Positions 1 to 64,000 of a stretch of DNA of 64,000 bases are shown here, piece after piece. The position numbers and the translations under genes are program-made. Numbering within the stretch: position 1 is the stretch's first letter; each line of letters opens with the position of its first letter. Source of the DNA: Shouchella miscanthi (GTDB taxonomy: Bacteria > Bacillota > Bacilli > Bacillales > Bacillaceae_D); assembly GCF_007725405.1 (NCBI RefSeq), contig NZ_CP042163.1, positions 3,596,001 through 3,660,000 on the forward strand. Reading direction: 5' to 3'. The notes beneath the pieces were generated by a model. That model saw only the letters and a list, made by a program, of their open reading frames with translations. It made no database searches and was not told the origin of the DNA.

Positions 1-1611
1 CTCTTTTTCTTTTTCAACTAATGTTAAAGATTCATAGTTAAATTGAAGCTGAGCATCATACTGATTATCGTACTCAAAACCAGGTATCCCTTCTACACGG
101 ATGTGTACCCATAGATCCACCAAATCATTTAAATTTGAAACAGCAAAACGAACAACTCGCTTCTCTTCTGTTTCATCAATTGTCACTACTTGTGGACGTT
201 TTTCGTTAATTGTTAAATCACGATACCAGCTTTCATTAAGTAATGTTAAATCAACTGTAAATTGACCGTCTTTCACATAAATGGTCGCTGGCTTTTCAGT
301 ATAACCGTCCATAACAGAAACATCATTTGAGCCTGACTTTAGGACGTTAAACTCAATATGATACCGACCGTCTACAAGCTCGCCCTCATCAGGTTGGTTT
401 GGTGTTGGTTGCTCCGGTTGCTCTGGTTGTTCCGGTTGTTCTGGTTGTTCTGGTTGTTCCGGTTGCTCCGGTTGCTCTGGTTGTTCTGGTTGCTCTGGAA
501 CTTCCTCCACTTTCTCAGCGTTCTCTAAGTCAAAAAACAGACGAAAATCTTGCGTGTTTTCGTACACGCTTCCATTTGGTAAAGCAACACGCATAGACAC
601 TTTCGCTGCTTGTGGATTATTAAGCTCATCTACGTTAAACGCATACGTACGTGTATTTTCGTCCGTATTCTCATTTACAATTGTACCTGTTACTAGCTCA
701 CCGTTGTTCAACACTAAGTCCGTAATTTGATGACTGTCTTTTACCGTCATTGTTAATTCTTGTTTCCCTTTTCCAATAGTCACTTGTGCTGGATTAACCA
801 GGTAGCGACTCATCGCAGAATCACGATCCTCGGTTGCATGTTTTGCTGCAAACGGCACATCATATTTTCCTTGTTCTAACGAGCTCCATTTTAGCTCTTC
901 TTCCGGTTGTTCTTCTACTGGTTGCTCACCTGGCTCTTCTTCCGGTTGTTCTTCTACTGGCTGTTCACCTGGCTCTTTTTCCGGCTGTTCTTCTACTGGC
1001 TGTTCACCTGGCTCTTCTTCCGGTTGTTCTTCTACTGGCTGCTCACCTGGCTCTTCTTCCGGTTGTTCTTCTACTGGCTGTTCACCTGGCTCTTCTTCCG
1101 GTTGTTCTTCTACTGGCTGCTCACCTGGCTCTTCTTCCGGCTTGTCTAATTCAATCATTGTCGCGTTTGCATAATCAAACTGAATATCGACGTCATATTG
1201 ATTATCGTAATGAAAGCCAGGTATACCTGTTACAACAATGTGCACCCATGCATTTACTGTTTCCGCCTTCGTCGTAAAACGTACGGTTCGTTGTCCTTGG
1301 TCTGTATTCTCTGAAATGACCTCAGGTCGTTTCCCTTCAACTGTAAAATCCTCATACCAGCTGCTGTTTGTAATCGTTAAATCAACTTGATAGGTTCCAT
1401 CTTTCACTACAACTCTAGCTGGTTTTTTTGTATAACCATCCATGACAGATGCCTCAGCCGATCCTTTCTTTAATACAGTAAACGGAACATCATACACACC
1501 GTTTGCTACCTCATTTTTAGCTTCTGCCGCATAGCTAGTAGATGGTGCAATGAGACTAAAGACTAACAGAAACGTCAGTATCACATTCACCATACGATTA
1601 TGAATTTTCAC
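1..1611 (-). CDS. Multi-NEAT-domain surface haem-binding protein (3' end outside window)
   Basis: Translating the minus strand from GTG at 1611 gives an open frame that runs off the left edge, so the C-terminus and any sortase signal are not seen. The start is set by an AGGAGG at 1621-1626, nine bases upstream; an in-frame ATG at 1593 is an alternative. A signal peptide (KIHNRMVNVILTFLLVFSL then a hydrophobic stretch ending SYAAEA) is followed by three NEAT-like domains, separated by a 13-residue acidic repeat and by an EQP repeat. The first and third NEAT domains keep the haem-ligating YxxxY motif (YDNQY). The middle one reads VYENTQDF and lacks the second Tyr. NEAT proteins capture haem or haemoglobin at the cell wall and pass haem to IsdC. 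It is the last visible gene of the Fur-linked isd operon. Confidence 0.85.
   Translation of the reverse strand, partial: MKIHNRMVNVILTFLLVFSLIAPSTSYAAEAKNEVANGVYDVPFTVLKKGSAEASVMDGYTKKPARVVVKDGTYQVDLTITNSSWYEDFTVEGKRPEVISENTDQGQRTVRFTTKAETVNAWVHIVVTGIPGFHYDNQYDVDIQFDYANATMIELDKPEEEPGEQPVEEQPEEEPGEQPVEEQPEEEPGEQPVEEQPEEEPGEQPVEEQPEKEPGEQPVEEQPEEEPGEQPVEEQPEEELKWSSLEQGKYDVPFAAKHATEDRDSAMSRYLVNPAQVTIGKGKQELTMTVKDSHQITDLVLNNGELVTGTIVNENTDENTRTYAFNVDELNNPQAAKVSMRVALPNGSVYENTQDFRLFFDLENAEKVEEVPEQPEQPEQPEQPEQPEQPEQPEQPEQPEQPTPNQPDEGELVDGRYHIEFNVLKSGSNDVSVMDGYTEKPATIYVKDGQFTVDLTLLNESWYRDLTINEKRPQVVTIDETEEKRVVRFAVSNLNDLVDLWVHIRVEGIPGFEYDNQYDAQLQFNYESLTLVEKEKE
407..499 (-). repeat. 9-bp tandem repeat encoding (EQP)n
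   Basis: About ten copies of a 9-bp unit (ggttgctcc-like on the plus strand) encode Glu-Gln-Pro triplets on the minus strand. They form an extended spacer between the second and third NEAT domains. Variation between copies is mostly silent (gag/gaa, ccg/cca). Such tracts usually span the cell wall and vary in length between strains. Confidence 0.85.
901..1140 (-). repeat. 39-bp tandem repeat (six copies) encoding a 13-residue acidic spacer
   Basis: Six near-identical 39-bp units encode PEEEPGEQPVEEQ on the minus strand, between the first and second NEAT domains. One copy has Lys for Glu. The repeat also creates long open frames on the plus strand that are compositional artefacts. It is likely prone to slippage and assembly error. 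Confidence 0.9.
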
Positions 1612-1630
1612 TTTGTGTCTCCTCCTACAT

Positions 1631-2302
1631 TTAAGCTTGTTTTACTTGTCTACGAAGGAGTACAATAGCACTGACAATGACTAGACTCATCAGTAAAGCA
1701 ATAGGTGCCCCATCATTTGTTTGTGGGTTGTTCTCCTTCTCTGTTTTATTGTCTTGATTGCGTTTTTGTTCATTGTCATCCGACGATTGAGCTGCCCCCA
1801 GCGGCTCGTCGTCTTCTTTTGTTTCTTCTTTTGTTACTGTTCCACCAGTCGACGTTAGTGTATTTTCATGGAAGTCTAGACGAACCGTATAATGGTGGTC
1901 ATAATCAATATCTGGCACAATGACATGTATTTTTGATTCTGTCATTCCACTCAAATCGTCTAACGGAAATTGTACAATACGTTTATCTGCTGCTGTATCT
2001 TCAGATAGCACCGTGACGTTTGAAAAACTTCCGTTTGCTTTCGATTGATACTCAACAATCCAAGAGCTATTGTTTAACGTTAGTTTTGCATGTATTTGAC
2101 CATTCTTTACTGTTAGTGTAGCTGGTTTTTCCCAGTAATCATTGGCAATAGACGCGGAAGAATCACTACCATGCATTACCGTGTAATCAATTGTATACGT
2201 ACCGTCTGCTAGTTCTGCCTTACTAACTGATGGGAATGCTACAGACAGAAATAAAAAGGTTGCTCCTATTAGAAGACATACCTTTTTCCATTGGGTGATC
2301 AT
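1631..2302 (-). CDS. isdC: IsdC: cell-wall-anchored NEAT haem relay protein
   Basis: The 223-residue protein has a signal peptide (residues 1-29), one NEAT domain (about 32-150) and a Lys/Glu/Asn-rich linker. It ends with the sorting signal NPQTN, a hydrophobic helix and a basic tail. NPQTN is the sortase B-type signal of IsdC rather than the LPxTG of other NEAT proteins. The haem-binding strand contains YDHHY, matching the YxxxY ligand motif. In known Isd systems IsdC sits in the wall and passes haem from outer NEAT proteins to the IsdE lipoprotein. It lies 19 bp upstream of the multi-NEAT gene and 29 bp downstream of isdG in the same operon. No sortase B gene is visible in the window. Confidence 0.92.
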   Translation of the reverse strand: MITQWKKVCLLIGATFLFLSVAFPSVSKAELADGTYTIDYTVMHGSDSSASIANDYWEKPATLTVKNGQIHAKLTLNNSSWIVEYQSKANGSFSNVTVLSEDTAADKRIVQFPLDDLSGMTESKIHVIVPDIDYDHHYTVRLDFHENTLTSTGGTVTKEETKEDDEPLGAAQSSDDNEQKRNQDNKTEKENNPQTNDGAPIALLMSLVIVSAIVLLRRQVKQA

Positions 2303-2331
2303 TGTATCTCTTCCTTTTCTATATAGTTTAT

Positions 2332-2661
2332 TTATGCCTCTTGAATTTTCGGTAAAGGCATTCGAACAATCTCAACTTGGTAGAATTCGATTTCATTTCC
2401 TAAAATGTAGTCAGGACGAGCATTTTTTCCAGAATGTGCTTCACGAAACGCTTCACTCTTCGTCCAAGCGTGAAAGTCTGCCTTTTCCTCCCAACGAGTA
2501 CTAATCGTTACTTCATCATGTTCTTTTTCCTTTGAATTCACCAATACTTCTAAACCAAGAAAGCCAGTTGCATATTCAATTTTTCCAATTTTGTCAAAGC
2601 GTTCAACAAGCTTATGACCTTCCCCTTTGCGAATAAGTGTTTTATTTGCCACTATAATCAT
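2332..2661 (-). CDS. isdG: IsdG/HmoA-type haem-degrading monooxygenase
   Basis: The 109-residue ABM-fold protein has Asn6, Trp66 and His76, which match the Asn7/Trp67/His77 catalytic triad of staphylococcal IsdG with an offset of one. IsdG enzymes cleave haem in the cytoplasm to release iron and a staphylobilin-like product. The start is supported by AGGAGG about eight bases upstream of ATG 2661. It lies between isdF and isdC, so import and degradation are co-transcribed. Length is normal for the family. Confidence 0.9.
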   Translation of the reverse strand: MIIVANKTLIRKGEGHKLVERFDKIGKIEYATGFLGLEVLVNSKEKEHDEVTISTRWEEKADFHAWTKSEAFREAHSGKNARPDYILGNEIEFYQVEIVRMPLPKIQEA

Positions 2662-2734
2662 TTACTTTTCCTCCTAAAATTTAATACGTATTTCTTGCAC
2701 GCTTTCTCAGTTCACCTCCTTTAAAGATAAGATG

Positions 2735-3739
2735 TTACAATCGAATGTTGTTTTTCTTTAACAAATAAAGAAAGAATGGCGCCCCTAAACAAGCTAATAA
2801 AATACCAACGGGTAATTCAATTGGGTCAAAAACGGTTCTTGCTAGTGAATCTGTAAAAACGACAAGTGCCGCACCACCAATCATTGAAAATGGTAATAGA
2901 TAACGAGAATCACTGCCGATTAAAAGCCGAATCATATGGGGTACGACTAACCCTACAAACCCTAAAAGCCCAGCAACGCTAACTGCTGCTCCTGCTAGTA
3001 ACGCAGCAAGTAAGATGAGATAAAACCGCATCCGCTCTACAGGTGCTCCCAGTAATTTCGCAGTATGATCTCCTAATAACATAAGGTTTAATGGGCGGAT
3101 TGCTAAGATTGCTAGGATTAAGCCGATTACTGCATAAGGCCATACAAATTCAACGTGATACCAGCCCCTGCCTTGAAAACCACCAGCTAGCCAAGGCAAG
3201 ATCCCCTGAACACGATCACTATAGAGAATCATAATGCCGCTTTGAAGTGCCCCGCATAGCGCATTAATTGCCACACCTGCCAAAATAATTTTCAGCGGTG
3301 ATGCTCCTTTTTCCCATGAAAGGGTGTAAATACAGAGCATCGCGACAATGGCACCAACAAACGCAAAGGCTGGCGTTAAAAATCCATACTGTGGTAGGGC
3401 AACCATCGCTATACTAGCAGCCAATCCTGCTCCTGCTGTTACACCAATAATGCTTGGGTCGGCTAGGGGATTTTTCATCACCCCTTGTAAAATGGCTCCT
3501 GCTGTAGCTAAACATGCACCCGCAATTGCTGCCACAATGAGTCTTGGAATTCGAACATTGAACAATATAAGCGCATTTGCTTCTGTTTGGTTTCGAAAAG
3601 CTTCAGTCAAATCGGTAAGAGTAAACGTCACTGCCCCGAGAAAAATACCTGTTAAGATGGCCATTGCTAAAAAAATAGGCAGCCCAATTGCCAACCATCT
3701 TCGGCGCTTATTACGTGTTTGAACGGTTAATTCACTCAC
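2735..3739 (-). CDS. isdF: IsdF: haem ABC transporter permease (FecCD family)
   Basis: The 334-residue protein has a basic N-terminus and about nine to ten hydrophobic segments. It carries FecCD-family signatures such as VRIPRLIVA near residue 62 and the PLADPSIIGVTAGAGL stretch near residue 91. FecCD permeases dimerise in the membrane and translocate siderophores or haem delivered by a lipoprotein. The GTG start at 3739 overlaps the end of isdE by 8 bp and is preceded by GAGG. No cognate ATPase is encoded nearby, so an ATPase encoded elsewhere (as FhuC serves the S. aureus system) is probably used. Confidence 0.88.
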   Translation of the reverse strand: MSELTVQTRNKRRRWLAIGLPIFLAMAILTGIFLGAVTFTLTDLTEAFRNQTEANALILFNVRIPRLIVAAIAGACLATAGAILQGVMKNPLADPSIIGVTAGAGLAASIAMVALPQYGFLTPAFAFVGAIVAMLCIYTLSWEKGASPLKIILAGVAINALCGALQSGIMILYSDRVQGILPWLAGGFQGRGWYHVEFVWPYAVIGLILAILAIRPLNLMLLGDHTAKLLGAPVERMRFYLILLAALLAGAAVSVAGLLGFVGLVVPHMIRLLIGSDSRYLLPFSMIGGAALVVFTDSLARTVFDPIELPVGILLACLGAPFFLYLLKKNNIRL

Positions 3740-4667
3740 TATATGCCTCAGTTAACTGCTCTCGCATATAATTAATCGCTTCTGTTACACGAGTTCCTGG
3801 ATTTGTACCAAACAGATCTGCTGGTAATACTTTCATACGCCCTTCTTGTACTGCCGGCAATTGTGACCATCCAGCGTGTTGCTCCATTTCCTGAATAAAA
3901 CTTTTTTCTACACTTGATGGATCACCATGTGCCATAAAAAAGACAATGGCCGGATTGGCTTGTATGACCCTTTCAGGTGAGAGCGCCGCATATTGTGGAT
4001 AATCTTGCAGTTGTTCAAATTCCGCCGCGATGTTTATCCCGCCTGCAGCTTCTAATAGGTCTCCTGCTAATGAATTTGGTAATGCTACTAAATTGGATCC
4101 TGGTGCTCCATAAATTAATAATGCTTTTGTATCTGTATGTAATGGCTCATCCAGCATCTCTTTTTCCGTTGTCTCTATTGCGCGAACGATTTGTTCAGCC
4201 CTTTCTTCTTGTTGTACGACCTCTCCAATCAACGTAATTTGTGCTTTAATATCGTTAATTGAATTGGCTCTTGTCAGCACCACCTCAGCTCCAGTCCCCT
4301 CAATGGAAGAGATATCCTTCTGATTCATCGGATCATTTGCGAACACCACATCGGGCTGAGTGAGTGTTAGTCGTTCGATATCCACTTCATGATAGGAGCC
4401 AATTTGCTCTGCTTCATCAGCCTCTAATACAACGGGTTTACCATGACTTGTTGGTCGCGCTACAACCTCTTTTTCCAGCGCATACATAATATCGAGCTCA
4501 CCATTTCCTAATACAGCAATTCGTTCAGGGATTTGAGCGAATTGGATAGAACGATCGGCGAAATCCGTAACCCCATGACTTGCTTGTTCACTGTCAGCAT
4601 TCGTTGCTTGACAGCCCACTAGTAGTAGCAACCCGAATAGTAAAAAGACAAACGAGCGCAGTTCCAT
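3732..4667 (-). CDS. isdE: IsdE: haem-binding lipoprotein of ABC transporter
   Basis: The 311-residue protein has a lipoprotein signal peptide with lipobox LLVGC (Cys19 counted from ATG 4667), then a type III periplasmic-binding fold similar to TroA/FecB-like proteins. The ATG at 4667 is preferred over a TTG six bases upstream because AGGGG is eight bases before it. It would receive haem from IsdC and deliver it to IsdF. It is the first gene of the operon, directly downstream of two Fur-box-like sequences, so iron repression is expected. Helical backbone signature and position support the assignment; direct haem-ligand residues were not aligned. Confidence 0.87.
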   Translation of the reverse strand: MELRSFVFLLFGLLLLVGCQATNADSEQASHGVTDFADRSIQFAQIPERIAVLGNGELDIMYALEKEVVARPTSHGKPVVLEADEAEQIGSYHEVDIERLTLTQPDVVFANDPMNQKDISSIEGTGAEVVLTRANSINDIKAQITLIGEVVQQEERAEQIVRAIETTEKEMLDEPLHTDTKALLIYGAPGSNLVALPNSLAGDLLEAAGGINIAAEFEQLQDYPQYAALSPERVIQANPAIVFFMAHGDPSSVEKSFIQEMEQHAGWSQLPAVQEGRMKVLPADLFGTNPGTRVTEAINYMREQLTEAYSE

Positions 4668-4683
4668 TTTCAAAACCCCTAAC

Positions 4684-4702
4684 GATAATGAGAATCACTT
4701 TC
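4684..4702 (-). promoter_or_regulatory. Fur box upstream of isdE
   Basis: GATAATGAGAATCACTTTC matches the 19-bp Fur consensus GATAATGATAATCATTATC at 16 of 19 positions. It lies 17 bp before the isdE start, between promoter and gene. Confidence 0.8.
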
Positions 4703-4721
4703 ATTTAAGTCTTATCATATT

Positions 4722-4740
4722 GATAATGAATCTCATTGTC
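4722..4740 (-). promoter_or_regulatory. Second Fur-box-like site upstream of isdE
   Basis: GATAATGAATCTCATTGTC matches the Fur consensus at 15 of 19 positions and lies 20 bp from the first site. Tandem sites suggest tight iron control of the isd operon. Confidence 0.72.
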
Positions 4741-4924
4741 AATTACTAGTTTGAAAGTTTTACATCCTTTTTTACCTTTTTGATCTACTCCTCCTTCTAA
4801 TCTTACATTTTTCGTTCAATAAATACTGCTAACCATTGATCTGCTTACAAACTGAAGACACTCAAAAATAGACATGAAAGAGAGCTGTTTTCGTCTGTTT
4901 TAAGAAAAACATAAAAAACTAATT

Positions 4925-4943
4925 GAAAATGATTATCACTATC
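4925..4943 (+). promoter_or_regulatory. Fur box upstream of the flavodoxin-like gene
   Basis: GAAAATGATTATCACTATC matches the Fur consensus at 16 of 19 positions and lies 38 bp upstream of the ATG at 4982. It places the divergent flavodoxin-like gene under the same iron signal as isdE. Confidence 0.78.
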
Positions 4944-4981
4944 ATTTATTATCAAAGATATACACTAAAGGAGTGAGGATT

Positions 4982-5434
4982 ATGCGCATTTGCTTACTAT
5001 ATGCTTCTATGTCTGGAAATACTGAAGATATGGCAATCATCATAAAAAAGGAACTTGAAAAAGAAGAAATCGAAGTGGTTATGGAGGAAATGGATGGCTA
5101 TGAAGTGGAGAAGCTTACCGAATTCAACGGCCTCATTCTCGGGAGTTATACATGGGGAGATGGGGATTTGCCTTATGAGGTAGAAGAATTTGAGGAAGAG
5201 CTTGTAAATGTTAACTTAACTCGTATACCAGCAGCTGTTTTTGGTTCGGGTGATCGGATCTATCCTTCCTATTGTGAAGCAGTTGCCATATTTGAAGAAA
5301 CGCTAAAAAAAGCAGGCGCCGTCCTTGTCTGCAACGGATTAAAAAATGAATTTGAACCAAAGAACGAAGCAGAAAAAGAGGCGTGCCGTCATTTTGCTCA
5401 ACAATTTTCCATTGCCTTAAAAGAGCGAGTATAG
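4982..5434 (+). CDS. Flavodoxin-like FMN protein, iron-regulated
   Basis: The 150-residue protein starts at ATG 4982, eight bases after AAAGGAG; a GTG nine bases upstream overlaps the RBS and is rejected. SGNTEDMA near residue 11 is the FMN phosphate-binding loop. LGSYTWGDGDLPYE (about residue 54) and FGSGDRIYPSYC (about 84) match the flavodoxin loops around the isoalloxazine ring. Short-chain flavodoxins carry one electron at low potential and replace ferredoxin under iron starvation. The divergent position and Fur box suggest it supplies electrons to IsdG-type haem cleavage or substitutes for Fe-S ferredoxin; that role is inferred. Confidence 0.85.
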   Translation: MRICLLYASMSGNTEDMAIIIKKELEKEEIEVVMEEMDGYEVEKLTEFNGLILGSYTWGDGDLPYEVEEFEEELVNVNLTRIPAAVFGSGDRIYPSYCEAVAIFEETLKKAGAVLVCNGLKNEFEPKNEAEKEACRHFAQQFSIALKERV

Positions 5435-5456
5435 CACTTGGTTTTTCACAAGTGCT
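5433..5456 (+). terminator. Hairpin after flavodoxin-like gene
   Basis: AGCACTTG and CAAGTGCT form an 8-bp stem with an 8-base loop, overlapping the stop codon. No T-tract follows, so it is either a weak terminator or an mRNA-stabilising hairpin. The remaining bases to 5630 show nothing I can identify. Confidence 0.4.
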
Positions 5457-5630
5457 ACCGCTTCAATATCAACATCTGAGTTAATACGCACTTGTCATCG
5501 CCGGCATCCCATTACTACATCCAAAACTGCCAGATCGTTCAGAGATAGTGCTTGAGGCTACATTCAAGATTCATCCTGCGTCTTCTTTCACAAAAATCCC
5601 CATGTAGTAGGGTTTAGACGCAAGCATATT

Positions 5631-7826
5631 TCATGATGTTCCTCCTTTTGCTTGCGAAGAGTGCATGTTGGTACGACCCTTCTTTCGAAAAGTAGGCTTT
5701 TTGGTAAAATCAAATTCAACCTTCCCTTCTTTTAGCACAAGCGCTGCTGAAAACGATTTACCTGCCTTGCTCTTGAAGCCTTTTAATACAGCTGTTTCAC
5801 CCTTTGTAAGTAGTCGTTTTACCATCGCGTCTGTTAATGTCTTTTTTGCTAGCTTTTTGACAATCACAAACTTGCAGTTATTCTCCTTTGACTTAGAGCA
5901 AGCGAATACAGGTCCCCTCTGCACAACAGCCGCACCACATGATGGACATGGGCCAATGCCTTCACTTTCACTCGTTTCTATTTTAGAGGTGTCTAATTCC
6001 ATCGTCTTCACATGTGCCGGTGCATCCGTTAATAATCGCCGAATATACGTATGAATGTTGGCAATAAATGTCTTGCTATCTTTTTCTCCTTGTCCAATTT
6101 TCCGCAAAAACAATTCCCACTGTGCCGTCATTTCTGCCTTGCTTAATAAATTGCCTTCTACTGCTTCACAAAGGATCTTACCTTTAGTCGTAACATAAAC
6201 GTTATTTTTCTTAATCGTAATATACTCGCGACTTTTAAGGGTTTCAATAATATTTGCTCGTGTAGCTCCTGTACCGATTCCAGTTACTTCATTGAGAATC
6301 GCCTGTTCCTCTTCGTCCTCAACAAACTTACCTGCTGTTTTCATGAGCGGAATAAGCTGTCCTTCTGTATAGAATGGCGGGGGTTGGGTTTTCCCTTCCT
6401 TCGCTTTAACCATTGCTTGAATGAGTTCTCCTTTTTCAAGTGGAGGCAAGACTTGTTCCCCTTCTTTTTTCTTAGTAGAAGCGCCATGTTGAAACAATTC
6501 CTTCCACCCTAAAGCTTGCTCGATCTTACCCGTTGTATGAAACAATAAGCCTTGTACATCAACAGTCACTTTTGTCTCCTCCACTTTATAAGGAGGTGCA
6601 AACATGGCTAAGGTTGTCTTGACTACTTCTAAGTAAAGGTTTCGTTCATCTTGACGGAGTTTTTCTACTTGACTGGCGGTTGGTATTTTCTTTGTTGGTA
6701 TGATGGCATAATGTTCCTGCACTTTAGCATCGTTTACATAGCGCTTTCGTGGAAAGAGATACGCTGGTTCAAATGAACGCTCTAAAAGTTGCTGATAGCC
6801 AGTCAAGTTTTTCCGTAAATAGCTAAACTCTGCTTGTGTAATATGATTCGATTCGGTTCTTGGATAGGTTAGCCACTTTTTCTCGTATAGCTTTTGCATT
6901 GTCTTTAATACATTCGAAGGACTATATTTCCATTTGCGATTCGCCGTTGCCTGCAACGTTGCAAGGCTATGAAGCAAAGGAGAAGGAATTTCCTTGTTTT
7001 TCTTCGTTAATTCTGAAATAACGCCTGGAGTCTTCCCTTTTATCCCGTGCCGATCCAATAAAGCTGTGACATCTTCTTTGGTTTTAAGACGCTGTTTATA
7101 GGTTGCTTGAAAGGAACCTCTGCTCGCATCCACGTTCGCCTTTAATTCAAAGAACGGCTCAGACACAAATGCTTCAATCTCTTTTTGACGTAAATAGATT
7201 AAATAAAGGGTCGGTGTTTGAACCCTACCAACAGAAAAGGTATCTTGCACTCCTTTTGTTCGAAGTAACAATGAATACAACGGACTCGCATTCATTCCCA
7301 CTAACCAATCAGCTACCTGCCTTGCTTTTGCTTCTTCATACATCGGCATGAATTTTTCACCTGGCTGTAGCTGAAGAAACCCTTCACGTACTACATCATT
7401 TTCTTGTGAATTAATCCATAGTCGCTTAATAGGGATGTGATCACGAACGCCTGCTTGTTTTATAATCGAGCGAGCGATATTTTCACCTTCACGGTCTGGA
7501 TCTGTGGCGATAATAATGGTGGTGGCTTTCTTGAGCCAGTTCTTGACTATGTTGAACTGTTCTTGCTTGCTACGAGGAACTTGGAATTCAACTTGTTCAG
7601 GCAAAATAGGTAGATTTGTTAAGTTCCAACGTTTCCATTCTTTTTTATAATGACCCGGTAAGCAAAGCTCGACTAAATGACCGATTCCCCACGTCATAAT
7701 GGCTTCCCCTTTAAAAAACCGTGGATCTTGAATCGTAATATAGCCTTTCTGCTTTGTCGTTTGCTTAAAAATCGATGCGTAGCTTCTCGCTTGGTCAGGC
7801 TTTTCTGCTAATATAACAGTTGTCAT
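5631..7826 (-). CDS. topB: DNA topoisomerase III
   Basis: The 731-residue type IA topoisomerase has a Toprim domain with Glu8 and the DxDxE motif D109/D111/E113. The active-site Tyr lies in LTYPRTESNHI, and GRVQTPTL is also present. A C-terminal region carries one zinc-finger-like motif (CPSCG...C...C, about residues 632-655). The enzyme nicks and passes single strands to relax negative supercoils and decatenate. Length matches Bacillus TopB. The ATG at 7826 has AGGGGGG upstream. It is a single-gene unit. Confidence 0.95.
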   Translation of the reverse strand: MTTVILAEKPDQARSYASIFKQTTKQKGYITIQDPRFFKGEAIMTWGIGHLVELCLPGHYKKEWKRWNLTNLPILPEQVEFQVPRSKQEQFNIVKNWLKKATTIIIATDPDREGENIARSIIKQAGVRDHIPIKRLWINSQENDVVREGFLQLQPGEKFMPMYEEAKARQVADWLVGMNASPLYSLLLRTKGVQDTFSVGRVQTPTLYLIYLRQKEIEAFVSEPFFELKANVDASRGSFQATYKQRLKTKEDVTALLDRHGIKGKTPGVISELTKKNKEIPSPLLHSLATLQATANRKWKYSPSNVLKTMQKLYEKKWLTYPRTESNHITQAEFSYLRKNLTGYQQLLERSFEPAYLFPRKRYVNDAKVQEHYAIIPTKKIPTASQVEKLRQDERNLYLEVVKTTLAMFAPPYKVEETKVTVDVQGLLFHTTGKIEQALGWKELFQHGASTKKKEGEQVLPPLEKGELIQAMVKAKEGKTQPPPFYTEGQLIPLMKTAGKFVEDEEEQAILNEVTGIGTGATRANIIETLKSREYITIKKNNVYVTTKGKILCEAVEGNLLSKAEMTAQWELFLRKIGQGEKDSKTFIANIHTYIRRLLTDAPAHVKTMELDTSKIETSESEGIGPCPSCGAAVVQRGPVFACSKSKENNCKFVIVKKLAKKTLTDAMVKRLLTKGETAVLKGFKSKAGKSFSAALVLKEGKVEFDFTKKPTFRKKGRTNMHSSQAKGGTS

Positions 7827-7982
7827 GAAATCCCCCCTGTACTACTAATTCCTTTGGAGTGTATGACTAGTATACTACGATCACTGTTTTGTCTGCACTC
7901 TGCCACCACGCAACCAGACAAAACGACACACCCTTCTGTTTAGTAGTGGTAAGATAAATTCTAAATAGAGGGGGGATACAGT

Positions 7983-8486
7983 GTGAAAGGAATCTGGTTT
8001 TTACTTTTATTAGTGGGGCTTGTTGGTTGTTCAGATAGCAAATTGTCTGGAGTATCATTGCCAGAGGAACAGCCGGAGGATTTCAACTTTCGTCTAGCCT
8101 ATGGAGTGAGTCCTCAAACGTTTAATGAAATCAATACCATTGATGGAACCTATACTAAAGATTTAGTTACGGCAGGAACAGAAACAGCTTCTTTCTTATG
8201 GACAGAAGAAGAGGTTGCTTTTTTTTATCAACAATTTAAACAGCTCGACATATTTGATCTTCCAAGACAAAGTGAAAAAGCTTCCTCCCCTTGTAGCGTA
8301 CCGTATCAATCTTATGAGCTATACTTGGTAGCAGATGAAGAAGAATACACCCTTTCTTGGGATAGTAGCTGCTCAAATAAGGCGCTAGAGGAATGGGAAG
8401 CGTTTATGCATGCGGTTGGTGACGACATCATTTATCCAAGCGAAGCTTACCAGTCCTTACCCGAAGCAGTTGGAGGCTATGATTAA
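7983..8486 (+). CDS. Predicted lipoprotein of unknown function
   Basis: The 167-residue protein starts at GTG 7983 after GAGGGGGG. A lipoprotein signal peptide ends in LVGC (Cys16), followed by a polar domain with two further cysteines (SSPCSVPY near 102 and SSCSNKA near 124). These could form a disulphide outside the membrane. The gene stands alone, facing away from topB. I do not recognise the family. Confidence 0.75.
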   Translation: MKGIWFLLLLVGLVGCSDSKLSGVSLPEEQPEDFNFRLAYGVSPQTFNEINTIDGTYTKDLVTAGTETASFLWTEEEVAFFYQQFKQLDIFDLPRQSEKASSPCSVPYQSYELYLVADEEEYTLSWDSSCSNKALEEWEAFMHAVGDDIIYPSEAYQSLPEAVGGYD

Positions 8487-8514
8487 AAAAAGCACTTTCT
8501 TTACAGAAAGTGCT
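8484..8514 (-). terminator. Terminator for the yitT-like unit
   Basis: On the minus strand AGCACTTTCT and AGAAAGTGCT form a 10-bp stem with a 4-base loop followed by seven T residues. The stem overlaps the stop codon of the small ORF at 8513-8623. It also lies against the end of the plus-strand lipoprotein gene. Confidence 0.85.
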
Positions 8515-8623
8515 AACGTCTTAATCGGTTTTCGTCTTCTTCGCGCCAATCACACAACCGCTTTACTCGATTCCTTAAGTGTCGATATTCTCTGTAACGC
8601 TCTCGTTTTGTTTTTCGTTCCAT
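8513..8623 (-). CDS. Small 36-residue basic protein
   Basis: ATG 8623 opens a 36-codon frame (MERKTKRERYREYRHLR then a continuing Arg/Lys/Glu-rich sequence) ending in TAG at 8513. GAGGAG lies nine bases upstream, inside the last codons of the preceding membrane-protein gene, so translation is probably coupled. A strong terminator begins at its stop codon. The product is a highly charged helix with Arg-rich character, perhaps nucleic-acid or ribosome binding. No family is recognised. Confidence 0.6.
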   Translation of the reverse strand: MERKTKRERYREYRHLRNRVKRLCDWREEDENRLRR

Positions 8624-8629
8624 AATCGA

Positions 8630-9520
8630 TTACTCCTCTGCTTGGTTTTTGTAGTATTGCTTTTCTTTCTTTGCACTACTAAACGTCTTTTGCGTTGGAT
8701 AATGCGCTTTTGAAAACGAACCACCACTAACATCTTTAACCGTATGAACGACGGTAAAGGCGTTCTCGTCTACATCTCGGATCAGTTTTTTCAAATAAAA
8801 AAGCTGTTGTTTAGGCACGGAAACATAGATTAAATGCTCATCCATTCCGTTTTCATCATTCTTCCCCTGCAAAATAGTCGTATGAGCTCCTAAATTGGTA
8901 CGAACGCTTTTGGCCACTGCTTCATATGAACTAGAGAAGATATGCACGACTTTCTTAGACTCAAAGCCTTCTAATACATAGTCCGTTACCTTCTTACCAA
9001 TAAACAAAGCCACTACCGTGTACAACGTTTGAACTGGGCCGATAACAAAAATACCCCCTACCACAATCGCTGCATCTAGTACAAAATTAGTCCCCGTTAA
9101 TTCCCAACCAAATTTATGGTTTACCATTCGAGCAATCGTAGAAGAACCACCTGTGGTGCTACCTGAGCGAAAAACAAAGCCAAATCCGACTCCGGTAAAT
9201 ACGCCAGTGTAAAGTGCAGCAAGAAGAGGATCATGAACGGGTCCACTTCTATCTTCAAGAAGAAACAAAAACAATGAAAAAAGTGGGATCGTCAAAATGG
9301 ATTTTACAATCATTGTTCGTGGTAAATACCGGTAGCCGATAAGTAAAATTAAGCCATTTGCAAGCAGTGTGACAAGTGAAGGAGACCATCCCATACCGTA
9401 ATAAAGTAAAAGCGCGAGTCCTGGAATACCACCTTCTGCTAATCCATTTGGCATCGCAAAAATAGCGACTGAAAAAGCAAAGAAAAATGTTCCGAGAATC
9501 ATAAATCCATATTCTTTCAT
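8630..9520 (-). CDS. YitT-family membrane protein (DUF161 + DUF2179)
   Basis: The 296-residue protein starts at ATG 9520, supported by GAGAGGAAG seven bases upstream; a GTG 45 bases further is not supported. The N-terminal part has about five to six membrane segments, including the conserved glycine-rich FRSGSTTGGSSTIARMV stretch. The C-terminal cytosolic domain (from about residue 205) is a DUF2179 ferredoxin-like fold. Transport activity and substrate are unknown for this widespread Firmicutes family. It is followed directly by the 36-residue ORF. Confidence 0.88.
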   Translation of the reverse strand: MKEYGFMILGTFFFAFSVAIFAMPNGLAEGGIPGLALLLYYGMGWSPSLVTLLANGLILLIGYRYLPRTMIVKSILTIPLFSLFLFLLEDRSGPVHDPLLAALYTGVFTGVGFGFVFRSGSTTGGSSTIARMVNHKFGWELTGTNFVLDAAIVVGGIFVIGPVQTLYTVVALFIGKKVTDYVLEGFESKKVVHIFSSSYEAVAKSVRTNLGAHTTILQGKNDENGMDEHLIYVSVPKQQLFYLKKLIRDVDENAFTVVHTVKDVSGGSFSKAHYPTQKTFSSAKKEKQYYKNQAEE

Positions 9521-9640
9521 ACGCCACTTCCTCTCTCTATCTAGTGAGTGTGCGCTGTGAAACACATACTATATTGCTCCATCTATCTCGTTATAGCTCC
9601 ATTACCCGTTTCAACAAAAAATAGTCCCTTTATTGACAAC

Positions 9641-9672
9641 AAAAAAGAGATGCGCTATCGCACATCTCTTTA
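9641..9672 (-). terminator. Terminator of the DUF1904 gene
   Basis: On the minus strand AAAGAGATG pairs with CATCTCTTT across a short loop and is followed by a T6 run (A-run on the plus strand at 9641-9646). Confidence 0.75.
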
Positions 9673-9684
9673 TTTCTGAAACCA

Positions 9685-10026
9685 TCAATGCTGGCTTTCT
9701 GTTGTTGATTTTATCGGAACACCATCTTTATAATACAATTCTGGTGAAAGGATTAGAAAATAAATATGAACCGTTTCAAACCCTTCCTCACGTAAAAGCG
9801 CAGATAAGTTGTTGGCTATCTGATCATGAACCGATTGAGCTCTGGAAAACATTCGAATTTCTATTGTAAGAGGAACATTTAAAATGGGTTCTAACGTGCT
9901 CCTCTCAATTTTCACTTTTTCTTTTGAAATATGGACAATTTCCGAGAATACATCAATAACCGTCGGTGCAAGCGTTTGTAGTCGCTCGGATGAAAAACCT
10001 GTAAAGCGTAAATATGGCAACCCCAT
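9685..10026 (-). CDS. DUF1904 family protein
   Basis: The 113-residue protein starts at ATG 10026 (MGLPYLRF). The upstream in-frame extension to 10200 has no family resemblance. The pattern PYLRFTGF ... VHDQIANNL ... VHIYFLILSPELYYKDG matches DUF1904, a small tautomerase-like fold found in Bacilli with no established activity. The RBS is weak (AGAAGAAAAG). It is a single-gene unit with its own terminator. Confidence 0.7.
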   Translation of the reverse strand: MGLPYLRFTGFSSERLQTLAPTVIDVFSEIVHISKEKVKIERSTLEPILNVPLTIEIRMFSRAQSVHDQIANNLSALLREEGFETVHIYFLILSPELYYKDGVPIKSTTESQH

Positions 10027-10151
10027 CACGTCTTTTCTTCTAGTTTCTACTAGATAAGTGTACTTGTCTCGTTTTGAAAATGCAACGAAAGTCCGTAGAA
10101 AAAGACGTCCAGTCATACGCACGTCTGAAAAAGCTACAAAACACAACGAGC

Positions 10152-10180
10152 GAACCGCACTCAAGGGGGAAGTGCGGTTC
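10152..10180. other. Perfect 10-bp hairpin in a 460-bp gene-poor gap
   Basis: GAACCGCACT and AGTGCGGTTC form a perfect stem with a 9-base loop, without a T-tract on either side. The gap 10027-10487 otherwise holds a second inverted repeat (GAGACAATTGTCTC at 10357-10370, followed by T7) that may be a terminator. I see no supported gene; in-frame translations here show no family resemblance or RBS. Confidence 0.5.
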
Positions 10181-10487
10181 AGTGTGTATATATTCATCAA
10201 GGAAGGGGGAGAAACAAATCTTAGGCATGCCTATGATTCGTTGTCCTTTTTATAGCCGCTTTCCCTACTTGTTAAACCTGCTTTTTATAAAAAAGCGCCC
10301 CCTTTTTTATGTAAAAATGTGTAAAGTGAGTCAATACGAAAGTGTCTACTAGCGCTGAGACAATTGTCTCTCCTTTTTTTACAGCGCATACTGACAACAA
10401 CATGAAAGTCATTTAGAGAAGTGATAACAGCTTGTCTGCTTGAAGGAAACTTGATATGTTAAGAGAAAAATAGATTGGATTTGTAGA

Positions 10488-11567
10488 ATGACGATAAATG
10501 AGTGGATTATGATAATCCTTGCCTTTTTCATTGCACTCGGAGCAATTGATTGGTGTTTAGGTAATCGGTTTGGATTAGGTACTGAATTTCAACATGGCAT
10601 TATGAGCATGGGTCAGGTTGCACTAGCCATGATTGGTATTATTACTATCGCACCAATTGCTGCACAGTGGCTAACGCCTCTTATCACACCATTGTATCTA
10701 GCAGTCGGTGCAGATCCCGCATCATTTGCGAATACCATTCTTGCACTCGATATGGGTGGTTATGCACTCGCACAGGAAATGGGTATTAATGCGGATGCGG
10801 CGCGTTTTTCATGGGTCTTTTTAGGAACGATGCTCGGTCCAACAATCGTGTTTACGATTCCAATTGCATTGCGAATGGTCGAATCAAACGATCAACCTGC
10901 ACTTGCAAAAGGCATGCTAATTGGATTAAGCACTGTTCCTCTCGGTTGTTTTATCGGAGGGTTGTCTGCAGGGATGGCCCCTTGGATGATGCTGCAAAAT
11001 CTGCTTATTCCTACGGTTTTTGCGTGCATTGTCATGTTTGCATTACGCTTTTATCCAGAGACCTCTATTACACTGTTTCTATTATTTGGAAAAGGAATTC
11101 AAATCGTAGGTGTGCTCGGATTAGCCATTGCCGCCATCTCTCACCTTACTGGATACGAATTTCATTCCAAGCTTGCTCCGTTCGAAGAAGGTCTCTTTAT
11201 TGTCGGAACAATTGCCGTTGTTCTTGCAGGGGCATTTCCTCTTGTCGCTTTTTTAAAACAGGTGTGTCAGCCTCTATTTGCCCGTGTGGGAAAACAATTT
11301 GCAATTGAAGGGGCTGCCATTACGGCAATTATCACTTCATTAGCACACGCTATACCTGCTTTTAGCTTATTAAAAGACATGTCTGTAAGAAGTAAAGTTG
11401 TTGCAACATCTTTTATGGTATCCGGCGCGTTTGTTTTAGGGGGACATCTCGGCTTTACCGCCAGTGTTGATCAAAGCATGGTTGTCCCGATGATGATTGG
11501 AAAACTAATTGGTGGAGGGAGTGCCGTCTTCATTGCACTTATGGTTGAACGCAATGACACACTCTAA
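10488..11567 (+). CDS. eutH: EutH: ethanolamine transporter
   Basis: The 359-residue membrane protein has about ten to eleven hydrophobic segments. The sequence ALDMGGYALAQEMG (about residue 87) and the run LGTMLGPTIVFTIPIALRMVE are typical of EutH. EutH imports ethanolamine, usually beside eutABC and microcompartment genes. None of those genes is here, so it may feed another catabolic route or be a stand-alone uptake system. The RBS before ATG 10488 is weak (GGA). A strong terminator follows. Confidence 0.88.
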   Translation: MTINEWIMIILAFFIALGAIDWCLGNRFGLGTEFQHGIMSMGQVALAMIGIITIAPIAAQWLTPLITPLYLAVGADPASFANTILALDMGGYALAQEMGINADAARFSWVFLGTMLGPTIVFTIPIALRMVESNDQPALAKGMLIGLSTVPLGCFIGGLSAGMAPWMMLQNLLIPTVFACIVMFALRFYPETSITLFLLFGKGIQIVGVLGLAIAAISHLTGYEFHSKLAPFEEGLFIVGTIAVVLAGAFPLVAFLKQVCQPLFARVGKQFAIEGAAITAIITSLAHAIPAFSLLKDMSVRSKVVATSFMVSGAFVLGGHLGFTASVDQSMVVPMMIGKLIGGGSAVFIALMVERNDTL

Positions 11568-11677
11568 AACCGAAACCATAGGAAGCCTTCTTTCGTTTCA
11601 ATGTCTAGTATGATCACACTGAATACATGCAATCTGTTCATCGAATTACACTGACGTCTATATGGAAAAGCATCAAT

Positions 11678-11711
11678 AGCGGTCGATTTTGAATGAATCG
11701 ACCGCTTTTCT
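11678..11711 (+). terminator. Terminator after eutH
   Basis: AGCGGTCGATT and AATCGACCGCT form an 11-bp stem with a 7-base loop, followed by TTTTC. Confidence 0.85.
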
Positions 11712-11744
11712 TGTGGCGTTTATGTTAGACTTCCTTTCTCCTCT

Positions 11745-11772
11745 TTGACATTTTAGTAGAATCGGTTATAGT
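11745..11772 (+). promoter_or_regulatory. SigA-type promoter of the LacI-family gene
   Basis: TTGACA (11745-11750) and TATAGT (11767-11772) are separated by 16 bp. Just downstream, CGCAAACGATTAG at about 11779-11791 resembles half of a LacI-family operator, suggesting autoregulation. Confidence 0.65.
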
Positions 11773-11820
11773 AATACACGCAAACGATTAGGTGATCGCA
11801 TAGAAAAGGACTTGATCTGA

Positions 11821-12813
11821 ATGAAACGTGTAAGTATTAAAGATGTAGCCAAAGAGGCATCTGTTTCCACTGCAACTGTTTCCCATGTATTAAACGGTAC
11901 TCGTTTCGTTGCTGAATCTACGACCATTCGTGTTAAACAAGCAATGAAAAAGCTTGGCTATACACCAAATTTCGCAGCAAAAACATTACGAAGTCAAAAA
12001 ACGTCTACCATCGGCATCGTCCTCCCAGATATAGGAAATCACTTTTTCACTTCCATTGTTAAAGAAATAGAATTAGTTCTAGGTGAACAACAGTATCAAT
12101 TATTGGTCGGCAATACAAATGAACAGGTCGAAACAGAACGCAAGAAAATTCAAGCGTTTATTTCCCAGCAAGTTTCAGGACTCATTATTGCATCAAGCGC
12201 AAAGGATTATAGCGAGATTGCCTGCGATATTCCAGATGATTTACCTAGTGTTTTTATTGACCGTCTGCCAGAGGAAACCAATCGAAGTTCCATCGTTGTC
12301 GACAACGAAAAAGGAGTTCAAATGGCGATTGAACAATTCATTGAAAGTGGTCACCAGAACATAGGACTTATTACAGGTATTCATTCTTTAAGCACAACAA
12401 AAGACCGTATAAAAGGCTACAAATCGGCATTAGCCAAGCATGGCCTTCCGTTTTCAACGAACCTAATTTACAATGGAAACTCTAAATTTGAAAGTGGTTA
12501 CAAAGGCTGTGAACATTTACTAGGCACAACCAAGTTATCAGCACTTTTTGTCGCAAATAATTTAATGAGTGTTGGCGCGATGACCTATTTAACGGAGCAT
12601 GGCATAGCCGTTCCAGACGACATCGCTATTATTGGTTTCGACGATTATCGGTGGGCTGACATCACCTCACCACCGTTAACAGTTATTAAACAACCAGTCG
12701 AACAAATTGGAGCGGCAGCGGCAACAGAACTATTAGAACAAATTGAATTGGGACAGTCTAGACAAAAACAGTATCGATTTGAAACAGAGTTAATCCGACG
12801 ATCCTCTCATTAA
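11821..12813 (+). CDS. LacI-family transcriptional regulator
   Basis: The 330-residue protein has an N-terminal LacI helix-turn-helix (residues 3-24, IKDVAKEASVSTATVSHVLN) and hinge helix (to about 60). A type I periplasmic-binding-like sensor domain follows (IGIVLPDIGNHFFTSIV onward). Such regulators bind a sugar or nucleoside-like effector. The signal and targets are unknown because no sugar operon is adjacent. AAAGGA lies 10 bases before ATG 11821. Confidence 0.92.
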   Translation: MKRVSIKDVAKEASVSTATVSHVLNGTRFVAESTTIRVKQAMKKLGYTPNFAAKTLRSQKTSTIGIVLPDIGNHFFTSIVKEIELVLGEQQYQLLVGNTNEQVETERKKIQAFISQQVSGLIIASSAKDYSEIACDIPDDLPSVFIDRLPEETNRSSIVVDNEKGVQMAIEQFIESGHQNIGLITGIHSLSTTKDRIKGYKSALAKHGLPFSTNLIYNGNSKFESGYKGCEHLLGTTKLSALFVANNLMSVGAMTYLTEHGIAVPDDIAIIGFDDYRWADITSPPLTVIKQPVEQIGAAAATELLEQIELGQSRQKQYRFETELIRRSSH

Positions 12814-12910
12814 TTCTTTCTTATTGTGCCTCACCAAGAAGATGGTCCTTAAGATACCCTTCCATTACTCTATCAATCATTGAGTTAATGAACAGATAAT
12901 CAAACATAAG

Positions 12911-12957
12911 CAAAAACCCTTCCTTAGCTAGGCTTTAACCAAGTAAGGAGGGGTTCT
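12911..12957 (-). terminator. Terminator of the YtkA-like gene
   Basis: On the minus strand an A-rich AACCCCTCCTTA arm pairs with a TAAGGAAGGGTTTTT arm across a 17-base loop, ending in a T-run. It lies directly after the stop codon at 12958. Confidence 0.75.
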
Positions 12958-13440
12958 TTATTCTTCTTCCGAATCATGAAACTGACTTTGCTCTTCATTT
13001 GTTTGTGTGTTGCCTGCATTGTGAAAGGCTTCAATTTCACCTTCAGAAACATCACCAACAATCATCATCTGAGTAGGCATCACATGCAGATCCCTTGCAG
13101 TAACATGGGTTTGTACTATGTAAATCCCATCTTCACCGAATGCATACGGAGTGGCATAGACACCGTCAGCCTCTAGTTCCCCTTCTATAAGCTGTCCAGC
13201 ATCTCGCTCTTGGTCTCTCCATACTTCGAAAACCACTTCCTCTGCATCGTTCACATCTTCTTCACCTTGGGTAACGTGTGCACGTAACACTGTTTCAGAG
13301 TCAGCAGGAATATGCTCCTCCACTTGGATATCTACATCTACAAGATCTGGTACATCCCACTCTTCCTGTTCACCTTGCATACAGCCACTAAGTGCTATTA
13401 AAACAAGTATTCCCCCTACTAATAGCGGTTTCACCTTCAC
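12958..13440 (-). CDS. YtkA/FixH-like acidic lipoprotein
   Basis: The 160-residue protein starts at GTG 13440 after AAAGGAAG. A lipoprotein signal peptide ends in ALSGC (Cys20). The mature part is very acidic and has a YtkA-like immunoglobulin-type fold (VFEVWRDQER... YATPYAFGEDGIYIVQTHVTARDLHVMP). Related YtkA domains occur with copper or redox proteins, and the conserved HVTA..LHVMP segment could bind metal; this is inferred. The acidic tail is poorly conserved. The gap 13441-13858 shows no further gene. Confidence 0.7.
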   Translation of the reverse strand: MKVKPLLVGGILVLIALSGCMQGEQEEWDVPDLVDVDIQVEEHIPADSETVLRAHVTQGEEDVNDAEEVVFEVWRDQERDAGQLIEGELEADGVYATPYAFGEDGIYIVQTHVTARDLHVMPTQMMIVGDVSEGEIEAFHNAGNTQTNEEQSQFHDSEEE

Positions 13441-13858
13441 TCTGATCTTCCTTTCTAATCAGACCTCTTACATTTAGTTTACAAGAAAAGTGTGTGCTCT
13501 GCATGAAGTTTCCCCATATTCTTTCCTCAAGATTACATTGTCGCACCACCCGATCTCTAACCAAAGCTATTAAGCACCTGCAACCTCCCTCAACACCCGT
13601 CAAACTAGGCCCTTTTTTCGTAATGAATGAGAGTTGTCTTTTTTAGAAAGAAAAATTATTTTTTCCTACAAAAAAGTTTTGTTCACTAAGGGCTGATCAC
13701 CTCTATGATCGTTTAGAACCTTTGATACAAAGGCGTTTTCCCATGTGCAACTTTATTCCGATAAGGCAAGAACTTTAGTATAGCCAAAAAAGATTTCTGT
13801 AGACCCACATGGAACCTGCTTGCTATAGTCATACTATTGCTTTATAGGAGGGCACGTA

Positions 13859-14743
13859 ATGGAGGAAAGATACAAGGAATTAAAGCAGGGAGAACGAGGT
13901 GCTCAAGTCAGCTTAGTGGCTTATATCATTCTCGCTATTTTAAAATTAACGGTTGGGATTTACGCTGGTTCGGTTGCTTTACGTGCAGATGGTCTAAATA
14001 ACGTGACCGATGTCGTTGTTGCCATTGCCGTCTTAATAGGACTTAGAGTTTCGCAAAAGCCGCCAGATAAGGATCATCCCTATGGCCACTGGAAAGCAGA
14101 AACAGTTGCTTCTCTCGTCGCATCCTTCATCATTATGGTCGTTGGGATTCAAGTAATCATTGACGCCATTACATCTGTTTTCACAGGTACATCTGAACCT
14201 CCAAACATCATTGCGGCTTGGGTTGGCGCCTTTGGATTTGTTGTTATGTTTGCCGTCTATCTCTATACAAAAAAATTGGCAAAACGCATTAATAGTCACG
14301 CCGTCGAATCTGTTTCTAAAGATAATTTATCAGATGCCCTCGTTAGCGCAGGCGCAACACTAGGCATCATCGGCTCCCAATTTGGTTTACCATGGCTCGA
14401 TCCGTTACTTGCTTTCGTTGTCGGTGTTATCATCTGTCACACCGCCTGGGGTATCTTCTCAAAATCTTCTCTATCCCTTACCGATGGCGTTGACGATAAA
14501 ACGTTAGATGATATAAAAGAGACAGCTCTTGCTGTTGCAAAAGTAAATTACGTGACCGATGTAAAAGCACGCTACTATGGAAGTAATTTAATTGTCGATT
14601 TAGTTATTCAGCTTGATCACTCGCTTTCCTTCACGGAGGCCCACGATGTATCGACCATTGTAGAAGATCAAATTACAGAAAAACATCGCACGATTGATGT
14701 TCATGTACACGTTGAACCTGAAGGAAAAACCAATCACGAATAA
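13859..14743 (+). CDS. CDF-family divalent cation efflux transporter
   Basis: The 294-residue protein has six membrane segments and a C-terminal cytosolic domain. ADGLNNVTD (about 43-51) and HPYGHWKAE (about 73-81) are the signature metal-site regions of cation diffusion facilitators. These are proton antiporters for Zn, Mn, Fe or Co. The D..N..D pattern of the first site is closer to Mn/Fe-type CDFs than to the HxxxD of Zn-type proteins; substrate is inferred. ATAGGAGGG precedes ATG 13859. The 418-bp upstream gap holds no recognised riboswitch. Confidence 0.9.
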   Translation: MEERYKELKQGERGAQVSLVAYIILAILKLTVGIYAGSVALRADGLNNVTDVVVAIAVLIGLRVSQKPPDKDHPYGHWKAETVASLVASFIIMVVGIQVIIDAITSVFTGTSEPPNIIAAWVGAFGFVVMFAVYLYTKKLAKRINSHAVESVSKDNLSDALVSAGATLGIIGSQFGLPWLDPLLAFVVGVIICHTAWGIFSKSSLSLTDGVDDKTLDDIKETALAVAKVNYVTDVKARYYGSNLIVDLVIQLDHSLSFTEAHDVSTIVEDQITEKHRTIDVHVHVEPEGKTNHE

Positions 14744-14748
14744 ATAGG

Positions 14749-14782
14749 AAAAGCGGATGACAGCTTGTCACCCGCTTTTTTC
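14749..14782 (+). terminator. Terminator between CDF and COG0523 genes
   Basis: AAAAGCGGATGAC pairs with GTCACCCGCTTTT (one G-T) around a 5-base loop, with a T-run after it. The A-run before it may let it serve the opposing gene too. Confidence 0.85.
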
Positions 14783-14825
14783 CTCTAGATTCAATCTCCC
14801 GACACCCTTCTTCAGTAGAGTTTAC

Positions 14826-16022
14826 CTACTGTTGCACAACCCAATTAAATGGATCGGGGAGTTTGGTCCAATCTTGTTGATACTCTTCTTCTGTTAAAAG
14901 ACACGCCTCTAACTCGTTTATAATGTCTTCTTTATTCATTCCCATTCCAATAAGGACCATTTTTGTATGGCGATCGCCGAATGTTGCATCCCAGTCTTTT
15001 GCCACTTCTCGATTCACTGCTAAAATTTGTTGTTGCTGCTCTTTAGGTAAAGCAGCTACCCAATACGTTACAGGTTCAATTGATACAGACGAACCAGCTT
15101 GTGAAAATAATAAGGCATAGTCATTTCTTGTTGCACACCAGACAATGCCTTTTGCACGAACAACTGATTGTGGCATAGACTCGCACCACTTATCCAATCG
15201 CTCTGCGTGAAACGGTCGTTTGCTTTCAAACACAAAGGAAGAAATTCCATACTCCTCCGTCTCAGGGGTATGATTTTCTGGGCCAAGCTCTAATTCTTTT
15301 AACCAACCAGCCGACTCACTCGCTTTGTCAAAGTCGAATAAACCTGTATTCAAAATCTCATTAATCGGAACCTCAGCTCGAGTCGAACGTAAAAGCTTTG
15401 CATCCGGTTGTAGCTTTTTAAGAACCTGTTCTAGTTGCAAGAGCTGCTCTTCTGAAACAAGGTCACATTTGTTAAGAACGAGCACATCACAGAATTCAAT
15501 CTGATCAATAAGTAAGTCGGCAACTTCCCGGTAATCCTCTTCGCCTACTTCTTGTTTCCGTTCGATCAACGACTCACCTGATTCAAAGTCATGCCAGAAG
15601 CGATTTGCATCGACAACGGTAACCATGGTATCTAACGTACAAAAACGACTAAGGTCTATTCCTAACTCTTCGTCAACGTAACTAAATGTATGTGCAACTG
15701 GTATCGGTTCACTAATTCCTGAGGATTCAATTACGATATAGTCAATGTCTCCTTGCTTAGAAAGACGCTCAACTTCTACTAATAGATCCTCACGTAATGT
15801 ACAACAGATGCATCCATTAGATAATTCTACGAGCTTCTCGTCTGTTCTTGAGAATCCCCCTTGCTTTTCCACGAGTTCAGAATCAATATTTACTTCACTC
15901 ATATCGTTCACGATAACAGCTACCTTTAAGCCATCTCGATTATGTAGGACATGATTTAATAAAGTGGTTTTACCTGAACCAAGGTAACCACTTAACACTG
16001 TCACTGGTATTTTTTTCATCAT
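14826..16022 (-). CDS. COG0523 G3E GTPase, zinc-responsive metallochaperone
   Basis: The 398-residue protein has Walker A GYLGSGKTTLLNH near the N-terminus, the metal-binding CxCC motif in NGCICCTLRED and the G-protein motif LNKCD. A C-terminal CobW domain follows. COG0523 proteins use GTP to insert metals into client enzymes, and Zur-controlled members (ZagA/YciC type) act in zinc starvation. A near-perfect Zur box lies 18-38 bp upstream, so this is a zinc-starvation gene. GAGGAG sits six bases before ATG 16022; the ATG at 16028 abuts the RBS and is less likely. Confidence 0.9.
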   Translation of the reverse strand: MMKKIPVTVLSGYLGSGKTTLLNHVLHNRDGLKVAVIVNDMSEVNIDSELVEKQGGFSRTDEKLVELSNGCICCTLREDLLVEVERLSKQGDIDYIVIESSGISEPIPVAHTFSYVDEELGIDLSRFCTLDTMVTVVDANRFWHDFESGESLIERKQEVGEEDYREVADLLIDQIEFCDVLVLNKCDLVSEEQLLQLEQVLKKLQPDAKLLRSTRAEVPINEILNTGLFDFDKASESAGWLKELELGPENHTPETEEYGISSFVFESKRPFHAERLDKWCESMPQSVVRAKGIVWCATRNDYALLFSQAGSSVSIEPVTYWVAALPKEQQQQILAVNREVAKDWDATFGDRHTKMVLIGMGMNKEDIINELEACLLTEEEYQQDWTKLPDPFNWVVQQ

Positions 16023-16039
16023 TAGCATCTCCTCATCTC

Positions 16040-16060
16040 AAATCGTAATGATTACGATTT
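16040..16060 (-). promoter_or_regulatory. Zur box
   Basis: The core TCGTAATGATTACGA, extended by AAA/TTT on both sides, is a perfect palindrome around one base. It matches the Bacillus Zur operator. It lies directly upstream of the COG0523 gene. Confidence 0.9.
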
Positions 16061-16111
16061 ATAATACAGTAGTTACCTATCGTTGACAACCCTTTTTTAC
16101 TAAAACAATTC

Positions 16112-16140
16112 TTGTAATTCCTTCATAGCTGTAATAGAAT
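16112..16140 (+). promoter_or_regulatory. Promoter of the trpEG leader
   Basis: TTGTAA (16112-16117) and TAGAAT (16135-16140) are 17 bp apart. Initiation near 16147 would put the 5' stem-loop at the very start of the transcript. Confidence 0.6.
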
Positions 16141-16149
16141 GTGTAACAA

Positions 16150-16215
16150 GCATGAAAGAGTTTCATGCAAGATAAGTCGAGCAGAGTTTAGTGAGTAGAG
16201 CAGAGATGAGTAGAG
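16150..16215 (+). promoter_or_regulatory. TRAP-binding leader: 5' stem-loop plus (G/T)AG repeats
   Basis: GCATGAAA-GAG-TTTCATGC (16150-16168) forms a perfect 8-bp stem-loop. Eight (G/T)AG triplets follow at 16179, 16184, 16189, 16193, 16198, 16203, 16208 and 16213. Spacing is five bases except one four-base step. This is the architecture of the B. subtilis trp leader, where tryptophan-bound TRAP wraps the RNA around 11 subunits and a 5' stem-loop assists. A weak hairpin (AGGGC-ATT-GCCCT, 16230-16242) followed by ATTTATTT might be the attenuator. The gene therefore should be repressed by tryptophan. Confidence 0.85.
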
Positions 16216-16264
16216 CAAACGATTATAAAAGGGCATTGCCCTATTTATTTGCTGATGCTTTCTC

Positions 16265-16282
16265 TGTATACAAACGTATACA
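16265..16282 (+). repeat. Inverted repeat next to the trpEG ribosome binding site
   Basis: TGTATAC (16265-16271) and GTATACA (16276-16282) form a perfect 7-bp stem with loop AAAC. The 3' arm touches the AAAGGAGG at 16282-16289. It could modulate translation initiation or be an operator. Confidence 0.6.
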
Positions 16283-16298
16283 AAGGAGGTTTTTTAGT

Positions 16299-18464
16299 GT
16301 GAGTATTCTATCCACATTGAAAACAAATGAAAAAACAAAACATTATCTTACAGACGGACAAATCCTCGTTACAAGGAAGATTGAAACCGTCTCCCCAACG
16401 AAAATTGACTCAGACATCTTGCCACAAATTGACGCTGTAAAAGGCGCTGTTTTTTCAAGTAGCTTTGAATTTACAGGGCGTTATTCAAGATGGGATGTTG
16501 CCTTTTTACGTCCCCCCCTTGAAATAAGCTTTTCAAATAACCGTTATTCCATTAACGCCCTTAATGAACGAGGCAAATTTCTATTAGAACTGGTGCGTAC
16601 TCATTTTTTGAACAGTCGTTTTGATTTTATTCGTGGCTTTGACGACCAACAAACGAGTTTACATGGAACGATTCCAGCTACATCCGCTATTCAAAATGAG
16701 GAAGACCGCACCAAACAACCTTCCATCTTTCAAATCATTCGAGAACTGAAACAACTTTTTGCATCCGATGAAGATCAATTCTTCGGTTTATATGGCGCAT
16801 TCGGGTTTGACCTTATTTATCAATTTGAACAGCTTGCGAAAGAAAAAAAACGCCCAGACGATCAAAAGGATCTCGTTCTCTATTTACCTGATGAATTAAC
16901 CATTGTAGACCATCATTTATCGATCGCCTATACCCTTTCTTATGACGTTCAGGTCAATAACGAATCGACGAATCACTTGGAAAGAACGGGTCAGTGTATC
17001 CCCTATGAACGAGGAACCATCTCCCGGGAAACGCCCTACAAAAAAGGCTATTACGCTGATCTTGTTAAGAAAGCTATCCCTTCATTTCACGCAGGCGACT
17101 TATTTGAAGTAGTACCAACCCAAGTACTTGAAAAATCACTTGTCTTAACACCTTCAGAAGTATTTCAACAGCTACGTGATATTAACCCGAGTCCGTATGG
17201 CTTTATTATTAATCTTGGTGAAGAGTATCTCGTTGGGGCCTCACCTGAAATGTTTGTACGAGTGCAAGGGCAACAGGTAGAAACCTGTCCAATATCTGGC
17301 ACCATTCGTCGTGGTAAAGACCCACTCGAAGACGCACAAAATATAAAAAAACTACTAAACTCTAAAAAAGACGAAACTGAACTAACGATGTGTACAGACG
17401 TTGACCGGAATGATAAGGCACGTATTTGCTTGCCAGGCTCTATAGAAGTAATCGGACGCAGACAAGTAGAAACGTATGCGCGACTCTTTCATACAGTCGA
17501 TCACATTATTGGTGAAATGCGTGACGAATATGACGCCTTGGATGCGTTTATGACACACATGTGGGCTGTTACCGTTACAGGAGCACCAAAAATTGAGGCA
17601 TTACGCTGGATTGAGAAAAACGAAGAGACTCCGCGAGGTTGGTATGGAGGTGCGGTTGGCTGGTTCGCCTTTAACGGTGACTTAAATACAGGCTTAACCT
17701 TACGAACTACAGCGATTAAAAACAATACTGCAACGTTACGAGTAGGTGCAACACTCTTGCATACATCTGATCCAGAAGACGAAGAGGAAGAAACACTGGT
17801 GAAAGTTTCTGCTCTGGCGGAAGCTGTATCCCCACAAAGCCATGAGCCAAGAACACCACATGTGTTTCAGCAATCCGGTAAAGGCAAAAGCGTCCTTATC
17901 ATTGATCATGAGGATTCGTTTGTTCATACCCTCGGCAGTTATTTCAAACAAACAGGTGCGACCGTTTCGACAACACGATCCGTTCATGCACGAGATTTTC
18001 TCAATCGGGACTCCTATGATTTAGTCGTTCTTTCTCCCGGTCCAGGCACACCTAAACGATTCGGACTATCAGACACCATTTCTCTTTGTGTAGAAAAAGA
18101 CATTCCGATTTTCGGTGTTTGTTTAGGCTTTCAAGGTATCGTTGAACATTTTAAAGGTGAGCTCGGTCTACTTGATACGCCATGCCACGGAGAACAATCA
18201 GACGTCTTTGTTCAACATGGAGATGGACTCTTTCGCAATGTCGCAAAACAAATTAGCGTCGGGCGCTATCATTCCATTTACGCAAAAACGTTGCCAGACT
18301 GCTTACGCTTAGAGGCGACAACAGCTGACCATATCCCAATGGCCGTTCAGCATAAGCATTTACCAATCGCAGGCGTTCAATTTCATCCTGAATCCATTTT
18401 AAGCAAATCTGGAGAGGTTGGCTTGCAGCTTATTCAAAACGTCATGGCAAAATTATGCGTGTAA
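16299..18464 (+). CDS. trpEG: Fused anthranilate synthase (TrpE-TrpG)
   Basis: The 721-residue protein starts at GTG 16299, nine bases after AAAGGAGG; the open frame upstream runs through the TRAP site and is not coding. The N-terminal two thirds is a chorismate-utilising anthranilate synthase I domain (GASPEMFVRV, PISGTIRRG, ELTMCTDVDRND, VTVTGAPK). The last ~190 residues are a class I glutamine amidotransferase (FGVCLGFQG with catalytic Cys; GVQFHPES with His). It makes anthranilate from chorismate and glutamine. The fusion resembles the rhizobial TrpE(G) type, whereas Bacilli normally have separate trpE and trpG/pabA. It stands alone, without trpDCFBA. Confidence 0.92.
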   Translation: MSILSTLKTNEKTKHYLTDGQILVTRKIETVSPTKIDSDILPQIDAVKGAVFSSSFEFTGRYSRWDVAFLRPPLEISFSNNRYSINALNERGKFLLELVRTHFLNSRFDFIRGFDDQQTSLHGTIPATSAIQNEEDRTKQPSIFQIIRELKQLFASDEDQFFGLYGAFGFDLIYQFEQLAKEKKRPDDQKDLVLYLPDELTIVDHHLSIAYTLSYDVQVNNESTNHLERTGQCIPYERGTISRETPYKKGYYADLVKKAIPSFHAGDLFEVVPTQVLEKSLVLTPSEVFQQLRDINPSPYGFIINLGEEYLVGASPEMFVRVQGQQVETCPISGTIRRGKDPLEDAQNIKKLLNSKKDETELTMCTDVDRNDKARICLPGSIEVIGRRQVETYARLFHTVDHIIGEMRDEYDALDAFMTHMWAVTVTGAPKIEALRWIEKNEETPRGWYGGAVGWFAFNGDLNTGLTLRTTAIKNNTATLRVGATLLHTSDPEDEEEETLVKVSALAEAVSPQSHEPRTPHVFQQSGKGKSVLIIDHEDSFVHTLGSYFKQTGATVSTTRSVHARDFLNRDSYDLVVLSPGPGTPKRFGLSDTISLCVEKDIPIFGVCLGFQGIVEHFKGELGLLDTPCHGEQSDVFVQHGDGLFRNVAKQISVGRYHSIYAKTLPDCLRLEATTADHIPMAVQHKHLPIAGVQFHPESILSKSGEVGLQLIQNVMAKLCV

Positions 18465-18465
18465 C

Positions 18466-18497
18466 AAAGAGGCCGATGAATTATCGGCCTCTTTGTT
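18466..18497 (+). terminator. Terminator after trpEG
   Basis: AAAGAGGCCGAT pairs with ATCGGCCTCTTT around a 5-base loop, followed by GTTT. It is nearly symmetrical and probably bidirectional. Confidence 0.85.
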
Positions 18498-18524
18498 TAG
18501 CTTCTGTTCCTAGAGCCAACCGTG

Positions 18525-18911
18525 TCACCGTCTTTCGAAACTTAGAAAGCGTGTGCCTTGAAATGTCAGCGTTCCAACGTCTCTCTCAGCAAGCAATCCA
18601 TACTGACTACTCGTTATAGAAAACTCTAACCGGTCCCCACCCTCAAATTGGAAGGTGGCATAATAAAAAGTGGAAGCATGGTATGAGGAATGCTCATGAT
18701 GATGAGACGTTCCCTGACGAACGTCGGATCGCTTTGATGTGACAATTGCGTCTACTCGTAACTTAGGAGATTGATTGTTTGTGTTCCATTCTTTTAACCC
18801 TCTAACGCCCACACTAATAAAAATAACTAGAACAATCGCAAAAATACTAAAAAACACCACTGGAAATAGTGAGAAAAACCAGTCCCCTCCGGTTTCAAAA
18901 CTATCATACAT
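18525..18911 (-). CDS. DUF2500-type membrane protein
   Basis: The 128-residue protein starts at ATG 18911, six bases after GGGGGG; earlier in-frame starts abut or precede that site. One N-terminal membrane helix (about residues 15-37) is followed by a His-rich stretch (HHHEHSSYH) and a beta-rich domain (YYATFQFEGGDRLEFSI) typical of DUF2500. Function is unknown. The His cluster could bind metal. It lies downstream of the 62-residue membrane protein gene, but a terminator separates them. Confidence 0.75.
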   Translation of the reverse strand: MYDSFETGGDWFFSLFPVVFFSIFAIVLVIFISVGVRGLKEWNTNNQSPKLRVDAIVTSKRSDVRQGTSHHHEHSSYHASTFYYATFQFEGGDRLEFSITSSQYGLLAERDVGTLTFQGTRFLSFERR

Positions 18912-18981
18912 GTACATCCCCCCATCATTACGTATCATACGATATTTGACACACAATCGGTTCAAACTAAACAATGGCATC

Positions 18982-19006
18982 AAAAAAAGTGCCGCAGAAG
19001 CACTTC
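18982..19006 (-). terminator. Terminator after the 62-residue membrane protein gene
   Basis: On the minus strand AAGTGC pairs with GCACTT around a 7-base loop and runs into T7. Confidence 0.75.
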
Positions 19007-19012
19007 GCTTTT

Positions 19013-19201
19013 TTAATTCAGCTTTTTCTTAATCAAGCTTGCGCTAGTAAAAAAAACAAACGCCAGTATTCCTAAAAGGACTTCCAACAAGATCATTCTT
19101 TCCGTATTAAAAAGAAAGGAGGAAAAAATTAATAGAAGCACAATACTACTAGCGAAAACGAGTCCACTTAAAATAACCGAAACAGTAGACTTATCCTTCA
19201 T
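19013..19201 (-). CDS. Small two-helix membrane protein
   Basis: The 62-residue protein starts at ATG 19201 (MKDKSTVSVIL) after GGGGAGAGG. It has two hydrophobic helices (about 8-28 and 34-54) and a Lys-rich end. No family is recognised. It precedes the DUF2500 gene on the same strand. Confidence 0.65.
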   Translation of the reverse strand: MKDKSTVSVILSGLVFASSIVLLLIFSSFLFNTERMILLEVLLGILAFVFFTSASLIKKKLN

Positions 19202-19380
19202 CCTACCTCTCCCCTTTTTGACAAATGTAAGTACGTTTCTTTCATCATAGCACAACACACTTAGTCCTTTTTATGCACATCTATGTCTTGATCCAATATT
19301 TCCGTACATACTGCACCCCACTCTAGGCACATGCATATGCTACAGCAACAACTTTATTGTAGAAAGGACTCTGATGAAGG

Positions 19381-19776
19381 GTGTTGACGCTTCCACATTG
19401 GCTTTATCTCTTTGGCATGTTACTCATTATCGGCACCATGCTCGTTCGAAAAAATGTCGTTGTCCCTGCCATTATTATGACGTTTCTACTAGGGGTCGCC
19501 TATACAGGTGCTATCACCACCGGTGTCCAAACGGTTTTCTCAGCTAGCCTTATTGCGGCAGGTGAGCTATTCAGTATTTTTCTCATCATTGCCGTCATGT
19601 CTGCTCTTTTACAAGGACTTGAAGCCATCGGTGCGAACAAACAAATGATCCAACCGATTGGAAAGATCATGATTAACGGTCATATCTCGTATCTTATTAT
19701 TATACTCGTTACGTATATCATTTCACTATTCTTTTGGCCAACGCCAGCTGTTCCTAAAGTAGCAGAAGGGACATAA
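19381..19776 (+). pseudogene. 5' part of a multi-pass transporter gene, interrupted by the prophage
   Basis: The reading frame (GTG start, GAAAGGA 12 bases upstream) encodes 131 residues with four hydrophobic segments. It reaches FFWPTPAVP and then ten phage-derived codons and a stop. The host part ends in the att core at 19744-19754. The 3' part resumes in frame at 45991, and joining them gives a 464-codon protein with about eleven to twelve membrane segments. The family looks like a Bacillus ion or organic-acid transporter, but I cannot name its substrate. It is reversibly inactivated while the prophage is resident. Confidence 0.85.
19738..19772. other. attL
   Basis: Core CCAGCTGTTCC lies at 19744-19754. 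The left arm CCAAC (19738-19742) is the host attB half. The right arm AGTAG (19758-19762) plus GAAGGGAC (19765-19772) is the phage attP half. Confidence 0.85.
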
Positions 19777-19947
19777 ATGGTAACAAAGTGATAGACCTAG
19801 ACAGCTTTTTAGATTATAAAGGAATGTAAAATATATGACCCTTTATTTTGAACTTTGTATTAGCATCAGCATAAAGAAATAAAAAAACCTATTAAAAAAT
19901 AATCTAGTTTTTTAAATTTTAAGCTTAGAATTATCTAACAAAATAAA

Positions 19948-20160
19948 ATGGCAACTGAAGAAAGGATGATTTACATTAAAAACGATCCGCTTTACCTAAC
20001 CATTGGTAATACAAAAATTAAGATAATTCCTCCAACAGATCCAGAAGTTATAAAGAGAGCTCATGAAGACTTCCATCGAGTTAGCTGGGAAGTTTGGAGA
20101 AGCTTCACACCTGAAGAACAAATCAAAATCAATGCCAAATATGGAGAAAAGAAAACATAG
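19948..20160 (+). CDS. Small hypothetical prophage protein
   Basis: This frame encodes up to 70 residues (IYIKNDPLYLTIGNTKIKI... FHRVSWEVWRSFTPEEQIKIN). The ATG at 19948 lacks an RBS and the ATG at 19966 abuts GAAAGG, so the start is uncertain. The sequence is protein-like, with hydrophobic alternation and a conserved-looking Trp-rich end. It is the first gene inside attL, ahead of the RipA-like gene. No function is recognised. Confidence 0.5.
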   Translation: MATEERMIYIKNDPLYLTIGNTKIKIIPPTDPEVIKRAHEDFHRVSWEVWRSFTPEEQIKINAKYGEKKT

Positions 20161-20364
20161 AACCTTAATTGGTTCTTTTTCTAGTTGTATACGAATGTTT
20201 ATCAAGTAAACAGCTCAAAAAAGATATTAAGACTAATTTGCTCTTTTACATGGGTAGACTGACTGCACGAATGTCCTTTTGATGACAATACTTAGCCAAT
20301 AATATTACTGAAAATTTTATCGATTTATGCAATAATATAGATATATTATTGTGGTGGTGTTTAA

Positions 20365-21489
20365 TTGAAAAAACCAGAGGTATTTTGGGAAGAGAAAAGT
20401 ATTTTATTAAAGGATGATTATCTAAACAGTGTTCCTTCTGTGGAAAAAGCTTTAGAATACGCATTAGACATTAGGAAAATTGAAATTGAGTTGTATTGGA
20501 AAAGAGCGACTTATTTTTGGGCATTTTTGGCGGTAGCAATTGGTGGCTACTCAGCTATTACCATAGCTAACGGTCCTCTGAACCACCTTTACTTATTTAT
20601 AGTGAGCTGTGTAGGATTAACATTTGCTTTAAGTTGGTGGAAAGTGAATGAAGGAAGTAAGATTTGGCAGGACAATTGGGAAAAGCAAGTAGATCTTTTG
20701 GAAAATGAAGTAATTGGACCTCTTTATAAAACTCTTATAATTAAAAAAGACACTAAAAAGTTTTATTCAGTTTCAAAAATTAATCTAAATCTAAGCAAAT
20801 ATATCTTTTTAATATGGCTTTTAATTGCCGGTTTTCACGGTTATTTTTTTCTAAAGGATAAATTAAGTGGTATGCAATTAATTTGGTTAATAATACCTAT
20901 AATAATTATCTTTATGTATTTTTTAAAAGATATATTTTACTTTGCAAAAACCTTTAATGAAAAAATTAAAGTATTTTGTAAAGTCCTTAAAGAAATAGGT
21001 TTAAAATTTAAGAATAAGGAAAAACCTAAGCGCTATTATTTAAAACAGTTTTTAAAAATGATTTTAAAAATGTTAAATACAGAAAGATTTTTAGTTACTG
21101 CATTATCTCTTTTTGGAATTATATTCTTTATCTACTACATTCGGTCAGGCGTACAATCAAACGATTATTCGGTTTTAGGTTTCTATATTTTTGGTCTAAT
21201 TAGCCTTTACTACTGTTTTAAGATTTTATTTTTATCAGTCAATAGCTCTTATAGGTTTATTGAAGAAAAAGAAAATGAAAGCAGGAAGAATGAGGAAAAG
21301 ACTGTAGACTGGAATCAAAGTACATCAGAAGACTATGTGATTTACGAAAGAAAAATAGCCCCTAATCAACAAGAACTTACAAGCTCAAACGCCAAAAATT
21401 TTGTTAAGAACCAAGCAACCGAGGAAGATATAGTTGAATTTGAAAAGCTACTTGATGATCGCAGACAACATCTATCTGAACAAAAATAA
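20365..21489 (+). CDS. RipA-like membrane protein (accessory prophage gene)
   Basis: The 374-residue protein starts at TTG 20365 after a GGTGG-type RBS. An N-terminal module (EYALDIRKIEIELYWKRATYFW..., then SWWKVNEGSKIWQDNWEKQVDLLE) with two membrane helices resembles proteins annotated as RipA-family octameric membrane proteins. Two more pairs of hydrophobic helices follow (about 145-195 and 235-290), with a charged C-terminal tail. It is AT-rich compared with host genes and sits in the cargo position next to attL. A defence or superinfection-exclusion role is possible but unproven. Confidence 0.6.
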   Translation: MKKPEVFWEEKSILLKDDYLNSVPSVEKALEYALDIRKIEIELYWKRATYFWAFLAVAIGGYSAITIANGPLNHLYLFIVSCVGLTFALSWWKVNEGSKIWQDNWEKQVDLLENEVIGPLYKTLIIKKDTKKFYSVSKINLNLSKYIFLIWLLIAGFHGYFFLKDKLSGMQLIWLIIPIIIIFMYFLKDIFYFAKTFNEKIKVFCKVLKEIGLKFKNKEKPKRYYLKQFLKMILKMLNTERFLVTALSLFGIIFFIYYIRSGVQSNDYSVLGFYIFGLISLYYCFKILFLSVNSSYRFIEEKENESRKNEEKTVDWNQSTSEDYVIYERKIAPNQQELTSSNAKNFVKNQATEEDIVEFEKLLDDRRQHLSEQK

Positions 21490-21619
21490 AGTCTTCAATG
21501 AAGACGGCGTTTTGTGAAGCAATCTATAGGGTACTTAATGACTAATTACATATGATGTTCCCCTGCCACCCCAAGCAGGATCATGTAATTGTCCCTTGGC
21601 TTAATAAAGCCCCCTAAGA

Positions 21620-21642
21620 CCTCGCTGAGAAGCGGGGTTTTT
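21620..21642 (+). terminator. Terminator after the RipA-like gene
   Basis: CCTCGCT-GAGA-AGCGGGG (7-bp stem with a G-T pair) is followed by T5. Confidence 0.75.
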
Positions 21643-21646
21643 AATA

Positions 21647-21694
21647 TTACACTAAAATTGCCCTTATTAAGAAATAAGAGCAATTTTAGTGTAA
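21647..21694. terminator. Long perfect hairpin between convergent cargo genes
   Basis: TTACACTAAAATTGC (21647-21661) and GCAATTTTAGTGTAA (21680-21694) form a 15-bp stem, with inner TTATT/AATAA pairing. It separates the RipA-like gene from the convergent three-gene operon and probably terminates the latter, though no clear T-run follows. Confidence 0.6.
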
Positions 21695-21705
21695 TAAACC
21701 TTAAT

Positions 21706-22422
21706 TTATTTTTGAGTATTAGTACATATCTCATATAAATCTTCTCTATTGAGTATTTTGACACACTCATATCCATTTTCATTAAGAGCTCTTGTCTCAT
21801 CTGCGACATTCAAATTTGAACAAACCAAATAAACTGAATTTTTATATCCCTCTGTTTTTAAAGTATTGTGAACTTCCCTCATATATTTTAATTTTCGTCT
21901 AGCTTTTCGTTTGAAATACCCTCTTCTATGGTTAAGAAATGTTGAAACATCTACTTTGCACTCCATTAACTCAAACTTCGAACCTAAATCAAACACAGAA
22001 TCGAAATTGTGTTCAGTTTCACCAATATAATTACTATCGTTATCAAAATACAATTTTGATTCTCTGTACTTACTTTTAAAGACATATAAACTTAAAGAGT
22101 AGACTATTTCTTCAAGAATGTCCCCTCTAGCATCGTGAAGTTCATTCTCAGATAGATAATATAATTGATCAAGATAATTTTTGAATAGATCTTTTTTGTT
22201 GGTAGGTATATCTATCATTTCATCTGAAATTATTATCAATGATTCTAATTCTTCAATACGCTGTACAGTGTCATCAGGGTTTTTGTATGGACTTTTATAT
22301 CTGTTAAGAATATCTAATAATAATAACAGAAATTCATTATGTTGCTTTATTAGAGTAATCATTTGATTTATCTTATGATCTAGTGGGCATGCTTGCATTT
22401 CCTCAAATACTAACTTTCGCAT
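21706..22422 (-). CDS. Putative PD-(D/E)XK-type nuclease (third gene of SecB-like operon)
   Basis: The 238-residue protein is mostly helical at first. A candidate nuclease core follows: Glu104/Glu105 in GDILEEIVYSL, Asp141/Asp145 in FDSVFDLG, and Glu154-Cys-Lys156 in FELMECKVDVS. The D-x(n)-E-x-K arrangement after a hydrophobic strand is the PD-(D/E)XK signature. A basic segment (RRGYFKRKARRKLK, about 166-179) could contact nucleic acid. The end VYLVCSNLNVADETRALNENG resembles the final strand-helix of restriction-type folds. It is the last of three co-directional genes and may be the toxic effector. Assignment rests on motif reading only. Confidence 0.5.
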   Translation of the reverse strand: MRKLVFEEMQACPLDHKINQMITLIKQHNEFLLLLLDILNRYKSPYKNPDDTVQRIEELESLIIISDEMIDIPTNKKDLFKNYLDQLYYLSENELHDARGDILEEIVYSLSLYVFKSKYRESKLYFDNDSNYIGETEHNFDSVFDLGSKFELMECKVDVSTFLNHRRGYFKRKARRKLKYMREVHNTLKTEGYKNSVYLVCSNLNVADETRALNENGYECVKILNREDLYEICTNTQK

Positions 22423-22436
22423 TCGATCAGCTCGTT

Positions 22437-22877
22437 TTAATTATTTTCTTCAAATATAGGATCATCTTTATGTAATGGCACATATAGAGCTGGATATCCC
22501 ATTCTAACTGTAGTAGAACTTATCAATTCTCTAGCGTATGGCCAAATATTTATTGGTGCGTTGATTTTTGCAAAATGGCTTAAATATTGGTCTTCAAAAT
22601 CCTCTTCAATGGGAATATTATAGGTTGCTTTGTAATTAAATTTAATGAGGAAAATATCATTATTATTTTTTTCATCTTCGGCTTTAACTTCAAAAAATAA
22701 ATTTACAATTAACATGTCTTCCTCACTAATTAAATCTTCAACTCGTGCATGAAAATCAACTGTAAGCCTATCATGATCGTCTACAACATACCTCTTCATT
22801 TCTAAATTAAGCAATTCAATATCACGAAACTGAACTACATTAATCAAATTGTCGTAAACACTTTTGTCTAGAGTCAT
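22437..22877 (-). CDS. SecB-like chaperone protein (second gene of operon)
   Basis: The 146-residue acidic protein ends with NIWPYARELISSTTVRMGYP followed by ALYVPLHKDDPIFEE. That resembles the conserved SecB end (fPYARE.iss...r.gfP.l.l.pi.f..l). The alternating strands before it (FHARVEDL, LIVNLFFEVKAED, FLIKFNYKATY) fit the SecB beta-sheet. Firmicutes lack canonical SecB; solitary SecB-like proteins are known as chaperones of toxin-antitoxin-chaperone modules such as mycobacterial Rv1957. AGAAGGGG precedes ATG 22877. The genes before and after it lie 12-14 bp away, so an operon is likely. Confidence 0.6.
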   Translation of the reverse strand: MTLDKSVYDNLINVVQFRDIELLNLEMKRYVVDDHDRLTVDFHARVEDLISEEDMLIVNLFFEVKAEDEKNNNDIFLIKFNYKATYNIPIEEDFEDQYLSHFAKINAPINIWPYARELISSTTVRMGYPALYVPLHKDDPIFEENN

Positions 22878-22889
22878 TTAAATCCCCTT

Positions 22890-23438
22890 CTATGCAGTTT
22901 TTACTTTAAATACCTCATCATTATTTGAAACATCACTTGCATAATCAAGATCAAAACTAATATTAATTTTACGAAAAGCCTTTCGTTCACGGTAATCTTG
23001 ATTTTCAATATCCTTCTTAATTCGCATACTAACTTCTTTAGACCAATTAATTAAACGTTCTAATCTGTCATCGTTTAGTTCAATTTGCACGTGCTTTAAA
23101 TCAGTAATCTTCAAATATGCTTCAAGCTTAGTAACGATCCTGCCATAAATTGCCGATGTGAAACTTCTATTTTTTATCAATGACTCAGTCTCTTTCAAAT
23201 CGGCCAACCCATCACTATAAAAATAATCGAGTGCATTTTCTAACAAATTAATTCTTGAATAATGGCTATAAGTTGCATACTCCGATGCTTTTTCTAAACT
23301 GTCTTCAACTGATTCTTTTATAGTTAAGAGATATTGAATTAAGACATCTTTTTCATTAAATGCATTATCTACTGGCTTCTTTTCAACTTTAACAGTTGAA
23401 TAAGCACGATAATCAACAGCACTAAAGACATCTTTCAT
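22890..23438 (-). CDS. Unknown protein, first gene of the SecB-like/nuclease operon
   Basis: The 182-residue protein (MKDVFSAVDYRAYSTVKV) starts at ATG 23438, eight bases after GGGAGG; an upstream in-frame ATG at 23468, after AAAGGGGG, is also possible. It is charged and predicted helical, with a strand-like tail (KINISFDLDY). There is no helix-turn-helix, membrane segment or catalytic motif that I recognise. By position it may be the antitoxin, sensor or SecB client of the cassette. Confidence 0.6.
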   Translation of the reverse strand: MKDVFSAVDYRAYSTVKVEKKPVDNAFNEKDVLIQYLLTIKESVEDSLEKASEYATYSHYSRINLLENALDYFYSDGLADLKETESLIKNRSFTSAIYGRIVTKLEAYLKITDLKHVQIELNDDRLERLINWSKEVSMRIKKDIENQDYRERKAFRKINISFDLDYASDVSNNDEVFKVKTA

Positions 23439-23733
23439 ATAAATACCCTCCCTTTTATCCATCTTCATCCCCCTTTATAATAGCAGTCAAACTTATTTCC
23501 ATACAAGATATAACTTCTGATATGTATGAAAAATTTTTGACTTATATTCAAATGTTGGATTAAAGCAATTGATTTATACAAAATTTCTATAAAAAATATC
23601 GCTCTCCCACATTTAAAGAGAGAAAGGCATAAAAAAATTATAAGAATCACTTGATTTACACAATTTTATCCCCGCCGTAGGTGCTGCACCCCAAATGTTA
23701 GAGTAAAAATCTAGCACTTGGGGTGTTTTTTCT

Positions 23734-24285
23734 ATGTCAAAATATAGTGACGAATTTAAACTGAAAATCATTAAAGAATATGTAGATGGATACCTGGGGT
23801 ATCAATTACTCGCTAAAAAATATAACATCCCTGATACAAAAATCATTCGAAGGTGGGTACGCGCATTTCAAGCGTTTGGCGTAGATGGGATTAAAAGAAA
23901 ACGTAAAAAGGCAACTTACTCTGTTTCATTTAAACTCGATGTATTACACTATATGGAACGGACTGGCGCCTCGTTCCAAGATACAGCGATTGAATTTGGG
24001 TTAACTAACCCACCTTTAATTTCTAATTGGAAAAAGAAGTATAGAGAAAAAGGCGTGGAAGGTCTGAATCAGCCGAAAGGACGACCTCCCATGACGAAAA
24101 AGAAAAAACAACTAGTAAAGAAAGAAGAATCACGCGAAAAACAATTAGAAACGGAGATCGAAGAGCTTCGTTTGGAGGTTGCTTATTTAAAAAAGTTGAA
24201 CGCTTTTCGGGAGAACCCGGACACCTTCCTCGAAAAGCACAAGCAGCGCTGGCATTCGAACTCAAAGAAGAAGGATTCCCATTAA
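23734..24285 (+). CDS. IS150-type OrfA (DNA-binding protein)
   Basis: The 183-residue protein has two helix-turn-helix modules (about residues 5-45 and 62-105) and a Lys-rich coiled-coil/leucine-zipper region (about 118-155). It binds the inverted ends and joins OrfB after frameshifting. The heptamer A-AAA-AAG at 24189-24195 lies in zero frame, and GCTTTTCG (24202-24209) can pair with CGAAAAGC (24231-24238) as a stimulatory hairpin. Confidence 0.9.
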   Translation: MSKYSDEFKLKIIKEYVDGYLGYQLLAKKYNIPDTKIIRRWVRAFQAFGVDGIKRKRKKATYSVSFKLDVLHYMERTGASFQDTAIEFGLTNPPLISNWKKKYREKGVEGLNQPKGRPPMTKKKKQLVKKEESREKQLETEIEELRLEVAYLKKLNAFRENPDTFLEKHKQRWHSNSKKKDSH

Positions 24286-24293
24286 AAAGCGTA

Positions 24294-25112
24294 TTGGCCA
24301 AGGTCGGTATACCATCAGCAACTTATCACTATCATATGAACCAATTCAAGAAATCCGACCCAGATCAAAAGTGGAAAGCACTGATTCGTGAACTTTTTCA
24401 AGAGCATAAAGGAAGGTATGGCTATCGTCGCATTCATTCAGAATTAAGAAAGAGAGGATACGTCATCAATCATAAAAAAGTTCAGAGGCTTATGAAAGCA
24501 TTAGGGTTGATGTGTGCAAAGTTTACACGTAAGTCACGGTATCGCTCCTATAAAGGGACGGTCGGGAAGGTAGCCAAAAACCGCTTAAATCGCCGATTTA
24601 AGACAAGTATTCGTCTCCAAAAAGTAGTGACGGACGTCACTGAGTTTAAATGTACCGAAGGTCAAAAACTGTATTTCAGTCCGATTATGGACTTGTATAA
24701 TGGGGAAATCCTTTCGTTTGGGCTAACGAAAAAACCAACGCTCGATTTAGTTTTAAAACCACTTGACCAGGTCATTACGATTATGAAAAAAGATGCTCGA
24801 TACCGAACAACCATCCACTCGGATCAAGGGTGGCATTATCAACATCAACGATGGGTAAGCACGTTGAAAGAAAACAAGATTTATCAAAGTATGTCTCGTA
24901 AAGCGACGTGTGCAGACAATGCGGCTATGGAGAACTTTTTCGGCATCATGAAACAGGAAATGTACTATGGTGAAGTTCTTGTGGACTTTGAGATCTTAAA
25001 ACAACGAATCAAAGCGTATGTCGAATATTACAATACAAAGCGAATAAAACAAAAATTGGCTGGACTAAGCCCGGTACAATACCGAACTCAGTTTAGCCAA
25101 TTAACTGCATAA
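24294..25112 (+). CDS. IS150-type OrfB, DDE transposase domain
   Basis: The 272-residue frame has an HTH_21-type segment (KGRYGYRRIHSELRKRGY) followed by an rve integrase core. The catalytic residues appear in VVTDVTEF (first Asp), IHSDQGWHY (second Asp) and CADNAAMENFF (Glu). The frame is open back to the slippery site near 24190, so the active product is an OrfAB fusion made by -1 frameshifting. A separate ATG start is not needed. Confidence 0.92.
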   Translation: MAKVGIPSATYHYHMNQFKKSDPDQKWKALIRELFQEHKGRYGYRRIHSELRKRGYVINHKKVQRLMKALGLMCAKFTRKSRYRSYKGTVGKVAKNRLNRRFKTSIRLQKVVTDVTEFKCTEGQKLYFSPIMDLYNGEILSFGLTKKPTLDLVLKPLDQVITIMKKDARYRTTIHSDQGWHYQHQRWVSTLKENKIYQSMSRKATCADNAAMENFFGIMKQEMYYGEVLVDFEILKQRIKAYVEYYNTKRIKQKLAGLSPVQYRTQFSQLTA

Positions 25113-25158
25113 ATGAAACTCTAACTATTGGGGGTCACTACCCGTAGCGGGGCTTTTT

Positions 25159-26304
25159 TTATTTTGAAAGAATGTTTAACAGTTGGTTGTTTTGTCCCGC
25201 TGTACCTCGATAATTTTTAATCCCATGCTGTGCCGCCAAATGAGCTCGATTGTTATAAGAGCTATCCATCTTTGCACGGTTCATCCAACTGACAATCCCC
25301 TCTCCCGCTCTTACAGCAGGCTTAGAAGGTGCTTTGGTAGAACTACCATTAATAATGGCTTGTACCGCATCATAACGACTACCCAAGGACTTTCTACGGG
25401 TATCACCATTGCCATGTAATCCAGCAAGAACTTCGTTAGCTAGTTGCTGATCTGTTTTGCGTGTTGGTGCCGGCGCTACTACACCGTCAAACGCTACATA
25501 CTTGCTATTAGCGGTAATATACAAGCCGGAAATTAATTGATACATCTTAGATCCATTGACCGTTAATTCACGGGATACGGTAAACGCCTCACCCTTTTTA
25601 ACAGTAAATGCTCTTGCCGACCAGTCCGGCTTGTCATAAACCCATAGATCCTCTGCAAGTACACGCAATAAAGATTTTCCAACATCGTCAGATTTAGGCT
25701 CCGACGGCTTACTAGGGGTTGGTGCGCTTCCACCGGTCGAAGGAACAGCGACACCGTAGTGAGCACAAATCCCACGTAGTAGTGCGTTAGAATAGGCCAC
25801 GTCAAATGCAGGCGTAAGCATCCACGTTCTGGCTGTTGGATTCGTGAAAAAGTCTGCTTCAGTAAGAATTGAAAGCATATGCTGATAAGATGCACGAAGC
25901 ACACCGAAATTAGCCCGTTTAACGCCACGGTTCGGTTGTTTAAATTCAGCCACCATTGCAGTTTGAACGGTTTGAGCAATAGACAAAGAAGCTTGGCTGT
26001 TAGTATGAATGAACGTTTCTGTTCCTCTTACGGAAGGATCTGCATGTGCATTGGTGTGAATAGATAAGAATAAATCTGCATTAGCATTTACTGCGTTTTG
26101 ACCTCGTTGCGATAAACTTAAATCGACAGCACTGTCTAGATTACATGAATACATGGTCCGGAAACCCGCTGCCTTTAATTTAGCTGCTAATAACCTAGCT
26201 ACTCGTCGATTACTTGCATATTCATAAAAGACAGGGTTACTTCCCGCCCTTTTACCTGGCGTGTTCTTCGCGTGCCCTGGATCAATACAAATTAATTTAC
26301 TCAT
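25159..26304 (-). CDS. Phage endolysin: N-acetylmuramoyl-L-alanine amidase
   Basis: The 381-residue protein has an N-terminal Amidase_3 zinc domain (ICIDPGHAKNTPG with the first His; FLSIHTNAHADP; ILTEADFFTN with catalytic Glu) to about residue 180. An SH3-like segment (about 215-275), a Cpl-7-like wall-binding motif (about 285-320) and a ~45-residue C-terminal motif (MDSSYNNRAHLAAQHGIKNY) follow. It cleaves the amide between muramic acid and the stem peptide at lysis. It follows two holin genes. GGGGAT precedes ATG 26304. Confidence 0.93.
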   Translation of the reverse strand: MSKLICIDPGHAKNTPGKRAGSNPVFYEYASNRRVARLLAAKLKAAGFRTMYSCNLDSAVDLSLSQRGQNAVNANADLFLSIHTNAHADPSVRGTETFIHTNSQASLSIAQTVQTAMVAEFKQPNRGVKRANFGVLRASYQHMLSILTEADFFTNPTARTWMLTPAFDVAYSNALLRGICAHYGVAVPSTGGSAPTPSKPSEPKSDDVGKSLLRVLAEDLWVYDKPDWSARAFTVKKGEAFTVSRELTVNGSKMYQLISGLYITANSKYVAFDGVVAPAPTRKTDQQLANEVLAGLHGNGDTRRKSLGSRYDAVQAIINGSSTKAPSKPAVRAGEGIVSWMNRAKMDSSYNNRAHLAAQHGIKNYRGTAGQNNQLLNILSK

Positions 26305-26306
26305 TA

Positions 26307-26588
26307 TTACTTATCCCCTTTCGTAGTACCTTCTCGTTTTTTGAATGCCAACTCAAATAGACCTGTCGCAGACAAACCAGCAAAACCACCAGCCCATAGA
26401 CGTAGAATTAAATCAAACTCAGTAAACGGAAACGCTGCTGCACCGATTAATAACCCAATCACTAGGGCAATTAAGGGAATGAGGTTCACAGGCACTTTCG
26501 CTGTTTTTTTAACCAACTCAACCAACGCTAGGATAATAGGTGCCAACGCAGTCGCAAAAATAACCACTTCTTGCATATCGTTCATCAT
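26307..26588 (-). CDS. Holin (A118 Hol118-like)
   Basis: The 93-residue protein starts at ATG 26588, after AAAAGGAG; a GTG six bases earlier overlaps the RBS. Three hydrophobic segments, the motif TAKVPVNLIPLIALVIGLLIG and the ending GLSATGLFEL resemble Hol118-type holins. A short charged tail follows. It would form membrane lesions that release the endolysin. The endolysin gene starts 2 bp after it. Confidence 0.8.
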   Translation of the reverse strand: MMNDMQEVVIFATALAPIILALVELVKKTAKVPVNLIPLIALVIGLLIGAAAFPFTEFDLILRLWAGGFAGLSATGLFELAFKKREGTTKGDK

Positions 26589-26636
26589 GTTCACTCCTTT
26601 TCATAATAAAAGCCCTACCGATTCTCACGGAAAGGC

Positions 26637-27047
26637 TTATTTAAGTCTTTCTGTATCTTTATCTGCATCTGCTCTCATAACCAACAGGCGATCCTTTAGA
26701 AATTTAGGAAACGGCACACCAATTTGATTAAGATTTTCAATAATAGACAAACCTTCGTTGGCCAAGTAAAAATAAATCGTTGCTGTAGCCAGGACACCGT
26801 TTAAATTCAAGATGAGGTCAATGATAATCGCTAAGATAATGACCATAAATACGCCCATTTTTCTCGCGTATCCGTACCACCCTTTGCGAGACCAGATCGT
26901 ATTCATTCGGAATGCTTTAACAACGCCGGTGACTATATCGATCAACATTAAAATACATAAAAAATAGAGGTTCGCTTCATTTCCGAGCAAAAACGTTTTT
27001 GCCGGCTCAAGCGCCTCTAGGTTAAGAAATACTGAAATTTGATCCAT
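26637..27047 (-). CDS. Phage holin, toxin-secretion/lysis family (holin_4)
   Basis: The 136-residue protein has three membrane segments and the family pattern LMLIDIVTGVVKAF followed by SRKGWYGYARKMGVFMVIILA. This is the Bacillus phage phi29-type/toxin-secretion holin family. Two holin-like genes precede the amidase; one may act as antiholin. The sequence between it and the next gene (26589-26636) has no feature beyond the RBS. Confidence 0.88.
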   Translation of the reverse strand: MDQISVFLNLEALEPAKTFLLGNEANLYFLCILMLIDIVTGVVKAFRMNTIWSRKGWYGYARKMGVFMVIILAIIIDLILNLNGVLATATIYFYLANEGLSIIENLNQIGVPFPKFLKDRLLVMRADADKDTERLK

Positions 27048-27053
27048 AAACGA

Positions 27054-27293
27054 TTAGTCCTGTTCTGGTGGACTTTCCCCTTCCCCCGGATCATTCAATT
27101 CTGATTCATCTTCTCCCGGATCTTCCTCTGTTGGCGGTCCCTCTTCAATCGGCGGCTCTTCCGGCTCTTGTTCAGGGGGATTCAGTTCATCCTCACGACC
27201 TAACATACTTGCTACTTGTTGACGACAATGTGCCGGCACCTCTAACAGATCCATTCGACCAAGATCGACCATTGTAAAATAGAAATTATTCAT
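27054..27293 (-). CDS. Small CD1375-like tail protein with acidic tail
   Basis: The 79-residue protein starts at ATG 27293 after GGAGGGG. NNFYFTMVDLGRMDLLEVPAHCRQQV resembles the ~50-residue CD1375/XkdX-like proteins found after fibre genes. A Pro/Glu/Asp-rich tail (about 40-79) is unusual for the family and probably disordered. It overlaps the preceding gene by 8 bp. Confidence 0.6.
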   Translation of the reverse strand: MNNFYFTMVDLGRMDLLEVPAHCRQQVASMLGREDELNPPEQEPEEPPIEEGPPTEEDPGEDESELNDPGEGESPPEQD

Positions 27294-27612
27294 TTGCTTC
27301 CCCTCCAATTTGTTCTTTTAACTGGTTAAGCTCTTTTTCAAGATTGCTCAATTTTGTTTCTAATGTTCTGATTTTCCGCTGATCCTGACTTGAATTTGAT
27401 AAGAGGAATGCCAGCGCATTGCCTAGCTCGTTGCTATCGACTAAGACCGTGGCAAGTGCTTGTCCTAGACCTTCCAAGTCATTTAATGACGTTCCCGCAG
27501 CAGTTCCCACATTTTCAAGATCAATTAAAAAAGGAAAGGTTTCCCCTTCCTTTGGCTTGGTATCTATACCTTGAAAATTTAGCAGTTCAATAAAAGCTTT
27601 TAATTGCTCCAC
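27286..27612 (-). CDS. Small tail-fibre-associated protein with coiled coil
   Basis: The 108-residue protein starts at GTG 27612, eight bases after GGGAGG; the GTG at 27621 overlaps the RBS. The C-terminal third (KIRTLETKLSNLEKELNQLK) is a coiled coil, suggesting an oligomeric accessory of the fibre. It overlaps its neighbours on both sides in the late operon. No domain family is recognised. Confidence 0.6.
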   Translation of the reverse strand: MEQLKAFIELLNFQGIDTKPKEGETFPFLIDLENVGTAAGTSLNDLEGLGQALATVLVDSNELGNALAFLLSNSSQDQRKIRTLETKLSNLEKELNQLKEQIGGEANE

Positions 27613-27613
27613 C

Positions 27614-29785
27614 TTATTCACCTCCCAATATTCGAAGTGACTTAACTACTTCACCCATTAAAAGATTAATTGCTGATATATCAGAGGTGTTGTCTGTAGT
27701 TTGTTTAACAGTAGCGTCATGAGCTGATTTTAGGCTTGTTTGATATGTGACGGATGCTTTATCTACGTTGGTTGTAAACTTGTGCTTGTCTTGAACAAGG
27801 TATGTGACAGTGTACTCAGCTTCAGGATCATACTTATCAATGGGCAAGTTCGCATAGCCATATCCTAGTAATTCAATATTAGCTGTTGTTGGTCTTATCA
27901 TATAAGACCACTCTCTGTCTAAATATCCATCTTTATAGACCGCTAACATTCTAGCTGCTCGATATTTAGTCTTACTCTCCCCATGTGCAATAGTATTAAT
28001 CTGTATTAATTCACCGTTCTGAGAAACTTGCGGATTAGCTTTCTCTCGGACGATCACACCAGAATCAACTTCAAGTAAATTCTTTCCGCTATGCATATCG
28101 ATGGAACCTTCGAAAGTGAGAGTATGCTCTAAGGATTTTGCAAGTTCGTATTGTAATTCAAATTCGTTATCTTTTAAATATTCCCTTACTTGATTGTTGC
28201 TTGGGAGACTTGTCCAACCAGTTTCAGTATTAGGTATTCGGATCCAAAACCCTGCACCACCTAGTACAAAAGATTTTTTAATATCTGCTGCTTCACCAGT
28301 ATTCGACTTTTGCGGATATAAATAATTATTACTATCTATCAAAAAATGTTTACCGTTCTGAGAAAAGGGTTTGTTATCTCTTATTTCATCAGTATAGATC
28401 TCTACAAAACCTTCACTTCCCTCAAATCTATTTGCCTTAAAATTAAGTGTAGAACCATCTAATCTTAGACGTTTTAACCATTTCTGATGAACATAATCAT
28501 TGTCTTTTTTATAAATAAGGTCACGAACTGTACCATCTAAACTTGATCCAAGTTTTGCTTGAGTGTATAAAAAGCCTTCATTTTGAGGTTCAAAGACCGA
28601 ATGTTCACCAATTGTTAGTATCGGATTTTCAAAAACAAATTCTCCAGTTTCTTGACTTCCTACATCTTGAAAAACAATCAGTCGATAGGTATCCGGCCGC
28701 GTAACGAAAGTTTCTGTGCTATGAGATCCTGCATACATTAAATCTGTTAGAGCCAAATTATTATTAGCGGAATTTGAAAAAACGCGACCTCTCGCTCTTT
28801 CACTACCTGAATAACTAAAAGTATAAGTAGTATTAGGTAATGCAGGAATAATTACGCTTGTTGCATTGTTGGAAGGTGTAGAAGATAGTGTTTTAATTTT
28901 ATATGGACCGTCTACTTTTGTACTTTCATGAAGTTCCCATTTATAAAAAGGTGGCAACAAGTTCTTCCCCTTTTTCGTGATAACAGGATTTTTAACGTGC
29001 TGTACACCGTCGATGTAAGGGTATTGAATTCCCAATTGTTTATTTGTCATTGATAACCCTTTAATATATTCATCATCAGTTATACTATAAATTGCAAAAC
29101 CATCAACTTCCATTTCAGCACCTGAGTGTCTCGGTTCAATCGATATATGGTAATTTTTGTAGTCTTCATCAGGAACATTTACTAACAAAACTATTGGTTC
29201 GTATTCATTGCTTTGATTCCAAATTGATTTAGTGGCAAACGAATCAGTTCTAAAGTAACCAACTCCACCAAAACTCAATGTTCGACTGGAGCTTCCGCGA
29301 GCATCTATCCTTATTGCAAGTTTTGAACCTACAGGAAATCTTCTTAAAAAATCATTCTTTGAATACATTTTTGTGATTGAAAATATTGGTGTATCAGCTC
29401 TCAACCATTGAGAGTATTTACCGTACTTTCCGTTCTCTCTTACTTGGGCAACTCCAGCTGAAGCAATACCCTCCCTTCTAGTAAAAGTTTCTGATGTCTG
29501 CTGTCCATCAGTTGAAGGTTTTATTTTCCCGTCGCCTAACAAGTTAACCATCGTCCTCCCCTCAATCAATACATCTGCAACGCTCGATTGATCAGCTTCA
29601 ACAATATTTTGACCATGTGTCAGTTTTGCCGTTTGTTGATCCTGAGAAGAAAGAACAGCCCTTATTTCTTCATCACGTTTCATTAGTTCATTTTGACGTT
29701 GATTAAACTCGTCCGCATGACCTGGTGTTGCTCCACTTTCATCGTTAGGTCCTTTAAACGGCGTCACCGGTGATAATTCTTTCAT
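27614..29785 (-). CDS. Tail fibre / receptor-binding-type protein
   Basis: The 723-residue protein begins with a helical N-terminus (NQRQNELMKRDEEIRAVLS), like baseplate-upper or fibre proteins. A long beta-rich, aromatic and Asn/Gly-rich body and a short helical end follow. Two carbohydrate-binding-like jelly-roll segments (about 90-235 and 275-405) are plausible from the strand pattern. It probably contacts the host surface. It is AT-richer than the baseplate genes, as expected of host-range modules. AAGGAGG precedes the ATG. Confidence 0.7.
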   Translation of the reverse strand: MKELSPVTPFKGPNDESGATPGHADEFNQRQNELMKRDEEIRAVLSSQDQQTAKLTHGQNIVEADQSSVADVLIEGRTMVNLLGDGKIKPSTDGQQTSETFTRREGIASAGVAQVRENGKYGKYSQWLRADTPIFSITKMYSKNDFLRRFPVGSKLAIRIDARGSSSRTLSFGGVGYFRTDSFATKSIWNQSNEYEPIVLLVNVPDEDYKNYHISIEPRHSGAEMEVDGFAIYSITDDEYIKGLSMTNKQLGIQYPYIDGVQHVKNPVITKKGKNLLPPFYKWELHESTKVDGPYKIKTLSSTPSNNATSVIIPALPNTTYTFSYSGSERARGRVFSNSANNNLALTDLMYAGSHSTETFVTRPDTYRLIVFQDVGSQETGEFVFENPILTIGEHSVFEPQNEGFLYTQAKLGSSLDGTVRDLIYKKDNDYVHQKWLKRLRLDGSTLNFKANRFEGSEGFVEIYTDEIRDNKPFSQNGKHFLIDSNNYLYPQKSNTGEAADIKKSFVLGGAGFWIRIPNTETGWTSLPSNNQVREYLKDNEFELQYELAKSLEHTLTFEGSIDMHSGKNLLEVDSGVIVREKANPQVSQNGELIQINTIAHGESKTKYRAARMLAVYKDGYLDREWSYMIRPTTANIELLGYGYANLPIDKYDPEAEYTVTYLVQDKHKFTTNVDKASVTYQTSLKSAHDATVKQTTDNTSDISAINLLMGEVVKSLRILGGE

Positions 29786-29805
29786 GTGGCTTCCTCCTTC
29801 CTTTT

Positions 29806-30186
29806 TTAATACATGTCATCGATTTCAAAAAGAAACTGCATGTCGCCGTCCTTCTTTTTATCAAACATGGTGCGAATCGCCGTTAGCTTCCCTGTCTCGT
29901 CCATCAATGCCATTTCGTTAATCGTTCGGCCCGCTAATTCGCTTTCGGATAGAGTAATTGCATAGCGAGTCGTTGCCGGCGCGATAAAAGTGGCACTTTC
30001 AATCGTTTTACGCGTCAATTGGTTCTTTAAAGATTGTTCCCGACCGGTTGGTTCAATTGGATTGCCTGCTGCATCCGTACCACCATCACCAAGCACAATA
30101 TGTGTGTTCTTTGTAATACGAGAGCCATTTGCCCGCGCCCTAGCCATTTGTTCACGTGCATACACCGTTGTTTTTGTTGTACTCAT
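29806..30186 (-). CDS. Phage tail-collar fibre protein (DUF3751-type)
   Basis: The 126-residue protein matches the N-terminal tail-collar fibre domain: an early ARANG segment, GDGG near residue 33, SLKNQLTRKTIES and ELAGRTINEMALMDETGKL. In larger fibres this domain attaches the fibre to the baseplate. Here it is a separate short protein ahead of the long fibre gene. AAAGGAG lies upstream of the ATG. Confidence 0.75.
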   Translation of the reverse strand: MSTTKTTVYAREQMARARANGSRITKNTHIVLGDGGTDAAGNPIEPTGREQSLKNQLTRKTIESATFIAPATTRYAITLSESELAGRTINEMALMDETGKLTAIRTMFDKKKDGDMQFLFEIDDMY

Positions 30187-30198
30187 TTTTACACTCCT

Positions 30199-31677
30199 TT
30201 AGATTGCGACCTGTTCTTTTGTCGCACTTAATTTGCGGGATCCGTCTAAGGGTACAGAGCCATCCAATACCCACCAGTCTTTTTTAATCGTAAGCGTCCC
30301 TTTACTAATAGTGGGCGTTCGTACGACCGATCGCATCGCAACACCCTGTTTGTGTAGTTGGACATTCTTTTTGTTAAATCCATTAAGAAACCAACTTCCG
30401 TCTAATTGTTGTACACCATCTAAATAAATGGGCAGCACATCAAAAAAGCCTACTCGACTTTGAAAGCGGACTTTATCTTCTTCTTTTTTCTCATTAAATG
30501 AACTATGTTTAGAGGTAAGTACAATCTTTTGATTCTCTTGTTTTTTGCTTCTAAATGGCACTTTCACACTTAAATGATGTCCAAATAATTGTTGGCCAAC
30601 TTCCTTTTCAACAGCACCAGATAAGTTCCAGTAACCGTCTAAATTAAAACGGCCATTCAAAACAACCGGTCGATAACCAAAGAAACCAACCGCCGATCTA
30701 AAGACAGATTTCTCGGCAGAACCTTTTTGCTCGAATCCTTCAGCATGAGATCGCATGGTTAATCGCTTAGCAAAATCATTTTCGTTTATGTGCTTAGCGG
30801 TCAACGCTAATCGATGACCGAATAGCTGTCGCTTGAAACGATTATCATACCCGTCAAGACTAAAAGAACCATCTAAGCTGTAGACACCATCTAAATAGAC
30901 TGGCAACATACCAAAAAAACCTATACGAGAGCGCAAGGTTTGCATGTGCTTATAATCGTTAATTATTTGTTGATTTATCGATGTACGCAATTTTGCACGC
31001 ATCTTCTGGTCTATCGATTCCTCAACCTTAAATTTAAGCTGCAGCATGAATTGATAATACTCATGGATTTGTTTTTCGGAGTACCCGTCCAAGTTCCAAG
31101 ACCCATCGAGTGGGTAGTTACCATCAAGAAACACTTGCTCTATATCATCCCAATAAGGCTGCGCCATACGTAAAAGGAGCCTTTGAGCATAATGATTGGT
31201 GCTATCAATCGACTCTTTAAACTCGCCAGTGAATGTGTACGCAAAGTGCGCGGGCTTCATTCGTTCCAGCTGTTGGATGATTTGGCGCTCGTACTGTAGA
31301 TCATAAGCATTTACCCTAGCAGAAAAATGAGAGCGACCAGGTGTGGTTCTTACGATCGCCGATGGACTTTTTAAATACCGATTTATAGTACGCTCAAGCG
31401 TCCTGTAAGTGATGGAAGGAAAGTTGCTCATTTGCGTAATAATTCGCGCACGGCGAACGTTTATATCATCCGTTATATCACGATCGATGTTTAACAATCT
31501 TTCCCACCGCTCTAATGCCCAAGTTGCTGTGGGGATGAAATGTTGATCGGTTTGGTCAAAAATAATGTTATTGATTTGCTCTAACTCCGGTGCCTCCGCC
31601 CCAATAATCTCCTGCATTTCTCTTAGATCAGAGATAAAACGCGGTAAATAAGCTTTCATTTCCTCCTGTTTACTCAT
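30199..31677 (-). CDS. YmfQ/Mu gp48-like baseplate protein with LDG repeats
   Basis: The first ~180 of 492 residues match the DUF2313 baseplate family (ATWALERWERLLNI, RARIITQMSNFPSITYRTLE). The remaining ~310 residues are an extension absent from typical ~190-residue members. It holds five copies of a motif around LDGxxxLDGSWxLDG (for example VFLDGNYPLDGSWNLDGYS), separated by ~60-residue beta-rich units with GFFGMLPVYLDG-like starts. The extension may display a beta-helical or adhesive segment. The gene overlaps the upstream gpJ gene by 8 bp. Confidence 0.78.
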   Translation of the reverse strand: MSKQEEMKAYLPRFISDLREMQEIIGAEAPELEQINNIIFDQTDQHFIPTATWALERWERLLNIDRDITDDINVRRARIITQMSNFPSITYRTLERTINRYLKSPSAIVRTTPGRSHFSARVNAYDLQYERQIIQQLERMKPAHFAYTFTGEFKESIDSTNHYAQRLLLRMAQPYWDDIEQVFLDGNYPLDGSWNLDGYSEKQIHEYYQFMLQLKFKVEESIDQKMRAKLRTSINQQIINDYKHMQTLRSRIGFFGMLPVYLDGVYSLDGSFSLDGYDNRFKRQLFGHRLALTAKHINENDFAKRLTMRSHAEGFEQKGSAEKSVFRSAVGFFGYRPVVLNGRFNLDGYWNLSGAVEKEVGQQLFGHHLSVKVPFRSKKQENQKIVLTSKHSSFNEKKEEDKVRFQSRVGFFDVLPIYLDGVQQLDGSWFLNGFNKKNVQLHKQGVAMRSVVRTPTISKGTLTIKKDWWVLDGSVPLDGSRKLSATKEQVAI

Positions 31678-32752
31678 ATAACCTCACCTGACCAATACGA
31701 GGGATTTCTATTTCATCCAACTGCAAATTGCTTTCCTCACCATCGATTGTGACCTCTGAGTAGTCGAAAATACTCGTCGATCGCTGTAAGATTTGATGAA
31801 TGGCACTTATACGGATGGAGGCGTCTTCAAAAGCCAGGGTGCGAAATAATTCTCTTATGCCTTGCTGAAGTTCGTTTGTAGCTTCTTCTATGCTTCTTCC
31901 GCTTTCCAGCGAAACTCGAGCGCTAATGTCAATATCTCGCCAATCAGCACTTACAACGGTTACTCTGGCACCAATTGGCGCCTCTCCTTCCCCTTGACCC
32001 TCAATAGGATCAATAAACCGCTGAACGGCATCGATTAAGGCTTGTGTAGCAGGTTCAATATTCGAATCCGTAATGACAATCTTTACCGTACCTTCTCCTA
32101 ATGCGAGCGGGAATATTTTTGATTTCCCAACTCCCTCTACGTCTTCCGCCCATGCTTTGTAATGTGCTTTATTGGCACTTACAGCCTCACGCCGTACACG
32201 CACCTGATAGCGTTCGAAAAGCTTTTGGTCGTCTTCCTCCTCGGCACCAGGTACGAGTAGATTTGTTAATTGAGCAACAGATAAACCGGGAATCGTTTCA
32301 AGTGGTTGTAAATCAATTTCCTTCATTGACGTTGCGTTTCCGATCTCGCCGGCTGTTTCCGCCTGCAATTGATTATTGCCTAACGAGGTAAAATAAAGGT
32401 TATGCGTTTCCAAAAAGAATCGAAATCCTGCCGGCACGTTGATATTAAATGCAGTTTGCCATACTGCTCTTGTTGCCGGTTGGCGCTCAATGCCTGACTC
32501 AGCCACTCGTTTATCTAAAAATTCACCCATTGCTGTATCCGCAAAGACCAAATCAAAACTGCTCTCTAGCCATACATAAGCTTGTGCTAACTCCGCAGCT
32601 GCAGGAGCAAGAGCATTATAAATAACGCTACCCTGCCTCTTATCAATGTTAGGTGGTACACGATCCAACATCCGTTCCATAATGGTCTCAAAATGTTGAC
32701 CTTGCAACATCGATATTACATCGTTATAGCTTTTATTGGCCAAGCTCTCCAT
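31670..32752 (-). CDS. Baseplate J-like protein (XkdT/gpJ)
   Basis: The 360-residue protein has the baseplate J features: [25 protein letters not shown] near residue 39, [14 protein letters not shown], and [13 protein letters not shown] in the central domain. It forms the wedge of contractile-tail baseplates. It is complete and overlaps the DUF2634-like gene by 20 bp. Translational coupling within the late operon is likely. Confidence 0.9.
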
Positions 32753-33074
32753 CGTTACCGATCACCTCCTGTACATCAAAAATCCCCTCTACGCATTCGA
32801 CCGTAAAAGAGATAAAAAACGAATCCCCCCGTTTTTGAACAAACATGTTTGTAACTGCATCGATGCGCTCGTCATAAACAAGAGCTTCTTCGATCACTCG
32901 TGGGATTTCCATTTCTTTAAACGCATCGCTTGCAGACTCATCGATTAAAATGTCTCTTAACTCACTGCCTATATCATGATCGTAAACAGGGTAAGCATAA
33001 CGTTCTGTTCGTAATGATAAAATGACGAATTGTTTAATTGCATCTAAGCCATCATATAACCGGAATATAAACAT
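32733..33074 (-). CDS. DUF2634/XkdS-like baseplate protein, apparently N-terminally short
   Basis: The 113-residue protein carries the family core ([32 protein letters not shown], then [15 protein letters not shown]). The usual first ~25-40 residues ahead of DGL are missing. The ATG at 33074 lies 17 bp after the ssb stop and uses the GAGGTG there. This is where terminase, capsid and tail genes should intervene, so the gene probably lost its 5' end in a large deletion. Whether it is functional is unknown. Confidence 0.75.
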
Positions 33075-33093
33075 ATTTATTACTCACCTCTTA

Positions 33094-33549
33094 TCAAAAC
33101 GGCAGATCATCATCTGAAATATCAATGTTGCCCTCGCTATCGTGAAAACTCTGATCGTACCCATAGCTTTGATTGCTTCCCCTATTAAACGGATCATCAC
33201 TTGATTGTCCGTCGTGTTTTGCTTGGCTAGACTTAGGCTCTAAAAACTGTACCGATTCCGCAACGATTTCAGTTACAAAAACTCTTCTGCCCTCGTTGTT
33301 GTCATATGAACGGGTCTGCACTCGACCGTCTACACCGGCAAGGCTCCCTTTTTTCAAGAAATTCGCTACGTTTTCAGCTGGCTTTCTCCATACCACACAA
33401 TTAATAAAATCAGCTTCCCTTTCCCCTTGTTGATTAGAGAAGGGACGATTGACTGCTAACGTAAAATTCGCTACTGCAACGCCATTTGGCGTAAATTTTA
33501 ATTCAGGGTCGCGAGTTAAGCGACCGACTAATACAATACGATTTAGCAT
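33094..33549 (-). CDS. ssb: Single-stranded DNA-binding protein
   Basis: The 151-residue protein has an OB fold ([39 protein letters not shown], residues 1-105), a Gly/Ser/Gln-rich linker and the acidic tip DDDLPF. The tip recruits partner proteins. In the phage it protects replication intermediates and supports Bet/RecT annealing. It is the last gene of the early operon. Confidence 0.95.
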
Positions 33550-33551
33550 TA

Positions 33552-34520
33552 CTATCTCCTTTGTTCTTTATGTTGATCCAAAGCCTCGGCAATCAATTCT
33601 TGATCCAGCAATGCGTCTCTTAGGATTGCTTTGGTCTTGGCCCTATTAACTGTAAGTTCAATATCTGCATAACTTAGACCTAGAAATTGCTCCGATTGTG
33701 AAGTTAACAAAGGATTATCCTTTAACAATTTCGATAAATACATCGCAACTTCTTCAACCGATGGATAATCAAAATCAAGTCGATTATGAAACCTGCGCCA
33801 CACCGCAGCATCAATCTTGTTACCTAAATTTGTTGCGGCAAATAATAATACTTCATCATTTAAAGCATCTATATTTTGTAACAAAGAATTGACGACACGC
33901 CTCATTTCTTCATCAGCCCCACTTCCACCATGGGAATTCCTATCAGCTGCTATAGCGTCAAATTCATCAAGAAACAATATACACGGTTGTTTATTAGCAA
34001 CATCAAAAACTTTTCGTAGATTTTGCGCTGTCCCCCCAAGTGATGAGTCAACTATTGAATCTAGTCTCACTAACAACAATGGTAAATTTAGTAGTTGCGC
34101 TATAAAATGGGCTGTTAATGTTTTTCCTGTTCCAGGTGGACCAAACATTAAGGTATTACTCGGCAATGGTATTTCTGCTTCCCAAAATTGTTCTTTTCTC
34201 AAAAATACGGCCACTATTTCATCAACTTGTAATTTTAAGCACTTGGAAAGTGTATAGTTAATTGTTTTTTGCTTTGAATCCTCCGGTACATAAAAATCAT
34301 ATTCATTACTTTCTTGAAGCCTCATAGCCGATTTACTGGATTTCATACGAGAATATCTTGCTAGTTTCTCTTTTATTCTGCTTGCCTTAGACTGATCGCC
34401 AACCTTTAAATATTTATCAGCAATCTTTTGTACGTCTACTGCAAATTGTTCGTAGTTATCACGACTAGCACTGTCTATCATTCTTAACAATTCAGGAACT
34501 GGGTTAACTACTGCTTTCAT
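33552..34520 (-). CDS. AAA+ ATPase with MIT-like N-terminus
   Basis: The 322-residue protein has an N-terminal three-helix region (about 15-60) resembling MIT domains. A classical AAA module follows: GPPGTGKT (127-134), Walker B ILFLDEFD (181-188), sensor-1 FAATN and arginine-finger-like WRRFHNR. It resembles ATPases paired with subtilisin-like proteases in accessory loci, but no protease gene is here. In this position a DnaC/DnaI-type helicase loader would be expected; it may have taken that role or be cargo. It overlaps the preceding small gene. Confidence 0.75.
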
Positions 34521-34725
34521 TCAACTCACCCTTTAAATCAGATCGGATCATCCGATCAAATTTTTTCATCCAGGCTAATGCTTCTATAGGGCTTGAAACA
34601 ATGTCATCCTTACCATCAAACTTCACAGTGCATTGGTTGGAACATGGTAAATGAATAATTGTGCCCTCTTGACCATTAGCCATTGTGACAAGTTGGCTAC
34701 CATTCAGTAGCGTTTCTACGTTCAT
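34504..34725 (-). CDS. Small early prophage protein
   Basis: The 73-residue protein (MNVETLLNGSQLVTMANGQEGTI...) is beta-rich with two Cys (PCSNQCTV). It is preceded by GGAAGATCGG. Both ends overlap neighbours by a few bases, consistent with the early operon. No function is recognised. Confidence 0.65.
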   Translation of the reverse strand: MNVETLLNGSQLVTMANGQEGTIIHLPCSNQCTVKFDGKDDIVSSPIEALAWMKKFDRMIRSDLKGELNESSS

Positions 34726-34946
34726 CCGATCTTCCTCCGCTTTTCTAAGTCGTCCAATTCGTCCATGAAATTCTCATCTTTGTTTGAGTTAGCTAGTTTA
34801 GTCAGTGACTTTATTAGATCAATAGGCGTAATAGCTTTTTTGTAACACACTGGACCATAACCCCTACGCATGCTTTCCTTGGCTGTTAATTGTCCTTTGC
34901 AACGCTTGCAATGGGTGTGCATCACCTCTGCTTCAATAGCTGCCAT
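34722..34946 (-). CDS. Small zinc-finger protein (DUF6011-like)
   Basis: The 74-residue protein starts at ATG 34946 with AAAGGGG upstream. HCKRCKGQLTAKESMRRGYG followed by PVC is a Cys-pair zinc-binding motif found in small phage and actinobacterial proteins. The rest is acidic and helical. It overlaps the initiator gene by 14 bp. Confidence 0.65.
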   Translation of the reverse strand: MAAIEAEVMHTHCKRCKGQLTAKESMRRGYGPVCYKKAITPIDLIKSLTKLANSNKDENFMDELDDLEKRRKIG

Positions 34947-36291
34947 TTTTGAGGCCCCTTTCTTGTTTGCGACGTTGACGCTCTGCTAATAGTGCTTTAA
35001 GTTCAGCTTGTCCATCGTCGTTAGAGTTTGAATTTGATTCAACGTCACTCGATTTTTGATCTTGTTCCTCGACCATCCATTTGGGCATATCCGCTACGCG
35101 TTGATTACGTTTGCCGGCATTGGGCGCTTTCTCCGCTTGCGCTTGTGCTCTCAACCTGTCGTAGTTTCGTTTTAAATCATCCGGCGACAATACTCTCGTT
35201 TTCCAAAAGGCGTTTTTTCGTGCAAAAACTATAGCTTCTTGGATATGTATTGCCTCCTTGCCATCGGCTAGCATTATATTAAAATCGCTAGCCCATTTTT
35301 GCAGGTCTGGCTTTGTAAAGTCGCTCTGATCTCGCACAATTTGGCGTAGTAATAAATCAGCCAGTTTATACTCATCTGATGACTCATCGTATGCAGCAGA
35401 GGGATGCTGGAAAGGAACGATCTTTTTGCTTTGTGCCTCCGCTATTGCTTTTTGCCGGTCAACTTCTCTTTGGTACTCACTGACAATATACTTTTGGCAA
35501 TATCGGAAACTATTAATGCTAGTCCCTTTACGATTTTCAAAGCATTTAGCCAAAAAGAAGGCTGCTGCATCGTAAGGAACGTGCTCCAAAGTCTCTTGAA
35601 TCGCTTGTATATCTGCCATACTGATTTGAATACCTTTTGCTCTTAGTTCAATGTAGCGATTTTCAAGACGCTCAAAATCAGAAAGGTGTTCGTCATTATT
35701 CACAGCATCAATTTTTTCTTGAATGGAATCTCCGTGAATAATAGTAGTATTAATTTCTTTTTCTTTTAATTTATTTTTATTTATTCTTTTATTTAATATA
35801 GAGCCACCTAAAAGTGAACGCACCGTTCTGTTTCGGATACTCAGCGTTCTCTTTTGGAAACACTTCGTTCTGTTTTGGAAACCCTCTTTTTCGTCTTGCG
35901 TTTCCATTTGAGAACGCTTCGTTCTGTTTTGTGTACGCTCCGTTCTGTTTTGAGAACGATGTTCAGGAGGGTTGTTCCATTTTTTCGAGTTTAAAACCCT
36001 GAATCTGTTCCCTCTTGGTTCAGTTTCCATGGAGATATAGCCCTCATTTTCAAGCGTTTTGCAATGCTTAGATATGGCTGATTTTGCATATCCTAGTTCT
36101 TCTCCGATTTCTTCATAACTTTTGGGGTTTCCGTAAAATACATTCCCCACTCTCTGCCCGGTTTCTTCATCTATTGTTTCGTCCGTTATATGGTCAATTA
36201 GCCACAAAAACGTCCAAATAGATGCTCCCATTCTTGTCCGATGGTCGGGTGTTAGAAGACCAGAGAAAACACGGAAGTATCGTACAGACAT
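34933..36291 (-). CDS. Phage replication initiator with winged helix
   Basis: The 452-residue protein begins with a winged-helix domain (about 1-105; SYEEIGEELGYAKSAISKHCKTLE). A central linker rich in NRT/KRT tripeptides (about 110-160) is encoded by the DNA iterons. A C-terminal region resembles DnaD/replisome-organiser proteins (about 200-400). Initiators that carry their own origin within the gene are known from lambda O and Firmicutes phages. AAAGGAGG precedes the ATG. Confidence 0.8.
   Translation of the reverse strand: MSVRYFRVFSGLLTPDHRTRMGASIWTFLWLIDHITDETIDEETGQRVGNVFYGNPKSYEEIGEELGYAKSAISKHCKTLENEGYISMETEPRGNRFRVLNSKKWNNPPEHRSQNRTERTQNRTKRSQMETQDEKEGFQNRTKCFQKRTLSIRNRTVRSLLGGSILNKRINKNKLKEKEINTTIIHGDSIQEKIDAVNNDEHLSDFERLENRYIELRAKGIQISMADIQAIQETLEHVPYDAAAFFLAKCFENRKGTSINSFRYCQKYIVSEYQREVDRQKAIAEAQSKKIVPFQHPSAAYDESSDEYKLADLLLRQIVRDQSDFTKPDLQKWASDFNIMLADGKEAIHIQEAIVFARKNAFWKTRVLSPDDLKRNYDRLRAQAQAEKAPNAGKRNQRVADMPKWMVEEQDQKSSDVESNSNSNDDGQAELKALLAERQRRKQERGLKNGSY
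35740..35962. repeat. Putative phage replication origin: 21-bp iterons plus AT-rich tract
   Basis: On the plus strand CGTTCTGTTTTG-like units begin at 35824, 35845, 35866, 35899 (degenerate), 35920 and 35941. Spacing is exactly 21 bp except one 33-bp step. Adjacent, 35745-35805 is nearly all A and T. Iterons plus an AT-rich unwinding element inside the initiator gene match lambda-type origins. Confidence 0.75.
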
Positions 36292-36304
36292 CTTACGTCC
36301 TCCT

Positions 36305-36484
36305 TTAATTGTTTTCTGTCTTCAAACGGCAGATTGCCGAATCTTTATCAAACTCAATTACTTCGTACTCATGATAGTTTTTTCGGAAGTAAGCAGCTGC
36401 GAACTTATAATATAAGTCCACAGGTTGCTCGCTCCCTTGTACAAAGCTCCTAAAGACATGAGGTATTGGCAATCTAATTTCCAT
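36305..36484 (-). CDS. Small early prophage protein
   Basis: The 59-residue protein (MEIRLPIPHVFRSFVQGSE...) starts at ATG 36484 inside the stop region of the recT-like gene, so it is probably coupled to it; a GTG three bases upstream is possible. No family is recognised. Confidence 0.6.
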   Translation of the reverse strand: MEIRLPIPHVFRSFVQGSEQPVDLYYKFAAAYFRKNYHEYEVIEFDKDSAICRLKTENN

Positions 36485-37478
36485 CACTTGTTGTATCTAC
36501 GCCATCTAAACGTTTTTTAAGATGGTCGCTTACCTTCTTAATCTCATCTAACGTCCAATGTTTTCGATCAGAAGTGATCTTCAAGTCAAACTGCACAATA
36601 GCTTCAAATTCATCAACTGCCATTCCTAGATCGTCCATTAAACTCTTTACCTCTTCCATCGCTTGAAGCCATTCCTTTTTCAACTTCTCTTTTTCCTCTT
36701 GGTCGATCACGTTATCTTGATTTTGTGGACGATTTTCTAAACGTTTCAAGTTTGGATCGTCATACTCGAAGCTATATTGCTTCGGCATTTCTTCTTCTGT
36801 GACTAATCCATTGATATTAAATTGACGCTTTAATACCAAGACCTCCGCCACTTTTTTAATCATCGCGCTTGGGTAGTTATCCCAAACATTATTTTTACCA
36901 GCAGCATTTTTATATTCGTTAAAATCAACTAAGGCTACTGCAGGTTCTCTTCCTTTTTTGCGGCAAATTGCCCACGCACCTGTAATAGCACCACGATCTG
37001 AACCGATTTCATGATGAATTTCTTTTGTCATAGGATTAAAGCTAAATTTATCCTTTTGACGTATCTCAAAACTGCTCAATTCTTCATAATCCGGGTCACT
37101 CTGCGCCACCTTAACGTAACCGTCTCGCGATGTCATGATGATAGGGTCAACACCTGTATAATCTACCTCGCCACTCGGCAGCCTCTTATAATCCCAATTA
37201 CCGTTACTATCTTTAATTTTCTTTGCGCGCTTAATGAACCAAATCTCCTTTAAAAAGGGATCGAGTTGGTACCGTTGTGCCAAATGTATAAACATTTCTA
37301 GTTCGTCATTTGTAGCACCCTTTGCAACGGTATTACGAATAACCGCTATCTTTTCATCAGTAAACTGTAATAGGCTTGTTCCATTTGTTTTCGCCACTTC
37401 ATTCTTTAGCTTTTCAGTTTCTTGTAAGTCTGTATCTTGCACATTTGTTTCTTCTATGTTCGCATCTTGTTCGGTCAT
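36474..37478 (-). CDS. Bet/RecT-family single-strand annealing recombinase
   Basis: The 334-residue protein has the phage Bet family core: ELEMFIHLAQRYQLDPFLKEIWFIKR (about 60-85), IIMTSRDGYVKVAQ, GAITGAWAICRKKGREP, and MIKKVAEVLVLKRQF. A charged C-terminal extension follows. It anneals complementary single strands during phage recombination, normally with a 5'-3' exonuclease. No exonuclease gene is seen next to it. SSB lies downstream in the same operon. AGGAGG precedes the ATG. Confidence 0.92.
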   Translation of the reverse strand: MTEQDANIEETNVQDTDLQETEKLKNEVAKTNGTSLLQFTDEKIAVIRNTVAKGATNDELEMFIHLAQRYQLDPFLKEIWFIKRAKKIKDSNGNWDYKRLPSGEVDYTGVDPIIMTSRDGYVKVAQSDPDYEELSSFEIRQKDKFSFNPMTKEIHHEIGSDRGAITGAWAICRKKGREPAVALVDFNEYKNAAGKNNVWDNYPSAMIKKVAEVLVLKRQFNINGLVTEEEMPKQYSFEYDDPNLKRLENRPQNQDNVIDQEEKEKLKKEWLQAMEEVKSLMDDLGMAVDEFEAIVQFDLKITSDRKHWTLDEIKKVSDHLKKRLDGVDTTSDGN

Positions 37479-37558
37479 TACTTACCTCCTGTATTGCAAT
37501 ATTTGGATTAATCGCATATACTGGATTTAACAATTTCGAGTATATGCATGAAGTCGAA

Positions 37559-37768
37559 TCAGCCCGCCAGCTGGTTCGGCTTTTTTATTCTAGCTACCTC
37601 ATGAAAAAGGTGTATTACATCACGCTCATTAATCTTTAAGCGACGTGCTACCCTTTCAACACCTACTGCCATACCTAAAATTCTGATATGATTCTCCAAG
37701 TAAAATAAATAATCATCAGATATGCGCTTATACGCATCTGTGTCTGAACTCCAATAATGCAATGACAT
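37559..37768 (-). CDS. Small HTH-like early protein
   Basis: The 69-residue protein has helix-turn-helix-like spacing in GVERVARRLKINERDVIHLFHEVARI. The RBS AGGAGG lies eight bases upstream. It sits between recT-like and a 22-bp inverted repeat. A regulatory role in the early operon is possible. Confidence 0.6.
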   Translation of the reverse strand: MSLHYWSSDTDAYKRISDDYLFYLENHIRILGMAVGVERVARRLKINERDVIHLFHEVARIKKPNQLAG

Positions 37769-37804
37769 TTCAAATACCTCCTATTCTATTTTCAAAGATC
37801 GGGT

Positions 37805-37888
37805 GCTGCTGCCGCAGAGGCTACGTTGGAGAGATAGAGCTTGTCCGAACGTATATAGGAGGGGTTACGTAGCCTCTGCGACAGCAGC
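37805..37888. repeat. 22-bp inverted repeat, 40-bp loop
   Basis: The arms at 37805-37826 (GCTGCTGCCGCAGAGGCTACGT split by one mismatch) and 37867-37888 are complementary at 21 of 22 positions. The GC-rich arms stand out from the AT-rich phage background. It lies in the 178-bp gap before the HTH-like gene and would form a strong hairpin in the early transcript. Confidence 0.85.
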
Positions 37889-37947
37889 CGTCATTTTGAC
37901 TATTGCCGTCGTAAATTATTTAATGTAAGATTGATTTAGAAAATGTT

Positions 37948-38340
37948 TTAGTTTGCAACCGAAGCATGAACTGTTACAGCAGTTTGTGCTTCTTTTCTGT
38001 TTAATGGACTATTATCTTGTTGAAACTTATGCATTTTTATAAGCATTACATTTGCCAACTGTGCCACTATACGCCATTTAGCTTTACCGGCGGATGATTG
38101 GTCAAACGCATAATGTAGCTTTGCTCTTTGAGCCAATGCCTGGTTTATCTGACGCATTCCCATACCATCAAGCCTTACTTCATTCCCCTCGTTAAGAACC
38201 TTTACAAGAGTTATCCGAAACAATTTTTTATTACCGCCCTCTAGCTTTTCAATGTATCGCTCCATTGCTTCATAAACGACAGACATTTGAGCTTTGTTAA
38301 AATCAATTAATGGTTGTGTTGATAACGATTGTGTTGTCAT
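37948..38340 (-). CDS. Unknown early prophage protein
   Basis: The 130-residue helical protein overlaps the upstream regulator gene by 4 bp (ATGA-type coupling). The middle (LDGMGMRQINQALAQRAKLHY) is amphipathic. No family is recognised. Its paired arrangement with the HTH protein suggests a shared regulatory or replication-related role. Confidence 0.6.
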   Translation of the reverse strand: MTTQSLSTQPLIDFNKAQMSVVYEAMERYIEKLEGGNKKLFRITLVKVLNEGNEVRLDGMGMRQINQALAQRAKLHYAFDQSSAGKAKWRIVAQLANVMLIKMHKFQQDNSPLNRKEAQTAVTVHASVAN

Positions 38341-38969
38341 AGAGTAGCAGCCCTTTCTGCAAAAAATTTACCGCGCTTGATTTCTTCATAATGCGATACG
38401 CTGTTAATTAAAATGCCATCGGTTAGTGCTTCTTGAATCCAACCTCTCCGCAACCTTTCGCGATCAAGCCCCCAAGCCATCCTCATGCTCTCAAGCAAGG
38501 ATTCAGTCGCTTGCTTCATATCTAAAATTTCCTCTGCATTCATATAAAGCTCTTGCTCAAATCGTTCAGCTGCTATATCACCTGGTCTAATTTGAACCGA
38601 CACATCTAGTAACCTCGTCACCGCTTCAATCGCCTGTGTTGCCTGCCGACGGAAATTAATCAGTTGAGCGAGAACATCTTCTTGTAACAACGGGTTTGTA
38701 GCTGGAAGATCTAAGCCCCATATGTGCCTTACTTTAGCCAACGCCGTGTAATCCTTTACGATTTCACACCACTGGATGGCTAGCTCCATCGTCACTTGCG
38801 CTGTACCATCTTCAATGCGTGTAAGCCTTGCAACCGTAATGCCCAACTCATCAGCCATGCGCTGTTTGGTGCGGTATTCGGGTTGACATGCCCTTTCTCT
38901 TGCGATTCGCAAAATATCCTTTATCTGTGATGCTTTATACAAACGCGTTTGGTGCAATGTGTTCGTCAA
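38337..38969 (-). CDS. XRE-type helix-turn-helix protein
   Basis: The 210-residue protein has an N-terminal HTH (TKQRMADELGITVARLTRIEDG, about 34-55) of Cro/C1 type. A long helical C-terminal region without peptidase motifs follows. The TTG start at 38969 has GGAGG upstream. It is the second regulator of the early operon after the Cro-like gene. Confidence 0.75.
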   Translation of the reverse strand: MTNTLHQTRLYKASQIKDILRIARERACQPEYRTKQRMADELGITVARLTRIEDGTAQVTMELAIQWCEIVKDYTALAKVRHIWGLDLPATNPLLQEDVLAQLINFRRQATQAIEAVTRLLDVSVQIRPGDIAAERFEQELYMNAEEILDMKQATESLLESMRMAWGLDRERLRRGWIQEALTDGILINSVSHYEEIKRGKFFAERAATL

Positions 38970-39073
38970 TTCGTTCGCCTCCGCTTATTCAGTTTTCAAA
39001 GATACAATGATTGTAGATGCTCGTCCTTGTTTCTCCTGACAAGACCTGAATGCCGATCTTGCCTAAGTATGAT

Positions 39074-39205
39074 TTAAGAACTTTTCTTGTTCGCTTCTTC
39101 TTCCCGTCGCTTCTTAAGTATTCGTGGAACCGATGTTTTCATGAAGAAACGATACAAGTTCATAACAGCTTCCTTTGACGGCTTGCTTGTATCTCGCTCT
39201 TCCAA
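39074..39205 (-). CDS. 43-residue early prophage protein
   Basis: TTG 39205 follows AAAGGAGGTGAT and opens a 43-codon frame (MEERDTSKPSKEAVMNLYRF, then FMKTSVPRILKKRREEE). It ends TAA at 39074. The helical, basic product with MKTSVPRIL resembles short conserved phage ORFs found between cro and the early operon. It explains most of the gap 38970-39278. Confidence 0.7.
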   Translation of the reverse strand: MEERDTSKPSKEAVMNLYRFFMKTSVPRILKKRREEEANKKSS

Positions 39206-39278
39206 AGGGGATCACCTCCTTTTCATTAAGGTATGTGAGTGGGATAGTGGGACTGACCAAGCAATTTAGGATAAAAAT

Positions 39279-39488
39279 TCATTGTGCATTTTTCACACAA
39301 TTATTTTCAAAAAAAATCGTCCACTTCAAATTGAATAAATTAGCCAATTTTTTTGCTACTTTAACACTTGGAACTAAACCTAATTCAATTTTTGTATAAT
39401 AAGAACGGTCAATACCTATAATTTCAGCAACTTTAGCTTGAGTCAGGTTACTTTCCGTTCTCTTTTTAACTAAAATTTGATTAATCAC
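39279..39488 (-). CDS. Cro-like XRE regulator
   Basis: The 69-residue protein starts at GTG 39488 after GGAGGTGAT. HTH residues are in NLTQAKVAEIIGIDRSYYTKIELG (about 13-36). It is divergent from the CI-like gene with palindromic operators between, so it is the lytic-switch partner. Confidence 0.85.
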   Translation of the reverse strand: MINQILVKKRTESNLTQAKVAEIIGIDRSYYTKIELGLVPSVKVAKKLANLFNLKWTIFFENNCVKNAQ

Positions 39489-39526
39489 TTAATCACCTCC
39501 AATCATTACTTAAGTCAAATTATAAA

Positions 39527-39629
39527 GTGCAATATTTGCACAGTAAAGTTTTTTTGTGTATTTTTTTCACAAAACTTTATAAAGATTTCTTTCTTCTTTA
39601 TACTGAAGTCATGTGCATAATAATCACAT
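39527..39629. promoter_or_regulatory. Lysogeny-switch operators
   Basis: Related palindromes GTGCAATATTTGCAC (39527-39541), TTTTGTG...CACAAAA (39552-39574, extendable to AAAGTTTT...AAAACTTT) and ATGTG...CACAT (39611-39629) lie between the divergent regulators. A fourth, TTGTGCATTTTTCACACAA, is at 39282-39300 in the end of the cro-like gene. Confidence 0.65.
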
Positions 39630-39661
39630 CTCACATCCTATTAGAAAGTGGGTCTAGAAGC

Positions 39662-40006
39662 ATGTATGGAAGAAGGCTTGCTTCCTTAAGAAAACAAAAA
39701 AAGTTGTCTCAAGAAGCTTTAACACAGATATTAGGAATTAATAGGTCAACATATGCTAGATATGAAACAGAAAAAACACAACCTGATTTTGACACACTTC
39801 AACAATTAGCTAACTTTTACGATGTAACCATTGACTACTTACTTGGGCGTACCGACAATCCTAACTCTGACATCTCCATCGCTCATGACGGTGGTCCACA
39901 ATATGAAGATGAAGATGAAAGAGAATTTATTGAACAACAGTTGGAGCAATATCGAAAAATGAAGAAAAGGTTCCAGGAAGAAGTAAAGAGGGATAAGCGC
40001 GGATAA
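39662..40006 (+). CDS. CI-like prophage repressor (XRE family)
   Basis: The 114-residue protein starts at ATG 39662 (MYGRRLASLRKQKKLSQEAL); the upstream in-frame extension crosses the operators. The HTH spans about 5-60, and a short Asp/Glu-rich, coiled-coil tail replaces a protease-sensitive domain. Without a LexA-like cleavage domain, induction probably depends on the ImmA-type peptidase at 42119-42733. The gap 40007-40400 is AT-rich and shows no gene. Confidence 0.85.
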   Translation: MYGRRLASLRKQKKLSQEALTQILGINRSTYARYETEKTQPDFDTLQQLANFYDVTIDYLLGRTDNPNSDISIAHDGGPQYEDEDEREFIEQQLEQYRKMKKRFQEEVKRDKRG

Positions 40007-40400
40007 ATAAGTTAAAAACATTATATTTTTACGGAGTTTTTTTGTTTTATACAAAAGCAAAAAATAATTATATATTTCATTGCAAAGCTTTTCAATAAAT
40101 GAATCACGCTAACAAAATGTAAAAGTTATTTTACACGTTCACTGGTGCGTCATTGATTTTTAACAAGTTTAAATAATTATGATCTACCTTCACCAAATGA
40201 ACCTTTTTGGAGAAAAGATCAATTAACTCAATCGTTTAAGTAAATAAATTACGCTGATAAAAGCGTATTTATTTTCTTCAACTTCTAGATCTATTTAACC
40301 AAAACCAATTACTTAAAAATATCAACTATATTCCATATTAATTGGGACAAAATGAAACAACTCATAAGTAAAATAAACTAAATTTGGAGGTCTGATTTCT

Positions 40401-42008
40401 ATGTATAAAGATCGGTGGTATTATTCCACATGGCTCATAATGGTATTAGCTTTATTTTCAATTTTTATTGTCCCTGCTATAATCGCAATCATTTTACTGA
40501 TTTTACAAGTTAAAAATCGTCGCAAAACTAGACAAGGATTAATGAACCTGAAAGTACACGAACAATTTGAAGTTGAACAACACTTGAATAATAAGTATCA
40601 AGAGCTTGAGTCCATTTCTTCGGACATTGAACAATTAAAATTAGAAAAAGAAGAATTAGTAAAACAACTTAGCGAAAATCAATATAATCTGTCGTTGACT
40701 CAGCAAGAACTCGAAAATACGGAACACACAAAAAAAGAAATAAAAGAGCAATCTTCTAAGATGCATGCTCTAATAGAAAGATTCAATAGTAAGTTGAAGG
40801 AATACAAAGAAGAACGCCACAATTATTTGAAAAAGAAAATGGAGTTTAACACCAATAAGACGGAATTTCAAATGCTTCAAGATCAGAAAGACGCTTTACA
40901 AGAACAAGTGGTTATATTGGAAGAAGAAGCCCTTTTACAATCTTTTGGTTTTTACGAGCCAAAATATAGTTTTGACACTTCAACTCAATTTAAAGAAGAA
41001 CTTTCAGCAATTCGAAAACAGCAAAGAGAAATGGTGAAGAACAAGCTTGCAACAAATCAAATGACTGATTTTACATTCAACGGAAGCGTAAAAAAAGGCC
41101 AAGCATTTATGAATGAAAGTGCTAAAATGGCCATTAGAGCATTTAACGTAGAATGCGAAAATGCGATTTCAAAAGTCACACTTAGTAATATTCAATCAAC
41201 CGAAAAGAGAATACATAAGTCTGCTGAATCTATTAAAAAGACTAACAGGCTCTGTGAGATTGAAATATCTCAGGAGTATATTAATTTAAAAATAGAAGAA
41301 CTATATTTAGCGTTTGAATTTGAGCAGCAGAAGGAAGCTGAACGTGAAGAACAACGTATGATTAAAGAACAGATAAGAGAAGAAGCGAAAGCACAAAAAG
41401 AAATCCAAGCTGAGAGAGCCAAGATTGAAAAAGAAGAACAACACTTTAATATTAAAATTAGGAAGCTTCAAGAGAGGCTTGACAAAGAAGAAGCTCAAGA
41501 GCTCGTAGATCAAGAAGCGCTGAAAGAAAGAGAAGAACTACTTAAACAAATTAATTCACTTAATGACCAACTACAATCGGTTCAGAAAGATAAAGAGAAT
41601 GTCTTTGTTAGAGAGAAAAATACTCGTGCAGGTTATGTATATATTATTTCAAACATCGGATCCTTTGGTGATAATATATATAAGATCGGTGTCACAAGAA
41701 GATTAGAACCATTTGATCGTGTGAAAGAATTAGGAAGTGCTTCTGTTCCCTTTAACTTCGATGTTCATGCTATGATTTTCAGTAATGATGCGCCTAGACT
41801 CGAAAAACAGTTGCATGATGCATTCGTATCTTATAGTGTAAACAAGATGAACACTCGCAAAGAATTTTTTAAAGTTTCGCTTAGTCAAATTGAAAAATTC
41901 GTTAATACGCACCATGATAAAACAGTTATTTTCACTAAAATCGCTGAAGCTGCAGAATACCGTCAAAGTTTAGCTCTTGAACAAACGGTTGAGCAATCAG
42001 TTTCATAA
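40401..42008 (+). CDS. SNIPE-like membrane-anchored DUF4041/GIY-YIG nuclease
   Basis: The 535-residue protein has a membrane helix (about 10-33), a long coiled coil (about 55-175), a DUF4041 domain (about 178-310, starting LLQSFGFYEPKYSF) and another charged coil. It ends in a T5orf172/Mug113-type GIY-YIG domain (from about 411: GYVYI... NIYKIGVTRR with the two Tyr and Arg; LEKQLHDAF with the metal-binding Glu). This order matches SNIPE, a reported inner-membrane nuclease that cuts phage DNA during injection. GGAGG precedes ATG 40401. It sits between the repressor and ImmA genes as a lysogenic-conversion gene. Confidence 0.85.
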   Translation: MYKDRWYYSTWLIMVLALFSIFIVPAIIAIILLILQVKNRRKTRQGLMNLKVHEQFEVEQHLNNKYQELESISSDIEQLKLEKEELVKQLSENQYNLSLTQQELENTEHTKKEIKEQSSKMHALIERFNSKLKEYKEERHNYLKKKMEFNTNKTEFQMLQDQKDALQEQVVILEEEALLQSFGFYEPKYSFDTSTQFKEELSAIRKQQREMVKNKLATNQMTDFTFNGSVKKGQAFMNESAKMAIRAFNVECENAISKVTLSNIQSTEKRIHKSAESIKKTNRLCEIEISQEYINLKIEELYLAFEFEQQKEAEREEQRMIKEQIREEAKAQKEIQAERAKIEKEEQHFNIKIRKLQERLDKEEAQELVDQEALKEREELLKQINSLNDQLQSVQKDKENVFVREKNTRAGYVYIISNIGSFGDNIYKIGVTRRLEPFDRVKELGSASVPFNFDVHAMIFSNDAPRLEKQLHDAFVSYSVNKMNTRKEFFKVSLSQIEKFVNTHHDKTVIFTKIAEAAEYRQSLALEQTVEQSVS

Positions 42009-42118
42009 TCAATTACGTTATTTATAAGTTTATACGGAACTTAGAGAAATTTAGCTAAGTTCCTTATTTCAACACAAATAACGAACATATATTCGCTTTT
42101 TTTAAAGGAGATCTTCAT

Positions 42119-42733
42119 ATGCGCTACACCACAGAGAGAGAAGTAACAATAAGCAACCGAATGAAATTATCGGGTATTCATAGCATTTCTGATCTTTCCA
42201 TTGAAAACCTTTGTGCGCTTTATAAAATTGACATTAAGTTTCAAGCTAGATCAAGTTATTGTATATACGAAGATGATTACGCCGTTATTTTCATGGATAA
42301 TAGGTTACCTTTTTATGAACAACGCAGAGTGTTCTTCCACGAGCTAGCGCATTATCTCTTTCATCATGGGAACCAAAGGCATATGCCAAAGTCTATGATG
42401 ACATTGCAAGAGGAACAAGCGCGCTTTGTCTCTCGCTATATAGCGATGCCGCGTCATATTTTCTTACCTTTAGTTCATGAGCAAAGATCAATCCTAGACC
42501 TGCAAGAACTCTTTCAGCTTCCAGAACAGATGATTGTTGACCGCTGTCATTCGATGAAACGGGAGCGTACTCGTTCAATCATTCAAACAAGACTGGAGTA
42601 TAATCAAGAATTAAATAAACGCAAAAGTTTGCAAGCCGAGAATATATATGATGGTACAAGAGAAATGCTACATCAGTTGGCATCAAAAGTCGGAGAGGAG
42701 TCTATTAGCTATGACGTTAGGCGTTTATTATGA
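42119..42733 (+). CDS. ImmA/IrrE-family metallopeptidase
   Basis: The 204-residue protein has the zinc motif HELAH at residues 74-78 (VFFHELAHYLFHHG), a downstream Glu-rich helix (LQEEQARFVSRYIAMP), and a helical end. ImmA peptidases cleave the cognate XRE repressor on DNA damage, as in ICEBs1. It is expected to act on the CI-like protein. AAAGGAG lies upstream. The end overlaps the next gene by 23 bp. Confidence 0.88.
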   Translation: MRYTTEREVTISNRMKLSGIHSISDLSIENLCALYKIDIKFQARSSYCIYEDDYAVIFMDNRLPFYEQRRVFFHELAHYLFHHGNQRHMPKSMMTLQEEQARFVSRYIAMPRHIFLPLVHEQRSILDLQELFQLPEQMIVDRCHSMKRERTRSIIQTRLEYNQELNKRKSLQAENIYDGTREMLHQLASKVGEESISYDVRRLL

Positions 42734-43073
42734 AGAAAGAGACGGACAACTGCTACCGATATGGCTGTTATTACCTGTCCAGATGGAAGACGACTATGTG
42801 ACGTACAATTTAATAGCGCCATTTGAAAGAATTGAAGATTTTCATGATTCCTTATCAGCTGTTACTGTAACGATGAGCACTCTTTCCAAAGGAATTTTCG
42901 ACCCTTACGATATAACAATTCATGTTCCAACTGTTCAGAAAGAAATTCATTTAGCTGGTTATGACCCGGAACGCATAAATGAAGCAGATTATTTCATTTT
43001 ACAAATGGCAGACGTTGAGGAAATACTTCAATTGGATGTTAAAAGGCTTTATCAAGGAGGATATCATCCATGA
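42711..43073 (+). CDS. Unknown protein coupled to the integrase
   Basis: The 120-residue acidic protein starts at ATG 42711 (MTLGVYYEERDGQLLPIW), ten bases after GAGGAG. Its start lies within the immA gene, and its stop overlaps the integrase start by 4 bp. Translational coupling to the integrase suggests a recombination-directionality or regulatory role, but there is no recognised domain. Confidence 0.6.
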   Translation: MTLGVYYEERDGQLLPIWLLLPVQMEDDYVTYNLIAPFERIEDFHDSLSAVTVTMSTLSKGIFDPYDITIHVPTVQKEIHLAGYDPERINEADYFILQMADVEEILQLDVKRLYQGGYHP

Positions 43074-44509
43074 AAGCGGCGATTTATTTAAGAGTTTCAA
43101 CTGAAGAACAAGCAAAAGAAGGCTTTTCCATTCGCGCTCAACGGGAGCGCTTGGATATGTTTGCCCGTTCACAAGATTGGGATGTAGTCGATTTTTACAT
43201 AGATGAAGGTCGATCTGCCAAAGACACTGAACGCCCTGAACTGCAGCGTATGCTGGACGATATTGCACACAATCGGATTGAAGTTGTGCTTGTATATAAG
43301 CTCGACCGCTTAACGCGCTCTGTTATGGATCTATATCAGCTACTTGCTCAATTTGATAAATATGGCTGCATGTTTAAATCCGCTACTGAAGTCTTTGACA
43401 CAACCACACCTACAGGGCGATTATTTATAACATTGGTTGCTGCTGTTGCCCAGTGGGAACGAGAGAACTTGGCTGACCGCGTTAAATTTGGTATGGAACA
43501 AATGGTCGAGGAAGGACGTTGGCCGGGTGGGCCTGCTCCCTTCGGCTATTCACTAGACAATCATTCAAAGCTCCAAATTGACCAAGAAGAATCAGCTCTG
43601 TATCGCTACATCTATGACCTTTACGAAAATTTCAAAGGCGACAATTCGATTTCGATTATTCTTAACCATGAGCTAAAAAAGAAAACGCGCTTGGGCAATA
43701 CTTTTTCATCTAAAACCGTCCGCGATATTATTAAAAACCCGATTTCGTATGGAGCGCTTCAATGGGGCGGGAAGATTTATGAAGACTTTTGCGAAGGGAT
43801 TATTACAAAGGAACGCTATGAAAGTATTATGGCTTTACGTGCCGCACGGAGTAATGTTCCTGCGAAGGCAGTCTCATCTACTTACATTTTCACTGGCACA
43901 ATCAAATGTGGTAGATGTGGTGCACCGTTAAAGGGACGGATGAATAAGACAGCCAAGAATCGCTCATATGCCTATCTCGTTTGTACGAATCAGCGTGAAA
44001 AGAAATGTGATTTGCCAATGGTAAGTGAGTTAAATGTCGAAAAGCATTTCTTGACCGAGCTTCAGCTTTTGCTTACAAATCAGTATGACGCGGCAAATGA
44101 AATTGCTGCTACTCCAGATAAAGAAGAACAACACTTTCATCAAAAAGTTCAACAAATTAAGAAACAGCTGCATTCAATTAAGGAAAGAAAAAAGAAATGG
44201 CAGATGGCGTATGCAGATGATGTGATTTCATTAGAAGAACTGCGCGAGCACACAATTCAAGATCGAAGTCGCCAAGAGGAATTAGAAAATGATCTAGCCA
44301 ATTTAGGAGAACAAGAAGCTTCACATTCCCCTTTCCAAATCGTAGACATTCTCACAAATTTCTTAGATAACTGGGATCAATTAACACCTATGGAAAAAAA
44401 GCAGGCTGTTATGCTATTATTAGATAAATTCGACGTGAACACGGAGAATGGAAAACGCGTATTGCATTCAAAAAGAAATCTTGAAATATCTAATTTTCAA
44501 TTCAGATAA
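43070..44509 (+). CDS. Large serine recombinase (integrase)
   Basis: The 479-residue protein has a resolvase catalytic domain with Arg8 and nucleophile Ser10 (IYLRVSTEEQ) and KLDRLTRS near 80. A recombinase domain and a zinc ribbon (CGRCG ... C ... C, about 284-315) follow, then a coiled-coil (about 350-410). It performs attP x attB integration and, with a directionality factor, excision. It lies 1.5 kb from attR, and the dyad-symmetric att sites fit this enzyme class. Confidence 0.95.
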   Translation: MKAAIYLRVSTEEQAKEGFSIRAQRERLDMFARSQDWDVVDFYIDEGRSAKDTERPELQRMLDDIAHNRIEVVLVYKLDRLTRSVMDLYQLLAQFDKYGCMFKSATEVFDTTTPTGRLFITLVAAVAQWERENLADRVKFGMEQMVEEGRWPGGPAPFGYSLDNHSKLQIDQEESALYRYIYDLYENFKGDNSISIILNHELKKKTRLGNTFSSKTVRDIIKNPISYGALQWGGKIYEDFCEGIITKERYESIMALRAARSNVPAKAVSSTYIFTGTIKCGRCGAPLKGRMNKTAKNRSYAYLVCTNQREKKCDLPMVSELNVEKHFLTELQLLLTNQYDAANEIAATPDKEEQHFHQKVQQIKKQLHSIKERKKKWQMAYADDVISLEELREHTIQDRSRQEELENDLANLGEQEASHSPFQIVDILTNFLDNWDQLTPMEKKQAVMLLLDKFDVNTENGKRVLHSKRNLEISNFQFR

Positions 44510-44555
44510 AAGACATCCTCAAAAGATATAAAATTACCTTTTGAGGATGTCTTTT
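44508..44555. terminator. Bidirectional terminator between integrase and HEPN gene
   Basis: AAAAGACATCCTCAAAAG (44508-44525) is fully complementary to CTTTTGAGGATGTCTTTT (44538-44555), an 18-bp stem with A- and T-runs at the ends. It serves convergent genes. Confidence 0.9.
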
Positions 44556-45903
44556 AAATATCTAATAGTCTATGAAATAATTTATTTATAGATTTTTGTA
44601 TTTTTTTGTCACTAAGCCCTATTTCTTTAAGTACTATTACATAGTAAAGCCACTCTAATAACAATAAATCATACACTGAATCCCCCTTAAACTCTTTATC
44701 TAAATTCCCATGTGCAAAATTGTTTCTTTCCTCTGCCAAACGTGATGATATATCTTGATTTGAATAATTTTTGATATTAGAGAAACTGTAAAGATGCTTA
44801 ATAAATGGAGTCAAGATAACATCATGCTCATTCAATGCCTTCTGCATTCTTTGATTTAAACTATTGTCTTTTGATTTAACTATCTTTAGTAAACCTTTAA
44901 TATATTTTTTGTCTTTCCCCGTTTTTTGTTCAGAAACTTCTTCTAGATAACTAATAACTTCTTGTTTAATTTCCGATTCAGGTTCTATATCGTTAGTGTG
45001 TTTATATTGCCATTCAAAAGCAGCAGAGGACATAATAAATCTTGCTGGGGTAATATTTTTTCCTTCTTTATAAGTAATTGGTAGATGCCTCAGATATAAC
45101 TCACCTTTTGAAATTTTATGAATTAAATTAGGTAAAGAACCTTCCAGTAAATCGAAACTAATAATCTTATTTAAATCTTTTTCAATCATTTCATCGTAAC
45201 TCCACTGATCTTTACGAAAATACTCTCCTATAATTCTAAATTTGTTATCTTGAGATTTACTCTTCAAATTAACCTTACTGATTTGTACATTTAATCTATT
45301 AGAAACAAATCTAAAAAACTTAGAGAAAACACTAACTACTTCCTCTAGTTCAGTTACAATATTATCTAGATTAACTTTATTAATGTGAAGTTCACTATTC
45401 AAAATAATTGTTCTGTCAATAATTTTTCTTGATACATTCAAAGACCCTAAAAATTCATCATCGTTTAGACTAAAATTAAATGACTCTTGAGTTTCTTTAA
45501 ATGGCTTTACTCTCATTTCCATTGTTCCGTCATCAAGTGAAGAAACATTATAGTTCAATGCTTTATTTTTATCAAAAAAAAAGTCCAATTCTCTAGCTTG
45601 TATTCCGAGGCCGTTATATTCTTTCTTTTCACCATTAAAGATTATATACGAATAAACATTTGCTGAATAAATTCCAGGTGAAGTTACCTGCATACCGTTA
45701 TTGGTCAAATTAAATACAATATCATTTCCATCAGTTGTTCGACCATCTAAAACTGTAATATGGTATTCAGCTTCAAATAATTCTTTTAAGTCTTCGAAAG
45801 TTTTTTCTCTATATTCTATATCTTCTAATGTTACCGAGAAGTTAATGCTATCAAACTTAAAAAGATATTTTTCATTCTTAAAATTAGTAATTCCAATAAT
45901 CAC
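44554..45903 (-). CDS. Large HEPN-motif protein, candidate defence effector
   Basis: The 449-residue protein has a beta-rich N-terminal half (about 1-230) and a helical C-terminal half. The latter contains RNNFAH (Arg393-His398), the R-x4-H motif of HEPN ribonucleases, in LAEERNNFAHGNLDKEF. The layout resembles ApeA-type anti-phage proteins (sensor N-terminus plus HEPN). It is AT-rich and sits alone between the integrase and attR, a typical cargo slot. It could cut host or phage RNA upon infection. Family membership needs a profile search. Confidence 0.65.
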   Translation of the reverse strand: MIIGITNFKNEKYLFKFDSINFSVTLEDIEYREKTFEDLKELFEAEYHITVLDGRTTDGNDIVFNLTNNGMQVTSPGIYSANVYSYIIFNGEKKEYNGLGIQARELDFFFDKNKALNYNVSSLDDGTMEMRVKPFKETQESFNFSLNDDEFLGSLNVSRKIIDRTIILNSELHINKVNLDNIVTELEEVVSVFSKFFRFVSNRLNVQISKVNLKSKSQDNKFRIIGEYFRKDQWSYDEMIEKDLNKIISFDLLEGSLPNLIHKISKGELYLRHLPITYKEGKNITPARFIMSSAAFEWQYKHTNDIEPESEIKQEVISYLEEVSEQKTGKDKKYIKGLLKIVKSKDNSLNQRMQKALNEHDVILTPFIKHLYSFSNIKNYSNQDISSRLAEERNNFAHGNLDKEFKGDSVYDLLLLEWLYYVIVLKEIGLSDKKIQKSINKLFHRLLDI

Positions 45904-45975
45904 TTTTTAATCCCACCTTTATGGTCCTAATAATGATTTTACATTATAGACAAAAAAAAAAGTAAATTTCTTTTT

Positions 45976-46010
45976 GTCCCTTCAACTACTCCAGCTGTTC
46001 CATTAGTTGG
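45976..46010. other. attR
   Basis: Core CCAGCTGTTCC is at 45991-46001. The left arm GTCCCTTC (45976-45983) plus CTACT (45986-45990) is the attP half. The right arm GTTGG (46006-46010) is the attB half. Confidence 0.85.
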
Positions 46011-47022
46011 GGCGTTACTACTACCTGTTGCTATACGTGCTGGACTCCCACCTATTGCTGGGGCTGCCGCAATTGTTCTGGCGGGGCAAGGAATGGCTCT
46101 TTCTTCTGACTATATGATTCAAATTGCGCCAATGCTCAGCGCTACAGCAGCTGGTGTTGAGGTGCAGGCCGTTGCGGACCAGGCACTGATTCTTTCTCTC
46201 CTTACTGGAGTAACTGCCATTTTGCTTGCCTATTTATTTCTTAGACGCCACATTAAGCGGAAAGACGACCGTCATTTAACGAAATGGATGCAAGGCGTTA
46301 CTCAAATAAAAACTGACGTACGAGTCACGTGGAAATCAAAGCTTTTTGCCTTTGTTGTACCACTATGCTTTCTTTTAGTTGTTGGCTATATGCTCTATAC
46401 AGCCTTTTTCACCAACTTATCTTTAGAAGGCGGTGCAGGGGCTGCTTTAGTAGGAGGATTAGCATTACTTTTACTCATTTTAACGAGTCTCGTTCATAAA
46501 CCAAAGCAAGTGTTTGATTCTGTAAGTGATCATCTTGTAGACGGATTTTTATTTGCCTTTAGAGCAATGGGACCAGTTATTCCCATTGCAGGATTTTTCT
46601 TTTTAGGAAGTAGCGACTTTTCATCGGCTATTTTGCAAACAGATGCTTCTCCAGCTTTTCTTTTTGAATTGGTCTCAGCTGGTCAACCGTTTATTCCAGA
46701 ATCCGGTGGTTGGACGGCATTTGGTATTTTACTAATTGGAATGATCACAGGTCTCGATGGATCTGGCTTTTCTGGCCTACCCCTTACAGGCGCACTTGCT
46801 GGTGCTCTCGGTCCAGTATCTGGGATGGATCCAGTCACTTTAGCGGCAATTGGACAAATGGGGGCAGTTTGGGTTGGCGGTGGTACGCTGATTGCCTGGT
46901 CTTCCCTAGTAGCGGTTGCTGGTGTATCACGGGTACCAGCACAGGAGATTGTTCGGGTTTGCTTCCTCCCAGTTATCATCGGGTTGATCGTTTCAACCCT
47001 TTTCGCCATCCTATTTTTTTAA
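45991..47022 (+). pseudogene. 3' part of the prophage-interrupted transporter gene
   Basis: From the att core the frame reads PAVPLVGALLLPVAIRAG and continues for 343 residues with about eight hydrophobic segments and Gly-rich loops (LDGSGFSGLPLTGALAGALG). It has no start codon or RBS of its own; an internal ATG at 46093 begins inside a conserved segment. It continues the frame of 19381-19743 exactly. A product is expected only after precise excision. Confidence 0.88.
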
Positions 47023-47103
47023 TTCACATGGACCGTTCACTTAAATGCACTTGCACGTTTGAAAACAATTGCTCATGCCTTCCTCTCTTAAAAAACGAAT
47101 TTA

Positions 47104-47137
47104 CCATACGCTGCTAGCAAAACAGCGTATGGTTTCT
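47104..47137 (+). terminator. Terminator after the split transporter gene
   Basis: CCATACGCTG (47104-47113) and CAGCGTATGG (47123-47132) form a 10-bp stem followed by a short T-rich tail. Confidence 0.75.
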
Positions 47138-47163
47138 TACGTTAAAGAGACCATCCTTTTTAA

Positions 47164-48372
47164 CTATTCATTTTCATAGTACGATTTTTTCCCTTTATTC
47201 ATCACAACCGTATACATGTAAAAGCCAAACAAGAGAAACGCAACCGAACTAAAAATGTAGACAGGACGAATGGCAATCCATTCTGCAAAGATACCGATCA
47301 ACGCAACCGCAACAATAGTGAATCCTGCTTCAATCATACCAACAAGATTCGTAAATCGCCCCATAATTGATACCGGAATATGGTGTTGGTAAAATGTCAG
47401 AAACCCTATATGGGCGAATGTAATGGCAAATGTCACGATGAAAACACCAATTGCAGCAATTAGAAACGTGTGGGAGAACGCAAAAATTAAATAGCCAATC
47501 GGTGCAACCACTGCTCCAACTCCTATTAATACGTTGATTTTAAACACCTTCGCAAACCAAGCATTTAAGAGTGAGCTTGCGACCATTCCTAAACCAGCAA
47601 TAGCGACTAGAAAACCATACGTACTCTCAGAAAAAAGTAGCACTGTCCTTGCAAATGCTGCCTCGATGGAGTCAATTCCTGCTAAAAAGACAACAAACCC
47701 TCCAAATAAGAGATACACCCATGTCACATGTGTATGTTTTTGTCCAAAAGCCACAACCATCTTCCAATCTTCTTTCATTACAGCAAGCGTTACTCTTTCA
47801 TAGACTACTTCTTCATCTTTGGAATCGAGATTTGGGAGTAGCATAATGACAAACGCTGACAATAGTAAGGCAATCGCATTCACAAAAATAGCCATATTTG
47901 GTGAACTGACGATAAAAAGCACCCCTGCAATCGAGGGTCCGAGTATAAAGCCACTGGACTCGATAAAATTTCGCAATGAGTTAAAGCGTTGCCTCTCCCT
48001 TTTCGGAATTAATTTTGTCATGTAAACAATCGCAGTTGATCCAAACATCGAGCTTCCCATATTAATCAACAAAACAACGGCATAAATCAAAACCAATGAA
48101 TTCAAAAATGGTAAACAGAAGATAAGGCATGCTCGCACAATATCTAACGTTATCATGAGCGTTCGTTTGTTTAACCGATCAATATACGAACCCGCCCACA
48201 CATCGGTTAAAAGGGTAGCGAGGGGAATTAGTACATACAAAATCCCAACTGCTAAGGGTGAGTTTCCTGTCATTGATAACACCGTTAAATTTAAAGCAAG
48301 TAGGTAAACCCATGCACCTACATTTGAAATTCCAACACCAACTAACAAAAGTATAGGGTCTTTCCAGTTCAT
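47164..48372 (-). CDS. MFS transporter under T-box control
   Basis: The 402-residue protein has twelve predicted membrane helices and the MFS loop 2 pattern DVWAGSYIDRLNKR. It resembles Bacillus MFS exporters of the MFS_3/enterobactin-exporter type. The T-box immediately upstream implies expression when one aminoacyl-tRNA is uncharged, so the substrate may be an amino acid or related compound. The direction of transport cannot be read from sequence. Start ATG 48372 follows TAGGAGTGG. Confidence 0.85.
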   Translation of the reverse strand: MNWKDPILLLVGVGISNVGAWVYLLALNLTVLSMTGNSPLAVGILYVLIPLATLLTDVWAGSYIDRLNKRTLMITLDIVRACLIFCLPFLNSLVLIYAVVLLINMGSSMFGSTAIVYMTKLIPKRERQRFNSLRNFIESSGFILGPSIAGVLFIVSSPNMAIFVNAIALLLSAFVIMLLPNLDSKDEEVVYERVTLAVMKEDWKMVVAFGQKHTHVTWVYLLFGGFVVFLAGIDSIEAAFARTVLLFSESTYGFLVAIAGLGMVASSLLNAWFAKVFKINVLIGVGAVVAPIGYLIFAFSHTFLIAAIGVFIVTFAITFAHIGFLTFYQHHIPVSIMGRFTNLVGMIEAGFTIVAVALIGIFAEWIAIRPVYIFSSVAFLLFGFYMYTVVMNKGKKSYYENE

Positions 48373-48394
48373 GTAGCACCACTCCTAATCGTTT

Positions 48395-48722
48395 TTTTGA
48401 ACAACGAAAAAAAGTCTCACCTCCCAAGGTTTCATAACCTTGGGGGCGAGACTTCGGATTGTTAGAAGTTTCGCGGTGCCACCCCAGTTTGTTATTGTAT
48501 CGCTACAACAACCTTTTCAAGTACGTCACATGTAAGTATGTGGTTATACTCTATCTCTATAACGGGAGAACCCGGCACACCATCACTTTCAAATGAATTG
48601 AAAGATCCTTTGTACAGCTCAGAGACTTGTTTCCTTGTGCCATTACATTCTCCATTCCCACCACCAGGAGTTCTCTGTTATGCTTGTGCACAAGTACTCT
48701 TCTCATCGTCGCTTGTTTCGTT
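48395..48722 (-). ncRNA. T-box riboswitch (probable Thr specifier)
   Basis: The minus strand has the T-box sequence GGGGTGGCACCGCG (48472-48485) and a 3' terminator: GTCTCGCCCCCAAGGTT pairs with AACCTTGGGAGGTGAGAC, then T7, 48407-48454. A Stem I has AGAGUA, the AGAGA bulge and a GGUGGUGGGAA apical region. CUUGUGC pairs with GCACAAG below the apex, leaving GAA-ACA-AG in the specifier loop, i.e. codon ACA (Thr). The specifier call is inferred. Confidence 0.85.
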
Positions 48723-48727
48723 TTTTT

Positions 48728-48756
48728 ATTATAGGTATTTTTCTGAATAAAGTAAA
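48728..48756 (-). promoter_or_regulatory. Promoter of the T-box transcript
   Basis: On the minus strand TTTACT (48756-48751) and TATAAT (48733-48728) are separated by 17 bp, directly upstream of the T-box leader. Confidence 0.75.
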
Positions 48757-48760
48757 GATA

Positions 48761-49477
48761 TTATTTTATTCCATGAAAGATAAAGGATGAGCTTGTCGGG
48801 GTTGCTTTTTTAAACTCCCAGTCACCATAGCTATATACCGAAGAAAAACCCGCCTGTTCCAACGATTGTTGCAACGTTTCATGACTCCTGAACTTTAGCT
48901 TCATTTTTTCAGTTACATAAACCTCTCCCGATTGCACTCCTTTTACCGTTTCGTAAAAGGTATAAACATCATCAATAAACCCATCATAGGTTGTCCAAAT
49001 TTCTAAAGGCTCTCCTGTCTGTTCATGAACCGCAAGATCCGGCGTATCGTCTTGCTCCCACTGCTCCCACACCTTTGCTTCGGGATTACGTGAGTCAAAA
49101 ATAAGATGACCACCCTTTTTCAAACCACGATAGGCATCTTGAAGCGTTTTCTTCCAGCTCTGCTCTGTAAGAAAAACTTGGGCAACATTTGCTGTTAACA
49201 CAACCACATCGTATGTTTCCTCTTTTAACGTTGAACTATCACCAAGAACCCAATTAACCTCTTTTCCACGCCATTTCTTTTTTGCGTAAGCAAGCGCTTC
49301 TTCATTCGGATCAATCCCTGTTACATCATAGCCTCTTTCTACATAATGAACCGTTAGCCGTCCTGTACCGCAGCCTAAATCAGCTACTACATGCACATTT
49401 GCTTTTTCTAATAAGGAAAGAATAAATTCGTCATCTTTTCCAAAACGATTCAGTTGATCATAGACTAAAGGAATCAT
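48761..49477 (-). CDS. SAM-dependent methyltransferase
   Basis: The 238-residue class I methyltransferase has motif I VVADLGCGTGRL (about 30-41) and the acidic end of strand 2 in VTGIDPNEEAL. Motif III/IV regions follow (VVVLTANVAQVF; GLKKGGHLIFDSRNP). The substrate is unknown. GGGGGAC precedes ATG 49477. It follows a GNAT gene at 14 bp spacing, so the two are likely co-transcribed. Confidence 0.88.
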   Translation of the reverse strand: MIPLVYDQLNRFGKDDEFILSLLEKANVHVVADLGCGTGRLTVHYVERGYDVTGIDPNEEALAYAKKKWRGKEVNWVLGDSSTLKEETYDVVVLTANVAQVFLTEQSWKKTLQDAYRGLKKGGHLIFDSRNPEAKVWEQWEQDDTPDLAVHEQTGEPLEIWTTYDGFIDDVYTFYETVKGVQSGEVYVTEKMKLKFRSHETLQQSLEQAGFSSVYSYGDWEFKKATPTSSSFIFHGIK

Positions 49478-49491
49478 GAAAGTCCCCCTAT

Positions 49492-49986
49492 TTAGAGCAG
49501 TTTATATAAGTAATATTCATTCACAGGCTCTCCATCCACTAGTAAGGAATGGATCTTTTCCCCTTCAACCGTAAATCCTAAATTGCGATACAGTTGGTAG
49601 GCTTTTGCATTTGTTTTCATAACGGTTAATTCTAAACGAGTCAGTTTCATCTCTTTCGCCCATTCGAATAACCGCTGAAATAACTTCGTCGCCACTCCTT
49701 TTCCTCGAAATGGTTCATCGACACCGATAACAATGTAGGCTGAATGACGTTTACGCTTCACTGTTCCACCGATCGCCATGATAAAGCCAATTAAGCTATC
49801 GTCTACTTCAGCCACAAATAATGCCGTGCTTTTTGTTTGAATGATTTGTTCAATCAATTCCTGTTGTTTCGCGACAGAGATGTTTTTTTCTTCAGGTTCA
49901 AACAACATATAGCCCGACGATTCGATTCGTTTACTTAGTGCCAAATAGTTCTCAGCGTCTTTTAACTCAATCGTCCTTATGTGCAT
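49492..49986 (-). CDS. GNAT-family N-acetyltransferase
   Basis: The 164-residue GNAT protein has a strand-4/acetyl-CoA loop VIGVDEPFRGKGVATKL (about 98-114, Q/RxxGxG/A type) and the conserved NAKAYQLYRNLGF near the end. It resembles RimI/YkwB-like acetyltransferases acting on small molecules or protein N-termini. The substrate is unknown. It is the first gene of the pair with the methyltransferase. Confidence 0.88.
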   Translation of the reverse strand: MHIRTIELKDAENYLALSKRIESSGYMLFEPEEKNISVAKQQELIEQIIQTKSTALFVAEVDDSLIGFIMAIGGTVKRKRHSAYIVIGVDEPFRGKGVATKLFQRLFEWAKEMKLTRLELTVMKTNAKAYQLYRNLGFTVEGEKIHSLLVDGEPVNEYYLYKLL

Positions 49987-50068
49987 CTTATCACCCTCTT
50001 ACTAGCAATTGAAAAAAATGTAAGTTCCCCTTACAATGAAGATCAGTCGTCTTCTTGGAGGGAATGAA

Positions 50069-50356
50069 ATGGCTTTACGTTTAACATCTATTATACTTCA
50101 TGGTTTACTTGCGGTACTTGCCCTTGTCATTGGCCTAACGGCACTCTATTATCCTAGTAACATTTATGTAACACCGGTACCAAGCGTTTGGATTACGTTG
50201 CTTGTCCTCTATCTTATAATCATTATTGCTTCTACCTTTATACAACTGCAGCGCCCAAGCGGCGGTTTACTGGTCTTGTCCGTTTTGGTCCTTACGCTAG
50301 GTTTCTTTTCTATTCCAGTTGTCGCAGCATTTGTTGAATTCACCTTTCACTTATAA
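50069..50356 (+). CDS. Small three-helix membrane protein
   Basis: The 95-residue protein starts at ATG 50069, with GGAGGG six bases upstream. It has three hydrophobic segments (about 8-28, 40-60, 68-90) and almost no soluble part. No family is recognised. It is divergent from the GNAT gene and ends 5 bp from a convergent ATPase gene. Confidence 0.7.
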   Translation: MALRLTSIILHGLLAVLALVIGLTALYYPSNIYVTPVPSVWITLLVLYLIIIIASTFIQLQRPSGGLLVLSVLVLTLGFFSIPVVAAFVEFTFHL

Positions 50357-50361
50357 GAGAG

Positions 50362-51099
50362 TCATTCTTGGCTCTCTTCTTCATCATCACGTAGTAGTTC
50401 TTCAAGCATTGTCTTCCGATGTTGCAAAAAAGAACGTGTCACCTCATAAGCATTCGTATCTTCATATTGAACTTTTTTAATAGACGCTTTACCGAAATGA
50501 AAAATATCAGCATTTGGAAATCCAAGTAAGATAGGAGAATGTGTCGCAATAATAAATTGGCATTGTCCCTTTTTTGTTAAATCATGCAGAATGCGCAAGA
50601 ATGAAAGCTGCCGCTGTGGAGAAAGAGCGGCTTCAGGCTCATCTAATAAATAAATTCCCTTCTGTCCAAACCGATTTGCAAAGAGCGAGAAAAACGATTC
50701 TCCATGTGATTGGTGATGAAGCGATTTGCCCCCATACGCGTTAAGGGCTTCAGGATGACTGTCTAAATAAGAGGCAAAGTGAAAAAAAGACTCAGCTCTG
50801 AAAAAGAATCCATTTGTTGCTTTAGGAAGCCACGATAATCGCAAATAATCGCCAAGTGAAGATTCAGAAGCATGAAGGTCATACACGTTGTTCCGACTTC
50901 CACCAGCCGTGTTAAACTCACATTTATCGGCAATCCCTTCTAATAACGTTGATTTGCCTGAACCATTTTCCCCAACAAAAAATGTAATCGGTGCTTCAAT
51001 TTTGAGTTCATCCGTCCGTTTTACAAACGGAATGGAAAACGGGTAATCACTGTACGATGCAATACGTTCATGCTGAATTCGTATAGTACGTAAAAACAT
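50362..51099 (-). CDS. COG3910-type ABC-like ATPase
   Basis: The 245-residue protein has Walker A FFVGENGSGKSTLLE, signature-like SHGESFFSLF, Walker B GIYLLDEPEAALSPQRQ and switch His in IIATHSP. It lacks membrane or substrate-binding domains. It belongs to stand-alone RecF/SMC-like ATPases annotated COG3910, whose function is unknown. GAGGGGAAGG precedes the ATG. Confidence 0.88.
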   Translation of the reverse strand: MFLRTIRIQHERIASYSDYPFSIPFVKRTDELKIEAPITFFVGENGSGKSTLLEGIADKCEFNTAGGSRNNVYDLHASESSLGDYLRLSWLPKATNGFFFRAESFFHFASYLDSHPEALNAYGGKSLHHQSHGESFFSLFANRFGQKGIYLLDEPEAALSPQRQLSFLRILHDLTKKGQCQFIIATHSPILLGFPNADIFHFGKASIKKVQYEDTNAYEVTRSFLQHRKTMLEELLRDDEEESQE

Positions 51100-51263
51100 A
51101 CCTTCCCCTCCAATCTCTCTACCCCATTTTCACACGAATATTCTCCTTAATCAATTGTACTGTATATAGAAAAAGACCTCCCCTTGAAAGGAAAGTCTCA
51201 ATCTCATTACTCTTTTGTTCTTATGCAGGATAATTTTTAATTATCTTGCCTTCTTCCTTTCTT

Positions 51264-51947
51264 TTATCGAAGTGTCATGCGTTTTAACAACGGGTGACTA
51301 GTACTAAACGTCACCGCACCAATGAGAGCGAGCAAGAAAAACGACTCCAGAAACACGCCTTCATATAGCTGAGTAAACCAATTCATACTCACTTCTCTCA
51401 CCACAGGAATTAATAGCAAAACACCCATAAAAGCAAGCGCAACATAAATGGGGATCATCCCGTATTGAAAACGCACCGTTCCGAGTAAATAGAATAGGCC
51501 TGCTAAAAGAATGGCAAACGTGATATCATATCCAATTCCATGTATCAATGTAAGCTCAGGAAATAGTTCTTGGAAACCGACAAGTGTCACATTTCCGCTT
51601 GAAAACACGTTACCAATCGCCGGTAATACAATAAGATAAACACGATGAAGACATTGACCGATTAGAATTGCCGCTAGAAGAATGATCAAACTAGAGAGAA
51701 AGAATTGAGTGCGTGTTGCTCCTAGTTTTAATGCATATTCAAGATTATTTTTCGTCAATTGAAAGCTATTGGCACATAGCCATACAAGGTATATTGGCCA
51801 TACAAATAAAAAGACAGTTGTTCCGGTTGCTACCGATGCAATCGCATAGCCTAAAACCAAAAAACCCGATAACACAAGCCAAAAGTAAAGAAATCCTTTC
51901 ACCATATCGGAGAGAATGAGTTTATTGAGTACCATTAATTGATTCAT
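51264..51947 (-). CDS. ABC transporter membrane subunit
   Basis: The 227-residue protein has six hydrophobic segments and no soluble domain, like YtrC/YhcI-type permeases. It overlaps the ATP-binding gene by 4 bp and is third in the GntR-ABC operon. Such small exporters often respond to cell-wall antibiotics. Confidence 0.8.
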   Translation of the reverse strand: MNQLMVLNKLILSDMVKGFLYFWLVLSGFLVLGYAIASVATGTTVFLFVWPIYLVWLCANSFQLTKNNLEYALKLGATRTQFFLSSLIILLAAILIGQCLHRVYLIVLPAIGNVFSSGNVTLVGFQELFPELTLIHGIGYDITFAILLAGLFYLLGTVRFQYGMIPIYVALAFMGVLLLIPVVREVSMNWFTQLYEGVFLESFFLLALIGAVTFSTSHPLLKRMTLR

Positions 51948-52813
51948 ATGACCGACTGCTCCTTTGCTGTGTAGTCAATGAAAAACTCTTGAAGCGGTAG
52001 TGACTGAACGCTGCAATTCATTGGTAACTCCAATTTCTGACCTTTATCTAAAAAAATGCCTACATTCGATTCAGATAAAAACGAATCTTCAGATATGATT
52101 TTGTAGACTGAACGATCAATTGTTTTCATGGCGTCTGTAGGACCTGTAATACGTAAGGCTCTTTCAGCTAGTTCTTCAACTGGCTCTTGTAATAACACTT
52201 GACCATGATTCACAAAGATGGCGTGTTCGAAAATGCTTTCCGTTTCTTCAATGAAATGTGTTGAAAATAAAATGATCCGAGGATGGTCGACGTAGTCATC
52301 AATAATTTCTTTATATAGCTTTTTTCTAGCCGTCGCGTCCATACCTATATAGGGTTCGTCAAAGATTGTTAATGGTGCCCGGCTTGCTAAGCCAATACTC
52401 ATATTTAGGGCTGAATTCATGCCTTTTGATAATTCAATTAAACGTTTGTTTAACGGTAAATCATATTCTTTTACAAGACGATGCAGTAATTCTCGGTTTA
52501 AATTTGGATAAAAAGCCTCTACGTGTTTCAAGACGTCTTTTACTTTAAGCGTCGGTTTGAAATTATCGCTTTCTTGAATAAAACATATGTGACGTAAAAT
52601 AGAAGCATTATCAAAAGGGCTTTCACCGTTCACTTCTACAGTGCCACCATCCCAAGTAGACAATCCTGCCATGACATGCATAAACGTCGTTTTCCCTGCA
52701 CCATTTGGTCCAAGAACAGCATATATGCCTACTTCATCAATCGCTATGTTTATATTCTTTAGAATGTCTTGCCCTTTTATCTGTTTTCTTACCTGATTTA
52801 GTTTAATATTCAT
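51944..52813 (-). CDS. ABC transporter ATP-binding protein (YtrB-like)
   Basis: The 289-residue protein has Walker A GPNGAGKTTFMH (about 36-47), a degenerate signature ELSKGMNSALNMSIGLASRAP, Walker B LTIFDEPYIGMD and switch His in STHFIEE. A ~75-residue C-terminal extension is like YtrB/EcsA-type exporters. It overlaps the GntR gene and the permease by 4 bp each, so the three are one transcriptional unit. Confidence 0.9.
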   Translation of the reverse strand: MNIKLNQVRKQIKGQDILKNINIAIDEVGIYAVLGPNGAGKTTFMHVMAGLSTWDGGTVEVNGESPFDNASILRHICFIQESDNFKPTLKVKDVLKHVEAFYPNLNRELLHRLVKEYDLPLNKRLIELSKGMNSALNMSIGLASRAPLTIFDEPYIGMDATARKKLYKEIIDDYVDHPRIILFSTHFIEETESIFEHAIFVNHGQVLLQEPVEELAERALRITGPTDAMKTIDRSVYKIISEDSFLSESNVGIFLDKGQKLELPMNCSVQSLPLQEFFIDYTAKEQSVI

Positions 52814-53184
52814 ACTCGCCTGCCCCTCTCATCATCAATTAGTTGTTTAATGTGCTCGTCACTTAATTCGATCTGCGTTGCCTCATCTAACAACGGTATA
52901 ATGTAATTCTGCATAAACGATTCTTGCCTTTCTTCTATGAGCCTAGCTCTTGCACCTTCCGCTACGAACATGCCAATTCCTCGCTTTTTATATAAAATCT
53001 TTTGGTCAACTAATAAGTTAATGCCTTTGGCTGCAGTCGCCGGATTAATCTGCAATTGCTTGGCAAATTCATTTGTGGAAGGAACTTGATCCCCTTCTTT
53101 TAACACCCCTCCAACAATCTCATTCGCAATTCGAACGGTTAGTTGTCTAAAAATCGGTTGATCACCGGAAAAAGAAAATACCAT
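52810..53184 (-). CDS. GntR-family repressor (YtrA/YhcF type)
   Basis: The 124-residue protein has a GntR winged helix (IANEIVGGVLKEGDQVPSTNEFAKQLQINPATAAKGI, about 18-54) and the short YtrA-type helical tail. These regulators repress their own ABC operon and release it on envelope stress. A palindrome TTACTTATGTAA at 53207-53218, just upstream, is a candidate operator. Gap 53219-53402 shows no gene. Confidence 0.9.
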   Translation of the reverse strand: MVFSFSGDQPIFRQLTVRIANEIVGGVLKEGDQVPSTNEFAKQLQINPATAAKGINLLVDQKILYKKRGIGMFVAEGARARLIEERQESFMQNYIIPLLDEATQIELSDEHIKQLIDDERGRRV

Positions 53185-53401
53185 ATCGTTTTACCTCCGG
53201 GGTTCATTACTTATGTAACTAACCATATAACTTAAGAAAGTTTCTGTCAACATCTGGCTAAGTCGTTACATACTCAAATAGTCTACTTTACTATTTCACT
53301 AAATCATTCTTCTAAGATTTATCTTTAATTGTAAATCTTTTAATATAATTATTATTATTTCAAAATAATAAAAAAAGTTTGTTTTAAAAATCGGCTCCCC
53401 C

Positions 53402-53437
53402 AAAAAAAAGCTATGAACAAAACGTCCATAGCTTTTT
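53402..53437 (-). terminator. Terminator of the CAP-domain gene
   Basis: On the minus strand AAAAAGCTATG(G)AC pairs with GT(T)CATAGCTTTTTTT around a short loop, with T-run. It overlaps the stop codon region at 53436. Confidence 0.85.
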
Positions 53438-54542
53438 ATCTTGTATAAAATTTTTCAGTAAAAAACGGTTGGCCTTCTTCTCCAAACGCGACTCCAATTC
53501 CTACATTTTCAAATTGGGCGTTTAAAATCGCTTCACGGTGTCCAATTGAATTCATTAAACCTTCATGGGCATAAATACTGCTGAACTGTCCCATTGCAAG
53601 GTTTTCACCTGCGGTCCTAAAGCGAATGCCGTCTGCTTCCATGCGATCATAAGGAGACTGCCCCTCTAAATTCGTGTGATCAAAGTAGCGCTTTTCGGCC
53701 ATGTCAGCACTATGCTTCCTTGCTGTGTAACGCACATCTTCAGCCCACAACAGAATCGGCAAACCGTGTGCGACTCTTTCTGCATTCATAACATCGAAAA
53801 GCTGATATTCGAATCCATCACGCAACGCCTCATCTTGATCTGCGTAAAGCGATCGCTTGTCTTGTTCAATATCATGATCCATGATCTGGATGCCTGTAAC
53901 AGTCAAATCTCGATGTTCATCATAAAAAATCGTCACATAACTATCTTCAAGCTCAAACAGATCATACGCTTCTTCTTCGTTTAGTTTATAAGAAAACAGT
54001 CCTTTCCGTAGGACATCAATGGGCTCCCCTAATTGCTCTCGCACAACCTGTTGCTCCGTGCCATATGTGATACCGCTCTCTGAAGCCAGTAAGTCATGAT
54101 TTGTATAAAGACCTTTTGCGAGGTCGTTCTCATCATAAGAAACCATAAAGAAATTTTGATAATCTGAATGATACGCATACCACTCTAACCCATATTCATT
54201 TATAGTCACTCGTTCTGGCTCTCCAACCTCTTCTTCTACTTCTTGTCTCGTATCACCTAGCTCTATATTATGAACGGAAAAGAACGTGTCTTCAGGGTTC
54301 ACAAGGTCTGGTGCTGGCGCTTCAACCGCGATTGCTTCCTCTTCAGGTTGTTCCTCAACAGGCAAGACAGCACGAAGGAAATCGTCAACAAATTCAAATG
54401 ATAAATCAAAGGTTGTATCTCCGCTCCACTCTTGAATCGAATCAACAGACGAAGCAAGAGCCTTCTTTGCCGGTTCAAACCAAAATTCTCGTGTACTATA
54501 GGCAATGATCACTATAACAACACATACCAGTAATCGTTTCAT
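53436..54542 (-). CDS. CAP (SCP/PR1) domain protein, YlbC-like
   Basis: The 368-residue protein has an N-terminal membrane anchor/signal (about 3-18), a Glu/Pro-rich linker and a CAP-associated N domain (about 88-235; IELGDTRQEVEEEVGEPERV). The C-terminal CAP domain (about 245-368) has HSADMAEKRYFDHTN, GENLAMG and HREAILN motifs. Extracellular CAP proteins may be lipid- or glycan-binding hydrolases; the role of YlbC is unknown. It is a single gene. Confidence 0.9.
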   Translation of the reverse strand: MKRLLVCVVIVIIAYSTREFWFEPAKKALASSVDSIQEWSGDTTFDLSFEFVDDFLRAVLPVEEQPEEEAIAVEAPAPDLVNPEDTFFSVHNIELGDTRQEVEEEVGEPERVTINEYGLEWYAYHSDYQNFFMVSYDENDLAKGLYTNHDLLASESGITYGTEQQVVREQLGEPIDVLRKGLFSYKLNEEEAYDLFELEDSYVTIFYDEHRDLTVTGIQIMDHDIEQDKRSLYADQDEALRDGFEYQLFDVMNAERVAHGLPILLWAEDVRYTARKHSADMAEKRYFDHTNLEGQSPYDRMEADGIRFRTAGENLAMGQFSSIYAHEGLMNSIGHREAILNAQFENVGIGVAFGEEGQPFFTEKFYTR

Positions 54543-54631
54543 ACGGTCACGCCCTTATTTTCATCATACTTTTTCTATACTAGTAAAGGTAACCAACCTT
54601 CGTCTACTTCAAACCTTCACGTCTTCATTAT

Positions 54632-54840
54632 AGGAGAACCTTAAACAAACAAGCAAAAGGAAAATAATAGAACAATGTGTGAGGCACAAACAAAATGCCT
54701 ACCTGAGTCTCAAACCCCTCATTCTAAAAACTCTAACAGATCATAAGGCTGTTCAACACTTCTATGAGAAAAGCCAATGGGCACGTATTGAGACTCTTTT
54801 TATCCTACGACCAGTCGCTCGCCTTACACCTCAGACATAA
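54632..54840 (+). pseudogene. Possible C-terminal remnant of a GNAT acetyltransferase
   Basis: A frame without start or RBS ends TAA at 54838-54840. Its last ~35 residues (DHKAVQHFYEKSQWARIETL, then FILRP) resemble the final strand-helix-strand of GNAT enzymes (FYEKlGW pattern with Ser-Gln for Leu-Gly). No upstream GNAT part is found within 300 bp. It occupies most of the otherwise gene-free gap 54543-54871. Confidence 0.35.
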
Positions 54841-54871
54841 AAAAGGAAGCTTCCTTTTTTCGGAGGCTTCT
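54841..54871 (-). terminator. Terminator of the small membrane protein gene
   Basis: On the minus strand GAAGCCTCC pairs with GGAAGCTTC (one mismatch) around a 7-base loop and is followed by a T-run. Confidence 0.7.
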
Positions 54872-55057
54872 TTAGCTCTCTGTATCTACGTGATCATTTA
54901 CTAATTCAAGCAAAACGAACATGCCAATGATGCCTCCACAAAAGCTTAAAATAACTAGCATAGGCAGTATACCTGTAAGCGTTGTTGCGAAAGAAAAGAG
55001 ATAAGCCAGTACCACACATAGGAGAAGCGCACCTACTCCTTTAATAATCCCTTTCAT
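54872..55057 (-). CDS. Small membrane protein
   Basis: The 61-residue protein (MKGIIKGVGALLLCVVLAYL) has two membrane helices. ATG 55057 has GGAGGG 11 bases upstream; starts up to 55096 in the same frame are possible. No family is recognised. It follows the MFS gene by about 50 bp or less, depending on start. Confidence 0.55.
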   Translation of the reverse strand: MKGIIKGVGALLLCVVLAYLFSFATTLTGILPMLVILSFCGGIIGMFVLLELVNDHVDTES

Positions 55058-55108
55058 GTCGTTCCAGTCCCTCCAAGTTTTTAGTATCATTCCCACTTCT
55101 TCCCGACA

Positions 55109-56377
55109 CTAAACCTGTTCGTGGCAAGAGCGATCGACTGTCCTTTCAGCTTCCATGTTTCGAATAAATCGATAGAAGAGAATGATACTGCCTAAACCCA
55201 TTAAACAGAACAAAAATGTCATGGAAGAAAAAGATAACCAATGACTTATTACTAGAAAAATACCTGCTCCACAAACACCAAGTAATAAAGCGATTTGATA
55301 CCAACTCATATAAGTGCTACGTTCATGTTCTGGCACAATAGTTGCTAACATCGTTTGTTTGATTGGCATATAAAGAACTTCACCGATTGACGCAATAAAC
55401 ATAGCTATTATTAATAGGAATGGTGTAGTACTTATACTTAGAATAATGTACCCAATAAAGAATAGGAGCACCCCACCTAGCAAGGTTAGATATGGAGACC
55501 ACTTTTTTGTCCATTTTGCAATACCAAGTGTTAAAAAGACAACAAGTATTGTATTCTCAACTTTTAATAAGCCAAGCATTCCTATTCCACTTGCTTCAGT
55601 AGGAAGAAGTGCCAACACTCCTTCCCCTTCACGAATTTCTTCTACGAATCGAATGCCTATGTAATTCGTCAGCTGTTCTTCCATTGCGACAACAAACAAA
55701 CTAGCAAAGCAAAAGGTCAAGAATCCTCTTTCTCCTAAACGCCGAGCAAACGTTTTTTGAGTGGCTAATTTTGTTTGAGTGCGGAGCAATTCAGTTTCCT
55801 GCGGTAGCGTTTCTTGTATAAAAAAGATTGTCACAATAACAGCAGCCAAACTTGTACATGCAACGGAAAGTAGTAAGAAAAATAAGTATTCACTGAACAG
55901 CATAGCACCTAGTAAACTACCGATGGCGACACTAACATTTCCTAGCCAGTATGAATAAGTATAAATAATTCGACGCTCATTGGGCTGACTGCAATCAAGA
56001 ATTAAAGCTTGATAAATCGGGTTGACTGCTCCCGTACTAAATTGCGCTAGAAGAAAAAATAAAAACGTAGCTAACGCCGATGTCCCCCACGATCCATTAG
56101 CAACTGCTGCACCCAAATAGCTAATGACAATCATACTTTCGTACAGCAGAATGAGTTTTTTTCTGCCGTATCGATCCGCTGCGGGTCCTCCTATAAATGC
56201 TCCAGCGACACTTGCTAGAATAACAGCTATTAGCATAAATCCGCTTTTGATAACACCTAACTCTGCGGAAAAATAAATAATTAAGTAGGGAATCACCATC
56301 ATCGTTGTTAACTTCGCCAAAAACATTAATAGTAATCGAATTTGAATAGTACTTGAAAAAGATCGAAATGATAACAA
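55109..56377 (-). CDS. MFS drug/metabolite exporter
   Basis: The 422-residue protein has twelve membrane helices and the MFS loop motif GGPAADRYGRKKLIL (about 65-79) characteristic of drug:proton antiporters. TTG 56377 follows GGAGAGG. The upstream gene encodes a TetR regulator, and an identical palindrome lies in front of both genes. Induction by an unknown toxic compound is likely. Confidence 0.88.
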   Translation of the reverse strand: MLSFRSFSSTIQIRLLLMFLAKLTTMMVIPYLIIYFSAELGVIKSGFMLIAVILASVAGAFIGGPAADRYGRKKLILLYESMIVISYLGAAVANGSWGTSALATFLFFLLAQFSTGAVNPIYQALILDCSQPNERRIIYTYSYWLGNVSVAIGSLLGAMLFSEYLFFLLLSVACTSLAAVIVTIFFIQETLPQETELLRTQTKLATQKTFARRLGERGFLTFCFASLFVVAMEEQLTNYIGIRFVEEIREGEGVLALLPTEASGIGMLGLLKVENTILVVFLTLGIAKWTKKWSPYLTLLGGVLLFFIGYIILSISTTPFLLIIAMFIASIGEVLYMPIKQTMLATIVPEHERSTYMSWYQIALLLGVCGAGIFLVISHWLSFSSMTFLFCLMGLGSIILFYRFIRNMEAERTVDRSCHEQV

Positions 56378-56398
56378 AAGAACCTCTCCTCTCTAATT

Positions 56399-56418
56399 AT
56401 GATTGATTAATCAATCAT
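56399..56418. promoter_or_regulatory. TetR operator before the MFS gene
   Basis: A 20-bp perfect palindrome centred on TTGATTAATCAA lies between the TetR and MFS genes. The same core occurs at 57063-57074. Confidence 0.8.
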
Positions 56419-56439
56419 TTTTGTGGTAAAAAAACGAAC

Positions 56440-57042
56440 CTATTGTTCTATAGGTCCAAATAAATGTATAGCGGATTGCTTAAATGGTTCCCAAAAGCTA
56501 CTGTATCTCGAGTCAGTCGTATTAATCCGAAGTCCTGTTAATAAGCTCGTGTACATTGTTGCCACAGTCATCGGATCTTGCTTGACTAGTACTTTTTTTT
56601 TCTGTCCATTCTCTACTAATATTTTGACTCGTTCACAAAATTCATCGTTAAATTCATCAAGTTTAGCAAATATTTCTGGGTATTTATGATACTGACCAAT
56701 AATTTGAACAACTATAGTTAAGTAATGTTGAAGCCGGGCATACAAGTCAATATGTGTATGAATCATCTTTTTCAACTCAACGACAGGCTGAACCGCATTT
56801 GGGTTAAAGGATAAAACCTCTTCTTTAAATGCATCAATTGGTTCCACGACTACAGCATAAAATAAAGCATCTTTATCTTTGAAATAAGTAAATACACTTC
56901 CAAAACTAACATTTGCCGCTTCTGACACTTTTTTAATTGTTGTACCCTCAAACCCCAAGGTAGCAAATAAATCAGTTGCAGCAGTAAGTATGGTTGCTCG
57001 CTTTTTCTTCATGCTTTCACGTTGTTCATCTGATAGAGGCAT
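56440..57042 (-). CDS. TetR-family repressor
   Basis: The 200-residue protein has a TetR HTH (ILTAATDLFATLGFEGTTIKKVSEAANVSFGSVFTYFKDKD, about 18-58) and an all-helical ligand domain. It presumably represses its own gene and the downstream MFS gene through TTGATTAATCAA sites. AAAGGAG precedes the ATG. Confidence 0.92.
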   Translation of the reverse strand: MPLSDEQRESMKKKRATILTAATDLFATLGFEGTTIKKVSEAANVSFGSVFTYFKDKDALFYAVVVEPIDAFKEEVLSFNPNAVQPVVELKKMIHTHIDLYARLQHYLTIVVQIIGQYHKYPEIFAKLDEFNDEFCERVKILVENGQKKKVLVKQDPMTVATMYTSLLTGLRINTTDSRYSSFWEPFKQSAIHLFGPIEQ

Positions 57043-57062
57043 CTGTCACACTCCTTTAACGG

Positions 57063-57082
57063 TTGATTAATCAATCAATCAT
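57063..57082. promoter_or_regulatory. TetR operator before the tetR gene
   Basis: TTGATTAATCAA followed by TCAATCAT repeats the palindrome found before the MFS gene, 20 bp upstream of the TetR start codon. Confidence 0.8.
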
Positions 57083-57120
57083 TAAAAATGAGTATACACG
57101 ACCTTTGAAGAGGTGTAAAC

Positions 57121-57155
57121 AAAAAAAACTGTCAACAGTTGTCGACAGTCCTTTC
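57121..57155 (-). terminator. Terminator of the amaP-asp23 operon
   Basis: On the minus strand GGACTGTC-GACAACTGTT-GACAGT (6-bp GC-containing stem) is followed by T8. Confidence 0.75.
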
Positions 57156-57159
57156 ACTA

Positions 57160-57633
57160 TTATTCGACGCGATCACTATTGGAGCGATTTTTCGTTCCAT
57201 TTCCATCTTTAAATTCTTCTCTAGTAAAGACATCTGCAACATTCATATTAAACTCAACAAGTTCTAAACCTGTCATTGTCTTAATATTTTCTGCTACTTC
57301 TCTCTTGATGGATTGATAAATTTTAGGAATTTCCTTGCCATACTCCACATAAACCTCTAGATCAATTGCCGCTTGTTTCTCGCCTACATCAGCGCTGATT
57401 CCTTTTGTGATATCCTCGTCCCCACCAAATGTTTCTTTGATGCTTGAGAAGAATGAACCACTCATTCCCAAAATACCGTCTGCTTTCATCGTTGCGATTG
57501 CAGTGATTTTCTTAATTACCTCTGTATCATACGTCAATCGATCGCGATTTTTATTCTTTTCTTCTTGCTCTCTTTTCTCTTGCATGTACGTTTCATCTGT
57601 TTTTGTCGTTGATTTAACATTTGTTGTGCTCAT
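57160..57633 (-). CDS. Asp23/Gls24 family envelope-stress protein
   Basis: The 157-residue protein has a disordered charged N-terminus (about 1-33) and an Asp23 domain (VIKKITAIATMKADGILGM ... VYVEYGKEIPKIYQSIKREVAENIKTMTGLELVEFNMNV). Asp23 forms a membrane-associated polymer, tethered by AmaP, involved in cell-wall stress. It is the third gene of the operon. AAGGAG precedes the ATG. Confidence 0.92.
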   Translation of the reverse strand: MSTTNVKSTTKTDETYMQEKREQEEKNKNRDRLTYDTEVIKKITAIATMKADGILGMSGSFFSSIKETFGGDEDITKGISADVGEKQAAIDLEVYVEYGKEIPKIYQSIKREVAENIKTMTGLELVEFNMNVADVFTREEFKDGNGTKNRSNSDRVE

Positions 57634-57656
57634 TCAAATCATCTCCTTATTTGGAT

Positions 57657-57866
57657 TTACTGCCGTTTACTAAAAAGGGCATCAAGATAGGCTGAAGCAT
57701 TCAGGTCTCCGTCTGCCCATTTTCCTACTAAAAAACCAATTGTAATAAATATGCCAACGGCAACAGTGTACCAAAAGCCAATGGTAAAAAAGAGAACACT
57801 GAACACCGCTGCAATCACAAGACCGATTATACGTCCACGATACCGTTTTAACGTTTCTGGATTCAT
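57657..57866 (-). CDS. DUF2273 small membrane protein
   Basis: The 69-residue protein starts at ATG 57866 (MNPETLKRYRGRIIGLVIA), after AAGGAGG. It has two hydrophobic helices with GxxxGKWADG near the end, which is the DUF2273 pattern. It is always found with Asp23/AmaP; its exact role is unknown. Confidence 0.88.
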   Translation of the reverse strand: MNPETLKRYRGRIIGLVIAAVFSVLFFTIGFWYTVAVGIFITIGFLVGKWADGDLNASAYLDALFSKRQ

Positions 57867-57877
57867 GCGCACCCTCC

Positions 57878-58423
57878 TTAAATAACACGTTGCCGCTTAT
57901 TTTGATTTGGCTGATTCTGCTTCACAAACACTCTTACTTCCGTTACAGCTACTTCTAACCAAGATTCTAAATCTTTTTTTACGCGATCCTGTAACTCTTT
58001 CGCATTTTGCTGAACAGGATTTGGTCCAAATGGCGTATATGTGATGTCTAATGATACACGATTTGAATCCCTAGAGATGCGAGAACGTATCTCTAATGAA
58101 CGCATACCATCAAGGGTTCGAGCGCTTTTTAATGCAGTTGATTCAATTGATTGCCTTGAAATGCCAATCTCACCTATTTCCGTAGAGACATGATAAGAGT
58201 CAATTTCACTTTCACTTCTTCTAAAGCTAGCGATGAATAAAATTAACGATATCAAAACTAGGAAGGAAAAGATTCCAATTAACACCCAAAAATAGGGTTC
58301 GCCTAATGCAAGAATCTCATCAAAGACATTGTAGACGTCCGTTATTTGAAGAATAATACCTATGGACACTACTAAAGTGATTAACGCATATAGAGCGATA
58401 AAAAACCTGAGAACGCCATTCAT
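57878..58423 (-). CDS. amaP: AmaP: alkaline-shock membrane anchor protein
   Basis: The 181-residue protein starts at ATG 58423 (MNGVLRFFIALYAL), eight bases after AGGAGG. It has two membrane helices (about 4-25 and 44-66) and a cytosolic Asp23-like domain (VSTEIGEIGISRQSIESTALKSAR ... VTEVRVFVKQ). AmaP anchors Asp23 at the membrane. It is the first gene of the operon. The 200-bp gap upstream shows no further gene. Confidence 0.9.
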   Translation of the reverse strand: MNGVLRFFIALYALITLVVSIGIILQITDVYNVFDEILALGEPYFWVLIGIFSFLVLISLILFIASFRRSESEIDSYHVSTEIGEIGISRQSIESTALKSARTLDGMRSLEIRSRISRDSNRVSLDITYTPFGPNPVQQNAKELQDRVKKDLESWLEVAVTEVRVFVKQNQPNQNKRQRVI

Positions 58424-58656
58424 TGTCTCACCTCCTGTATACATACCTAACATCCATCTTGCAAGAATAGATACGCTTTAATTTTACCCCCTATTTTTAA
58501 ATCTAAACATTCTTAGACCAACCTTTCGTCCCATAGTTTTTGTTGATTTCACCCAATTTATGAGGCGCAACACCTAGTTTTTTCAATAAACAGCTTTACT
58601 CTTCGTCTGTTTGGGGTATAAAAGTAGAGGTAAGCAGTTTAATAAGGAGTGGTTTT

Positions 58657-58887
58657 ATGCGGAACGTGTACGAACTGACAATGAATTCAGGTAAAAAAAG
58701 GCTTTATGGGGTAAAGGTGAAATTAAGTACGGTGTTGTCCGAAGGCGTTAATTTAGAAGAAATACTATATGATTTTGGCTACGAGCGGGAGTTTATACAT
58801 ACCTACCTTGAAGATATTAAACGAGATTGTCATTACTATACACTAGAAGAAACGCTATTGCAGAAAAGACCATTAGAACATTTTTAA
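58657..58887 (+). CDS. Small conserved-looking hypothetical protein
   Basis: The 76-residue protein (MRNVYELTMNSGKKRLYGVK...) starts after AAGGAG, seven bases before ATG. The soluble alpha/beta composition and good RBS support translation. The end faces the convergent gene at 58902. No family is recognised. Confidence 0.65.
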   Translation: MRNVYELTMNSGKKRLYGVKVKLSTVLSEGVNLEEILYDFGYEREFIHTYLEDIKRDCHYYTLEETLLQKRPLEHF

Positions 58888-58901
58888 CCGATCATCATTT
58901 T

Positions 58902-59321
58902 TTAAAGCTGTTTTTCCCTTGCTTCATTCAAATAAAATACAACATAACGCATGACTTCACTTTTTAACCGATGTGAAGTGCCTCCAGTATAAATCGTTTT
59001 ACCTTCTATATAACATTCATATTTGAACGTTCGATCTGCTTTCATCTCGGGCTTCAGGTTAGCAGTCATGTGCCGTTCTTTCATCATTGCTTTCGTCTTT
59101 AACAAGTCTTGGTTTAAGAGAAGAAGTGCTTGCTGAATGGCTCTTACATATGCTTCTGGAAACATTACGTCCATTTTTCGTTTCAGAAAGTAAGTCTGTT
59201 CTTTTACTAGAATTTTCTTTGCGAGGGTAGTAAATATGTACGTACGCAAGAGTAATATGGGTTCTGTTTTCACAGTAAGGATATGATTAAAATCAAGCTC
59301 TTCGTTCGCCTCTCTACTCAT
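58902..59321 (-). CDS. Hypothetical helical protein
   Basis: The 139-residue protein (MSREANEELDFNHILTVKTE) starts at ATG 59321, with GAAAGGTGG nine bases upstream; the in-frame extension to 59492 overlaps the aldo/keto reductase and lacks an RBS. It is basic, Lys/Met-rich and mostly helical, with a two-strand segment (TFKYECYIEGKTIYTGG). No family is recognised. Confidence 0.6.
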   Translation of the reverse strand: MSREANEELDFNHILTVKTEPILLLRTYIFTTLAKKILVKEQTYFLKRKMDVMFPEAYVRAIQQALLLLNQDLLKTKAMMKERHMTANLKPEMKADRTFKYECYIEGKTIYTGGTSHRLKSEVMRYVVFYLNEAREKQL

Positions 59322-59481
59322 TTCATAACGCCACCTTTCATTCGTATATTCAGTATATGCGAATATGTGTTCGCTATTCAAGTTAAAAAAAGTCTGATAG
59401 CTGGTTAAAGAAACCGACACTATCAGATTACGCCCCAATGACGCCCTTTCTCGGTCTATAAATTTCCATAACTTTCTAGTA

Positions 59482-60465
59482 TTAACGAGCACCTACAATA
59501 GGATGTGGCACGTAGCATTCTTCAAGCCGGTTCATTTCTTCTGACGTTAATGTCACATCTAAAGCAGCAACCGCACTTTCAATATGGCTCTCTTTCTGTG
59601 CGCCAATAATCGGTGCAACAACAGGCTCTTTATTGAGTAACCACGCAAGCGCAATTTTATCATTTGTCACGCCATGATGACGGGCCATTTCTGCTACTTT
59701 ATTAATAATTTGTTGATCAGCTTCTTGTGTTGGGTCATATTTAGCTTTCTGTGTTTGATCCGTTTTGGAGCGGTGTGTAGACTCAGTTAGATTCCTCGTT
59801 AACCGCCCTGCTGCAAGAGGGCTATACGGCGTAACAGCGATCTTTTGATCTTTACAAAACGGCATCATTTCCCTTTCTTCTTCTCGGTAAATTAAATTAT
59901 AGTGATTTTGCATTGAAACAAATGGTGTCCAGCCGTTCTCTCTTGCCACGTAATGTGCCTTTTGAAACTGCCATGTAAACATTGCACTAGCACCAATATG
60001 ACGAGCTTTTCCAGCCTTTATCACATCATGCAACGCTTCCATTGTTTCTTCTATTGGTGTATGGTAATCCCAGCGATGGATGATATACAAATCCACATAA
60101 TCCATACCTAGTCGTTCTAAGCTCTGATCAATTTCTGCCATAATCTCCTTTCTAGAAAGCCCTCCACTGTTTGGTCGATTTGGCCGCATGGGCATAAATA
60201 CTTTTGTCGCAACAACGATATCGTCTCGAAGGGCGTAATCGTTCAATGCTTTTCCAAGCACACGCTCACTCTCACCCATTGAATAGATGTTAGCCGTGTC
60301 AAAAAAATTAATCCCTGCATCTAATGCTTTTTTTATAACGGGTCGACTCTTCTCTTCATTTAAGATCCATTTGTGTATCCAATTTGATGGGTCACCGAAT
60401 CCCATCGCGCCTAAACACAATCGTGAAACGTCCAATCCAGTGTTACCAAATTTCACATAGTCCAT
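59482..60465 (-). CDS. Aldo/keto reductase
   Basis: The 327-residue TIM-barrel oxidoreductase has the catalytic Asp-Tyr-Lys-His set visible as FFDTANIYSMGESERVLG, VVATKVF and YIIHRWDYHTP. The NADPH-binding end is GAQKESHIESAVAAL. It resembles the YghZ/Tas-like family (AKR class 12-14) that reduces small carbonyls. AGGAGG precedes the ATG. It follows the flavin oxidase gene by 66 bp and may be co-transcribed. Confidence 0.92.
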   Translation of the reverse strand: MDYVKFGNTGLDVSRLCLGAMGFGDPSNWIHKWILNEEKSRPVIKKALDAGINFFDTANIYSMGESERVLGKALNDYALRDDIVVATKVFMPMRPNRPNSGGLSRKEIMAEIDQSLERLGMDYVDLYIIHRWDYHTPIEETMEALHDVIKAGKARHIGASAMFTWQFQKAHYVARENGWTPFVSMQNHYNLIYREEEREMMPFCKDQKIAVTPYSPLAAGRLTRNLTESTHRSKTDQTQKAKYDPTQEADQQIINKVAEMARHHGVTNDKIALAWLLNKEPVVAPIIGAQKESHIESAVAALDVTLTSEEMNRLEECYVPHPIVGAR

Positions 60466-60531
60466 CTTTAAAAACCTCCTTCATGCTTCTATTCTCTACC
60501 ATACGCAATGGAGTGAACTCTAGGGCAAGCC

Positions 60532-61665
60532 TTATTTTCTTTGAAAACGATCTAAGGAAAATGCCGAAATATCTATCTCTGTTTCTCCTAGACATACAAG
60601 TTGACTTAAGGCTTGTCCAACTGCACTACTAAACTTAAAGCCGTGTCCTGAAAAACCTGCCGCAACATAAAGATTCTTATATTGCGGGTGCCGATCAATA
60701 ATAAACCGATCGTCCGGTGTCATCGTGTATAAGCAGGTTTTCCCATAAGCCAGATCGTTGACCGTTGGCATATGACGATGTACAAATGTGCGCAAGTCTT
60801 CCTCGTCTTCGGCAAGCGTTCCAAATGGAGCCATTTGTTCATCTGGATGAATAGGCGTGCCACCATCATGACGTCCGACTTTTAATCCAGCACCTTCTAT
60901 ACTCGGAAATCCATAATACAATCCATTTGAGGATTCATAGGCAAATGCAGGAAAAGCGTCTTTACCGTAAGTTTGTTCATCTGCGTGAAACCAGGCGAAC
61001 GTTTTCCTTAAAGGCGTAAGCGGTAGTTTCAAGCCAATAGTGTCAAGCAACGGGCCCGACCAAGCCCCAGCTGAAATAATGACAGAGTGGGCAGCGTATG
61101 TTTCATCTACCGTATGTACTTGAGCCACATGATTGTTTAACGACACACCCGTAACCCTGGACCCTGTTAACAGCGTTGCACCATAGTGTTTAGCTAATGC
61201 TTTATAGGCAGTAATGCTATCTTCACATTTTAGAACTCCGGATATCGACTCAAAGCAACCAACAGATTCATTTGGAACATGCATACCTGGAAAACGATTA
61301 TGTACTTCTTTCCGACTTAACGTTAGTAAAGGTAAATCATATTTTTCTGCGCTTTTTATCGTTTCTTGAATAAATTGCCCCGTTTCCTTCCCAACGCTAA
61401 GTACACCTGTCTTAAGAAAAATCTCTTTTCCACTCTCTCGTTCGAGCTCGTACCATAACGATTGCGCTCTCCTTACAAAAGGAACGTACTGTTCTCCCTC
61501 TGCATATGCATGGCGAATCATTCTTGTTTCACCATGGTGACTTCCACGCTGATGAGGGGGGGTATGTGCATCCAATAAAAGCGTGCTCTTTCCACTTTTC
61601 GCTAGAAAATAACCTGCAGCCATCCCCATTGAACCAGCGCCAATAATAATGACATCAAAGTGCAT
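60532..61665 (-). CDS. FAD-dependent N-methyl amino acid oxidase (SolA/MSOX type)
   Basis: The 377-residue protein has an N-terminal Rossmann motif IIIGAGSMGMAAGYFLAKSG, then GSHHGETRMIRHAY, and the covalent-FAD cysteine region YGKTCLYTMTPDDRFIID. GFSGHGFKF follows near the end. These are features of monomeric sarcosine oxidase and N-methyltryptophan oxidase, which oxidise N-methyl groups to formaldehyde with H2O2. Which substrate is used cannot be told from sequence. AGGAGG precedes the ATG. Confidence 0.9.
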   Translation of the reverse strand: MHFDVIIIGAGSMGMAAGYFLAKSGKSTLLLDAHTPPHQRGSHHGETRMIRHAYAEGEQYVPFVRRAQSLWYELERESGKEIFLKTGVLSVGKETGQFIQETIKSAEKYDLPLLTLSRKEVHNRFPGMHVPNESVGCFESISGVLKCEDSITAYKALAKHYGATLLTGSRVTGVSLNNHVAQVHTVDETYAAHSVIISAGAWSGPLLDTIGLKLPLTPLRKTFAWFHADEQTYGKDAFPAFAYESSNGLYYGFPSIEGAGLKVGRHDGGTPIHPDEQMAPFGTLAEDEEDLRTFVHRHMPTVNDLAYGKTCLYTMTPDDRFIIDRHPQYKNLYVAAGFSGHGFKFSSAVGQALSQLVCLGETEIDISAFSLDRFQRK

Positions 61666-61891
61666 TTCTTTCCTCCTATAAAGTGTGGCTGTCTATTGCT
61701 TTCAAACATCTTCCCAATCCCGTCATACGTATGATGACTCTATTTAATCAAACGTTTAATTATCCAGCGCCTTGTTCCTATTTTCCTGCTCAATTACAAT
61801 TGTTTCTTATCATCATGCCATTTCCTTTCGCCATTTGAAACGATTGATATAAGTCCACTAAATCGTCGTCACAGCACAAATCTACCATGTT

Positions 61892-61921
61892 GAAAAGATG
61901 CGCCTGTATAGGCGCATCTAA
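61892..61921 (-). terminator. Terminator of the methyltransferase gene
   Basis: On the minus strand AGATGCGCC-TATACA-GGCGCATCT is a 9-bp perfect stem followed by TTTTC. Confidence 0.85.
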
Positions 61922-61925
61922 GCTA

Positions 61926-62675
61926 TTAGCGTATTGCTACAATCATAAACCGTTTTGAATTGGTTTTAATCCCCTGATCGGTTTGGTTGTGTTCACAAAA
62001 GGCATGTAGATGTGCGTAATCGCTCTTATCTTTTCCAAACTCCCCTACTATCGGGGTGTGTTCTAATAAAAAAGCTAAGTCGTTCTCCGTTTGATAATAT
62101 TCAATGGCATCATAATCATATGCCTGAACATGTTTATAGCCAGCGGTTTGAAGCTCTTTCACATAACGGTCTTTCAACGATCCATCTTTAATGTTAAATG
62201 CTTGTCCACGATTAAACCATTCTTTTATATTTTGTTTATCGCCTTCGCTCACTTGCTGAGTCATAAAGACAGCCCCATCTTTCATAACAGTCTTAAGCTG
62301 TTGCACATGAAATGGTGCATGACAGCACGTAACGAGATCATACTGTCGATTTAATTCTCCAATATTCTTGTTGTCCAAACAATGCAGAAAGACATTTCCT
62401 TTCTTAGATTGCTGGACATTTCGCTCAGCTGTTTTCACCATTTCTGGTGCGTTATCAACAGCATCAATCCGAACAACAGCATCGGCCAATGTCAACACTT
62501 GTTCAGCTCCACCTGTACCTAAATCGAGCAACATGTCTTGAGGTGAACAAAGTTCTCGAACCAATTTATAAAAATTCCATTTCACTCCCGAAGAGACAGC
62601 GTTGATGCGGGTGAAATTCCAACCCATTTCTTTTCCAACACGATTGTATAAAAAATTCAAATCTTGATTATCCAT
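61926..62675 (-). CDS. Class I SAM-dependent methyltransferase
   Basis: The 249-residue protein starts at ATG 62675 (MDNQDLNFLYNRVGKEMGW), eight bases after AAAGGTG; 62681 is an alternative. Motif I is MLLDLGTGGAEQVL (about 47-60), followed by VRIDAVDNAPEMVKTAERN and VFMTQQVSEGDK. It resembles the methyltransferase-11 group found next to tRNA or small-molecule genes; the target is unknown. Confidence 0.85.
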   Translation of the reverse strand: MDNQDLNFLYNRVGKEMGWNFTRINAVSSGVKWNFYKLVRELCSPQDMLLDLGTGGAEQVLTLADAVVRIDAVDNAPEMVKTAERNVQQSKKGNVFLHCLDNKNIGELNRQYDLVTCCHAPFHVQQLKTVMKDGAVFMTQQVSEGDKQNIKEWFNRGQAFNIKDGSLKDRYVKELQTAGYKHVQAYDYDAIEYYQTENDLAFLLEHTPIVGEFGKDKSDYAHLHAFCEHNQTDQGIKTNSKRFMIVAIR

Positions 62676-62851
62676 ATTCATAACACCTTTCAAGTCTATG
62701 TGATTTAATTGTTAAAAAAGGCAGACGTATCCCTTTGCGGCTAGTACGCGTTTTTTTCTAGCCCGAATGAAAGATACCTCGACCGTAATAAAACAACATG
62801 TATTCACCTCATTTGAAAGATTACGACGATTATAACACGAATATGCGTGAA

Positions 62852-63658
62852 TTATTTAATAATTGAATATGCAGCTAAAGAAAAATCGGTTATCCATCGG
62901 TTCGAAACGACTTTAAACCCGAGCTGTTTATAAATATGAATGGCAATCGTATTCTGAGCGAAAACAGATAAATACACGTTAGGTGAATAGGTTTTTCCAA
63001 CATGTGTTAACGTACTCGTTATTGCCTTAGCATAGCCTTTTCCTCGAAAGGAAGGCTCGGTTACAATGTTTCCAAGCTCTACTAACATCTCGTTATAGAA
63101 ATGAAATCCTCCAACTGCTGCGTAATGTTCTCCTTCACGAATAGCATAAAACGGATATTGTTGTAATTCTCTTTCCGAGAAATAATTCATTTCGCTCTTA
63201 GCCAAAAATCTGCCACACGCTTCCCATTCAGTTTCTGTTATTCGCTCAACCAAATCTCCTTTCAATAACTTTTGATCGTCTTCATGCTTCATGGTAATAA
63301 AAGCAGTTGGCTCATTCACAGTAAGCTTTGCCGCTTGGAATAAGGCCAAATCGACATCAGACAAGATCGTACCGCCAACAATTCCTTCGTGAAAATTCAG
63401 CAACTTTCTCACATAGGATACGAATAAGTCAAGTTGAAGTTCTTTATAATCAAGGCCATAAAAAGCAAACGCCGGAAACGGTAACTGATCGGTATAAGCA
63501 AGAACGCCTGTTAGTCTTTCGTTCACAAACTCACCAAAGAAAGAGGCTTCATTCCGTCGCATGGATACATAGGTGAAAAATAAATAATCTTCCTCTGGCT
63601 TTATTTTTTCTGCTAGTCTTTCCACTGCTTTCACATCTAACTTATGATGTTGTATCAT
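62852..63658 (-). CDS. GNAT-family acetyltransferase
   Basis: The 268-residue protein has an N-terminal half without clear GNAT motifs. A C-terminal GNAT domain (about 130-260) contains VELGNIVTEPSFRGKGYAKAI and AQNTIAIHIYKQLGF. The two-lobed arrangement is like GNAT_acetyltran-2/FR47 proteins. The substrate is unknown. AAGGGGTG precedes the ATG. Confidence 0.85.
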   Translation of the reverse strand: MIQHHKLDVKAVERLAEKIKPEEDYLFFTYVSMRRNEASFFGEFVNERLTGVLAYTDQLPFPAFAFYGLDYKELQLDLFVSYVRKLLNFHEGIVGGTILSDVDLALFQAAKLTVNEPTAFITMKHEDDQKLLKGDLVERITETEWEACGRFLAKSEMNYFSERELQQYPFYAIREGEHYAAVGGFHFYNEMLVELGNIVTEPSFRGKGYAKAITSTLTHVGKTYSPNVYLSVFAQNTIAIHIYKQLGFKVVSNRWITDFSLAAYSIIK

Positions 63659-63716
63659 TTTCTCACCCCTTATTCCTATTTTAGCTTAAACTGCAAAACA
63701 CCACACCCTTGTTTCA

Positions 63717-64000
63717 CTACAAGAATAGGGTGTTCATTTGTTTTCTATTTAAAGCGGCAATTACACCTTCAGTAATGGTTAGTTGCTTACATAATATGCT
63801 TGTAATCGGAAATACCTCCATAACAGCTAATAATGGCAGAAGTCCCCCTTTAAAGGAAAGAATACGATGTTTTGGAATCCAACCTAATTTATTATACGAT
63901 TCATGATCCATTTCTACTAACTCAACGAGCTGTTGCTTAACCCAGTCTCCAGAGAGCGATTCCTCTGTCCCTTGACCTTGCAGAAATTGATGTGGACCAC
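63717..64000 (-). CDS. Ppx/GppA-like phosphatase, C-terminal part (5' end outside window)
   Basis: The minus-strand frame is open to the right window edge and encodes at least 94 residues. KHRILSFKGGLLPLLAVMEV, then ILCKQLTITEGVIAAL, resembles the end of the exopolyphosphatase/GppA ASKHA domain (aDii.aG...l......i.vs..glreGvl). An ATG at 63911 is internal. Ppx/GppA enzymes degrade polyphosphate or pppGpp. The assignment rests on this short end only. A weak inverted repeat (ACACCCT/AGGGTGT) at 63700-63733 overlaps its stop and may terminate it. Confidence 0.5.
   Translation of the reverse strand, partial: GPHQFLQGQGTEESLSGDWVKQQLVELVEMDHESYNKLGWIPKHRILSFKGGLLPLLAVMEVFPITSILCKQLTITEGVIAALNRKQMNTLFL

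Follow-up and report, generated by a model that had tools for sequence, protein, structure and literature searches.

The closest described relatives of the locus considered here are toxin-antitoxin-chaperone (TAC) modules, and in two of these, HigBAC (Rv1955-Rv1957 of Mycobacterium tuberculosis) and MqsRAC, the toxins are RelE/HigB- and MqsR-type ribonucleases and the antitoxins are of the HTH or zinc type. For the TAC group as a whole, the available part of one report names endoribonucleases or the ADP-ribosyltransferase CmdT as the toxins described, states that the antitoxin CmdA ends in LAA, a ClpXP signal, as do other TAC antitoxins, and describes the displacement of CmdA from the chaperone CmdC by a T4 capsid protein (PMC11618068). 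The comparisons made here draw on the accessible parts of five reports (PMC11618068, PMC9519451, PMC5105189, PMC4257090, PMC12487901).

The locus lies in a 64,000-nucleotide stretch of DNA from Shouchella miscanthi (the window), where three minus-strand genes encode, in order, a protein with no known domain (gene 1), a SecB-like protein and a nuclease-like protein. With a rough probability of 0.72, this trio is a TAC module in the order antitoxin-chaperone-toxin, in which the nuclease would be a toxin restrained by gene 1, the SecB-like protein would guard gene 1, and the whole would act as anti-phage cargo of a prophage.

The cassette resembles CmdTAC (PD-T4-9, from E. coli ECOR22), as that system is set out in the available text (PMC11618068, PMC9519451), in its SecB-like chaperone, its three genes and the ClpXP-type ends of its candidate antitoxins. 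It differs in that the putative toxin is nuclease-like whereas CmdT is an ADP-ribosyltransferase, that the candidate antitoxin has an unrelated sequence and a greater length (179-244 aa, compared with 75-137 aa for the CmdA-like proteins of related loci), and that the toxin gene comes last whereas CmdTAC has the order T-A-C. The PADLOC profile for CmdT (PD-T4-9_A) matched none of the four window proteins scanned, which is weak evidence alone because this profile gave (weak) matches to just 2 of the 6 ART-like toxins from related loci that were tested. HigBAC and MqsRAC share with the cassette a SecB-like chaperone with a dedicated antitoxin, and Rv1957, the M. tuberculosis TAC chaperone, is narrowly the best match when an 8-row SecB profile is compared with solved structures (E 2.8e-4, against 3.8e-4 for SecB 1fx3), yet none of the toxin or antitoxin families of these two systems was found in gene 1 or the nuclease by searches of Pfam, PADLOC, NCBIfam and PHROGs. 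Among the matches listed, no title or abstract opening in the open-access literature described a SecB/TAC module with a nuclease toxin. An earlier note on this DNA had proposed a TAC-like logic, which the comparative evidence (SecB family, nuclease motif, recurring trio) bears out, and had called the system a new type, where a variant within the known TAC class, with a nuclease toxin, is the better description.

The cassette and its host element

The gaps within the trio are 12 bases (gene 1/SecB) and 14 bases (SecB/nuclease), and the same gene order recurs across genomes, in keeping with the earlier reading of the three closely spaced genes as one unit. For gene 1, the internal ATG at 23438 is the probable start codon, because AAGGGAGG lies directly upstream of this codon and M11 of the long form is an invariant column in an 8-row gene 1 alignment. 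The AT-richness and the separate terminator-like hairpin that had been noted for the cassette both hold: at 29.7%, its GC content is below that of the element (37.1%) and that of the window (39.0%), and the hairpin is an uninterrupted stem of 24 pairs (-30.2 kcal/mol; z -11.65) that was equalled in 0 of 200 shuffled sequences. A promoter scan was uninformative (9 sites, compared with 13.8 expected). The convergent 8xMP gene is as AT-rich as the cassette (28.9% GC) and may be a second cargo gene.

Table 1. Window coordinates of the cassette, its neighbours and the element that carries them.
Feature	Position	Strand	Basis or remark
Integrated element (prophage), 26.2 kb, cassette near one end	19755..46001	.	
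8xMP (PF24838) membrane protein gene	20365-21489	+	convergent to cassette
24-pair hairpin 3' of nuclease gene, probably a transcription terminator	21645..21696	-	folding energy
PD-(D/E)XK-type nuclease, putative toxin, 238 aa	21706..22422	-	E104, D141, E154, K156 putative active-site residues
SecB-like chaperone, 146 aa, relative of CmdTAC chaperone	22437..22877	-	PF02556, PD-T4-9_C
Gene 1, putative antitoxin, 182 aa from internal ATG	22890..23438	-	no known domain; C-terminus ...EVFKVKTA
Gene 1 ORF, long form	23468-22890	-	ORF list
Insertion sequence, two transposase ORFs (23734-24285 and 24294-25112)	23688..25135	+	~250 bases upstream of gene 1; outer limits by eye
Phage amidase (Amidase_3), then holin genes (prophage lysis end)	25159..26304	-	

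The cassette had been placed behind the amidase, and it does lie near the lysis genes, but not immediately behind them, because a transposase ORF pair (23734-25112) separates it from the amidase gene. This pair belongs to an insertion sequence that we take to be an IS3 element, whose outer limits come from a by-eye reading of an imperfect inverted repeat; a scripted inverted-repeat search at this site found none.

The site of integration is uninterrupted in one relative of the same species (G030) and one of the same genus (G032), in both of which window position 19754 joins 45988 with a 14-base overlap; together with the presence of CCAGCTGTTCC at either end, these sites indicate an element of about 26.2 kb. 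The chromosomal region that is continuous in the two relatives is split by the element into window 19381-19776 and about 46093-47022, and the insertion probably disrupts a host gene for a membrane protein. The gene content of the element includes baseplate, tail fibre, holin, amidase, RecT and serine recombinase functions, no capsid or terminase protein was seen among the part of its protein set that was scanned, and the element may be an incomplete prophage. It also carries a PD-Lambda-1 defence gene (40401-42008, plus strand; DUF4041 and T5orf172/MUG113; PADLOC E 8.1e-148). A search for the window nuclease in 41 genomes of the family detected it only in the source genome, and a search in 397 genomes of the order detected it in 2.

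Recurrence of the trio and a diverged set

Homologues of the three genes occur together in many genomes, as the proposal of a cassette had led one to expect: the gene 1-SecB-nuclease order recurs within the Bacillota in 18 complete rows (group A, with a near-copy set aside) and in 3 rows of a diverged set (group B). Across the 18 rows, pairwise distances for any one of the proteins correlate with those for the other two (0.76-0.84, uncorrected for shared ancestry). A Pfam SecB search of 398 genomes of the class gave 21 places, all of which read as three-gene units and none as a SecB gene alone; classified from their surrounding ORFs, 3 are gene 1-SecB-nuclease units (window included), 3 are group B units and 15 are ART-like units of the CmdTAC type, the ART label resting on what we take to be an HGT-type motif and on the weak PD-T4-9_A matches noted above. 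The same classification of 31 places in 398 genomes of the phylum, a sample that has the S. miscanthi genome and G123 in common with the first, gave 6 units with a group A nuclease (window included), 3 with a group B nuclease, 15 ART-like units, some of them damaged, and 7 other or unclear places, one of which was not read.

A search with the nuclease profile alone led to 20 new genomes, 11 of which have an intact trio on one strand (two being near-copies of each other); the remainder comprise 7 damaged loci, 1 at a contig edge and 1 where no SecB was found (L110). SecB or its remnants are present in 6 of the 7 damaged loci, one of these having been read by eye, and in at least three of the nuclease-found trios (G785, G1037 and contig C68 of G1152) the SecB gene had been missed by the Pfam profile. 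Named carriers of the trio include Thermoactinomyces daqus, Sporolactobacillus terrae and Hazenella coriacea. In addition, the SecB of a viral locus (L056) is 100% identical in four C. difficile plasmid records, and the one phage-like C. difficile plasmid examined contains a trio in the same order behind an amidase, annotated as hypothetical, SecB and hypothetical. This plasmid and the PD-Lambda-1 gene of the element provide context for reading the trio as an anti-phage TAC module.

The last place of the putative toxin gene in the order and the lack of a match between the gene 1 profiles of groups A and B (see below) count against that reading, as do two loci. In L112 an apparently intact nuclease ORF adjoins a broken SecB gene, an arrangement that a strictly lethal toxin would forbid unless the assembly is wrong, and in L110 (2949-4030) a nuclease relative follows a 115-aa ORF with no SecB found nearby, possibly a chaperone-free version. 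At L108 (2261-2927), a single deletion apparently took the antitoxin tail, SecB and most of the nuclease. Two sets of matches were not counted: a Lokiarchaeal protein of 695 aa (L049), matched only at query residues 135-194, and SecB relatives on Deinococcus plasmids (16 of 20 records), which had no nuclease annotated alongside in the two records examined.

Given 18 and 5 rows, hhalign united the group A and group B nucleases in one family (99%, E 6.7e-17, 218 columns), a link that few sequences had not given; the gene 1 profiles of the two groups did not match in hhalign with either few or more sequences. A midpoint-rooted tree of 38 SecB rows, in which branches are long, has a 99/98 branch that parts group A and one Escherichia phage SecB from E. 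coli SecB, the CmdC-like rows and group B, so the tree also splits the cassette's set from that of CmdTAC. The shared nuclease family, the unmatched gene 1 profiles and the split SecB tree suggest that one putative toxin family has met two chaperone/antitoxin sets. At a group B locus (L134, 1450-2664, minus strand), gene 1 and a SecB-like domain are fused in a 404-aa ORF that precedes the nuclease, which argues that gene 1 and SecB probably act together.

Properties of the three proteins

The SecB-like signature that had been read in the middle protein is genuine: the protein matches Pfam SecB (PF02556) at 38.4 bits, above the curated cut-off of 26, and the PADLOC profile for the CmdTAC chaperone (PD-T4-9_C) at E 9.6e-9. 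It shares this family and the PYARE signature with canonical proteobacterial SecB, from which it differs in its fixed gene partners and in scoring 39.9 bits at best in the NCBIfam SecB equivalog test, where the cut-off is 143. The gene is the sole SecB match in the host genome, and its product is an operon-encoded SecB-like chaperone, a feature by which TAC modules are recognized. The accompanying remark that Firmicutes lack SecB was too strong, since, of 398 genomes in the class, 20 gave a PF02556 match at E <= 0.001 and 15 gave one above the cut-off. Against a phage collection, the window SecB matched two phage records and the C. difficile SecB matched none; no relative turned up in viral contigs, whether the query was the window SecB by itself or any of three other SecB subsets.

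The last protein of the trio reached no Pfam family, and it does have the D-x(n)-ExK spacing that was attributed to it. D141, E154, C155 and K156 are identical in all 18 aligned rows (window included) and E104 is present in 16 of them, so that the E, D and (D,E)-x-K elements of the PD-(D/E)XK motif are all found. Around the D...ExK stretch, 4 of 10 relatives scanned gave weak matches to HSDR_N_2 (PF13588), and none of the relatives scanned passed the Pfam cut-off for this family. When the 18-nuclease profile was aligned by hhalign with an HSDR_N_2 profile that was self-built from loci of the order (one of its 16 rows, L153, being empty), the D and ECK residues were aligned at E 0.0011 with a probability of 20.7%, compared with 0.38-0.63 for control profiles (SecB, gene 1, ART and column-reversed HSDR_N_2). 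The group B nucleases gave a weaker match to this profile (E 0.02; controls 0.27-0.46). The low probability of the match and its weakness for group B speak against the nuclease assignment, as judged from these alignments, and identification of the gene product as a PD-(D/E)XK enzyme is supported, not proven. An hmmsearch of the nuclease profile against PDB sequences returned nothing credible, and the window nuclease had no match in the phage collection.

Gene 1 of the window had no match in Pfam, PADLOC or NCBIfam and two in PHROGs (E 0.04 and 0.11), none of these searches revealed similarity to known antitoxins, and an hmmsearch of the gene 1 profile against PDB sequences gave nothing credible. 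Group A gene 1 proteins are poorly conserved, with 13-20% identity to the window copy, and their C-termini are -AA in 10 of 18 rows and -A in 14 of 18, counts that are not independent since the rows are related to one another. At the same loci, -AA ends occur in 0 of 18 SecB proteins and 0 of 18 nucleases (-A in 1 and 4, respectively), and the background frequency is 11 in 357 ORFs, these being all ORFs of at least 120 aa in the loci then collected and not annotated genes. Left out of the count of 18 are the three group B rows, L078, which nearly duplicates L076, and seven damaged loci. Four of the damaged loci (L082, L105, L107 and L113) end in -AA and L114 ends in -VV; the tail is missing from L108, and the end of L112 is ambiguous. 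L038, whose ORF shares 83 bases with SecB and may have a misplaced end, is scored as non -AA, and L053-L060 are scored once, as L056, with ORFs read in three of the eight. At the ART-SecB loci, 8 of 14 CmdA-like antitoxins have an -AA end (14 of the 15 ART-type loci of the class, excluding L039, a near-copy of L040).

The -AA bias means that the gene 1 family bears a published feature of TAC antitoxins. Counting against an antitoxin degron are the end of the window protein itself (-KTA, a partial match), the 8 of 18 group A rows without -AA, and group B, where the ends are -LLL, -IIG and -LCA (-AA in 0 of 3). The last 40 residues of gene 1 are slightly enriched, without a significance test, in Y/S/N/D (0.31 compared with 0.25) and in F/W/Y (0.14 compared with 0.12).

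Proposed mechanism and its alternatives

By analogy with CmdTAC, the nuclease would be the toxin and gene 1 the antitoxin, the body of which would keep the nuclease inactive and the C-terminal tail of which would serve both as a chaperone-binding (ChAD-like) segment and as a protease signal. The SecB-like protein would bind this tail and thereby hide it from ClpXP. On infection by a second phage, an abundant unfolded protein of that phage, such as the capsid protein in the CmdTAC precedent, would occupy the chaperone; gene 1 would then be degraded and the freed nuclease would cut DNA (or RNA), so that the infection is aborted. As prophage cargo, the trio would in this way shield both the lysogen and its prophage from competitors. 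At about even odds, the trio represents an undescribed TAC immune class that extends across the Bacillota, in which a PD-(D/E)XK effector family has joined different SecB proteins and antitoxins on at least two occasions and a degron is exposed by phage proteins.

The nuclease could instead attack phage DNA directly as a restriction-like effector, with gene 1 as a specificity or sensor subunit, SecB as a folding helper and no antitoxin at all. PD-(D/E)XK proteins often act in restriction, there is a profile-level resemblance to the nuclease domain of type I HsdR, and gene 1 lacks similarity to known antitoxins; however, the unit has neither a methylase nor a helicase, the SecB partner and the -AA ends are TAC features, and gene 1 is fused to SecB in L134. 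This explanation is considered unlikely.

Low odds are likewise given to a TAC-like module that functions mainly in addiction, stabilizing the prophage, and not in defence. The position of the cassette at the end of a possibly incomplete element would suit such a role, as would the stable nuclease and labile antitoxin that would be left behind by loss of the element, and, according to the available part of one report (PMC4257090), phage defence was not the context in which the first TAC module was described. Against this stand the known anti-phage gene PD-Lambda-1 in the same element and, in the accessible text of another report, the defence against phage by CmdTAC and MqsRAC (PMC9519451). The two roles are compatible. 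A chance grouping of unrelated cargo genes is very improbable, since cargo zones do gather such genes in general but the order is shared by all 18 rows and the 3 diverged ones and the protein distances correlate over the 18, and the recurring three-gene unit is the reason for rejecting a secretion-helper role of SecB.

If the TAC reading is true, the SecB-degron sensor would be a general trigger that evolution has plugged into different effectors, and host proteolysis would turn a capsid-folding signal into the destruction of DNA or RNA. The gene 1-SecB fusion, the two diverged sets and the many C-terminal ends provide natural variants for a testable model, and SecB-type three-gene units are found in Gram-positive prophages as well.

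Several other SecB-like genes were noted by eye or in passing during the surveys. Two of them follow RelE-like or MqsA-like genes (L149, 575-1809; L132, 456-1806), indicating known TAC types in the Bacillota. Escherichia phage PhiR70_1 (L086, 1757-3279) has an MqsRAC-like unit that adjoins cI and is annotated only as hypothetical proteins, and in Deinococcus radiodurans MP1 (L084, 2613-4516) a SecB-like gene lies near a HicA toxin gene and McrBC. At L151 (1489-2921), a SecB-like gene follows two ORFs, the first of which appears GNAT-like, possibly representing another class of TAC toxin.
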